Origin: a virus
Virus record (IMG/VR): IMGVR_UViG_3300000117_000045
Span: 1 to 43,323 of that record
Direction: 5' to 3' (one strand)
Length of the DNA stretch: 43,323 bases
Part shown: positions 1 through 43,323 of the stretch, in pieces
Position numbering within the stretch: the first letter of the stretch is position 1
Layout of the letters: each line of letters begins with the position of its first letter
Position numbers and translations under genes: made by a program
The notes under the pieces: generated by a model
Databases searched by the model: none
What the model saw: the letters and a program-made list of their open reading frames with translations, nothing else
What the model was told of the DNA's origin: nothing

Positions 1-3000
1 ATTTAAAGTTAATTCACCCCAACCGTTTCCAGCTGCATTGTATAATCTAAATGATTTTCCTGTAGGAACAGAAACAATACCAGCAAAAGTTGCGTTTTTA
101 CTAGTGTCTATTGTTATTGCCGAAGCACCGTTCTGCATTATATACAATTGATCATTACTATAATTTCCAATATAACCAGTTGATCCACCAGCAACCATTC
201 TTACGTCAGCACCACCACTTTCCTCTACTTTTATAGTAGCAGAACTTTTAGTTATATTTATATTGCCTGCAAAAGTTGCGGTACTATTATCAATTGTTAA
301 TCTATCTGTTCCACCTGTTTTTACTTTAAAAGCATCATCATTAAATCTAATACTAGTGTTTGTGTCACCAGCGTGTCTAATAGTTCCTGCTAAATCGTAA
401 TCACCACCCATATAACCACCAACAGCTGTTACATCACCACTTTGTGACGCTGTCATTCTCCCTAAAAGCAAATGGCATTCAGATATTCCATAAACTATAT
501 CACTTGTTACAAAAGGTGCACCTGTTCTAGCTACTAGTGTAAACTCAATGTCTGTTAAATAATTACCAATAGGTATAGGTCCACTCAACTTAGAATTACC
601 TACTTTAGTAAGCGTCATCGCCGTGTAGGTGCCGTCTTTATCTTTTACCCTAGCAGACCACGACGCAGGAAAAGGTGTTGAATAAAAACAAACTTCAAAC
701 CTTGCGTTCTGCATATACGTTATACCATTTGCCGCGACAGAACCTGTTGCTAACGATTGTACGTTTAAATTTATAACTCTACTACCTTCACCACTAATAC
801 CATGAAGACCAGGCTTATTGTACTGCTCGTAGTTTTGATCTGTTAAGTGCGGTCCAGCTGTTGACACCACAGAACCATTAACAGTTACAGTAAGTCTTTC
901 ACCTCTACCAGCTAAAAAGTTTGTTTCAATACTTGATCTAGGCTTGAACAATCCAAAAGGATTATAAGGTTCAGATGGTTCTGTAGAGTTTACATAATCA
1001 GCAGTAATAACTCCAACAGAAAGATCACCACTTATATCAGCATTACCGTTTATGTCTAGGGTAGTAGCTTCTAATTCACCAGTTACCAACACGCCTGTAT
1101 CTCTTGTTTCAAGTTTTTTAACGTTATTATAATATAACTCTACATTACCATTATCAGTAGCCTTTAAAAAAGTCTCGTTAGCACCTTCGTCTCCAAGATA
1201 TATAGAACCGCCGTTACTACCTATCCATAAATTACCAACGCCATTGTCTACAATAAAACTATGACTACCATCGTGGTATATTTGTAAATCATTGGAATCG
1301 CCAATCATTATTTTACCTGTATCAGCAAATTTAAGTTGGCCAGTACCCATCACCAAGTTACCGTTGGTAGATAAGGTTAAGTTACCAGCTATATCAGCGT
1401 TACCGTTTATGTCTAGACTACCACCAGTTAAAGAGTAACTACCAGCAGAAAGAGGACCGCCAAAAGTTGTTTGAACAGGGTTTGTTGAAAGATCCGAAGT
1501 AAATATAGCTGCGTTGTTACCAACGTCATCCATTCTAAAAGTGTTACCATTAATATCTATTTCAACAGATCTACCGTTTGTATCTTCAATAATTAAATTT
1601 GGATCGCTACTGCTTATTTTTACATCACCAGCTACGTGAAGCTTGGTCGCTGGGGCGTTTGTGCCTATACCAACATTACCAGTAGAATGATTTATTCTAA
1701 ACTGTTCGCCATTTGAAGTATTATAAGCAAATGATGGGCCTAAAGTTATATAACCAGTTGAATATCCTAAAACAGATCCAGCAGCGTTACTTAGTCTTAA
1801 ATAAGGAGTGTTTGTATCTCCATAAACATAAGTTCCACCAACCTTTATATTACCGCCAAAAGTTGCAAGTTTATTATCTCTATTTAATGTTAATATAGTG
1901 TTAACATTTGCATCACCATAAACAGACTGAAATTGTAGTAAATTACTACTACCCTCTTGGTTTATTCTAAAACCATACATGTCAGTTCCCCAAGTATCAC
2001 CAGCTTCATTAAAATACAAACTACCAGCGTCTGTTGGATTTGATCCGTTATGATTTTTTATTTCTATATCTCCATTTACTTGTAAATCATTATTAGATAT
2101 TCTAGTTCTAGTATTATTAATATCTAATCTTTGTGCAGCACCTGTTACTACTCTCCAAGTATCGTTACCATCATCAAAACCAAACCAAGTGTCAGCATCA
2201 CCAGTGTGAATAACTTTGTTAGGAATTGTTAAATCACCTGTAAAAGTTGCAGAAGTATTGTTAAGTGTTAGCCTTGCAGCTCCGCCAGTTGCTATAGTAA
2301 TAGTATCTGTAGAACTTTCCTGTATGTATGTATCACCACCACCATCTAAAAAAAGAGCTCCACCAGACTGCATGTAAACATCTTTATTACCCTTTAAAGT
2401 CAATACGGTTGTTTCTCCACTATGATAACCTGTGAAGTTCATTGTGGTAGTGTATGTAGGGCTTGTGTTGGTTCCAGTAACTTCAATACCAAAATTTCCA
2501 TTAGCTGAGTAAGAGTTATTAGGTCTAAACCTAAGCTCAGCGCCTGTAGTACCAGATATTAAACCGTAACCTACTCCACTAGCGTTTCTAACTTCAAGCT
2601 GTCTTTGGGGAGTTATAGTTCCTATACCAACCTGCTGGTTGCTATCTATTCGCATTGCTCGGTCTGCGTTACCAGTAAAGAAATCAATATGGCTGTTGGT
2701 TTTAGCTGTTGCTATTGATAATACCCGATCGTCATATTTCCATCTTATAAATGCTGCAAAATTATCACTTGGAGATGTCCAAACTAAACCACCGGTTTCG
2801 TCGTCTGGATTAATAAATCTTAAATAATTAGTAGTATTGCTTTCAACCAACATAGATGTTCCAGTGTCAACACTACTTACACCGGAGCTACCAGCTGTCG
2901 CATGCAATTTAGCTAGGGGGCTTGTAGTTCCTATACCAACTAGACCGTTTTCTATATAATGCTTTGTAGATGCTTTTAACGTAGCAGCTGAACTTAGTTG

Positions 3001-5064
3001 TTTAACTTCAAACTTATCTATTCCCCAAGTGTTTGTTTGGTCATGACTACCCCCATCTATAGCACCAATACCCATACCAAACTTATGAAACGTACCACCA
3101 TTCCCATCGTTTGTAAAATCAGTTACAGTATAAGCACCTCTGTAAGCTTGGTAACCATTAGTATCTATGTCCCAAACCATTATTTGGTTATCAATAAACC
3201 TAACTTTTAAAGCAGTTGCTAGATTATTAGCAGTTTGGTTAAACACACCGTAGTCGAAATTAGTTATTTCAACAAAACTTCCGCCTTCCTTTTTTCTTAG
3301 TTTACAATAACCACTGTAACTTGCAGACCATTGTAAAGAGAAAAAGTTGTCTGCGTCTTTATATTTAAATATTATATGAAAGGTATCGTCACCACTATCT
3401 CTTCTAAGAAAATCAACTTTAATCTCATAATCAACAGCTGTTGGTAAAGTATCACATAGATATATCATACCATCACTACTATCTGTTACACTTACCTGTG
3501 CAATACCACCCCCACCTATAACATTCCAAGCTTGTGCGGTTCCACTGTCAAACACTTTTGTCCAACCAGCACCTGTGTCAGGTGTATGTGAAGCTAGATC
3601 TGTTGTATTAGTTTCTGTAAATGTATCGTTAAATATAACTGTACCACCTAAATCAAATGCTTGTAAATCTGCGTTACCAGTAACTTGTAGTTTTTGACCA
3701 ACAGTTAGGTAACCATCATGAGTAAATGTTTGTGCTTTTGAAACAATGTTTACAACACCTTGATTATCACCAGTAACAGTATTACCAATCTGTCTTCTAC
3801 CAATGTTAAGGTTTATAATACCACCTTTGTTAGGTCTACCAAAATTTATATTGTGAATAATACCATTAGTATATGGATTTTGATCAGTATTGTTTCTACC
3901 CCATTGAACATTAGTAAGAACATCAAGCGTACCAACACCTGTATAGGTAGTACCATCTATAAGGTTTACAGTTCCACCATTACCATGTGTTAAACTTGTT
4001 GTGCTATATGAAAGCAAGGAAGCATAAAAATATGACGCATTGCCAAAAATTGACATTCCTTGAAAGCTTGCTGCTCTTGAAACGTGAAAATCTCCACCAA
4101 CATTTAAGCCGTTTTTAAAACCAACAGAACTATCATTACTATTGGCAAAAGTAACACCACCAAAACTGTAAGTCCTTACGTAGTCACCGCTAGAAGCAAC
4201 TGTAAAAGCTTTGCCAATTGTTTCATTTACATACAGACCACCAGCATCACCTTGGTAAGGAGTTGTTCTTGGGCCTGTTGAACCCGAGTACGTTGCTGTT
4301 GTTACATTAAAAGCTGTAGATAAATCAAGCTGGTGAATTGTGTCATATGATGCCTCAAATAACCAGAATTTTTTTCCATCTTCACTCACCCAAACACTAT
4401 CAACACCACTAAGATCAGCGCTAAGTGAAACTGTTTCAAGTCTAGTAAAATCAAAAAAGTTATGCAAAGAAAAAAGATTACCTACAGATATAGTAGAAAC
4501 GTCCCAAGCACTAGAAAGTGTGTATTGTTGAACGGTGTCTTTGCTATGTGAAGTTACCCAAAACATAGTGCCGTCAGGTTTGAAATTTATACTTGTTGGA
4601 TCTGTATAGCCACTACCGTCTGCTATTGTAAGGGCTTGCTCTCTAGTATAAGAACCTGTTGAAACATCCCAAGCAGTGCTTAGTGTATATTGTATAACTT
4701 GGTCTACACTATGACCAACAATATATAGGTATATACCATCTGGTGATATATACATACCCATAGGACTACCTTCGCTTGCTGGTGAACTACCTATTCCAGC
4801 TAGTTGATCAGTGTATGTTGCGGTTGTAACATCCCAAGGTGTTGACAAAGCCCATTCATCAACATCATCTCCAGATCTACCTAAGATATACATTTTAGTA
4901 CCGTCAGGTTTAAAAAATATAGTTTCAGGAGCTGTTTCTTGAGAACCAATGCTTATTTTTTCCTTAGCCAGTTGCCAAGTAGATATATCACACGAGTCGC
5001 TTGCCAGCGTGGTTGTAGAAACATTGCCTACAATATCTATATCACTTAGAAACTTTTGTCCCAT
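1..5064 (-). CDS. Giant tail fibre/spike protein, 3' end beyond the window
   Basis: An open frame begins with ATG at 5062-5064 and stays open to base 1 (at least 1688 residues), so the C-terminus is missing. The start (MGQKFLSDIDIVG) follows an A/T-rich leader 30 bases after the 508-residue fibre gene. Residues about 45-260 hold four propeller-like repeats with a PDG or EDG turn near residues 54, 109, 164 and 229, followed by a W-D-V-S/T-T-type segment. The rest is Gly/Asn/Thr-rich beta sequence, including three copies of the VGIGT motif near residues 708, 811 and 1130 (for example VGIGTTSPLAKLH), a hallmark of long fibres in marine phages. Such proteins often end in an S74-type intramolecular chaperone, which would lie outside this window. 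The inferred role is host-surface binding. It could equally be a spike rather than a slender fibre. Confidence 0.85.
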   Translation of the reverse strand, partial: MGQKFLSDIDIVGNVSTTTLASDSCDISTWQLAKEKISIGSQETAPETIFFKPDGTKMYILGRSGDDVDEWALSTPWDVTTATYTDQLAGIGSSPASEGSPMGMYISPDGIYLYIVGHSVDQVIQYTLSTAWDVSTGSYTREQALTIADGSGYTDPTSINFKPDGTMFWVTSHSKDTVQQYTLSSAWDVSTISVGNLFSLHNFFDFTRLETVSLSADLSGVDSVWVSEDGKKFWLFEASYDTIHQLDLSTAFNVTTATYSGSTGPRTTPYQGDAGGLYVNETIGKAFTVASSGDYVRTYSFGGVTFANSNDSSVGFKNGLNVGGDFHVSRAASFQGMSIFGNASYFYASLLSYSTTSLTHGNGGTVNLIDGTTYTGVGTLDVLTNVQWGRNNTDQNPYTNGIIHNINFGRPNKGGIINLNIGRRQIGNTVTGDNQGVVNIVSKAQTFTHDGYLTVGQKLQVTGNADLQAFDLGGTVIFNDTFTETNTTDLASHTPDTGAGWTKVFDSGTAQAWNVIGGGGIAQVSVTDSSDGMIYLCDTLPTAVDYEIKVDFLRRDSGDDTFHIIFKYKDADNFFSLQWSASYSGYCKLRKKEGGSFVEITNFDYGVFNQTANNLATALKVRFIDNQIMVWDIDTNGYQAYRGAYTVTDFTNDGNGGTFHKFGMGIGAIDGGSHDQTNTWGIDKFEVKQLSSAATLKASTKHYIENGLVGIGTTSPLAKLHATAGSSGVSSVDTGTSMLVESNTTNYLRFINPDDETGGLVWTSPSDNFAAFIRWKYDDRVLSIATAKTNSHIDFFTGNADRAMRIDSNQQVGIGTITPQRQLEVRNASGVGYGLISGTTGAELRFRPNNSYSANGNFGIEVTGTNTSPTYTTTMNFTGYHSGETTVLTLKGNKDVYMQSGGALFLDGGGDTYIQESSTDTITIATGGAARLTLNNTSATFTGDLTIPNKVIHTGDADTWFGFDDGNDTWRVVTGAAQRLDINNTRTRISNNDLQVNGDIEIKNHNGSNPTDAGSLYFNEAGDTWGTDMYGFRINQEGSSNLLQFQSVYGDANVNTILTLNRDNKLATFGGNIKVGGTYVYGDTNTPYLRLSNAAGSVLGYSTGYITLGPSFAYNTSNGEQFRINHSTGNVGIGTNAPATKLHVAGDVKISSSDPNLIIEDTNGRSVEIDINGNTFRMDDVGNNAAIFTSDLSTNPVQTTFGGPLSAGSYSLTGGSLDINGNADIAGNLTLSTNGNLVMGTGQLKFADTGKIMIGDSNDLQIYHDGSHSFIVDNGVGNLWIGSNGGSIYLGDEGANETFLKATDNGNVELYYNNVKKLETRDTGVLVTGELEATTLDINGNADISGDLSVGVITADYVNSTEPSEPYNPFGLFKPRSSIETNFLAGRGERLTVTVNGSVVSTAGPHLTDQNYEQYNKPGLHGISGEGSRVINLNVQSLATGSVAANGITYMQNARFEVCFYSTPFPASWSARVKDKDGTYTAMTLTKVGNSKLSGPIPIGNYLTDIEFTLVARTGAPFVTSDIVYGISECHLLLGRMTASQSGDVTAVGGYMGGDYDLAGTIRHAGDTNTSIRFNDDAFKVKTGGTDRLTIDNSTATFAGNINITKSSATIKVEESGGADVRMVAGGSTGYIGNYSNDQLYIMQNGASAITIDTSKNATFAGIVSVPTGKSFRLYNAAGNGWGELTLN

Positions 5065-5094
5065 TTAAATTTATTTAATTTATTATACTATACA

Positions 5095-6621
5095 CTATGC
5101 GTATGTTGGCGTTACACCAGTACCACCTTTATTACTAGTAATTACAACTTTGATGTCATTAGTAATATCTTGTGCAAAATCAACTGTAATTTTATTATCA
5201 TCACCTGTACTACCATTGCTAGTTCTAGTTACCTCAGCATGCACAGTAGCATTTGTAGTTGTATCGTACATTTCAATAATAATATCTTTAGTGTTTAAAG
5301 AGTGTGTTATCGTAGCTCTTTTGTTTGTAGAACCTTGAATACTAGAAGCTGATATTGTTGCTATTACAGATCTAGCGCCTAACTGTGAAGCATCTATAAC
5401 TTTTGCAGTACCAGAACCGTTTTTAGCTTCAGTAGCCGATGCTAGTTCAACAACACCTTGTGCGTCATCCGCTGCATCTGGTAAGTTAGCAGCTGGTAAA
5501 ACACCAGTAACATCTGTTGTTAAATTAATAGCGTTTCTTGTTATTACTTGGTTACTAATAGTTAAGTAATCTAAAGAACCACCAAGTGTTACATCACCTG
5601 TATTTGTTCCAGAGTTTGTACCTGTAATTTGTGATGTTAAAGCTACAGTACCAGTAGTATTTGGTAATGTTATTGTTTTGTCAGATGTAGCGTCTGCAGC
5701 TGTAAGTTTTATTTCATGACTATTACCATCACCAGCTCTAAATGCTAAAGTGTTATCAGCAACAACTTGTATTGTTTCGTTTTTATAAGTAGTAGTACCA
5801 GCAACAGTTAAATTACCAGGTATTGCTATTGTTGTTCCAGAAGCACCCATTGTAAGAGTGTTAGAGCCAACAGTATCAAATATTGTTTTATTACCTGATG
5901 TTAAATCTAAATCAGTTAATCCAACAAGCGCGGTTACTGTACCACCTAATGAAGTATCAGCTGTACCAATTGTTATACCATCGTGTACAAGTTTTGAGTT
6001 TGCAATTGAACCAGCTAGCTGAGTGTTACTTACACCGCCAGATTTTATAGCAACAGCACCATTAGTTACACTAAAGTCAGACGTAGGGAATGAAGCTACA
6101 CCTTTTGAAGTAGCAGTAGCGTTAGCAGCACTTATAGTAAAAGCATCGTCACCTCCTTTTTCAAAACTAATAGGCGCAGTACCTGTAATTGTTAATGTAT
6201 CACCAAGAGTTAAATCATTAGTTTGACTACCGTCAGAAACAATTATTTTATTTGCAGCTAGTTTAGTAATAGCAATAGAACCGGACAGCATGGCACTTGT
6301 AATACCACCAGCCTTAACCCTAAGAGTATCTGAATTTATTTCAATTGATGAGTCATCAACGTTCACAGACAGTGTTGGTACTGGTCCTGTTAAACTTGAA
6401 CCTCCTAAACCAGCGCCAGCAGTAATACCAGTTATATCACCCTGTTGTGTAAGGTCAATAAAGTTTGTGCCGTCGTGAAAGTATAATTTGTTTTGAGTAT
6501 CATGAACATATAATTGACCTAGTATACCTGCGTTGTCTGCTATTGTTCCTGAGTTATGTATTACCGGTCTTAGTATTTGATTTTGATTAAGATCAATACT
6601 ACTGTAATATTCTATTGCCAT
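5095..6621 (-). CDS. Tail fibre protein, 508 residues
   Basis: This low-complexity, Thr/Gly/Ala/Ser-rich beta protein resembles phage side-fibre shafts. It has recurring segments such as GSIAITKLAANKI and GGVSNTQLAGSIANSKL, a SDKTITLPNTTGTVALTSQ segment, and a shaft-to-tip AAxLPDAADDAQGVVELAS motif widely seen in tail fibres. The C-terminal 90 residues contain ITHSL followed by KITVDFAQDITNDIKVVIT, a small beta-sandwich tip that resembles the separate 84-residue protein encoded just upstream. No catalytic motif is visible. Fourteen bases separate it from the 84-residue gene and 30 from the giant fibre. The start follows an ACAAAACAA leader with no Shine-Dalgarno. The receptor-binding or structural role is inferred from composition and position. 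Confidence 0.8.
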   Translation of the reverse strand: MAIEYYSSIDLNQNQILRPVIHNSGTIADNAGILGQLYVHDTQNKLYFHDGTNFIDLTQQGDITGITAGAGLGGSSLTGPVPTLSVNVDDSSIEINSDTLRVKAGGITSAMLSGSIAITKLAANKIIVSDGSQTNDLTLGDTLTITGTAPISFEKGGDDAFTISAANATATSKGVASFPTSDFSVTNGAVAIKSGGVSNTQLAGSIANSKLVHDGITIGTADTSLGGTVTALVGLTDLDLTSGNKTIFDTVGSNTLTMGASGTTIAIPGNLTVAGTTTYKNETIQVVADNTLAFRAGDGNSHEIKLTAADATSDKTITLPNTTGTVALTSQITGTNSGTNTGDVTLGGSLDYLTISNQVITRNAINLTTDVTGVLPAANLPDAADDAQGVVELASATEAKNGSGTAKVIDASQLGARSVIATISASSIQGSTNKRATITHSLNTKDIIIEMYDTTTNATVHAEVTRTSNGSTGDDNKITVDFAQDITNDIKVVITSNKGGTGVTPTYA

Positions 6622-6635
6622 TTGTTTTGTTGTTT

Positions 6636-6890
6636 TTAATTAAGATATGCTTTTCCTTGAAACGCGTGTGCACTACCTGCGTTAAAAAAAGTTATAGTTA
6701 GTTGTTTGTCAGAATTATATATTACTTTACCTTCAACTATGTTGTTAGAACTATCAACAACAGTTACAGAAGGGTATCTATGTAAATCGTGTGTTATAAT
6801 CCACGTTGCGGAAGTAGTTGTTTGGTTAAACACAAAAGTAATTTCACCTACTATAGGCTTGTGAAGAACTGTTCTTCCTATATATTCCAT
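6636..6890 (-). CDS. Small fibre-tip-like protein, 84 residues
   Basis: The protein contains ATWIITHDLHRYPSVTVVDS, then a V-x-G-x-V-x-Y segment, LTITF, and ends in FQGKAYLN. This pattern is common in the terminal domains of phage tail fibres and baseplate proteins, and I recognise it as a tip-domain family. Here it stands alone rather than fused to a shaft. Its start overlaps the stop of the 684-residue repeat protein by one base (TAATG), suggesting coupled translation. It probably forms a tip or adaptor on the fibre encoded next. Fold and role are inferred. Confidence 0.7.
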   Translation of the reverse strand: MEYIGRTVLHKPIVGEITFVFNQTTTSATWIITHDLHRYPSVTVVDSSNNIVEGKVIYNSDKQLTITFFNAGSAHAFQGKAYLN

Positions 6891-8944
6891 TATTTTATTA
6901 TTTTTCTTTTTACAGTACCATCACTATAATTAAAAAACAATATTTTATTTTTAATAATATTTGTTTCTCTACCTAAAATATCAGTTACTGATACTAGAGT
7001 TTTTTGTATACCTCTTATTGGCATTGGACCAACCCAAGTGCCCTCACAATAATTGTATGTTGCCTGACATACCGTGTCCCATTCATTTTCACAGCAGTAT
7101 TCGTCAATATCTATAACCCAGGCGTAACACGGATCGTTAAGCCAGTAAGGTATGCTATCACCAGTGATGCAACCTGCGCTGTAAAGACAAGATAAAGAAT
7201 TGTCAACATTAGCATTTGCATTATAGTTATACGCTTCTGAATCCATGCAACCCACAACGATAGAAATACACGAACCGTTATCCGTGTTAGCCAGTGAATC
7301 GTAATTAAGGGCCAAACTATCCATACACCCATAAATAAAGGCAATACAACTAAAATCCTCCGTGTTAGCCGTTGCGTTGTAATTAAGAGCAGAAGGGTCC
7401 GTGCAGCCATATATAAAAGGAACGCAAGGAATACTATTGTTGGTTGCATTTGCAAGTGGGTTATAATTAAATTGTGTTGAGTCCATACAACCATATATGA
7501 AAGGTATGCAAGAACCATTGTCTACATTTGCAAGCTGATTATAGTTAAACATAGTAGGGTCTGTACAACCATAAATAACAGGCACACAACTTCCATCATC
7601 AACATTTGCTTGTGGCATGAAGTTAAAAGCCATAGGATCAGTACAGCCAAATACTATTGCAATACAACTACCATCATCTGTATTGGCTAAGCTGTCATAG
7701 TTAAGCGCTGTCACATTTGTACAGCCAAATATTACTGGTATACAAGTGTCAGGTGTATTAGCAAGTGGGTTGTAATTAAATGCTACCGGCTGCATACAAC
7801 CTATAACTACAGGTAAACAACCGCCATTGTCTACATTAGCTGTAGTGTCGTAATTAAACGCTGTTGAATCAGTACAACCAAACATAGCTAGTGTTTCACA
7901 ACTATCTTCTATGTTTATATCTGTGTAGTAAGCATTAGCCGTATCAATATGATATTGTAAGTATGCTGGTGATATGCAGCCAGGATAATAAAAGCAGTCA
8001 TCAGCTGTGTTAGCACTATCAACATAGTTAAACGCTAAAGTATCTAAACAACCATATACTATCTCTTCACATATATTACCACAGTAAGTAAAACCTTCGT
8101 ATAAAGTAAATGGTACTATAAAAGGCGGTTGAACAGTCATAGCTGTATCACCATCAGGACTTATTAAACTAAACCCACATTCTATAGCCGTAAACTGAGC
8201 TTGTTGAGTAACAAACAATTTAGCACTAACAGGAGCTGGTGCGTATAAGTCTATGGTAAAAGCTTGATTAAAACCACCGTTTGTCATTGCAAAAGAAGTT
8301 GTGTCATCTTCTTGATATATTTCTAAAACAGTACCTATCCAACCATTACCTATTAAATCATGCAATATAAGATCGTAAGTACACTGAGCAATATTGTCCA
8401 TTGAGTTAGCTAGTGGATTGTAATTATACATAGTGCTATCAGTGCAACCATAGACTATTAACGTAACACAACTGCTATCGTCAATATTAGCTAACGGGTT
8501 GTATTCTAAGTAATCATCATCTAAACAACCAGGTACTGGTGGTGGTGGAGGGCAAAAAGCAGATATAAACACATGCGTACTATCATAACCAAAATTAGCA
8601 GAGTCGCCATACACTAAAGTATCACCACACTGCATAACATAATAAGAACCATCTTGTCCACCCCATATACTACCTTCTAAACCATCACCATATAAGTCGT
8701 ATATAGTAAATGATAACTCACCAGGAGGTAAACAGTTAACTATAAATTGTGGTTGATAGTTAGGTACATTTGTGTATGGACCACCAGATATAATAATATT
8801 ACCTAATGTATCTTGAATATCCCAAGTAGTTTCCGATGGGTATTGGTCTAAGTTTATATTAATTAACGTAGGTATACAGGGACCAGGTCCTTGTGAAAAT
8901 AATAATGTTGGTATTAATAATATAAGTAATAGTAAATTTTTCAT
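6890..8944 (-). CDS. Secreted Cys-repeat protein with T9SS-like C-terminal sorting domain
   Basis: Residues 1-17 form a signal peptide with an LFS-Q cleavage site. Residues about 25-130 match a Bacteroidetes extracellular domain type (SETTWDIQD, SGGPY, then a FTIYDLYGDGLEG turn). Residues 140-586 hold 13 Cys-bounded repeats of the type CTDPxAxNYNxxANxDDGSC. A Cys-rich block follows at about 591-633 (CCENEWDTVCQATYNYC). The last 40 residues contain DILGRE and end FFNYSDGTVKRKIIK, closely resembling the sorting domain found at the end of flavobacterial type IX cargo. Known family biology predicts export by Sec, passage through the host T9SS and display on or release from the cell surface. The architecture is that of a cellular protein, so capture from a host is likely. 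Its place just before the fibre genes leaves a virion adhesin as an alternative. Gene overlaps are one base at each end. Confidence 0.85.
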   Translation of the reverse strand: MKNLLLLILLIPTLLFSQGPGPCIPTLININLDQYPSETTWDIQDTLGNIIISGGPYTNVPNYQPQFIVNCLPPGELSFTIYDLYGDGLEGSIWGGQDGSYYVMQCGDTLVYGDSANFGYDSTHVFISAFCPPPPPVPGCLDDDYLEYNPLANIDDSSCVTLIVYGCTDSTMYNYNPLANSMDNIAQCTYDLILHDLIGNGWIGTVLEIYQEDDTTSFAMTNGGFNQAFTIDLYAPAPVSAKLFVTQQAQFTAIECGFSLISPDGDTAMTVQPPFIVPFTLYEGFTYCGNICEEIVYGCLDTLAFNYVDSANTADDCFYYPGCISPAYLQYHIDTANAYYTDINIEDSCETLAMFGCTDSTAFNYDTTANVDNGGCLPVVIGCMQPVAFNYNPLANTPDTCIPVIFGCTNVTALNYDSLANTDDGSCIAIVFGCTDPMAFNFMPQANVDDGSCVPVIYGCTDPTMFNYNQLANVDNGSCIPFIYGCMDSTQFNYNPLANATNNSIPCVPFIYGCTDPSALNYNATANTEDFSCIAFIYGCMDSLALNYDSLANTDNGSCISIVVGCMDSEAYNYNANANVDNSLSCLYSAGCITGDSIPYWLNDPCYAWVIDIDEYCCENEWDTVCQATYNYCEGTWVGPMPIRGIQKTLVSVTDILGRETNIIKNKILFFNYSDGTVKRKIIK
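7187..8527 (-). repeat. 13 Cys-bounded GCTDP-type protein repeats
   Basis: These are in-frame tandem repeats inside the 684-residue gene, residues 140 to 586. A typical unit is CTDPTMFNYNQLANVDNGSC, followed by a 4-8 residue hydrophobic linker ending in G. The first four units are diverged or separated by inserts, one insert being about 90 residues. The later nine are near-regular, about 35-38 residues apart. The conserved core is two Cys flanking N-Y-N and A-N-x-D. The D/N-rich core looks suited to calcium binding, but that is inference. Confidence 0.85.
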
Positions 8945-9267
8945 TAGAAGTCGCTCATTATCTGTTCATTAATAAATTCTTGTATTTCTTTTCTTGTAGC
9001 AAGCATTTTAAAACTAAGATCTGCTTGGTACCTTTTTATTTCTTCTCCATCTTTAAATATTATTATAGTAGGCACTATAACGATTTTATGTTTTTCTTGT
9101 AGCTTTGTTTCTTTAACTATGTCTACCTTAGCTAAATCACAATCATTTAGTTTTTGAAACCACTCAACGTCGTTTGCAGAGTTCCAGTCAGCATTAAACT
9201 GGGTTACAACAACTTGTGAAAAAGCACTGTTACACACCAGTATTAATGTTGCTAAAATATATTTCAT
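8944..9267 (-). CDS. Secreted thioredoxin-like protein lacking the CxxC site
   Basis: A signal peptide (residues 1-17, cleavage SAFS-Q) precedes a short thioredoxin-fold-like domain. VVVTQFNADW matches the strand before the thioredoxin active site, and IVIVPTIIIFKDGEEIKRY matches the strand with the cis-proline (P66) and the following hairpin. Where the redox motif should be the sequence reads W28-NSAN, with no cysteines. The only Cys in the mature protein is C43. Disulfide exchange by the usual mechanism is therefore unlikely, and a binding or chaperone role in the periplasm is more plausible. The stop overlaps the next gene's start by one base, tying it to the T9SS-like protein. The fold call rests on pattern, not on a search. 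Confidence 0.7.
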   Translation of the reverse strand: MKYILATLILVCNSAFSQVVVTQFNADWNSANDVEWFQKLNDCDLAKVDIVKETKLQEKHKIVIVPTIIIFKDGEEIKRYQADLSFKMLATRKEIQEFINEQIMSDF

Positions 9268-9543
9268 TTATCTTAATTTATCAATTTTATCCTCCATACG
9301 GATCATACGCTCCTCAAGCTTTTTAACATCGTCTCTGGTCTCCATAATAGTGTTTCTGATGTTCTCATCTTTCATCTGAAACTCCATACGTGACACGTCA
9401 GGCTTTGGTAGTTCTTTTGCCTCAGCTATATCAGCTTGCAAAGCAAACCACATGCCTATAATACCAGATATTGCAAACCCAACCGCTATGAGCGTTTTAA
9501 TACTTATAGTAAAACCAGTATTTTCGTTTAATTCTTTCGCCAT
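9268..9543 (-). CDS. Membrane-anchored coiled-coil protein (holin/spanin-like candidate)
   Basis: A 91-residue protein with one clear membrane segment (about residues 13-36, containing LIAVGFAISGIIGMWFALQ) and a highly charged C-terminal helix (about 50-91) with coiled-coil character. The short polar N-terminus suggests an N-in, C-out topology. Size and topology fit an inner-membrane spanin subunit or a holin-accessory protein, but no family motif settles it. It is sandwiched between exported proteins, and its stop is immediately followed by the thioredoxin-like gene, whose start is the next base. Involvement in lysis or in membrane anchoring of the neighbouring exported proteins is inferred. 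Confidence 0.6.
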   Translation of the reverse strand: MAKELNENTGFTISIKTLIAVGFAISGIIGMWFALQADIAEAKELPKPDVSRMEFQMKDENIRNTIMETRDDVKKLEERMIRMEDKIDKLR

Positions 9544-9562
9544 TTTTGTAAATTTGTTATAG

Positions 9563-10609
9563 TTAAAAGATTACATAATTTACACCAAACTTAAAGTCAT
9601 ACCACTCTCTGTTCCAGTATTTGTTATACTTACCCTCAATAAACGTACCTAAGGACTTATTTAGCTTATAACCAAATATTAAACCACCGCTATAATCTAA
9701 CCATTGTTTACCCTCGTACTTGTGATAAGAGTAATCGTTACCGTCGTCATAATGATAAGGCATAATGTTAGCCCATGTGTGTGTCCAAAATGATTTTGTA
9801 TAATGATAGTAATCAAAACCTATTACAACAGAGTGTTGTATGATTTGATCTAAATCATTACGTTTTCTTTCAGTATAATCAGCCAACATAGTTGGTATCA
9901 CAACCTCTTCCCAAACCTCCTTGTTTGTAGCAACGAGCTCTCCATCAGGAGAGAAATACTCACTAGCAGCTACGTTTACATTATAACCCTCTTGTAGCGC
10001 TAGATAAGTGTAATGTATATTGCCATTGCTGAGCACCCATTCTGCTAAAGGATCATAACCATACGGTTCAGATAACCTTTGAGCAAGTCCAGCATTGAAA
10101 GACAATTTGTCATTAGCTTTATATCTGTATCTTTGTGACGTTTCAAAGTATTTAATATCAGCAAAACCATCTTCTAGGTATTCGCCTTTTAATATATACT
10201 TGTTATCTACAAATCTTATAAAGTGATGCTGATCTAAATATTCATTACCTTGTTGTCTTGTGTAATCTACTTCAAACAAAAACTCTAATCCACTTACTTT
10301 ACCTACGTTAGCACCGTCTGACCACGAGTTTTCAGTACCATCGTAAAATGTTTGTGCTCTGTTTTCGTAACCAAATCTAGCTATTTTACGTATACCTAAA
10401 GCTAAGTTGTAATCGTATGGTGTTTTAACTGTTACAGTTTGTAAACCACTAGTTACAGAAAACACATCTACATCTGATATAGAGTTACCACCGTTAGCCG
10501 CAGCATAAAACGTAGAAAATTTAAATATCTTTTTTATATCTTGACTACAACATTTTTTAGGCGCAGCACAAGATGTTAATATAATTAATAATATAATTAG
10601 TTTTTTCAT
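9563..10609 (-). CDS. Outer-membrane beta-barrel protein, 348 residues
   Basis: The N-terminus is a hydrophobic signal with a lipobox-like ILTSC (C14), followed by AAPKKCCSQ, which also offers a signal-peptidase-I-like site. The mature protein is rich in alternating aromatic/polar strands (for example LEFLFEVDYTRQQ, YRYKANDKLSFNAGLAQRL, SVVIGFDYYHYTKSF, GGLIFGYKLNKSLGTFIEG). It ends in FKFGVNYVIF, a terminal aromatic residue typical of barrels inserted by the BAM machinery. I count enough strands for a barrel of roughly 10-14. The start overlaps the stop of the lipoprotein gene by four bases (ATGA). A phage gene of this kind could alter the host outer membrane, for example by receptor masking or superinfection exclusion (inference). 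Confidence 0.75.
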   Translation of the reverse strand: MKKLIILLIILTSCAAPKKCCSQDIKKIFKFSTFYAAANGGNSISDVDVFSVTSGLQTVTVKTPYDYNLALGIRKIARFGYENRAQTFYDGTENSWSDGANVGKVSGLEFLFEVDYTRQQGNEYLDQHHFIRFVDNKYILKGEYLEDGFADIKYFETSQRYRYKANDKLSFNAGLAQRLSEPYGYDPLAEWVLSNGNIHYTYLALQEGYNVNVAASEYFSPDGELVATNKEVWEEVVIPTMLADYTERKRNDLDQIIQHSVVIGFDYYHYTKSFWTHTWANIMPYHYDDGNDYSYHKYEGKQWLDYSGGLIFGYKLNKSLGTFIEGKYNKYWNREWYDFKFGVNYVIF

Positions 10610-11160
10610 TCTTTTATTTTAATTGTTATGTCATGTGGCGCGTATTCATTACCGCCAAAATATGGGTATAAATAATATCTACGTAATAAACCCCAGTTAC
10701 CTTCAGGTCTTCTTCTAACAAGTGTAGTATCATTATCTATTATTATTACATAATAAAACGTTTTTATATCAATAGTGGCGTTGTAAATTACATCTGTATC
10801 TATAGTCCTTATTGTTGCAGCACTATGTCTACCTTCTTCATGCCTTAACCAACAAAGCTCTAGCTCGTCGTTTAAATATCTCCAACCAAGTCTTATAGAG
10901 TATTTTTGATGACGCAAACCAAAATCACTCATGCCGTATATTTTATTTACATCGTGTTGGTTTTCTGGTATTTCACTGGTGTATATAGCTGATTGGTCTA
11001 ATATAAACTTAAAACTTATTCTAGAGTTATCTGGGTGGTTTATAAAACTACCTGAGCTATGCTCACCAGCTGGTATTGTATAAACTCTAAAACCAAGATC
11101 ATCAGTTTCTTTCTCACACGAAACAAAAACGAATATTATTAGTAGTAGTCTTTTAATCAT
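10606..11160 (-). CDS. Predicted lipoprotein, 184 residues
   Basis: Residues 1-15 (MIKRLLLIIFVFVSC) are a short type II signal with a FVSC lipobox. The mature N-terminus C-EKETDD is acidic, resembling the lipoprotein export signal that sends Bacteroidetes lipoproteins to the cell surface. The rest is beta-rich with many aromatic residues and no recognised domain; RHEEGRHSAATIRT is a distinctive charged stretch. It overlaps the end of the 3091-residue gene by eight bases and the beta-barrel gene by four, so all three are probably translated together. It may be a surface lipoprotein partner of the barrel protein. Function is unknown. Confidence 0.7.
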   Translation of the reverse strand: MIKRLLLIIFVFVSCEKETDDLGFRVYTIPAGEHSSGSFINHPDNSRISFKFILDQSAIYTSEIPENQHDVNKIYGMSDFGLRHQKYSIRLGWRYLNDELELCWLRHEEGRHSAATIRTIDTDVIYNATIDIKTFYYVIIIDNDTTLVRRRPEGNWGLLRRYYLYPYFGGNEYAPHDITIKIKE

Positions 11161-14100
11161 GGTAATAGCAAAGACTTGACTTGTTGTTAGTTGTCATTTT
11201 ACATCTTTTACCATCTGATTTAATTTTAGTACATTGTACTTTTTTGTCATCTTTTCTTTTTTCTACTTTCTGGTGAACAGTACAATAACCACCTTCTAAC
11301 GCTTTGTTTTTACACCTAGTACCACTTCTACTTATACCAGCACACAAACCATCTTTCTTTTTTATATTTTCTTTTTCTACTTGTTTATTTTCTTGCTCTC
11401 TTATTTTTTCTTTTTCTATTCTCTTTTGTTTTGCTTTTTCTTTAGAAATTTCTTTTTTAATTATTTTAACTTCTTTCTTAGCGTCTAACAAAGCTTGTGG
11501 TTGTATATCAAAACTCCAACTACTCCAACCCATAACCATAGCTATTCTTTCTAATGTTCTATGATCGCTGTTCATAGCTTCTCTTACGTTTCTAATCTTA
11601 CCATGTATTCTTGATAGTGGCACATTTGTAGTTGCTTCAATTACAGCAAAAGCAGCGTCGTATACTGGATTGTCTATACTAGTCATAGGCATATGCTTTA
11701 TAACATCTCTATTAAACTCCCAAGACTGCAAACCTCCATACATTTTTCTAGCTTTAATACCAATTGGAACAGCTAAATTTAACGCTTCAATAACGGTGTA
11801 CGCGTGATCTGCTCTGTGTTTTTTCTCTTCTTGTTCAAAAAACTCTAGTACAGTATTTTTTATTGTAGCAAATATCGCGCCATACAAGCCAGAACCTCTT
11901 AATATAGTGTCTGCCATACCATTTGCTATTCTACCATATCTTTGTTCGTCTTTTTGTTTTTTCTTTTCATCTTCTTCTTCATCATCTCCAAACGTTACGG
12001 CAAACAATGCTTGTTGTAAACTATAGAATATAGCATTTTGTATCGCCCCATAATATAGTATTTTTGATATATGAGTTTTAGTATCACCCCTACCGTTTAT
12101 TAAATCTTGTGCCGCTCGCTTCATTAACCTGTTATACTGCATAGGTGTATTTTGAAAAGCAAATATTATTTTACCAAGAGGAGATGCTTGTAACTGTGAT
12201 ATTTTATCTGGTCTAGCAGACTGTTGAGTTTCTTCTGCTATTTCTTGAAATTCTATAAAAGCTTTTTCCATAGCCTCTTGTTTAGACATGCCTTGCTTTA
12301 TATATTTGTTTACTCTATTTCTAATAAACGTAGCTCCACCAAAAGCAATTGCAAAACTATCAGCTATTTGTGTAGGTAAAAAACCTTTTTGCAACAAAAT
12401 ACCTATTGCTGTTTTTACAGGGTTTCTAGAACCTTTTACAGCTTCTACTAATTCATTGGCATTTACGTCATAAGACAAACCAGCTCTTCTTTGTTTTAAG
12501 AAAGGTGAGTTAAACAACATTAAAAAGTCAGACCAAAACTGTTTTTGATTAGCAAAAGCCATACCTGCTTTTAATGGGTTGTTATCAGACCAGTTTATAA
12601 AGTTAACCGTAGATAAAGTTTGTAGCAACGCAGATCTAGCGTTGAAAAACATTGTTGTACCAATAGAACCATGTACCCAGTTCATAAACTTGTTCATATT
12701 ACTATCTCCACCTCTTTTATTTGTACCGTGTTTCATTCGATAAAACATATCTTCCAATGCAATTCTATGGTTTAAACCATATTGAGATTCAATTTTATTT
12801 AAATTCTTTTCACTAAATATTGTGTTCCAATTGTCTTGAAACTCTTGCAATAAAACATCTCTAGTTTTGTTTGTAATTTCGTTAAGATTTGAAGATAAAG
12901 TTTCTGCTAACCAGCCTATATCATCTGGTGTTTGCAATCCACCTGCTGTTTCTGATATTTTACCATATTGATCAGCGTATAACTTAACTGCAGAATCACC
13001 CTCAACAAATTTAACTATAGCGTTTTTATCTGACTGGCTTAAACCAGGTAATTCTATACCAGCTTTAGCGTAGTTGTATATCATCACGGCTTGCTCTAAA
13101 GTAAAGTCAATTCCATCAATTTTATCTTTTAACGCTTTAGTTATTTTTTTATTTGATTTTTTTAAAGCTTTTAAATCTATTGAAACAGATTGTTTTATCG
13201 CATTTAAAGCTCTAACAGCTTTTGCGTAAGGAACTATTATAGTATCATTAAAAAACTTCATCGCGGCTTCACCTTTTTTACCTTTGCCTAAAAACGGGTA
13301 TAGTAATCCTTTTAAATCTTCAGCTGATGGCGGTAAGAAAAACTTCCACCTACCTTTTCCTTTACCTCTTTGTCTTCCTTTGGCTTTACTAAATACTTTT
13401 TCTTTTTTTACACCAGTTGTGTCCTCTATTATTTTATTAAACTCAGCGTCTAAGTCTTCATCTTTTCTACTAAACTCCATGTTACCACTTCTTACTTGTA
13501 CTGACTTACCTTTTATATCTAGCTGGTCCATAACATCTTTCACAGCGTCAACATTAGGTAAAGCATCGTCTACAAAATAAACATCATTATAACCTTCGCC
13601 ATACTTGTTTGCTATCCAAGCTCCTTTTGCCGCTCCAGTACTATCACCTAGGCCAGTTATATTTTCAATAGGTATATTTATACCTTTTGATTTTAACCAC
13701 TCATGTATAGCTATTGCAGATGCTTGTGGTCTTGCTGTTAATACGAAAGTATTTTCTGGTCCAAACTTTTTTATTCTATTTCTAAGTTTTTGCATTAAAG
13801 GCCCTTCAACACCACCTCTTACGTTTACAAAGTCATTAAAGTTAAACTTGTAACCATCTTTCATTAGTTGCGGACCTTTTATTGGCCATTGTTCACTACT
13901 TATTTTTACCTCGTTTCCAGTCTGTGGATCTGTAGCTATAACAAAATTTTCTCCTTTAACAATTAATGTTTCATCAAAATCAAAAGCACTCATACCTCTT
14001 GAAGGTACTTTTTTGCTTTTCATCATTGAGTTTTTACTTTTTATTAATCTAGGCAAAGAACCAAAACCTTGCTCTCTAACATGTCCTTTTGTTTCTTTAA

Positions 14101-17100
14101 AATGCTTAACTATTTCTATAGCAGCGCTAGATGTTTCTTCTATATTGTTTTCCTTAGGCGATATACTTTCTATAGGTTGCAGCATAACCGGGTCTACATC
14201 AGGATCTTTAGCAAGATTCATTAACGTTACAGGGTCAAACATTCTACCACCATCAGTAGGTGACTTAGTTTGTAAACCAGCAGCTGTCATAGCGTCGTCC
14301 CAAGCTGCAGGTATAACATTTACCTCGTAACCATCAAAAACAGAGTCTATGTCAAGCTCTCCATTTTTTTGATAAGACTCTACTATTCTTTTATTTATTT
14401 CTGCTTTTGATACAGAGTGTTCAAATCTTAAAGCATCTTTTATTGGAATACCATTTTTATTAGCCCAAGCAATAATCTTACCTACGTTTTTTACAATACC
14501 TCTTACTGGTGCTGATTTTCTAAGAGCAGAGTTCATGCCTGCGCCTAAGGTTGTCATCAAAGCGCCAAATTCTTTCATTGACATTTCACCTTTTTGAACT
14601 TTATTCCAAGCGTTGTCTAATATTGTTTTTGCTAAAACTCTAGCTTCTTGTGACTGCTCTTCTCTTTTAGCCCCGTCTCTATCCTTTATAACAGCCTCTG
14701 TAGTTTCTTTCAGTTGAGTTGTTTCAACAGCAACCCACTCGCTTTTACCATCCCAAACCTCAACAGTATTACCTACTTGTCTTATCCATGTTTTAGTTTC
14801 TGGGTTTTTTATTATGTTTGGATTATCAGTATTGTTCATTAAAGCAAGGTGGTCAGAAGCTGTCATGACCGATTTGCTACGGTTACCAGGCGTAACCATT
14901 TCACCTTTTTTGTTTTTAACCAAAGGCGGAGTTCCGTCAGAATTATTAGTTGGATTATCTACAACATTTAAGTCACCGTCTTTTAATGGTATACTTCTAC
15001 CATCTCCAATTTTTCCTGAACCAGAAAAAGATAATTTAAAAGAATCTTGCATAACAGTTCTACCAGCATCAACTTGTGAAACACCGCTTTCAACTAGTTC
15101 ACCAGGAGTGTCTTGCGCAACCTTTCTTAACCTGCTTACTCCAGAGTAATTACCCTCTTTATCTTTTACTGTATAAACATCACTTACGTTACCTTTAATA
15201 CCAAGAGCTTTTCTAAGACTAAGCTCTACAGCTGCTTGATCTAATCTAGCAACAATAAACTGCTCAATATTAATATCAATTGCTTCCGAAGCTTTTATTT
15301 CCATAAACATTTCTACATCGGCTTTTAAAGCTTTAGCTTCCTTTTCAGCTTGTTTGGTTAATGTTTTTAAACCATAAGCATTTTGTATTATGTTGTTTGC
15401 TTTTTCAATAGTTATACCTTCTGGACTACCATAATTAGCTAACACCTCGTCAAGTATAAAGTCAATTGGATCTTGCGATACTTTTTTACTATAACTCATT
15501 TCTGATTTACCATCAGATATTTTAGCGGCAAGCTTTTCACTTAGCAAGCCATTTTGCAACCCTTCAAGCTTTATGTTTTGAAGAGCTGATAATGCAGATA
15601 AGTTAAGCACTAGTTGTCTTATAGCGCCATCAGAAGATGTGCCAGGTCTAAAAGTACCGTCTGGATTAATACCAAAAGTGTCTAGCCAATCGTTTTGATC
15701 TACAGAGTCTATCTTGTCTTGTCTAGCTTTACCTACACCACTACCACTCTGATCTTTTCCACCCATATCAATTCTACTACCTTTGTCGTAAAATTTACCT
15801 AAAGCTCCTCTAGCTATACCAGTTGCCTTACCAGTTCTATCTTCACCTTCTGGGAGCAAGTCAAACATTGCCGGGTTAAATGTACCGTCTTGATTTAAAC
15901 TTTTACTAAGTATTAGTTCTTGAGCTCGAACTCTCATTGTATCGTCTAAGTCTTGGTTTGCTAGTATTCTAGCTGGTTCAATACCAAACTCTCCAGATAT
16001 AACCTCTAAAATACCATATAATGGTCCTAAAGGTGTCACATCACCTTCTTTTGTAGGTCTTTTTATTACGCCATCTTTTTCAACTTTAGCAACTTCACCA
16101 ACTAGTTTTTTAAAATCTTTATAAAACAATCCGTCAAAACTACCTTTGTAATTAGTTACAATATCTTTTATTTTTGCCTTACCATCTTGAGATATTTCTA
16201 AAACATTGTCAACAACTAATCCGGTTATAATTTCTTGAATAGCTTGTCTAGCACCGGGTGACAAGTCCATGTTTTCTAAACGCTCCATATAAGCGTCGGA
16301 CTCTGATTGTAATGTTTCACTTAAATCACCATAATCACCATAAACTTTGTCAATAGAAGTTATACCTTCATCTGGAGTAGCTTGGTTCATCTCAGCCAAC
16401 ACATCACCTTTAGCTCTAAATATAATTGATTTACCAGCTCCACCTGAAACACCCGTTAACCAACCAAATAAACTTTCATTTATAGCTGGATTAAAGTTAG
16501 CTCTTAATCTATTTCCTAATTTTTCTTTTACTTTTCTTACGTAATCTCTCATTGGTCCTGCTTCAAGATTTATACCTGCAGCAATTAAACCGTCTAACCT
16601 AGGAGTGTTTTCAATAAAATTCATTGCTTCCCAAGAATCAATTGAATCTAAAAACTCTTGTTTAGTGTTGTATTTTTTAGACCCATCATCGTTTTGGACA
16701 TACTGATCAAAATCTTTTTTAACTAACGGATCTTCTTTTAAAACTTGATCAACATTTTTAGAAAAACTTGTTTCAGCATCAGTTGGTGCTTTAGCTCCTT
16801 CAAACATTTTACCCTTAGCACCATTAGCTATCATACGGGCTATAGCTTTGTTAGGTTTGTTTTTTCTAACAGAAACATCATAATCTCTCATGAAGTTTTT
16901 AATATCTTCTGCGGTGTCAAGGCTAATGTCATGGCCTAAATAGTTTTGTGCAAAACGTCTAAACACGCCTTTCATTTTTGTAAAGAAACTATCATTAAAT
17001 TTTATTTGACCATTACGATACATTTCCATTGCAATAGCCATTGCCTCCTCACCCTGCTTTGTTGCCTTGTACCCACCAACTCTTTTGTTAAACAAGTCAA

Positions 17101-20100
17101 TGTCTTTTTCAGACATAAAAACACTTTTATCGTTTAGTATATCTATAACAGCACTACCTAGTTTTTTTCTTGCAGCAGGGTCTTGTTTTAACGTATTGTA
17201 AAAAGCGCCATGAACAAACTCGTGTGACGCCGTATTAAACATACCGTCTGTCAATGCTGTTTCTTTATTGACAAGCATTTCAATACGTTCTAAACCACCA
17301 TCTTTGTTAAATACCGGTCTCATACCACCATAGTTTTGAGACTCACGACTTATAAAATCTAACGCATTTCCAACATCACCAACTTGCGACTCTGCCGTTT
17401 TTAAAGCTTCTTTGGCTTCAGCTATTTCTTCTGGCGTAGAGTTTGGATCATTAATTATTTCTGAAGCAGCTTGTTTTAAACCCAAGTTATAACTACCAAT
17501 ATTTTCAACCCCAGCTATAGAAGCGTCATATTCATCTTGAGATATGTTTTCGCCCATTTGGTTTGAATCAACCTCTCTAGTTACAAATGGTACTCCACCT
17601 TGTTCAGCAACTTCTTTTTCATAAGCTTTCATGGCTTCCATCTCTTGCTTATAGTTGTCGTCAACTACATTTGAAGGGTATTTATCTAATACTTTTTGTT
17701 TCTTTTTATTGTTCTTATCAACCTTACTTCTAAGCGCGTCTATTTCCTCTGTTTTTTGTTCTGGCGTTAGATTTTCATCAGCCATAATGTTTTCAGCGCT
17801 TTGTCTAGCTTGGAAGTTTGCTTTTTCTATATTTATTAACTGTTTCTTTTCAGCTTTACTTAAAAGGTTTACACGTTTAATATCTTGCTCTATTAATTCG
17901 TTTGCTTCATTAACAAGGTTAGCATGTTCTTCTTCTAGTCTAGCTCTTCTAACGGTAACACCCGCACCTTCTTGACCCATCATTGATGCAAGTGATTTGC
18001 TAACTTCGCTTATTCTATTAGCTATTTTGCCAACTCTTTGATTATTGTCTTCACCCTGAAACGGTGCAACCAACTTAGGCGCTAGTCTTAAACCTTGTAA
18101 ACCACTACTAATAACACCACCACTAATAAAAGATTCGCCAACACCATCGTATATATTAACATCTTTGTTTCCAGATAAAATATCTGCAAGGTTACTACCC
18201 ATACTAGCTAAACTCTCTGAAAAACCTTCTTCAAAAAATTCTCCACCAGTGCTTTTCATATTGTCAAAAGTAAATATATTTTTTCTTAAATAACTTTCGT
18301 AACCCAGTTTAGCAACGTCTTTACCTGCTTTTTTAGTAAGTGACTGAGCTGTTTTACCAACAGCACCAAGCGTAACTCTTTCAGATAATGCTTCCATTGT
18401 ACCACTAAAAGTTGCGTTTGCAACCATAGTACCATAACTTAAATTTTGCCCATACAAACCACCAGTTCGCATATACAAGTCTTTTTCATCTTGTAATTGT
18501 CTATACTTATTACCCGCTGCAGAAGCACCCATAACATACAAAGAAGCACCACCAGTAGCTGCCATTAAAACTAAGTTTGGTATTTGTGATGCAAATAAGT
18601 TTGCACTCCATTCTACAGCGTCACCAAACCCACCAATTTTACCAAACTCAACAGGTCTTCTAACTTTGTTGGTAATATTAAGTTCTTGCCACTTATCTAA
18701 TCTATCACCAAACCTTGTCCAATTGCTTGATGTTGTTGTTATGCTTTTACCAGCTATATTTCTTGTTTCTTTTTCATCTGCAAAAACCCAACCCAAAGGC
18801 GAGCTACTTCGCAAAGCACTTTGCATGTAACCTTCTAAAGCTGGATCGTCAATAAGTTTTATTACTTCTTCTGGCATTTGAAAAACCATATCTAAAGAAT
18901 CTCCAAGACCTTGTACCAAGTCTATAGCAGCGTTACTTAGATTAGCAAGCCAAGTGACAACAACACTTCTGTTCCTGCCAATTTCACCAGCTATAACTCT
19001 AAGCTCTTGCTCTTCTAGGTTTCCTTTTTCAAGCTTTTTAAATAACTTATCTGATAGCTTTATGTATTTTTTACCCTCGTCAGCTAAAAAATTATATCTA
19101 GCACCATTTTTTTTATATTCAAATATTTTTTTATCTAGCTCTTCTTGTGCTTTTTTAATCTCTTCATCACTACTATACTCTTTGTTTTGAGCATTTTCAA
19201 TTTCTTTTTCAATATCTGTGTTATCAAAATACTTTAATAATTCTTTTAGCTCTTTGTCTATGCTTGTAAGATCTTCATTTACTATTTGAAACTTTTGTAC
19301 AAGATCTTCGTTTTCTTTAATTTTTTTATCACGTCTTTTATTAGCAACGCCAGTAAGCTCTTTTTCTTCAGCACTTTCATAAAAAGTAACCCCACCCTTG
19401 TCTTTGTATAGTTTTTCAGCTATTCTATCTTCAAACTTACTTTGCTTTTTATCTTGTTTAAACTGTTCTAATACAAAATCACTTTGTTTTTTTAACTTTT
19501 CTTCATCGCCATTAATTTCTTCTTCAGTTCTTTGTAAAACATCTTTAAATTTTTCGCTATTTAATATTTTTTGTTTTAATAACGCTTTGTCTTCTTCGTC
19601 TGTTACACTATCATATTCTATTTTTTCATTTGAATTTTCTTCAAAATACTTTTGCATAGCTTCGTTTTGCACATAAGTTAAATTAAGAGTGTTTAACTGG
19701 CTTACATCTTCTGGTGCTTTAATCTCACCAATACCTCTGTAACCACCAACTCCTTTTAATCTTTTAAGCTCTGCCTCGTGAGCTTGATAATCTTTAGCTA
19801 CTTGACCCGCAAACAATAGTTCCCCATCAGAGTCAAGGCCATCATAGTAATCGCTTTTTTCATTTAGATTTTTTAAATATTCTTTAACTTCTTTATCAGA
19901 CATATCCTCTGGTAAACCTAAAGCTTTTTTAACGTCATCATAATAACTCAACGCGCCACTATACATGTTATTTACGTCTTTGTTTTCTTGAGAAGATATT
20001 TTTCTAGTTTCGTCACCCAATTCATCTAAATAACCTTCGGGAGTACGCGGGTAATTTTTAGGAGCAACAGGTGGATATTTTGGATCAGGTATTCTTTTTT

Positions 20101-20428
20101 CAACACCCTCTATATCACTTTTAGCTTTATCAACTTGTTGTTTTGTTGAGTTTGGATCTTTAATTATTTTATCAAGATTATTATACTCAGGGTTTTCTAT
20201 TGTTGGAAATTTAATATTTATTTTAGGAGGACCAGAGTCTTCTTTTTCTTTTTCAATATTAGATATACTATCAGAAGCAAATTCATCAGAAGAATACTCA
20301 GGTACTGGTTGCTCTACAACTTGTGACTCTGGATATTTTTTTTGATAGTTTACAATAAACTTTTCAATATCTTTTTCAGGATAACCCTGATTTAACATGT
20401 AAGCTACATACTCCTTTAGTTCACTCAT
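11153..20428 (-). CDS. Giant 3091-residue multidomain protein, probably virion-internal/ejected
   Basis: Domains in order: a charged, coiled-coil-rich region to about residue 470; a region with hydrophobic helices around 470-780; a metallopeptidase-like motif SHEFVHGAF (H1069, E1070, H1073) with a Glu pair at 1127-1128 as possible third ligand; a HAD-phosphatase-like domain with FDFDETL (D2150, D2152), LTARP (2230-2234) and FVDDALPNVDAV (D2287, D2288); a conserved segment QASPLGKIIFAFQNTPMQYN near 2750; a Lys/Glu-rich helix; and two Cys3His motifs at 3029-3052 and 3066-3090. It follows two internal-virion-like genes, the position of ejected core proteins in T7-like phages. I recognise the HAD and C-terminal segments as recurring in giant marine phage proteins. 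I see no lytic transglycosylase or polymerase motif. Injection into the host with the DNA is inferred. Confidence 0.75.
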   Translation of the reverse strand: MSELKEYVAYMLNQGYPEKDIEKFIVNYQKKYPESQVVEQPVPEYSSDEFASDSISNIEKEKEDSGPPKINIKFPTIENPEYNNLDKIIKDPNSTKQQVDKAKSDIEGVEKRIPDPKYPPVAPKNYPRTPEGYLDELGDETRKISSQENKDVNNMYSGALSYYDDVKKALGLPEDMSDKEVKEYLKNLNEKSDYYDGLDSDGELLFAGQVAKDYQAHEAELKRLKGVGGYRGIGEIKAPEDVSQLNTLNLTYVQNEAMQKYFEENSNEKIEYDSVTDEEDKALLKQKILNSEKFKDVLQRTEEEINGDEEKLKKQSDFVLEQFKQDKKQSKFEDRIAEKLYKDKGGVTFYESAEEKELTGVANKRRDKKIKENEDLVQKFQIVNEDLTSIDKELKELLKYFDNTDIEKEIENAQNKEYSSDEEIKKAQEELDKKIFEYKKNGARYNFLADEGKKYIKLSDKLFKKLEKGNLEEQELRVIAGEIGRNRSVVVTWLANLSNAAIDLVQGLGDSLDMVFQMPEEVIKLIDDPALEGYMQSALRSSSPLGWVFADEKETRNIAGKSITTTSSNWTRFGDRLDKWQELNITNKVRRPVEFGKIGGFGDAVEWSANLFASQIPNLVLMAATGGASLYVMGASAAGNKYRQLQDEKDLYMRTGGLYGQNLSYGTMVANATFSGTMEALSERVTLGAVGKTAQSLTKKAGKDVAKLGYESYLRKNIFTFDNMKSTGGEFFEEGFSESLASMGSNLADILSGNKDVNIYDGVGESFISGGVISSGLQGLRLAPKLVAPFQGEDNNQRVGKIANRISEVSKSLASMMGQEGAGVTVRRARLEEEHANLVNEANELIEQDIKRVNLLSKAEKKQLINIEKANFQARQSAENIMADENLTPEQKTEEIDALRSKVDKNNKKKQKVLDKYPSNVVDDNYKQEMEAMKAYEKEVAEQGGVPFVTREVDSNQMGENISQDEYDASIAGVENIGSYNLGLKQAASEIINDPNSTPEEIAEAKEALKTAESQVGDVGNALDFISRESQNYGGMRPVFNKDGGLERIEMLVNKETALTDGMFNTASHEFVHGAFYNTLKQDPAARKKLGSAVIDILNDKSVFMSEKDIDLFNKRVGGYKATKQGEEAMAIAMEMYRNGQIKFNDSFFTKMKGVFRRFAQNYLGHDISLDTAEDIKNFMRDYDVSVRKNKPNKAIARMIANGAKGKMFEGAKAPTDAETSFSKNVDQVLKEDPLVKKDFDQYVQNDDGSKKYNTKQEFLDSIDSWEAMNFIENTPRLDGLIAAGINLEAGPMRDYVRKVKEKLGNRLRANFNPAINESLFGWLTGVSGGAGKSIIFRAKGDVLAEMNQATPDEGITSIDKVYGDYGDLSETLQSESDAYMERLENMDLSPGARQAIQEIITGLVVDNVLEISQDGKAKIKDIVTNYKGSFDGLFYKDFKKLVGEVAKVEKDGVIKRPTKEGDVTPLGPLYGILEVISGEFGIEPARILANQDLDDTMRVRAQELILSKSLNQDGTFNPAMFDLLPEGEDRTGKATGIARGALGKFYDKGSRIDMGGKDQSGSGVGKARQDKIDSVDQNDWLDTFGINPDGTFRPGTSSDGAIRQLVLNLSALSALQNIKLEGLQNGLLSEKLAAKISDGKSEMSYSKKVSQDPIDFILDEVLANYGSPEGITIEKANNIIQNAYGLKTLTKQAEKEAKALKADVEMFMEIKASEAIDINIEQFIVARLDQAAVELSLRKALGIKGNVSDVYTVKDKEGNYSGVSRLRKVAQDTPGELVESGVSQVDAGRTVMQDSFKLSFSGSGKIGDGRSIPLKDGDLNVVDNPTNNSDGTPPLVKNKKGEMVTPGNRSKSVMTASDHLALMNNTDNPNIIKNPETKTWIRQVGNTVEVWDGKSEWVAVETTQLKETTEAVIKDRDGAKREEQSQEARVLAKTILDNAWNKVQKGEMSMKEFGALMTTLGAGMNSALRKSAPVRGIVKNVGKIIAWANKNGIPIKDALRFEHSVSKAEINKRIVESYQKNGELDIDSVFDGYEVNVIPAAWDDAMTAAGLQTKSPTDGGRMFDPVTLMNLAKDPDVDPVMLQPIESISPKENNIEETSSAAIEIVKHFKETKGHVREQGFGSLPRLIKSKNSMMKSKKVPSRGMSAFDFDETLIVKGENFVIATDPQTGNEVKISSEQWPIKGPQLMKDGYKFNFNDFVNVRGGVEGPLMQKLRNRIKKFGPENTFVLTARPQASAIAIHEWLKSKGINIPIENITGLGDSTGAAKGAWIANKYGEGYNDVYFVDDALPNVDAVKDVMDQLDIKGKSVQVRSGNMEFSRKDEDLDAEFNKIIEDTTGVKKEKVFSKAKGRQRGKGKGRWKFFLPPSAEDLKGLLYPFLGKGKKGEAAMKFFNDTIIVPYAKAVRALNAIKQSVSIDLKALKKSNKKITKALKDKIDGIDFTLEQAVMIYNYAKAGIELPGLSQSDKNAIVKFVEGDSAVKLYADQYGKISETAGGLQTPDDIGWLAETLSSNLNEITNKTRDVLLQEFQDNWNTIFSEKNLNKIESQYGLNHRIALEDMFYRMKHGTNKRGGDSNMNKFMNWVHGSIGTTMFFNARSALLQTLSTVNFINWSDNNPLKAGMAFANQKQFWSDFLMLFNSPFLKQRRAGLSYDVNANELVEAVKGSRNPVKTAIGILLQKGFLPTQIADSFAIAFGGATFIRNRVNKYIKQGMSKQEAMEKAFIEFQEIAEETQQSARPDKISQLQASPLGKIIFAFQNTPMQYNRLMKRAAQDLINGRGDTKTHISKILYYGAIQNAIFYSLQQALFAVTFGDDEEEDEKKKQKDEQRYGRIANGMADTILRGSGLYGAIFATIKNTVLEFFEQEEKKHRADHAYTVIEALNLAVPIGIKARKMYGGLQSWEFNRDVIKHMPMTSIDNPVYDAAFAVIEATTNVPLSRIHGKIRNVREAMNSDHRTLERIAMVMGWSSWSFDIQPQALLDAKKEVKIIKKEISKEKAKQKRIEKEKIREQENKQVEKENIKKKDGLCAGISRSGTRCKNKALEGGYCTVHQKVEKRKDDKKVQCTKIKSDGKRCKMTTNNKSSLCYYHD

Positions 20429-20432
20429 TTAA

Positions 20433-21554
20433 TTATTCTTGACTGTTAACTTCCTTTATAAAATCTTCTGCTCTTTTGTTTGTATTTCCAATTCTTGGAT
20501 TATACCCTTGTAACTTTTTTTGCTGTGCTATAGCAACAAATTCAGCTAAATAATACTGTGCTATATCAAAATTTTCTGGCTTTTGCATAAGATCAATAAC
20601 AGCTTTTTTATCATCAGCTGTTAAGTTCATAAACTCTTCACCAGAAATAACGTCATCACCATCGGCATCAGCAGTAATATCTGTATTACCAATTTTTAAT
20701 TTCATACCAGCATTTGAAACTCTAGTAAAGTCAGGGTGATTTTCTATAGAGTTTAAAAAACTACCAGTCTCATGCATGCCTAGCTGGCCCTTCATCATTG
20801 AGTTTATATTTTCTTTAGTAATCATTTTTTTAACATCAGCTAAAGAATCGCTAAAGCTAAATGGTTGCATTTTTAATTTTTTATCCATTAAGCTTTGGGT
20901 AAGAAGAGCTATTTGCTCTTGCTCTTTAATGGGTTTTCTGTTTTGTGAAATAATTTTATCAAACTCAGTACCACGTATTTTTATAGGATCTCCGTTAGCA
21001 TCATTAAATTGTATCATCATTTCGCCATCTTCGTATATAGGTTTAAAATCTTCACCGCTTTGGCTTGTCATTCTACCTACAATATACTTAGTATCATCAT
21101 CTAGCTCTAATAAGTCTATATCTTTTAACCCATCAAAAACACCTTTCCATGTTTGCTGCTGCACTGCTCTTTGCTTTTGTTCTCTTAATATTTTAGCAGC
21201 TTTCTTTTTGTCACCACTAGATATAGCCTCGTTATAATCCAACCTTTGTGCCTCTTCAATTCCTAAAAACTTATCATATGTTTCTGGCGTAGCCCAAGAA
21301 GCTCTAGATCCAAAAGCATCCATACCAGCTTCAAAAACTAGGTCAGCACTTTCCGTTTTGTTTTTAATTTTAACCCTCTCGTCAACTAACTTTTCAGAAC
21401 CTTCTGAAACAGCATCGGCTATACCACTAACCCCTTCGTCAATAGCTTTAATGGTGCTACCAGAATCTAAAGAACCCTTTACCCTGTTCATTACATCTCC
21501 GCTTAAACTATAATTTAATGTCCTGCTTGCAGGCGCTTTTCCTCTTGTTGCCAT
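20433..21554 (-). CDS. Internal-virion-like protein with an EF-hand loop
   Basis: A 373-residue, mostly helical, charged protein four bases upstream of the giant gene and 15 bases downstream of the gp14-like gene. Residues 296-307 read DADGDDVISGEE, a canonical EF-hand calcium loop (D296, D298, D300, V302, S304, E307) followed by a helix. Only one loop is evident. Its place between a small hydrophobic internal protein and a giant protein mirrors the T7 gp14-gp15-gp16 order, so an ejection or inner-core role is inferred. No sequence similarity to gp15 is claimed. Confidence 0.6.
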   Translation of the reverse strand: MATRGKAPASRTLNYSLSGDVMNRVKGSLDSGSTIKAIDEGVSGIADAVSEGSEKLVDERVKIKNKTESADLVFEAGMDAFGSRASWATPETYDKFLGIEEAQRLDYNEAISSGDKKKAAKILREQKQRAVQQQTWKGVFDGLKDIDLLELDDDTKYIVGRMTSQSGEDFKPIYEDGEMMIQFNDANGDPIKIRGTEFDKIISQNRKPIKEQEQIALLTQSLMDKKLKMQPFSFSDSLADVKKMITKENINSMMKGQLGMHETGSFLNSIENHPDFTRVSNAGMKLKIGNTDITADADGDDVISGEEFMNLTADDKKAVIDLMQKPENFDIAQYYLAEFVAIAQQKKLQGYNPRIGNTNKRAEDFIKEVNSQE

Positions 21555-21569
21555 ATTTTTTTTTATTTA

Positions 21570-22244
21570 TTAACCTATTCCACCTGTAAGATTACCAGTT
21601 CCACCGGTCTCCATGCTAAATTTAGATGACGCATAATCCATACCAGCATCAGCAACATCTTCAACGCCACCAAAAGCCATGCCAATAGCTTCATCTTTTC
21701 TTTGTCTAGCGGCAGCAACTTCATCAGCTGACATACCCAACAAGCTAGAAACTTTTCCAAACTCAGCTTGTCTACTAATTAACTCACCCTCTCTTTCAAG
21801 ACCTTGTATTCTTGAAGCTTCTTTTCTCTCAGCTAATTGATTTGCTTGTTCTTGTTTACCTATTGATACAGATGCTTTCTGAGCATCTAAAGAACCTTGA
21901 TTAGCTAATGATTGTGCCAACGCAGCTATTCCTGAACTACCAGCAGCACCTTTCATTTGCTCCATTATGTTAGCACGTTGTTGTTCTTGTTGTTGTTTTG
22001 TAAATTCAGCTTGTTCTTGATTTACAGTTAAGTCTTCCATTGTATTTTCTAAATCAGTATATGGATTACTAGTATCTAAACTAGCATACAACGCTTTGTT
22101 TTTATCCATTTCTTCTTGAGCTTTTTTTTGATCTTTAGCTGCTTTTTTAGCTTGTATAACACCGGTAATACCTTTAGCAATACCAGTACCAGCTTTTAAC
22201 GCTGCTGCCCCAAGAGCTACTGCGCCTACTACTGCAAATGCCAT
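21570..22244 (-). CDS. Internal virion protein, gp14-like
   Basis: A 224-residue protein with an N-terminal Ala/Gly-rich hydrophobic helix (MAFAVVGAVALGAAALKAG) and a long Gln/Glu/Lys/Ala-rich helical body. It includes the GSSGIAALAQSLANQGSLDA segment, a pattern found in T7 gp14-like and P22-like ejection proteins. The C-terminus is glycine-rich. It probably sits in the capsid or portal channel and crosses the host envelope on infection. It begins three bases after the cupin gene and lies just before two larger candidate ejection proteins. Confidence 0.65.
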   Translation of the reverse strand: MAFAVVGAVALGAAALKAGTGIAKGITGVIQAKKAAKDQKKAQEEMDKNKALYASLDTSNPYTDLENTMEDLTVNQEQAEFTKQQQEQQRANIMEQMKGAAGSSGIAALAQSLANQGSLDAQKASVSIGKQEQANQLAERKEASRIQGLEREGELISRQAEFGKVSSLLGMSADEVAAARQRKDEAIGMAFGGVEDVADAGMDYASSKFSMETGGTGNLTGGIG

Positions 22245-22247
22245 AAT

Positions 22248-22703
22248 TTATTTATTTTTGTTAATATACTGTTCATATTCTTTGTAATTTTTAGAAACTA
22301 TTTCTTTTTCTAATTCGTTTATATTTTGTGTGTTTGTTGGGTTTTTGTGTATGTTTATAAAGATACTATCTTCATGAGCATATATAAGTCTTTTTGCACC
22401 CGGCTGTGAAACTACATAGCAAGGGGCTATATAATCTTGTTGTTCTGTTTCTGTAGTTACTGTTAGTTTTCCTGTCAACAAAAACCAAACATGTAAATGA
22501 TTGTGTATTGCTCCTATAACTACACTGTCTTTTTGCATATTCATCTGTCTGACATATATCCCATCAGCAAATGAGTGTTTTATTGGAAATTCACTGCAAT
22601 TCATTATTTCCCCACCATTATCTATGACTTGCTCATCATCACTATTTAACAGTAACTTTTCAAGTTCAAGAATTTTTTTTCTTGAAACTACTTTGTTATT
22701 CAT
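22248..22703 (-). CDS. Cupin-fold protein, 151 residues
   Basis: The centre contains a cupin motif: H-N-H in IGAIHNHLHVWFLLTGKLTV, with a trailing DYIAPCYVVSQPGAKRLIYA strand region that gives the usual second half of a small beta-barrel. The N-terminus contains a Cys-bearing segment (MNCSEFPIKHSFADGIYVRQ). The histidines could bind a metal. Small cupins recur in marine phage structural regions, but the reaction or ligand is not known. The 27-base palindrome begins at the last two bases of its ATG, suggesting separate control of this gene. Three bases separate it from the next gene. Confidence 0.7.
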   Translation of the reverse strand: MNNKVVSRKKILELEKLLLNSDDEQVIDNGGEIMNCSEFPIKHSFADGIYVRQMNMQKDSVVIGAIHNHLHVWFLLTGKLTVTTETEQQDYIAPCYVVSQPGAKRLIYAHEDSIFINIHKNPTNTQNINELEKEIVSKNYKEYEQYINKNK

Positions 22704-22728
22704 AATATATAATTTAATTATATATTAT
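22702..22728. promoter_or_regulatory. Perfect 27-base inverted repeat at the cupin start codon
   Basis: ATAATATATAATT (22702-22714) is an exact reverse complement of AATTATATATTAT (22716-22728), with one central base. It occupies most of the 43-base gap before the cupin gene and overlaps two bases of its ATG. The all-A/T arms make a stable RNA hairpin unlikely. A protein-binding operator or promoter element is more plausible (inference). Confidence 0.5.
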
Positions 22729-22746
22729 AGTTACACTTTTTAGCGT

Positions 22747-23109
22747 TTATTTACTGCTTTCGAACACGTCAGCACCAATACTAAATATCTCTGCCTCTGA
22801 TGTTGAGCTGTTTTTAAACTTTACATCAGCAAAATAACCTAACACGCTACTAAGATTAGCCTTGTTGTCTTTACTAAAAAATACAAAATTAGTTATACCG
22901 TTGTAAGTACCTGGTAAACTTGTGTCAACAGTTAATATAGGTGAGTTTGAAGTTGCGTTTTGTATTCTTGTTATAGTACCTATTTCAGTTACTGAATAAC
23001 TATTTACTGTAAAACCCGCTGTAGTTGTAGTTGGAACGGTGTAAGCAGTGTCGCCAACTTGGCAGGATACGTTTAAAGGCTTATTAAATGTTAGTGTTAT
23101 TGTTGGCAT
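22747..23109 (-). CDS. Small beta-rich structural protein, 120 residues
   Basis: A Thr/Ser/Val-rich protein with no signal peptide, starting TITLTFNKPLNVSCQVGDTA and ending in ADVFESSK. Segments such as FVFFSKDNKANLSSVLGYFA recur in small proteins encoded beside large tail genes of marine phages. Its start overlaps the stop of the 2536-residue gene by one base (TAATG), so the pair is probably co-translated. A small accessory of the tail or fibre-attachment structure is the best guess. Confidence 0.6.
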   Translation of the reverse strand: MPTITLTFNKPLNVSCQVGDTAYTVPTTTTAGFTVNSYSVTEIGTITRIQNATSNSPILTVDTSLPGTYNGITNFVFFSKDNKANLSSVLGYFADVKFKNSSTSEAEIFSIGADVFESSK

Positions 23110-26100
23110 TATTCTATATGTATAAAGTTATCTAAATAAATTTCTACAGTATCGTCCTGTGGTATTGAAGTTATCTCAAACAAACCTCTAATTTTAACAG
23201 ATGTTTGATCTTTGTAAGCTTCAACATGTCTAAGCTCAACACCTAATGCTGTAGGCTTTTCAAATATTATAGAAAGACCTGCTGCTAAACCAGCTTGTAA
23301 GTTGGGTGATATACCTAAAGCTGTTGAGCTTGTGATACTATTAACGGTATGCGTAGTAGATCCAAGTACAAATGTCATACCAACTCCTACGCCAACTGTT
23401 GATGCTACTCTTAAAGCGCTAGCGTTTGGAAGGTTAGTACCTGCTCCAGCAGCATCAATTTTAACTGTTGAACCTGTTGAAAAATCACTAGCGTTAGGCT
23501 GTCTACTACCACCAGTACCATCTATACTTAAAACTCCATCTCCACTAGGAGTTACTGTTATTTCAAAGGTTTTTATATTACCATCATTTAAACTAAAGTT
23601 TAAAGTTCTACCATCTGTAACAGTTACGCTACCGCTTGAAGTAACAAATCTTTTATCTTTTATCGCCACCACAGTAGTGTTGTGTGGTACACCAATACCT
23701 GTAATAATCATTCCAGCTTGTATACCATCAACCTGCTCATCAAGTGTTATTTCTGTAGAAGTTGTACCAGCAGTACCACCGGTTGTAGTTATAGTAGTTG
23801 GCTCTGTTGTAACTCCAGTTGGTCTAGTAACTACTATGCTTACCATACCAGTGTAGCCACCACTGTAAGTTTTTGTTGTAAAAGTTAATGTAGAAACACC
23901 TTCTTGTATTATACTAGCTTCTCCGTGAGCGCTAGGCACTCCAGTTGCTAAACTTGTAGTAGGTGATCCAGCACCAGCTGCAATTATATCAAACCTTCTT
24001 TTAGCACCATTGTTTATTGGTATTGTTATGTTGTGTCTATTTATACCTTCAGCAGTTATAGTTTGTGTACCAGAGTTTACAGAGTTTGTTTGAAAAACAT
24101 TATTTGTAAAATTATAATAACCATCACTAGTGGCAATACTATTATTGCTCAACCCTTGTTGTAAAGAAACCTGAAGTGTGTATTGCGCTCCAACCGTACC
24201 AGACACAGTGACAGGTGTTGTGTTAGGTGTAGTAGGTGCTGTAGGTGAAAAGCTTATTGAGCTTAATTGATTACTAGGAATTACAGGTGCTTGAACAAGT
24301 TTAAAATGAATATTAAACTGATGAAACAGTCTACATAAGTTAGAAGGGTCTGGATTTAAAGGTACGTTGCCAGGTGGAGTATATTCAAGTATGTAAGAAA
24401 AACTAGTAAGTCTACCATTTGCATCGTAAGCATGGCTACCTTCTAAAGAGTTATAATAAGGTGTGTAGTCATATCCAGTTTGGTTTACGTTTTGTTGTGA
24501 CCTAGCAAGACCTTCGTAATAATAACCACTGTTTGCTGTAAACGTTAATTGTACAACTTGACTCATCATTCCATCAACTAAATCACTACTTTGATACCTT
24601 TGTTTAGTTGTTCCAGATGAAGAACCACTATCTTCTTGAGTTCTAGTTACTGTAGCAGCGTGAGGTGTCATTGTTGCTATTGTTATCACGTGATTAGTAA
24701 AAAATGGATAATGTACTCTAGCACACAAGCTTCTGTTAGCTTGGTTTCTTTTCGCACCTAAATCATCGTCAATATCTATGTAGTAAATAGCAGCTGTCGT
24801 AGGTACAGTGAAAGATGGCATTGTTATAGCAACGTTAACTGTGTTTGCCGGATCACCCGCCACACCGTTGTTTGTAAATGCAACTTGAGTTATATTTGCA
24901 TCAACATTACCACCTTGAAACACTCCAGATGAAGTCTCTGTTGCTCCGCCAATTTTAAAATCAAGAGCATCTAAATCGTATCCAGTGTAAGAACCTCCTA
25001 CAATATTAGATATTGTTAAGTTAACAACTTGCTGTGCGACGGTTGTGCCAACAGTATAATTAATAGCTTTACTAGTACAAGTCCAAGCTGTTTGTAAACT
25101 TCCGTCCCAAGCACCACCACTACCATCATCACCTTGATAAGTTGAAGAAACGTTATCAGCCCAAGTAATAGGTACTTGCCCAACATTTGGATGGCTACCA
25201 CCACCGGGATTACTATGTGAAAAAGATGCTTGGCCTAAACCTTGAACAGAAAACTCTGTTTCATCTAAATTATCTAGATTTGTTTGATCTCCAGCAATTA
25301 ATCCAAACCATTTTCCTTCTTTTTCTTTAAACTCTACTATGTTACCAGTTTGTTTATTTGTAATTATAGATTCTACGTACCAACCAGTTTTTGCATCAAG
25401 GTTGTAATACTCGCCGTCGTTAAAAGCAACAGTGCTTGAACCACCAACATTATCGTAAGCAGTTGCGTTTGAAGTTGTAAACTGAGTTATTCTTGCTTGA
25501 CTACCCTCGTAGTTTAACGCACCAAAGCTTTTTACTGATTCTGGCTTATCATTAAACACAACTGTAACATCAGACTCCGTGTGTACACCATAAAAATTGT
25601 TTCTAGTTTCGTTACTGTGATGTAAATACAACTGTCCATTTTTAAAAGTGTAATACTCATTATTTAAACTTAAACCTTGTTCTGGTTTAAAAGATTTAAA
25701 ACTTACCCAACCTTTAGCTTTTTCACCATAAGATATAGTTGTAAACTCTGGTTGTAATTGTCTTTTGTTATATCTTTTACCTATAGTTATATTGTATTCT
25801 TTTTTCTTTGCATCGTAACTACCAATTGCAATATCAGCATAATCTCTTAACAGGTCGGTAAAATAATCTTTCATACCTAAATCAGATATTGATCTAACAC
25901 CTTCCCTGCTCATTGCTAAAACTTGACCTCTTGTTATATCTGTAAAGTACAATTGTTGTGGTGTTGATACAAAAGACTCTGGGTTTGTTGCTATACCCCA
26001 ATTACCAGAATAAGCTGTTGCCTGGCCTAGCACCATTTTGTTTGACGTTACATTTGCTTTTCCGTCAGCGTTGAATAATGCATCTTTATTTGTTAAAACT

Positions 26101-29100
26101 TTTAAAACTTTATCTTCACAAAGAGTTATTAAGTCTGTATTTCTAGTGTGAAGCTTTTGTATACTACCATACACAGGATTTAAATCTTTTGTAATATTTT
26201 CCGCAGCTATAAATTGATTAGTGTTGTTAACACCAGCGTTTGAATTATATATACCAGAAAATATTAAACCGTGCTTTCTTCTTTCTTCTCTCACAGGTTC
26301 TGCTAAAACTGTAGATGCCTTAACACCATTAGCAAATCTAGGCTCGTTAAAACTATCTCTAATTCTGTCAGTTTCTACACCGTTACCATATGAAAAGCAA
26401 TTTGCCCAGTCTAGCATGTGGTATTGTTTAAATAGTCTTTGACTACCAACAGAGGTAGGACCACCGTGTAAAACTATAGCTGTACCACTAGTAACTTGAC
26501 CATTAACTTTGCTACCAACCCAATAATTTCTTCTTTTTATAAAAGTTATAGTCTGCATGTCGGATATAGTGGTGTTAGATGGTAAAGTTGGTGTAAAGTT
26601 TACCGTCTGACCACTCCATGAACTCACTGTATGTGTTGTAGGTGTACCGCTAGAATTTTTAGTTACAAAAGTACTGCCTATAGGTATATACTGTTCGTTT
26701 GTTTCGTGATTTAAAGTTATAGGTTGCAAACCACTAGCTTGATAATATATATCTAAATCAACAGATTCTCTTGGTTCAACTTCCCACACAGCAGGATTTT
26801 CTGTAAAGTTATCTTTAGTTTCGTTACTAATAAAAGGTTCTATTATTTCAATAACATCAAAATCATCAGCATCATGCTTTAATGCTCTAACCGGTGTTGG
26901 CGCACCATTTATTGTACCAGTCATGGGGTTGTAACCACTTGGCCCACTACCAATACCAGGCTTAACACCTATAGTCCATCTTTGTCGAACACACTTGTCT
27001 CTATATAATTTTTTTGCAGCTTTGTTTCCAGTTATACCATCGTCTTTAAAATTTCTTATACCATAAGCACCTATAAATTTAGTGGCATTACTTCTGTACT
27101 CACTTTTACCATGTGGTGTGTTTTGGTAATCATAATCATATGTTTCGTAAATAATTTTATCTGGATCATTTCTAAATCTAAACTTAGTTCCACTTTGCAC
27201 TAGCTTTTCCATAAACTGCCAAGCCGCAGCTCTTACACCAGTACTATGCTCTTGTAATCTATGCTTGTAAGGTGGGTTCCACGGGCTAGTATCTTTGTTT
27301 TCCATACCAGACCAAGAAATATCCATAAGACAAGTAACACCATTGTTATTCCATATACCTCTAGATATTGCAGCACCCTGAGAATTGTTTATACTTCTGC
27401 TAGTACTATTTGATTTTTTAGAACTAGTGAAGTTATTGTTGTTGTTATACCAAACTTGCTCAGCATCAGGTCTCATAAATAATGATAGTTCATAACCATC
27501 GTTTGTGTTACCATTAACTCTGTCTCCTGGTATATGATCTTCATGACCACTCCATTGATAAGCAGTTGCGCAATCAATAAAAAATGATTTTAAGCCTTTT
27601 ATACCTTCCCAAAACTCTTTAGCTTTTGGGTTTATACCGTTAAAAGTTACAGCATCATTACCCAAAGCGTGTACTGGATCGTTGTGTATTGCTGAACTAG
27701 TTATGTCAAAACGCTTGCCATTTGTTCCTCCCCACTGGTATGCCGCGGCAGGACTACCTGTGTGATGATGTGAATATTCAGTTGGGTGACTTTTACCACT
27801 TAAACCACCACCTTCATTTTTTAAAGCTTGATAATGGTCGGTTGTTATTGGGTATGAACCACCACCTTTATAACCATTGTTGTTTAAGTATCTTAATGAC
27901 CAAGAGTTTAACACCTTATAATTTTGATCTTCACCATCTCCAGCAGATAAAACGTATTTAGCCAAACCTTCATCTCTGTGTATCTTTACAAAAAACCTTC
28001 CATCAAACTCAGGTTTGTTTTCAACTTTATGCTCTACAAGCCTTAATATTAATCCCGCTGGAGGTTGTATACCAGCTGTACCAGTGTCTGAGTCTGTAAA
28101 ATCCATGTCATTACCAAAAGCACCATTAATTTTAATAATGTATTTATTACCATCGTTTCTTATGTTCATAACATCATACTCTTTAGAAGAGTTTTCTGTA
28201 GATATAAGAGTTATAAACATTTTATCTGGCGTCTGTATCAATAAATCAGCGCCAAAAGCACCGTCAAAAACACTTGTGTTAACCCATATTTCAGTACCAC
28301 CGTTTACAGGGTAACCACTACCAGATCCATTACCAAAATTACTAGTGTTACCAGTTGTAATAGTAGACGTTGTACCACAAGGACAATCACCTATAATGCT
28401 TACGACTGTTTTTATAAAGTCAGGAGCTTCGTTCTCTATAGCTAATACTTTGTATCTAGCTTTTTCATAAACAGGTTCGTTTGTTCTATGAGACTTTTTT
28501 AATATTAGATAATCATCTTCCATAAGCTTGTTTCTTTCTGAAGAAGGAAATGAAAGCCATATATTACCATCGTTAGCAATGTAAAATCTATCCATTGCCA
28601 TGTTGTAATATTCTGATGAAGTTTCTTTTACGTAAAAAGAAAAATGTGTTGCCCAGCTAGGTGGATCACTTTGTAGTCTTGTAAATAATCTATTTCTTTT
28701 TGTTGAAAAGTTTTTACTAATTGTGATTGAAGCATTTTTAGACGTAAGCACTGGTGTTTCTCTCCCATACTTATCACTAAACACTACACCAACTTGATAC
28801 GTTCTCATGGTTTTAACTGATGGTGCAGCGTGTAACACCCCAACGTTATCTACGTCTTGAGAGTGGAGCTCTAAGAGCAGTTCAGGATCATCTACATTAT
28901 AGTTTTGTACGTAGTTACCATATATAATTCTATTAGCACTTATTTCTTGTGCTATAGCAGATCTTGGCACGTTATCAAAAGGTCTTAGTAGTTGGTTAGA
29001 TGGAACAACCGCGTGGATGACGTCAGAGGTTACGTTATACTCTCCTCTATCATATGCGTTATTTTGAAAATCAGTCCAATAAGGATGTCCATCTTTGCTT

Positions 29101-30719
29101 GTTAAAGATTTAACAGTATAAACTACTGGGCTATTGTCTTCTTTATAAAGTATATCGATACCGATAACATCGTTAGATATTAGTTCTTCTGGAAAGTAAT
29201 TTTTTAACTTTAAACTTTTTATGGTATTTCTCATACCAAGGTTATAACCTTTTTTAGGTAAATAATCGTAACCACCAGGTATAAAAGCTATTTCAGAAAA
29301 AGGCGCAAAACAAGAATACTCACCATCTTGGTATTTATATCTGTAAGAAAACCTTACAAATTTAAACTCAAAAAGAGGCTCACTGTCAACTAACCTAATG
29401 TAATAGTCAACAACAGCCTCTTCTATATCTCCAGCTATAGATAATATTCTAATAGTAAAACCAGCAGTATTTAAATTATTTGGATTATTAACTAAAGACT
29501 CTGTAACAACACCTCTTACAACAGCCTCTGACTCTGCAAAAGTAGCATTTGAAAGTCCAGTGTCAGCCGTGAACAATATAATATCACCAACCCTGTAATC
29601 TATGGGTGTATCAAAATCTGGAGATATTTCATCTCCAGCATCAACATCTGTAAAGTTAATAGAAGCACTTGTGTATCTTAAGTTTGCATTTCCAGCATTG
29701 TTTATTCTAGGATCTTTTTCATCAGACATTTCTAAGGTTAATGGCTGTGTAGGAGATTTTTTAATTACTGTTATATTTTTTTCCTCTACGTATACAGCTT
29801 TTTTACCAGTTCTATCAGTTACAATTTCCAAGAAACCGTTTCCATCTCTATCAGCAACTAATCTTGTGTGAAAGTCATGTGTGTCACCCTCAAATATATT
29901 TGTAGTAGGAGCGTTTGTTGGTGAAGGATTAAAACCTGCTATACCACCACCTTGCAAGTACTCCTCACCACCAGTACCAGCTATAGATCTTTTTATGTTT
30001 ATTTTTTTAGGTTCATTAACACCATCTGTCCAAAATAAAAAGTCATCTAAAACGTTGATACCAGTTATTATAGAATTTCTGTTAAAATTTAAAATTCTAG
30101 GAGCTACAAAAAACACATCATCATTGCCACTCACAGTTACAGCACTACTTAAGGTTATTGTCCATCTACTATTACCTGAATCATATGCTATATCAGTAAC
30201 AGTAACTTCGTCGTTTATATTAACACTAGCATGTGTAAAAGTCATACCAGCTCTAACGCCTGTTTTGTTAATTGTAGAACTTCCGCCGTCAGGTATTTTA
30301 ATTGTTACTGAGTTGTTCGCTGCTGTACTTGCTTTTGTTGAAACACTGTATATATCTATAAAAACATATTTTGAGCTTCTTTTTAAAGTGTCGTATTCTA
30401 ATATATAATCTCTTTGTATTGGTAAAGCTGCACCTGTAGTTGTATTGATACCAGCAGAAACCATATAATATATTTTATCTGTTTCTGGTAAACCAATTGA
30501 TCCTATGCATGTTGAAGTTGTTGGTACACTATATATACCGTTTTCTATAGTGTTTTTTAGAGTGTTGCCCAGTAATGTCTGAGCAGAACCAACGTTTGAG
30601 TCGTCTGAAGTAGATATTTGTATGTTTGTTGCATCTCTATATTGGCCGTTTGGAATTAACCTTTCGTCAAGGTCTTTATTCATTTTGGCCTGAGAGAAGT
30701 TACGTTTTAACTCCGGCAT
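23109..30719 (-). CDS. Giant tail-tubular-B/stabilisation-like protein, 2536 residues
   Basis: The N-terminus carries MNKDLDERLIPNGQYRDA at residues 13-30, followed by NIQISTSDDSNVGSAQTLLG. This signature opens large stabilisation or tail-tubular-B-like proteins of marine phages. Long beta-rich stretches follow, consistent with beta-propeller and Ig-like folds. Residues about 250-1750 include repeated strand motifs (for example YFTDITRGQVLAMSREGVRS and ISYGEKAKGWVSFKSFKPEQ). The last 700 are Thr/Gly/Ser-rich, like fibre modules. It follows two connector-like genes by three bases, as expected of the lower tail or muzzle of a short tail. It is several times longer than T7 gp12, so extra adhesin-like modules may have been appended at the C-terminus. 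Tail assignment is inferred from N-terminus and order. Confidence 0.75.
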   Translation of the reverse strand: MPELKRNFSQAKMNKDLDERLIPNGQYRDATNIQISTSDDSNVGSAQTLLGNTLKNTIENGIYSVPTTSTCIGSIGLPETDKIYYMVSAGINTTTGAALPIQRDYILEYDTLKRSSKYVFIDIYSVSTKASTAANNSVTIKIPDGGSSTINKTGVRAGMTFTHASVNINDEVTVTDIAYDSGNSRWTITLSSAVTVSGNDDVFFVAPRILNFNRNSIITGINVLDDFLFWTDGVNEPKKINIKRSIAGTGGEEYLQGGGIAGFNPSPTNAPTTNIFEGDTHDFHTRLVADRDGNGFLEIVTDRTGKKAVYVEEKNITVIKKSPTQPLTLEMSDEKDPRINNAGNANLRYTSASINFTDVDAGDEISPDFDTPIDYRVGDIILFTADTGLSNATFAESEAVVRGVVTESLVNNPNNLNTAGFTIRILSIAGDIEEAVVDYYIRLVDSEPLFEFKFVRFSYRYKYQDGEYSCFAPFSEIAFIPGGYDYLPKKGYNLGMRNTIKSLKLKNYFPEELISNDVIGIDILYKEDNSPVVYTVKSLTSKDGHPYWTDFQNNAYDRGEYNVTSDVIHAVVPSNQLLRPFDNVPRSAIAQEISANRIIYGNYVQNYNVDDPELLLELHSQDVDNVGVLHAAPSVKTMRTYQVGVVFSDKYGRETPVLTSKNASITISKNFSTKRNRLFTRLQSDPPSWATHFSFYVKETSSEYYNMAMDRFYIANDGNIWLSFPSSERNKLMEDDYLILKKSHRTNEPVYEKARYKVLAIENEAPDFIKTVVSIIGDCPCGTTSTITTGNTSNFGNGSGSGYPVNGGTEIWVNTSVFDGAFGADLLIQTPDKMFITLISTENSSKEYDVMNIRNDGNKYIIKINGAFGNDMDFTDSDTGTAGIQPPAGLILRLVEHKVENKPEFDGRFFVKIHRDEGLAKYVLSAGDGEDQNYKVLNSWSLRYLNNNGYKGGGSYPITTDHYQALKNEGGGLSGKSHPTEYSHHHTGSPAAAYQWGGTNGKRFDITSSAIHNDPVHALGNDAVTFNGINPKAKEFWEGIKGLKSFFIDCATAYQWSGHEDHIPGDRVNGNTNDGYELSLFMRPDAEQVWYNNNNNFTSSKKSNSTSRSINNSQGAAISRGIWNNNGVTCLMDISWSGMENKDTSPWNPPYKHRLQEHSTGVRAAAWQFMEKLVQSGTKFRFRNDPDKIIYETYDYDYQNTPHGKSEYRSNATKFIGAYGIRNFKDDGITGNKAAKKLYRDKCVRQRWTIGVKPGIGSGPSGYNPMTGTINGAPTPVRALKHDADDFDVIEIIEPFISNETKDNFTENPAVWEVEPRESVDLDIYYQASGLQPITLNHETNEQYIPIGSTFVTKNSSGTPTTHTVSSWSGQTVNFTPTLPSNTTISDMQTITFIKRRNYWVGSKVNGQVTSGTAIVLHGGPTSVGSQRLFKQYHMLDWANCFSYGNGVETDRIRDSFNEPRFANGVKASTVLAEPVREERRKHGLIFSGIYNSNAGVNNTNQFIAAENITKDLNPVYGSIQKLHTRNTDLITLCEDKVLKVLTNKDALFNADGKANVTSNKMVLGQATAYSGNWGIATNPESFVSTPQQLYFTDITRGQVLAMSREGVRSISDLGMKDYFTDLLRDYADIAIGSYDAKKKEYNITIGKRYNKRQLQPEFTTISYGEKAKGWVSFKSFKPEQGLSLNNEYYTFKNGQLYLHHSNETRNNFYGVHTESDVTVVFNDKPESVKSFGALNYEGSQARITQFTTSNATAYDNVGGSSTVAFNDGEYYNLDAKTGWYVESIITNKQTGNIVEFKEKEGKWFGLIAGDQTNLDNLDETEFSVQGLGQASFSHSNPGGGSHPNVGQVPITWADNVSSTYQGDDGSGGAWDGSLQTAWTCTSKAINYTVGTTVAQQVVNLTISNIVGGSYTGYDLDALDFKIGGATETSSGVFQGGNVDANITQVAFTNNGVAGDPANTVNVAITMPSFTVPTTAAIYYIDIDDDLGAKRNQANRSLCARVHYPFFTNHVITIATMTPHAATVTRTQEDSGSSSGTTKQRYQSSDLVDGMMSQVVQLTFTANSGYYYEGLARSQQNVNQTGYDYTPYYNSLEGSHAYDANGRLTSFSYILEYTPPGNVPLNPDPSNLCRLFHQFNIHFKLVQAPVIPSNQLSSISFSPTAPTTPNTTPVTVSGTVGAQYTLQVSLQQGLSNNSIATSDGYYNFTNNVFQTNSVNSGTQTITAEGINRHNITIPINNGAKRRFDIIAAGAGSPTTSLATGVPSAHGEASIIQEGVSTLTFTTKTYSGGYTGMVSIVVTRPTGVTTEPTTITTTGGTAGTTSTEITLDEQVDGIQAGMIITGIGVPHNTTVVAIKDKRFVTSSGSVTVTDGRTLNFSLNDGNIKTFEITVTPSGDGVLSIDGTGGSRQPNASDFSTGSTVKIDAAGAGTNLPNASALRVASTVGVGVGMTFVLGSTTHTVNSITSSTALGISPNLQAGLAAGLSIIFEKPTALGVELRHVEAYKDQTSVKIRGLFEITSIPQDDTVEIYLDNFIHIE

Positions 30720-30722
30720 ATT

Positions 30723-31631
30723 TTAGTGTTTTATAATTTTACTACCTCCTCTTAGTATTCTAGTATATTCTTCTAGTTTAAAGTTTTGTAATCTTAATTT
30801 AGTTTTTCTTGTTTCAGCAAATTTTTGTTTTTTAACTTCAGCAAGTAAACCACCAGGTGTATCTTTTCTTGATAACAAAATACCAAAAAGCATATGCTTA
30901 TACATAGCTTCTTCAGCAAATTTAGGCACTGGTGTACCTCCAAAATCTAAACCAACGTGATCGCTGTCCGTAACAAGTCCATCGCTTATATACTTTAATA
31001 TTACATTCTTTCCTGAAATATTAGAGCTAAAATGAAACTTTCCTGCCTGTTGATCAATATAAAAACTACCGTTAACTTGAGAGTGTGCAGGTTCAATACC
31101 ATATCTGCTACCTTCTAAGTAATTGTACGCGTCTTGATCCTGTCTATTTGAAACAATATTACTTTGTTGTTGAGCCATATACAAGTCTCTAGTTTCAGAC
31201 TCTTCTGTAAAAGCTAAATCATCATTAGCACCAGATATTGTAAACCCACCATCTGCGTTTACAGTTTCTGTTATATTTCTAGGATTAGAAGTTTTATCTG
31301 TATGATATATTATTCTTTCAACACCAGACTCATCTGCCCACGTAAGTTTACAGTAGTTAACGTAATCAACTGGCATAACTAACATTAGCGAAGCTGGTAT
31401 TTCAACTTCCCAGTTTTTAATAACCTTTAATGTATCGTAACTTAACTCTTGCAATGCTCTACTAGCGTGAAAAGCAACATCACCTGGATAAACATTTTCA
31501 CATATTTTACCTTTACCAACGTATGTTGCTACAAAAGACTTTACAATATCTTTTAGAGATAAATATCTATAATTACCATGATTACCAGACCCCGCGTAAT
31601 AACCTTGTTCTTCACTTATATTTAATCCCAT
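30723..31631 (-). CDS. Head-tail connector/tail-tubular-A-like protein, 302 residues
   Basis: Contains YLSLKDIVKSFVATYVGKGK (23-42), DVAFHASRALQELSYDT (51-67), and a PVDYVNYCKLTWADESGVER segment. I recognise this set from a conserved structural protein of marine phages encoded between the capsid and the large tail protein. The helical N-terminus and beta C-terminus suit an adaptor ring below the portal. Three-base spacing on both sides indicates one operon with the 235-residue and 2536-residue genes. The role is inferred from position and pattern. Confidence 0.65.
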   Translation of the reverse strand: MGLNISEEQGYYAGSGNHGNYRYLSLKDIVKSFVATYVGKGKICENVYPGDVAFHASRALQELSYDTLKVIKNWEVEIPASLMLVMPVDYVNYCKLTWADESGVERIIYHTDKTSNPRNITETVNADGGFTISGANDDLAFTEESETRDLYMAQQQSNIVSNRQDQDAYNYLEGSRYGIEPAHSQVNGSFYIDQQAGKFHFSSNISGKNVILKYISDGLVTDSDHVGLDFGGTPVPKFAEEAMYKHMLFGILLSRKDTPGGLLAEVKKQKFAETRKTKLRLQNFKLEEYTRILRGGSKIIKH

Positions 31632-31634
31632 ATT

Positions 31635-32342
31635 TTATTGTTTTTGAGTTTGTGTTTCAGCTGCATTTTTAGATGCTGCTATTTCAACTAATCCAGGTTT
31701 GTTCATTACTATACCAGCTAATTCTAGTATTTTGTTTACTAAAGTGTTTTCTTCAGATGCGTGTAACGTAAAGTTTGTCGCAGCACTAGCATTATATAAA
31801 GCTTTTTCATTTACAACTACATAAGCCCACTCAACAGTTGCTGGTGCATTTATTACTTCACAACTAACACCTCCAGTTTCTTGTGTAGCACTACCATCCA
31901 TTCTATAAACTTCAATATCTTTTCCATCTAATCTTGTATCAATATATACAGCGTCAAAATTATTTATATTCATTGAGCTATGTCTTGATGATTTTTTATA
32001 TCTCATCAATTCGTTTCTATCCATTTTAACACAAACTAAATCATCTAAAAATATTTTACCTATTTGATAATGCGATGGATATGTGTGACCACCTACAACA
32101 GATCCTATAGTGGTAAATGGTGATAATTTTCTTTCTAGCAATTTAGATATACTTACCTCAGTATAAGTATCTTCTGGCTCCATTCTTTCTCTTTGATTTT
32201 TATCATAAAAATAAGACTCAAATATTTCTATCTGAGCCTGATTAGCCAATAAATTAAATTCTTGAGGTGTTATATAACCTCTTTGTTCCTTGTTAGCCAT
32301 AGCTAATACTCTTTGGTACACAGTGTCTACGCTTATTGCCAT
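31635..32342 (-). CDS. Head-completion/connector-like structural protein, 235 residues
   Basis: Contains VYQRVLAMANKEQRGYITPQ (8-27) and EFNLLANQAQIEIFESYFYD, a pair of helices found in conserved connector-type proteins of marine phages. The middle is beta-rich, and the C-terminus (NAAETQTQKQ) looks disordered. It lies between the 252-residue gene, after a 57-base gap holding a GC-rich hairpin, and the 302-residue gene. Together they are probably the rings joining portal and tail. Confidence 0.6.
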   Translation of the reverse strand: MAISVDTVYQRVLAMANKEQRGYITPQEFNLLANQAQIEIFESYFYDKNQRERMEPEDTYTEVSISKLLERKLSPFTTIGSVVGGHTYPSHYQIGKIFLDDLVCVKMDRNELMRYKKSSRHSSMNINNFDAVYIDTRLDGKDIEVYRMDGSATQETGGVSCEVINAPATVEWAYVVVNEKALYNASAATNFTLHASEENTLVNKILELAGIVMNKPGLVEIAASKNAAETQTQKQ

Positions 32343-32365
32343 ATTTTTTTTATTAGTAGTTAGTA

Positions 32366-32383
32366 ATCGCCCCGCAGGGCGAT
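32366..32383 (-). other. GC-rich hairpin between structural genes
   Basis: ATCGCCC (32366-32372) pairs perfectly with GGGCGAT (32377-32383) across a four-base loop. It stands out in A/T-rich surroundings and lies between the stop of the 252-residue gene and the start of the 235-residue gene. On the minus strand the stem is followed by TACTAACTAC rather than a T-run, so it does not look like a standard intrinsic terminator. An RNA-stability or processing element is possible. Confidence 0.5.
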
Positions 32384-32399
32384 CACCACTACAGTTAGA

Positions 32400-33158
32400 T
32401 TATTTTAATCTTTTTTCAATTTGAGAGAAAATCTCAACTCCTTCATCAGTTTTAAACCAAGCGGCTAAAGCTGAGTAAGGGTTTTCATCAAACGGTACGT
32501 TCATTAGTTTCCTATCATTAGAACCCCAAGTAAACGTTCGTTGATCTTGTGATAAGTTTATTACTTTAGCTTCAACAGCTTTAATACCAACATTTCTAAG
32601 TTGAACATTATCATCTTGAGCTAAACTCATAAACATCTCTGGTCTAGTTTTTGCAAGTATTAACAAGTCTCTTTTAAGTTCTTTTGTACTCATTTTGTTA
32701 ACAGCAGAACCTTTTTCAACTCGCATAATAGCTTCCATTTGCTCAACGTCTAAGTTTTGAGCTACGTTTAAAGCTTCTATTTCTAGCATTATATCTTCAA
32801 CTTGATCTTGAGCTTCTTTTACAGTGTCAACTTCAAAGTATTTTTTATCTCTTTGAGGGTGATATAGTGATAAAAACTTTTGTAATGTTACGTTTGATTT
32901 TGGAACGTATAACGCTCCATCTCTAAACCAAACATGACCATATCTAATATCACCTTTCATTTCGTCAATAAATACTGTTTTTTGATTTCTTGAATAACAT
33001 ATTTCTCTTTCATAACCTTTATCTTCATCAAAATAATACAATTGTGTAGATCTTAAATGGTAACCAAGAGGTGACATATTTCTTAAAACGTAAGTTCTAT
33101 TTTTTATTTCCCAAGTATCTTTTTTTACTTGAGGTTTTTCTTTTTTTGTTTTTTCCAT
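32400..33158 (-). CDS. Conserved phage structural-region protein, 252 residues
   Basis: A basic, Lys-rich N-terminus is followed by KDTWEIKNRTYVLRNMSPLG, a GHVWFRDGALYVPK strand pair and LQKFLSLYHP. A helical middle follows (EDIMLEIEALNVAQNLDVEQ, STKELKRDLLILAKTRPEMF), then a C-terminus with VPFDENPYSALAAWFKTDEG. I recognise the pattern as a conserved protein next to the capsid gene in marine phages, but its function is not known to me. It follows the capsid gene after a strong terminator, so it is probably made at a lower level than capsid. A head-interior or head-completion role is a guess. Confidence 0.55.
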   Translation of the reverse strand: MEKTKKEKPQVKKDTWEIKNRTYVLRNMSPLGYHLRSTQLYYFDEDKGYEREICYSRNQKTVFIDEMKGDIRYGHVWFRDGALYVPKSNVTLQKFLSLYHPQRDKKYFEVDTVKEAQDQVEDIMLEIEALNVAQNLDVEQMEAIMRVEKGSAVNKMSTKELKRDLLILAKTRPEMFMSLAQDDNVQLRNVGIKAVEAKVINLSQDQRTFTWGSNDRKLMNVPFDENPYSALAAWFKTDEGVEIFSQIEKRLK

Positions 33159-33180
33159 AATATAATATATAATAAGATTA

Positions 33181-33213
33181 GTAAATAAAAGCCGAGACCG
33201 AAGTCCCGGCTTT
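33181..33213 (-). terminator. Intrinsic terminator after the major capsid gene
   Basis: On the minus strand an 11-base stem (33203-33213 with 33188-33198, one G-T pair) closes a C(TTCG)G tetraloop and is followed by TTTTATTTAC. This is a textbook stem, UUCG loop and T-tract, 13 bases after the capsid stop. It should end or attenuate transcription from the head genes into the tail genes. Confidence 0.8.
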
Positions 33214-33225
33214 AATTAATTAGTA

Positions 33226-34746
33226 CTAGTAAGTACCTGTTGCTTCAATTAGCATAAAGTTGTTAGCACCTTGAGTAACTAAACATCTTTCAGATAAGAA
33301 ATGCATTTCCATCGCATCTAAATCAGAAGTAGCAGCTCCAACTGAACCAGTAGTCCAAGTTTTGAAACGTCTGTCTTCCATATTAGAAGCTCTGTATCTT
33401 ACGTGTAAGAAAGGTCTTTTTAGGTTTTTACCTAATGACTGATCGTACACAGTAGTAGTACCAGCAGGAATAAATACCCCTCTGATGTGATTATCAACAT
33501 CTTTGATACCACCTCTTGTAGATACATCGTTTAAGTATTTCCAGTCAGTTTTGTAGAAGTCATAAGAACCTCTTCTGAAACCAGAGAAACCTAAATTTAA
33601 TGCCATATCTTCAGAGTTATCAAATACACCAAAAGATAAACCACCAGTTGAGTGAGGGTTTAATCCACCAAGCATATCATCAATAGTTAACATAAGGTCT
33701 CTATCAGCGAATACCATGTACTCTTCAATAGCTCCTTGCTTGTCAAACTCTTTTAATATTGCATCAAAATCACCTAAAGCTTGAACTGAAGTTGCAGTTG
33801 CAATTAAACCATCATAAGCATTACCTCTGTTTTTGATAGCAGCAAATAAACCTTCAGAACCAGTCAAAGTGTTAGATAGATGAGAAGTTACAGTGTTAGT
33901 AGCACTTTCATGCTCTACCATAACCATTTCTAAATAATCAGTAAAACGAGCTCTAGTATCACCAGCAGCTTTTAAGTACCATAAGTAACCATTTTGCCCG
34001 TCTTCGCCAGTAACTTCAACCCAACCAATTTGAGATGCATCAGATCCTGAAACCTCATACATATCTTTAATTATAACAGGTTTGTTACTAAAAGACTTGA
34101 ACTGTGGCTTGTTAGCAGTAGTTCTACCAGTAGTACCTTTTCCATACTCAGAACCATAAACCATTAATCCACAAGTAACGTTGTCATTTGCAGCAGTAAC
34201 AGTTGCAAATCCTTGACCATTATCAGTTAAAGGTTGTACAGTACATGAAGCATGTAGCACACCAGGTGAGCCAATACTAGTAGTACCTACAGCTGTTACA
34301 TAACCTTTTATAGTTGCATCAGCGTCAGATAAAATAACTAAGTCACCAATTCTTACAGCTACATCAGCAGCACCAGAAGCTCCAGCAGCTCCAGTAGTAC
34401 CATTAACAAAATTTCCGTCAATATCTTTGATGAATATAAAGTTAAAAGTACCTACAGGTGATGATCTTTGTAAGTTACCTTGGTATGATATGTGTAGTCT
34501 TCCTTGTTCTGACCAGACTACTTGATCAGCGGACATTGCTTCTTCAGCTCCGACCATTTCTAAAAATCCACCGATAGTTCTGTTTCCAAAAACCTCAGCT
34601 TCTTCTTCCATTAAATCTGGTAAGTATTGTTGCGCCCAACCTGCAGTTGCTTGTGCAGTGAAATCAATATAGTTAGTAGTTAACGCTTGTTGATTCATTG
34701 CTGGCACGCTATTTAACGACCCACCAGGTGTCATTGTAATTGCCAT
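33226..34746 (-). CDS. Major capsid protein
   Basis: A 506-residue protein preceded by portal and scaffold-like genes and followed by a terminator, the expected place for the coat protein. It opens MAITMTPGGSLNSVPAMNQQ, then MEEEAEVFGNRTIGGFLEMV, and contains EEYMVFADRDLMLTIDDMLG and FSGFRRGSYDFYKTDWKYLN, a spine-helix and beta-strand alternation compatible with the HK97 fold. The Gly/Ala/Thr-rich insert around residues 120-200 may be a surface domain. Length fits large-headed podoviruses such as crAss-like phages (about 490-510 residues). I cannot confirm the fold by eye. The start follows an AAAAATAAATAAAAA leader without a Shine-Dalgarno. Confidence 0.8.
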   Translation of the reverse strand: MAITMTPGGSLNSVPAMNQQALTTNYIDFTAQATAGWAQQYLPDLMEEEAEVFGNRTIGGFLEMVGAEEAMSADQVVWSEQGRLHISYQGNLQRSSPVGTFNFIFIKDIDGNFVNGTTGAAGASGAADVAVRIGDLVILSDADATIKGYVTAVGTTSIGSPGVLHASCTVQPLTDNGQGFATVTAANDNVTCGLMVYGSEYGKGTTGRTTANKPQFKSFSNKPVIIKDMYEVSGSDASQIGWVEVTGEDGQNGYLWYLKAAGDTRARFTDYLEMVMVEHESATNTVTSHLSNTLTGSEGLFAAIKNRGNAYDGLIATATSVQALGDFDAILKEFDKQGAIEEYMVFADRDLMLTIDDMLGGLNPHSTGGLSFGVFDNSEDMALNLGFSGFRRGSYDFYKTDWKYLNDVSTRGGIKDVDNHIRGVFIPAGTTTVYDQSLGKNLKRPFLHVRYRASNMEDRRFKTWTTGSVGAATSDLDAMEMHFLSERCLVTQGANNFMLIEATGTY

Positions 34747-34773
34747 TTTTTATTTATTTTTAAAATTAATTAT

Positions 34774-35976
34774 TTATTTATTTTTACGTATTTTAACTTT
34801 AAAGTCGCTAGCGTTATTACCCAATACTTTAAACTTAAGACCTCCTAATTGAGCTTGGTCGTGTGAGCTTCTAGGATTAACATTTATGTTTTTATCTCTA
34901 GCTACCCTGTCTTTTATAGCGTCAGCTTTACCTTGCTCGTAAAAATGTCTTGCGACAGCATCGGGATTCATTGCGGTAAATAAAGATTTATGATAACCTT
35001 CGGCATCTGACATTTGATTACTTTTGTTCAAAAACTTTTTGACAAAGTTATTAATATCACTTTGGCTTTCTTTTACTTCATTTATATTCTTAACATTAAA
35101 TCTGTATTTTTTATCACCAACACTATAGTCAAAGCCTTTAAAGCTTTCACTAAATAAATTATTAGTTTTATTTAAAAATACATCTTTTTGTTCTTTAGCA
35201 ACTTTTTGATTTGCTTTTGACTCCTTGTCATATCTATTAAAAAAATCAACGGCTTTTTGTTGTTCTTTGGTCAACTTTGACCCAGCCTTAATTTCTTCAT
35301 AGTATTTGGACTTTAACCCGTCCAGGTGGTTTTTAGCGTCGGCAACTTGCTCTTTAAGCGCTAATTTTTTTCTTTTAATATCTTTTTCTTCATCAAGCTC
35401 TTCGTCATACGAAAATTTATCTTCCATGATAAAGTCTACCTCTTCAGAAGTTAAGTGTGGTTTTGTTTGTTTATAGTATTCCTTTAAAGCAGTTAAATTA
35501 TCCATGTCAGAATAATCTTTGTTAAGGTTTACATAATCATTTATATCACCACCCGTGTCTTCCATAAAACTCATAAGTTTTTGAATGTTTTCAGGAAGTT
35601 GTTCTCCAGTTTTTTCAGATTCAGCAACAGCTTCTTCAACTTTTTCAGTTAATTCTTCTGTTTCTTTTTTAACTTCTTCTTCAATAATTTCTTCTAATAC
35701 TGGAGTTTCTTGTGCTTCTGTTTCCGGTTGTACTTCTTTTTGTTCTTCTGTGGCATTGGCATTTTCATCGACTCTAGCCACTCCCTCGTCGACAGGGTTA
35801 TCTTTTTTAGTTTCATCTTCTTTGGTTTCTGGTTTTTTACTTAAATCTACTTTTGTTACAGGTTCGTTTTGTTTTAAAACTTTCCTACGTTTTTTTACTT
35901 TTTGTTTTCCAACCTCATTATTTGCAACGGGTTGTTCTACAGTTTTTGCAACTGCATCATTTTTGTTTTCTTCCAT
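34774..35976 (-). CDS. Scaffold-like head assembly protein, 400 residues
   Basis: The first 150 residues are extremely rich in Glu, Lys, Thr and Pro and look disordered. The middle (about 180-300) is helical and coiled-coil-like (KRKKLALKEQVADAKNHLDG). The C-terminus is basic and ends KFKVLGNNASDFKVKIRKNK. Such an acidic/helical protein with a basic C-terminal capsid-binding tail, between portal and major capsid genes, is the usual form of a scaffolding protein. No protease motif is visible, so it is not obviously a protease-scaffold fusion. The assignment rests on order and composition. Confidence 0.65.
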   Translation of the reverse strand: MEENKNDAVAKTVEQPVANNEVGKQKVKKRRKVLKQNEPVTKVDLSKKPETKEDETKKDNPVDEGVARVDENANATEEQKEVQPETEAQETPVLEEIIEEEVKKETEELTEKVEEAVAESEKTGEQLPENIQKLMSFMEDTGGDINDYVNLNKDYSDMDNLTALKEYYKQTKPHLTSEEVDFIMEDKFSYDEELDEEKDIKRKKLALKEQVADAKNHLDGLKSKYYEEIKAGSKLTKEQQKAVDFFNRYDKESKANQKVAKEQKDVFLNKTNNLFSESFKGFDYSVGDKKYRFNVKNINEVKESQSDINNFVKKFLNKSNQMSDAEGYHKSLFTAMNPDAVARHFYEQGKADAIKDRVARDKNINVNPRSSHDQAQLGGLKFKVLGNNASDFKVKIRKNK

Positions 35977-35993
35977 AATAAAATATTATATAA

Positions 35994-38339
35994 TTAATTA
36001 ATCTTTGGGTTAAATTTATCAAGACCTAGTCCACCCCCTAGTATATCATTACCTGAAGATTCAAACTTTTTAGTCTCTTTACCAGTTTGTTTCATGGTCT
36101 CAATATTTTCTTTGCTTTTGTTTTCTTTTTCTTTCAACTGAGTGCTTAATTCAAACTCATATTGCATCAACTCTTTTTTCAACCTTACCTCTTCTTGTAA
36201 GTATTGCATTTTAAATTTAGCTTGAGCAGTTTCTACCTGTATCTCTGCAGCTGTTTTAGCTTGGTTCTTTTGCATTTCCGCTTGTGCCGCTGCTTGTTGT
36301 TGATCTGCATTAGCCTTTGCTTGTGCTTGAATATTTTGTTGTTGCATTTGCTGATCTTTTTCAGCTTTCTTTTTTCTTTTTAACTTTAACAATTGATTTG
36401 CCAACCTAACACTTCTAACTTCTCTAACATCTATAGCGTCATCTAAATCAATTAATTTTTGAGCTAACGCTGTTTGTATGTTGTTTTCTAATAACTGCTT
36501 TTGCTCTTCATCAGGTTCTAATTCTAAAAATATACCAAAGTCATATAGGTGCAACTCAGACATTTCTTTTAATGTTGCTACGTTGTGAGCGCCTACAGCT
36601 TGAATAAAAGCATCTTTTGTTGGTGAATACTCTAGTATATCAGATATTCTTAAAGATAGCTTCTCTGCTATTTCAGCTGTAATAAACATTGAAGAGTCTA
36701 ATATATGTCTTGTTGCAACATTAGAATTAGCTGCGGCTAGCTTTTGAACACCAACCAATGCTCTAGCATCAGGAACAGTACCGTCTCTAGCTTCATTTAA
36801 ACCAGTAGTATCTCTAATCATTTGTAAATAGTAGTTGTAAGTTTGTATTAAACTTTGCAACTTACCATTATTAGAGCCATTTGCTATTTGTTGTATAGGA
36901 ATTTTACCACCGTTAGGGTCTCCTTCAGAAGTCATTGATCTACCAATAACAGAACCTGTTTGAAAGAACATGTTTAATGCTTCTTGTGGATTATAGTTTG
37001 TACCATTACCTAAATCTATTTCGGCTAAACCATCAGCATCTAAGTAAACACCATCAGGAACCATTTTAGACATCACCTGTTGAAGTTTCAGGTGAGTTAG
37101 TTGTATCATATCAGCAAAGCCAGTAATTCTGCTTACAGTGCTTTCTATTTGACCGTTGTAAATTCTTGGTGCTACAATACTATAGTTCATTTTAACTCTG
37201 TTAAAATCACTCTTATCACGTATCATGTTTTCACACTTATTCCAAGCTAACAATTTATCAGTACCTAGTATTAAAGCTCCTTCGTATACACACTCAACAG
37301 CTCTTTGTAATTTATAGTAACTACCTTCATTGTTTGACGGCGGATCAAATGTGTCTTGTTTTTCAATAGCTTTTTCAGCACCTGTACCAGTTTCTTTTAC
37401 TTTATAAGTATCGTGACTATATGTTTTATAGTTAAAATACAATATTTGAACTTTGTTTTTGTCTGAAGTTTCTCTAAAAGTATATCTACCACTAGGTCTT
37501 TTAGCGCTTTTGTTTATACCTTCTAAATCAGATTGTGTTAAGTTAGGAAATTGTCTAACAAGTTCTGGTATTGGTATTGTTTTAACCTCACCAACATAAT
37601 ATATGTCTTCAAAATAAGGAGAGTCAGTATACGAGTATATCAAGTTGGCTGGATCAACATATTCAACAGTAACACCTTCACTAAAATTAAAGTTTGTTTT
37701 TACACAACCAATACCTAGTACTGTTAGGTCATATAATAATCTTCTTCTTGTTAAGTCGTAGTTGCTACCATCTAACAAGCTGTTTATTGCTTGCTCTTCT
37801 GCTATTTCTACGTTTTGCTTGTATGTTAACTGCATATGTAACGCTAACTCCTCTTCTGTTTCTGGCAACACGTCAGGATCTGTTTCATAAAGGTTCATAC
37901 TCATACCAGCGGCTGCTTGATCGTTAAAAACTTTAGTTTGCATATCTCTAAGCATACTTTCCATATACTCAGTTCTTTTACTAACACCGTATTGATCTTG
38001 TGAGTAAGCTTTTACACTAAACATTCTTTCAGACATACCGTTAACAACTATATCTACAAACTTAGGTATAATTGGTATTGGCTTCCAATCTAAATTAAGA
38101 TAAGACAAATCACCATTAATAGATAACTCATCTTTATATTTTTGTATTGATTGTTCACCTCGCGCGTATAGTCTTAATTTATGAAATTTTGATTGAGCGT
38201 CGTAGTATTTATTGGAGTGTGTACCATTGAACCACTCTTGCTCAATAGCTCTAGCTATTTTTAAACCATAATCATAGCTCATTTTTTCCAAGTCGCTTAC
38301 AACTTGAGAAGGAAAGTTAACATGTACTGACTCAGCCAT
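35994..38339 (-). CDS. Portal protein
   Basis: A 781-residue protein directly after terminase, seven bases after its stop. It contains NLDWKPIPIIPKFVDIVVNG, a typical portal wing entry, then DLTVLGIGCVKTNF, VEYVDPANLIYSY and MIRDTTGLNEARDGTVPDA, all in the order seen in large phage portals. DTTGLNEARDG lies in the helical stem/crown region. The last 150 residues form a Gln/Ala/Lys/Glu-rich helix, consistent with an extended barrel inside the head. It forms the twelvefold ring through which DNA is packaged. Length is close to portals of crAss-like phages, which I note as resemblance only. Confidence 0.85.
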   Translation of the reverse strand: MAESVHVNFPSQVVSDLEKMSYDYGLKIARAIEQEWFNGTHSNKYYDAQSKFHKLRLYARGEQSIQKYKDELSINGDLSYLNLDWKPIPIIPKFVDIVVNGMSERMFSVKAYSQDQYGVSKRTEYMESMLRDMQTKVFNDQAAAGMSMNLYETDPDVLPETEEELALHMQLTYKQNVEIAEEQAINSLLDGSNYDLTRRRLLYDLTVLGIGCVKTNFNFSEGVTVEYVDPANLIYSYTDSPYFEDIYYVGEVKTIPIPELVRQFPNLTQSDLEGINKSAKRPSGRYTFRETSDKNKVQILYFNYKTYSHDTYKVKETGTGAEKAIEKQDTFDPPSNNEGSYYKLQRAVECVYEGALILGTDKLLAWNKCENMIRDKSDFNRVKMNYSIVAPRIYNGQIESTVSRITGFADMIQLTHLKLQQVMSKMVPDGVYLDADGLAEIDLGNGTNYNPQEALNMFFQTGSVIGRSMTSEGDPNGGKIPIQQIANGSNNGKLQSLIQTYNYYLQMIRDTTGLNEARDGTVPDARALVGVQKLAAANSNVATRHILDSSMFITAEIAEKLSLRISDILEYSPTKDAFIQAVGAHNVATLKEMSELHLYDFGIFLELEPDEEQKQLLENNIQTALAQKLIDLDDAIDVREVRSVRLANQLLKLKRKKKAEKDQQMQQQNIQAQAKANADQQQAAAQAEMQKNQAKTAAEIQVETAQAKFKMQYLQEEVRLKKELMQYEFELSTQLKEKENKSKENIETMKQTGKETKKFESSGNDILGGGLGLDKFNPKIN

Positions 38340-38345
38340 ATATTC

Positions 38346-40562
38346 TTATTTTATTATTTTTGACACGAAACCATCATTACTGTACCGTGATATATTAATG
38401 TTTAATTTTTGTTTCTCTACATTTGGGTTTGGTCTGTATAAATGTCTGTTACAAGCCATAACCGCTAAACCGCTACTTATAGTAGCATCGTATTTTGTTC
38501 GTTTGTTTATATCAAACCCACCCCAGTCGTTTAAAGTTCTGTTAAAGTACATATTTCCATATGTGTCTTCATTAACCTTACCAACGTGTTGCTGTATATA
38601 CATTTCAATTGCAGCTGCATGAGCTTGCTTTATATCTTCGCTTGAGTTTGGTATACCACCTATTTCTTTTTCTGCTACAGATAATTTATTCCACAACTTG
38701 TCTGGCCTATTCATACTGTAGCCTCTATAACCTCTACGTCTTAAATAATACAATAATCTAGGTTTGTTATTTTCACATAAAAGTGGCATGCCGTAAAACA
38801 CTAATGCCATTAAAACATCTTCAAAGAATATGTCAGCTGTTTGCGGTCTAGCTATATACTCTAAAAAAAACTGGTTTGAAGGAGCTTCTTCCATTGAAAA
38901 CTTAGTTAAGCCATGTAAAGCACCTTTAGAGCCTTTACCATCTACAGTTCCTGATATATCGTAACTATCACAACCAAAAGCACCCATGTGCTCGTTGCCT
39001 GGGTATTTTATTCCGTTTTTAACTAATACTTTGTTTTGTAAATGAACACCAGGTGTCCAAGTTATGTTAAATCTACCTTTTGGATCTGGATAAAATATTA
39101 CTTGACTATCTTTTATACCATTAACCCACTGAAAGTTTCCTTTACTAAAACCAATAGACCTATTCATTTCTTCATTGTAATCTATTTGCTCGTATATTTT
39201 TACTAAGTTAAATATACTATTTTTAGCCTCATCTCTAAACGCATGTTCTGTAGTTCTTGGAAACTGACGATAAAATTCGTTTAAAGCATCTTGATCATTT
39301 TTTAAGCCGTCAGCCTCGTTGTTCCAGTGGTCAATAATACCATAATCAATTAACTCCCCGTCTGGTCCGTATACATCATTATCTGGATTATTAAAGACTG
39401 GACGTCCGTATTCGTCAATAAATCCCTCGTAGTTCCACTCCATTGGGATAAAGAGAGAATATAAACCAGACTTTGTCTGTCCATTGCGGTTTCTTTGAGT
39501 AACATCTGAATCATTGTATAGTTTTTTAAAGTTATTACCACCTTTATCTAAAGCGTTTGATGTTGATCCCATCATACACTTGCCTATAATTCTACTACCT
39601 AATCTTAAACACGTTTTTGTTACTCGCCAGTTATTTAATATATTGTCAGGTCTTTCCCACTTACCACTTTCATCATGTACTAATAAAGCTAACTTTTCAC
39701 CATCATAACTGTTGTCTCCAGTATTTTTCCAGTCTATAGTTGTATCTAGACCTTTTAGCTCTTCTAATTTTTCGTTAGCAGTTATTTTTTTTCTTGTAAA
39801 CTTACTAGCTGGAACTCTATATGCTAATTCTGTTTTAGGCCTATCCATACCATCTTGAATAGGTTTAAAAAAGAAAGGATAGTTTACACTAATTGGAACA
39901 ACTTTATCAGTAAACATTTTTTTAGCATCTGATCCACTCTTGGATAATATACCATATCTACTATCACTTGATATTGTAGCTAAATTAACTGTTTCAGCTG
40001 ATGACATAAAAGAAAAACCAGATCGTCTGTTTTTAAGGTAACACATACCATAGCATCTTTTATCTGCCTTACATGCCTCCCAAAATATAAAGAATATTCT
40101 ATTAGCTTCTCTGAAGTCTGGTGCACCTACATCAATCTTACTCCATTGTAAATACATATAATGACTACCAGTTATATATGTTATTTCACCATTGTTGTTA
40201 AACCAAAAACCTTCTTCTCTATTTTTAAACTCTTTGTCTATATAGTCAAACCACTGTTCTTTTTGATCTTCAGGGTGTGATCTCCAGTCAAATATATTTT
40301 TAAGTCTACTTAGCTCTTTTGGATAATTTAATCTTTCCCATTTTTTTACTTTACTATGTTGCAGTTGCACTGGTTTTTTTGGCAACGCAATTCGCAAATT
40401 TTGTATTTCAAGTACTTCACCAATTGTGCCATTTTTTGATATAACGATAACATCATGTTCTTTATTGTACCCATATTTCCATTTTTTACCCCTATTCATA
40501 CGAGTTATAGTCGTACGCTTAATAGGTTCTATTATTTTAATTAGTGATTGCTCGTACTTCAT
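38346..40562 (-). CDS. terL: Terminase large subunit
   Basis: This ATP-driven DNA packaging motor and nuclease has 738 residues. The ATPase part shows an atypical Walker A region YLKNRRSGFS (about 175-184), a Walker B LALLVHDE (291-298, D297/E298) and a coupling motif GSTSN (332-336). The nuclease part shows acidic residues in FGCDSYDISG (D532), FFEDVLMAL (E581/D582) and KYDATISSGLAVMA (D692), as expected of an RNase H-like fold. An N-terminal extension of about 100 residues precedes the ATPase. Its start overlaps the stop of the small upstream gene by four bases (ATGA). The portal gene follows. The Walker A departs from GxxxxGK[ST], as is common in phage terminases. Confidence 0.9.
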   Translation of the reverse strand: MKYEQSLIKIIEPIKRTTITRMNRGKKWKYGYNKEHDVIVISKNGTIGEVLEIQNLRIALPKKPVQLQHSKVKKWERLNYPKELSRLKNIFDWRSHPEDQKEQWFDYIDKEFKNREEGFWFNNNGEITYITGSHYMYLQWSKIDVGAPDFREANRIFFIFWEACKADKRCYGMCYLKNRRSGFSFMSSAETVNLATISSDSRYGILSKSGSDAKKMFTDKVVPISVNYPFFFKPIQDGMDRPKTELAYRVPASKFTRKKITANEKLEELKGLDTTIDWKNTGDNSYDGEKLALLVHDESGKWERPDNILNNWRVTKTCLRLGSRIIGKCMMGSTSNALDKGGNNFKKLYNDSDVTQRNRNGQTKSGLYSLFIPMEWNYEGFIDEYGRPVFNNPDNDVYGPDGELIDYGIIDHWNNEADGLKNDQDALNEFYRQFPRTTEHAFRDEAKNSIFNLVKIYEQIDYNEEMNRSIGFSKGNFQWVNGIKDSQVIFYPDPKGRFNITWTPGVHLQNKVLVKNGIKYPGNEHMGAFGCDSYDISGTVDGKGSKGALHGLTKFSMEEAPSNQFFLEYIARPQTADIFFEDVLMALVFYGMPLLCENNKPRLLYYLRRRGYRGYSMNRPDKLWNKLSVAEKEIGGIPNSSEDIKQAHAAAIEMYIQQHVGKVNEDTYGNMYFNRTLNDWGGFDINKRTKYDATISSGLAVMACNRHLYRPNPNVEKQKLNINISRYSNDGFVSKIIK

Positions 40563-40837
40563 TTTGATCTTCCTTCAGCAAAACCTTTAAACACTTTTTG
40601 CTTTTTTTCTTCTGGACGTTTACCTTCTAACAAATTTTCTTCTTCTTGTATTCTATTAAGTATTTCAAAAGCATCAAATATTGCTAGTTTTTTTGTAGCT
40701 GCAGCATTTTTTAATCTATCTGCAGAAACATCATCTTCTGTGTTTGTTATAATTTTTTCTTTAGCAACATTAATCAACTCCTCAACTGCCCTGTGCCCAG
40801 CTTGTATTATAAGTTTCTTTGTTTCCTTCGTTTTCAT
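40559..40837 (-). CDS. Putative terminase small subunit, 92 residues
   Basis: A short charged helical protein (KKLIIQAGHRAVEELINVAK, DRLKNAAATKKLAIFDAFEI) whose stop overlaps the terminase large-subunit start by four bases. Position and helical character suit a small terminase subunit, but no helix-turn-helix is evident and it is shorter than most. It overlaps the preceding gene by 56 bases; only one ATG is available, so a later non-ATG start cannot be excluded. Confidence 0.5.
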   Translation of the reverse strand: MKTKETKKLIIQAGHRAVEELINVAKEKIITNTEDDVSADRLKNAAATKKLAIFDAFEILNRIQEEENLLEGKRPEEKKQKVFKGFAEGRSK

Positions 40838-41372
40838 ATTTAATTGTAATATATTTATTCATTATTCTATATAACCTTTCGTTATTAATAACAAACTCGT
40901 ACTCGTCATTTGGTGTAAAACCTACCACGTCACCTTGTTTAAGATAATTACTACTATACTTAATCATACCAACAAGTGGTTTTTCAGGATTTAAACTGTA
41001 CTTCCAATCGTTTTTTAAAGGCTTTACAAAACAAAAGCCTTGCACTGGTCGCCATTCCCAATAGCGTTTGTACGCATATATTTGATCTGGCTGTACAACG
41101 TATGTTTTTTCGTCTATAAAACTTCTACTGTTTTTTTCTCTACCCTTAACATCGTTCCATCTGCGAAAAACATTGTGATTGACTATAACATTATCACCAA
41201 CTTCTATATCTGTTTTATAGGTTGAGGGTATAGCCTTAACTATACCCTGCCTATTTATAAATTCATAATTTGATATTTCAGTATTTAGTATTAACTCTTT
41301 GTCGTTAACTTTTTTTGCATTATTATACCTTTCACCCGCAGGTTCTATTATAAAATAAAAAGGACTTTTCAT
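40782..41372 (-). CDS. GroES-like protein with two tandem domains, 196 residues
   Basis: Two segments each resemble a GroES-type co-chaperonin strand order. The first has FINRQGIVKAIPS (38-50), DIEVGDNVIVNHNVFR (55-70) and a closing QPDQIYAYKRY. The second has GFCFVKPL (112-119), LVGMIKYSS, LKQGDVVGFTPNDEYEF (144-160) and NNERLYRIMNKYITIKYE, matching the VGDKV-F and D-GEEY-ILRE-DILA endings of GroES. If real, it could pair with the host GroEL to fold the capsid protein, as T4 gp31 does. No mobile loop is obvious, and the distance from classical GroES leaves room for another small beta-barrel fold. It lies just upstream of the packaging genes. Confidence 0.5.
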   Translation of the reverse strand: MKSPFYFIIEPAGERYNNAKKVNDKELILNTEISNYEFINRQGIVKAIPSTYKTDIEVGDNVIVNHNVFRRWNDVKGREKNSRSFIDEKTYVVQPDQIYAYKRYWEWRPVQGFCFVKPLKNDWKYSLNPEKPLVGMIKYSSNYLKQGDVVGFTPNDEYEFVINNERLYRIMNKYITIKYENEGNKETYNTSWAQGS

Positions 41373-41590
41373 TAATACTCTAGATTATACTCAACAGATA
41401 TAGCCATATTTTTGTTAAAGTCTTTCCAAGGTATTACAGCTCTATTTTTTTTAATATAAATTGAAAATTTGTTTTTCTCTTCAATTATATCACAAATAGT
41501 ATGTCCACCATAAACTTCTTGACCAACAGCATAATGCATAGCATCAGTTTTATAATCTTTACCTACACTAATCTTTCTTATTATCTGCAT
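41372..41590 (-). CDS. Hypothetical small protein, 72 residues
   Basis: No recognised family. The sequence is beta-rich (YAVGQEVYGGHTICDIIEEK, FSIYIKKNRAVIPWKDF), perhaps a small barrel. It overlaps the preceding coiled-coil gene by 23 bases and the GroES-like gene by one base (TAATG), supporting its expression as part of the same transcript. Confidence 0.5.
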   Translation of the reverse strand: MQIIRKISVGKDYKTDAMHYAVGQEVYGGHTICDIIEEKNKFSIYIKKNRAVIPWKDFNKNMAISVEYNLEY

Positions 41591-41843
41591 CTTCCGGGTA
41601 TTTTATTGTACCATCAGCAATGTTGATGTTTACAGTACCGTATTCTTTTTCAAGTTTATCTTGAATTACTTTTAACTCGTCTTGAATTCCAGCGTGTTTA
41701 TGTAGTAGTTCATGCTTTACCGTTGCTAGTCTACCTAGCTCCATACGTAATTCATTTACTTTAGAAACTACACCTTGCACTTCTTTTAAACTTTCTTCAC
41801 TTATTTTTTCTGGTTTTAAGTTAACCATTTCTTCTTTTGCCAT
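41568..41843 (-). CDS. Coiled-coil protein, 91 residues
   Basis: Starts MAKEEMVNLKPEKISEESLK, followed by a long helix with heptad-like leucines/valines (about 15-65) and a short beta tail (GTVNINIADGTIKY). Small coiled-coil proteins of this form are frequent in flavobacterial phages. The function is unknown. It lies 18 bases after the holin-like gene. Confidence 0.6.
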   Translation of the reverse strand: MAKEEMVNLKPEKISEESLKEVQGVVSKVNELRMELGRLATVKHELLHKHAGIQDELKVIQDKLEKEYGTVNINIADGTIKYPEDADNKKD

Positions 41844-41861
41844 TTTATTTAATTTTAATTA

Positions 41862-42248
41862 TTATTTTTTTACTTTTTCTAAGCTACGGCCACCAAAATA
41901 GGCACCTATAACTGTGATAAGAACTAACTGTAACAAATCAGTCCATTTATCTTGCACTGTAAACTTTATAAAACCAGCATCAATAAATACTAGTAGTACA
42001 GTACTAATTACTAAAAACACAAGAACTATTGGTCTTATATTCTTAGATAACCATGAGTCAGAGTTCATATCCATCTTCCAACGCTCTGTTACTTGTTTCT
42101 GCATTTCTGCCTCGTAACCCATAATCATATCTTTAATAGCTGCTTGTGCAGCTAACTTCTCTTCTTTAGTAGTAGTTAGGTTGTCTAAAACTCCACCCAC
42201 GTTTTTTACTAATTCACCAGCTCCAGCTGAAAATATTTTACTTAACAT
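41862..42248 (-). CDS. Holin-like membrane protein, 128 residues
   Basis: The N-terminus is a soluble helix (GELVKNVGGVLDNLTTTKEE). Then comes WLSKNIRPIVLVFLVISTVL, with two membrane segments (about residues 71-93 and 102-120) and a C-terminal GAYFGGRSLEKVKK. The W-x-x-K-N-I-R-P motif before the first segment and the GAYFGGRS ending are typical of the GTA_holin_3TM-type family. I chose the ATG at 42246-42248 (MLSKIF), which overlaps the preceding gene by 11 bases. An in-frame ATG at 42279-42281 would add 11 basic residues and a longer overlap. It probably times lysis by opening the inner membrane. No endolysin is visible in the window. Confidence 0.65.
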   Translation of the reverse strand: MLSKIFSAGAGELVKNVGGVLDNLTTTKEEKLAAQAAIKDMIMGYEAEMQKQVTERWKMDMNSDSWLSKNIRPIVLVFLVISTVLLVFIDAGFIKFTVQDKWTDLLQLVLITVIGAYFGGRSLEKVKK

Positions 42249-42495
42249 TTTTTGTCTTTTTTGAAGTGTTTGCCTTTGCATTTCTACTAAACTTTTGAGA
42301 GTGAGGTGTTAATCCAAGTCTTTGTACTGTTTGTATTTTTTCAATATCTTCATAACCAGGATCTAAAGGTATTTCCTTATTTTTATCGACATATACATTA
42401 TCATCCTTTACCTTTGTTTTTTTCGCTCTAGGTCCAGCCTTATCTTTAGTTAAATCTACTTCTTGCTTTGGAAAGCCTTTCATTTTAAATGCCAT
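42238..42495 (-). CDS. Small basic protein with MAFK-type N-terminus, 85 residues
   Basis: Begins MAFKMKGFPKQ and continues as a Lys/Asp-rich, probably disordered chain (KAGPRAKKTKVKDDNVYVDK). The first ten residues match the N-termini of the two neighbouring small proteins. It overlaps the zincin-like gene by 11 bases. A nucleic-acid-binding or capsid-interior protein is possible, but nothing else identifies it. Confidence 0.5.
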   Translation of the reverse strand: MAFKMKGFPKQEVDLTKDKAGPRAKKTKVKDDNVYVDKNKEIPLDPGYEDIEKIQTVQRLGLTPHSQKFSRNAKANTSKKTKNVK

Positions 42496-42859
42496 TGTGT
42501 ACTTTTTTTTCGTTTTTATATGCTAATTTTTCCCAAGGTAATTTTTTACTACCTTCTTCAACCCAACTCCCATTGTATTTTACTTTACCTGCTTTTCTGT
42601 GAAACGTTTTATTCTTGTGTCTTATGTAGTCATTACCATAAGCTAACTCACCACTATTCATTCGTTTAGTATGATCGTATTCATGAGCTATGATTTCTTT
42701 ATCTAAACTACTGCCTGGCTTAATTTTTTCATTAACAGTAATAGTGTTGTTGTTTTCTGCTAAACCTAAAACGCCTTTTGGCAATTTATCTCTTTTAAGC
42801 GTAAAGCCTTTTCTATTATCAACTGCTTGAATTCTACCTGTTCCAAGTTTAAATGCCAT
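42485..42859 (-). CDS. Small HExxH zincin-like protein, 124 residues
   Basis: IIAHEYDHTKRMNSG carries an HExxH zinc motif (H59, E60, H63), followed by ELAYGNDYIRHK and a Trp/Pro segment LPWEKLAYKNE whose Glu (E110) could be a third ligand. I recognise this general layout in small conserved proteins of Flavobacteriia phages. Whether it cleaves anything is unknown; a capsid-maturation or anti-host protease is a guess. Its N-terminus (MAFKLGTGRI) resembles that of its neighbours. It overlaps the next gene by 11 bases and the previous one by one base. Confidence 0.6.
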   Translation of the reverse strand: MAFKLGTGRIQAVDNRKGFTLKRDKLPKGVLGLAENNNTITVNEKIKPGSSLDKEIIAHEYDHTKRMNSGELAYGNDYIRHKNKTFHRKAGKVKYNGSWVEEGSKKLPWEKLAYKNEKKVHNGI

Positions 42860-43113
42860 TATGCTACACCTCTTTTAGATTTCTCTTTTGTAGATATATC
42901 TTTTTCATCTCTATACTCATCTGTACCTTCGTAAGTGGGGTTAGGTCTATCTTCTTGCGTGAATTTAAATTTATTCGAAGCTACTGTTTCCCCTGCAGAT
43001 GGTCCATACCTCTCCTCGTTAAGATCCATTGCTTTGTTGTAGTTTGTTTTGTTTTCAGGTTTTTCTGATTTAAAATCAAATTTTGGAAAACCTCTCATTT
43101 TAAATAATGCCAT
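42859..43113 (-). CDS. Small acidic/basic protein with MAFK-type N-terminus, 84 residues
   Basis: Starts MALFKMRGFPKFDF and is otherwise polar and probably disordered (RPNPTYEGTDEYRDEKDIST). The ATG directly follows the stop of the preceding gene, and its stop overlaps the zincin-like gene by one base. Function is unknown. Confidence 0.55.
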   Translation of the reverse strand: MALFKMRGFPKFDFKSEKPENKTNYNKAMDLNEERYGPSAGETVASNKFKFTQEDRPNPTYEGTDEYRDEKDISTKEKSKRGVA

Positions 43114-43323
43114 TTATCTGTCTTTGTCTTTTATCATATCATCTATAGCTTTGTTAAACACTTTATCTGTATATGATTTGTTATTAAAAAATTTACTTCT
43201 TTCTGATGTAGGCAAATCTTCTTCGCCTAAAAGTATTCTGTATATTCTACTGATTAGTTGAGAGCATTTAAAAGAAGTTTTAAATATAGAGTACTTTATT
43301 GTAGTTCTATTTCTATGCCTCCA
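43114..43323 (-). CDS. Unidentified protein, 5' end beyond the window
   Basis: A frame open from the right edge to a TAA at 43114-43116 gives 69 C-terminal residues, beginning WRHRNRTTIKYS and ending KAIDDMIKDKDR. It is immediately followed by the next gene's ATG, so it is a genuine member of the operon. The N-terminal part is outside the window, and no family is recognised from the tail. Confidence 0.5.
   Translation of the reverse strand, partial: WRHRNRTTIKYSIFKTSFKCSQLISRIYRILLGEEDLPTSERSKFFNNKSYTDKVFNKAIDDMIKDKDR

Follow-up and report, generated by a model that had tools for sequence, protein, structure and literature searches.

The viral record IMGVR_UViG_3300000117_000045 is a 48.5-kb contig that carries terminase and portal genes. 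The stretch analysed here, its first 43,323 nucleotides (hereafter the window), contains a gene for a 684-residue repeat protein that is a candidate cargo of the type IX secretion system (T9SS). The open reading frame given for it in the initial annotation is exact and lies on the minus strand, where it overlaps both neighbouring genes by one base or a few. The features of the protein and of the genes beside it are collected in Table 1.

Table 1. Features of the repeat protein and of the adjacent genes, in window coordinates.
Feature	Position	Strand	Basis and occurrence
Secreted repeat protein, 684 aa, T9SS cargo candidate	6890..8944	minus	open reading frame and translation; ATG at 8944
Sec-type signal peptide MKNLLLLILLIPTLLFSQ, residues 1-18	8891..8944	minus	sequence; passes a simple rule
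N-terminal beta domain, residues 20-131	8552..8887	minus	pLDDT mostly 73-87 outside weak loops
Thirteen GCTDP-type Cys repeats (residues 139-590), with the second beta domain lying among them	7175..8530	minus	motif count
Second beta domain, residues 185-290	8075..8392	minus	AlphaFold2 pLDDT 81-88
Cys-rich domain preceding the tail, residues 591-640	7025..7174	minus	CC and W-D invariant across the aligned family
Putative C-terminal sorting tail, 38 aa, residues 647-684	6893..7006	minus	tail profiles; three predicted strands, pLDDT 78-88
Protein with signal peptide and thioredoxin fold, without CxxC	8944..9267	minus	PF00085, E=8e-7; 72/77 loci
Small protein with one N-terminal transmembrane helix and a coiled coil (by eye)	9268..9543	minus	phrog_1009, E=1e-5; 72/77 loci
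Exported outer-membrane beta-barrel protein	9563..10609	minus	model pLDDT 74; 67/77 loci
Predicted lipoprotein (lipobox by eye), optional neighbour	10606..11160	minus	14/77 loci

Both ends of the protein resemble export signals. The N-terminus is of Sec type by sequence and by a simple rule, in line with the initial annotation; the rule is crude, and by it 56 of 64 complete phage homologues also carry a signal peptide. The C-terminal tail reads QKTLVSVTDILGRETNIIKNKILFFNYSDGTVKRKIIK, and the DILGRE and FFNYSDGTVKRKIIK motifs reported for this end are both present. Strands are predicted at residues 650–654, 667–673 and 678–683, which in the structural model form a single three-stranded sheet. 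Between the two ends, a recount with the pattern GC[TML][DNSQ]..NY..AN returned the 13 repeats originally described. A Bacteroidetes-type extracellular domain had also been proposed. Pfam finds no such domain in the window protein, but a confidently predicted beta domain occupies the N-terminus, where three homologues (L049, L058 and L075) have a MAM domain with E-values from 1e-17 to 3e-24 and others have different domains. A fold search with the repeat protein gave only weak C2-like matches from a low-confidence model (mean pLDDT 47) and was not used.

Public domain models do not recognise this protein. Searches with Pfam, NCBIfam and PHROG yielded no model for it, with nothing credible from Pfam or NCBIfam for its C-terminal end. 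A TIGR04183 search of the record gave no match, and neither type A sorting-domain model (TIGR04183 or PF18962) matched the window protein. With the full protein as query, no NCBIfam family appeared up to E=5, including type B (TIGR04131) and type C (NF033708). The initial annotation had held that a C-terminus matching no T9SS domain model would refute a T9SS role, and, taken literally, this is what we found. We argue that the reading nevertheless survives, since public models do not cover the class to which the tail belongs. The case for a flavobacterial T9SS tail on a phage protein is instead comparative, resting on tails shared with bacteria and on tail exchange.

The repeat protein belongs to a family found in at least 77 IMG/VR loci; a search of the INPHARED phage records gave no relatives of it. 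The hosts of these phages can be approached through the terminase and portal: among 87 INPHARED relatives of these two proteins, the listed bacterial hosts are all flavobacteria (Flavobacterium, Cellulophaga, Tenacibaculum and Maribacter).

The family carries two kinds of tail. Among 69 phage homologues with a readable C-terminus, 56 have the short tail and 13 a type-A-like tail of about 72 residues that starts with YPNP; none is tailless. In searches with full-length homologues or their 120-residue ends, most of the replacement tails tested scored 27–53 bits against TIGR04183 (cut-off 23), with one below it at 17 (L063), and PF18962 matches them likewise. On a tree of the region preceding the tail, five changes of tail type are needed, at least four of them forced by well-supported branches, although the repeats make the tree uncertain in detail. 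The clearest pair, L031 and L004, is 95.2% identical over 643 residues and then continues into unrelated tails. A bacterial esterase family alternates too, with type-A-like ends in L177 and L179 and the short tail in their relatives. Profile–profile comparison with hhalign detects no homology between short and type A tails, and for that reason we do not describe the former as a shortened type A domain. Repeated replacement by an unrelated sequence at one site, with no tailless member, is what would be expected if both tails do the same job. In two loci (L028 and L074) the repeat gene appears frameshifted, with the tail in another frame, through either a fault in assembly or genuine loss of the gene's function. 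A further phage protein (L057:5037-5996, and also in L029) is Omp28-like, with a PF11551 match slightly under the cut-off, and its end, IYDIYGRTVTDIKKNTIYIKNNKKFIQF, likewise has the look of a short sorting tail.

To follow the tail into bacteria, we scanned bacterial genome contigs with a profile (A1) built from 24 phage tails only. It found 194 stretches, from which 78 loci were kept, all in records titled as Flavobacteriales or other Bacteroidetes. In these loci the tail starts 37–42 residues before the stop codon, at the extreme C-terminus of the protein. By the same simple rule, a signal peptide is present in 59 of 66 complete tail-bearing open reading frames versus 174 of 458 others in the same loci (p=5e-16). 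The proteins are otherwise unrelated and include a PHB esterase, an M43 peptidase with an SprB repeat, a beta-lactamase fold, an S51 peptidase, and AhpC/TSA, Laminin_G and plastocyanin families. One M43 peptidase (L149) combines the same tail with a similar repeat, GCTDSTALNYNPLANTDDGSC.

The relationship between phage and bacterial tails holds in both directions. A reverse profile made from bacterial tails only retrieved the window protein at 53.6 bits (E=3.4e-16) as its sole match among 488 six-frame open reading frames of the window. A phage-tail profile rebuilt without the window tail and its two closest relatives recovered it at 2.7e-19. The window tail is thus far beyond chance. Unrelated proteins from three other contigs of the viral collection (L232, L233 and L234), one of them 374 kb long, end in the short tail too; contamination with host DNA is possible for these.

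In an order-wide draw, the tail occurs in 57 of 148 Flavobacteriales genomes. PorU is present in 51 of the 57 tail-bearing genomes versus 60 of the 91 tail-negative ones (p=0.0016), and the remaining six tail-bearing genomes have SprA, so that every tail-bearing genome has one or the other. This association is confounded by lineage, as most Flavobacteriales have a T9SS. A phylum-wide draw of 296 genomes returned the tail only in G002 and G074 plus two marginal hits, which indicates that the tail marks a lineage. Copy number in ten genomes searched whole ranges from one to 51, the maximum being in a 1.9-Mb marine genome. Because small marine Flavobacteriales (G002 and its relatives) encode up to that many proteins with an unmodelled tail, current annotation probably undercounts their secretome.

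Sorting signals of comparable length are known from elsewhere in the phylum. Prevotella intermedia, described as the one member of the phylum for which both long and short C-terminal domains (CTDs) had been reported, has 48 predicted short CTDs of 43–55 residues, some of them shown to be cleaved and glycosylated; they are predicted to form a three-stranded sheet with a conserved glycine/basic loop, a GxY/N motif and a basic end (PMC11969387). The targeting signal of HBP35 has been mapped to its last 22 residues (PMC11285876). The phage tail resembles the P. intermedia signals in its three predicted strands, its glycine and basic residues in the first loop, its basic end and its use beside long CTDs. 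Its LGR corresponds to motif B, with G and R invariant in all 24 phage tails, and an EKK/KRK near its end corresponds to motif E. It differs at motif D, where LLFYIYxDG replaces GxY or GxN, in the length of its conserved part (38–40 residues) and in lineage. From this sequence comparison we treat the phage tail as short-CTD-like, without assigning it to the Prevotella class. It shares with TIGR04183 and PF18962 an extreme C-terminal position on signal-peptide proteins, and those domains occupy the same site in the 13 homologues above, but they are longer, start with YPNP and have no profile similarity to it. Among open-licence papers we found no description of the short tail.

These comparisons bear on whether the tail might serve an outer-membrane route other than T9SS, the two simply being found together in this lineage. 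The lack of detectable homology to type A domains and the restriction of the tail to part of the Flavobacteriales in both draws would fit such a route. Against this, short and type A tails replace each other on the same proteins in phages and in bacteria, and the three-strand layout, LGR loop and basic end resemble the working short CTDs of P. intermedia (PMC11969387). We therefore regard a separate route as quite unlikely. The T9SS reading is supported because Flavobacteriales that have a T9SS bear the same tail on numerous secreted proteins unrelated to one another, and because it has been exchanged repeatedly with TIGR04183-type tails in near-identical phage genes. Counted against it are the missing model match, the missing type A homology, the absent motif D glycine and the lineage confounding. 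Judged by these comparisons, the tail very likely directs passage through the SprA translocon.

The genes surrounding the repeat gene were examined for clues to its function. The initial annotation placed it in a virion operon. Tail-type genes do flank it (5095-6621 and 1-5064) in the structural half of the genome, but the term is too strong, since the conserved neighbours form a membrane and export set. The flanking genes would suit a virion protein, such as a fibre or tail decoration, whose signal-like N-terminus and tail serve another purpose. Yet both signal peptide and sorting tail are conserved, PHROG offers no match, and it is difficult to see why a protein that assembles in the cytoplasm should trade one sorting tail for a dissimilar one at the same site. 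A virion role is accordingly very improbable.

One conserved neighbour is the barrel protein, which is 58–89% identical across 42 aligned phage copies, many with a lipobox-like signal, and has no match in Pfam, NCBIfam, PHROG or INPHARED. Its best VIA-align score is Z 11.6 to OmpG (rmsd 5.5, 188 aligned), and its matches include CymA and a chain of a T9SS complex (8gl6_F, Z 8.8), as for a general outer-membrane barrel; because they span many kinds of barrel, the comparison does not discriminate among them. The arrangement recalls type B CTD cargo, whose genes lie close to those of PorP/SprF outer-membrane barrels (PMC9143113, PMC12618676), but the phage barrel lacks a Pfam or NCBIfam match and is kept with either tail type. 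On these grounds we set aside a PorP/SprF-like shuttle specific to one tail type, which the barrel probably is not. The thioredoxin-like protein has a conserved MSDF end in most copies and, like the barrel, no relatives in INPHARED phage records.

The neighbourhood also raises the question of lysis. A gene for peptidase M15, DUF5675 or a similar endolysin-type or related protein lies near in 51 of the 77 loci, which points to a lysis region, and in five loci the M15 match starts at or just before the stop of the repeat gene. A distant relative, G430, has the barrel, coiled-coil and thioredoxin-like genes adjoining an M15-like gene, with the repeat gene absent, and the coiled-coil product is laid out, by eye, like an inner-membrane spanin. 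The three proteins could then disrupt the envelope while the repeat protein helps to break or detach the outer membrane. However, a repeat protein secreted outward would be an odd lysis factor, the window has no match to that M15 protein, and its holin homologue lies at 41883-42248. We consider a lysis module unlikely. Among the contigs identified by terminase, the 14 longer ones mostly end before the repeat gene.

Other genes of this phage deserve mention. The window encodes a GroES-like co-chaperonin at 40782-41372 (phrog_13932), and a 521-residue protein farther along the record (L321:1237-2802, record ~44236-45801) reads by eye as GroEL; such a pair seems unusual in a phage of this size. 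Two giant proteins are encoded at 11153-20428 (3091 residues) and 23109-30719 (2536 residues). The larger ends in two small Cys-rich motifs with a weak DUF5763 match, which is odd for a virion-type protein.

Combining these observations, we consider it probable that the gene encodes a phage-borne cargo of the host T9SS, made as part of a late module. Late in infection, as its position suggests, the repeat protein would be produced together with the barrel, the membrane coiled-coil protein and the exported thioredoxin-like protein. Sec would carry it to the periplasm by its N-terminal signal peptide, a step well supported by the sequence. There the tail, as a short three-stranded T9SS sorting signal, would direct it through the host SprA translocon. 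Once outside, the repeat stalk and its exchangeable head may form a coat that binds or adheres to the dying host, its debris or neighbouring cells. The most likely purpose of such a layer would be to hide receptors or alter the surface, sparing other phages or the phage's own progeny from unproductive adsorption.

The initial annotation suggested a receptor mask, adhesin or aggregation factor, and we likewise infer a role outside the cell. Domain type and gene position make a binding or masking layer possible, and we offer it tentatively. Phage T5 places a lipoprotein, Llp, at the host surface that blocks receptors late in infection. Our preferred role, a late layer that masks or modifies host or debris, would work like this protein without implying kinship; Llp is a lipoprotein rather than T9SS cargo, and serves as a working analogy only.

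Phage-encoded T9SS cargo is already known from precedents of 2019 and 2020. Cryophage encodes endoglucanase, GH39 and PA14 proteins with type A cargo domains, in strain-variable genes presumed to use the host T9SS, for which its authors suggested new abilities of the host, competition or exclusion (PMC7468147). The crAss-BACON cluster 2 phages carry T9SS sorting-domain proteins near the structural block (PMC6949934). Both resemble the present case in bearing sorting tails on phage proteins, the latter also in gene position. They differ in that Cryophage has three different genes with standard type A domains, as opposed to one conserved family in which a short unmodelled tail alternates with type A, and that the gut-phage proteins have BACON domains, with neither a short tail nor tail exchange reported in the portion of that source consulted. 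The new elements are a conserved phage family with its module, a short tail that is spread among marine Flavobacteriales, and the exchange of this tail with type A.

The Cryophage proposals would fit a reading in which the cargo is a host-derived accessory or fitness gene, an adhesin or particle binder that aids the infected cell or the spread of virions on particles and has no role in masking or exclusion. The joint occurrence of repeat and tail in the bacterial M43 peptidase and the exchangeable heads, MAM and others, agree with this. However, a sorting tail is retained in all homologues whose tail can be read, and the same neighbours recur in 67–72 of 77 loci, as would suit a core module of the phage better than an optional gain. 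An accessory gene is thus rather unlikely, and we favour T9SS cargo made by a late phage module.

A broader extension of this reading is more speculative. It is conceivable, if doubtful, that a clade of marine flavophages has made the host T9SS a core part of its late programme, with a dedicated export module of barrel, membrane coiled-coil protein, thioredoxin-fold protein and repeat adhesin, the adhesin acquiring through successive tail swaps the signal that its current host reads and coating the dying host or its debris to control adsorption. The short tail would then be a lineage-specific sorting signal not described before.

A whole phage family, and not single genes, consistently carries a host-type T9SS export signal, and natural tail swaps tie an unmodelled 38-residue tail to this system. 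Should this be confirmed, present annotation would prove to overlook a class of cargo amounting to dozens of proteins in a single small genome, and the tail would provide both a minimal T9SS signal for study and a marker by which uncultured phages could be linked to hosts. How a phage benefits from secreting a protein is a further question that lends itself to testing.
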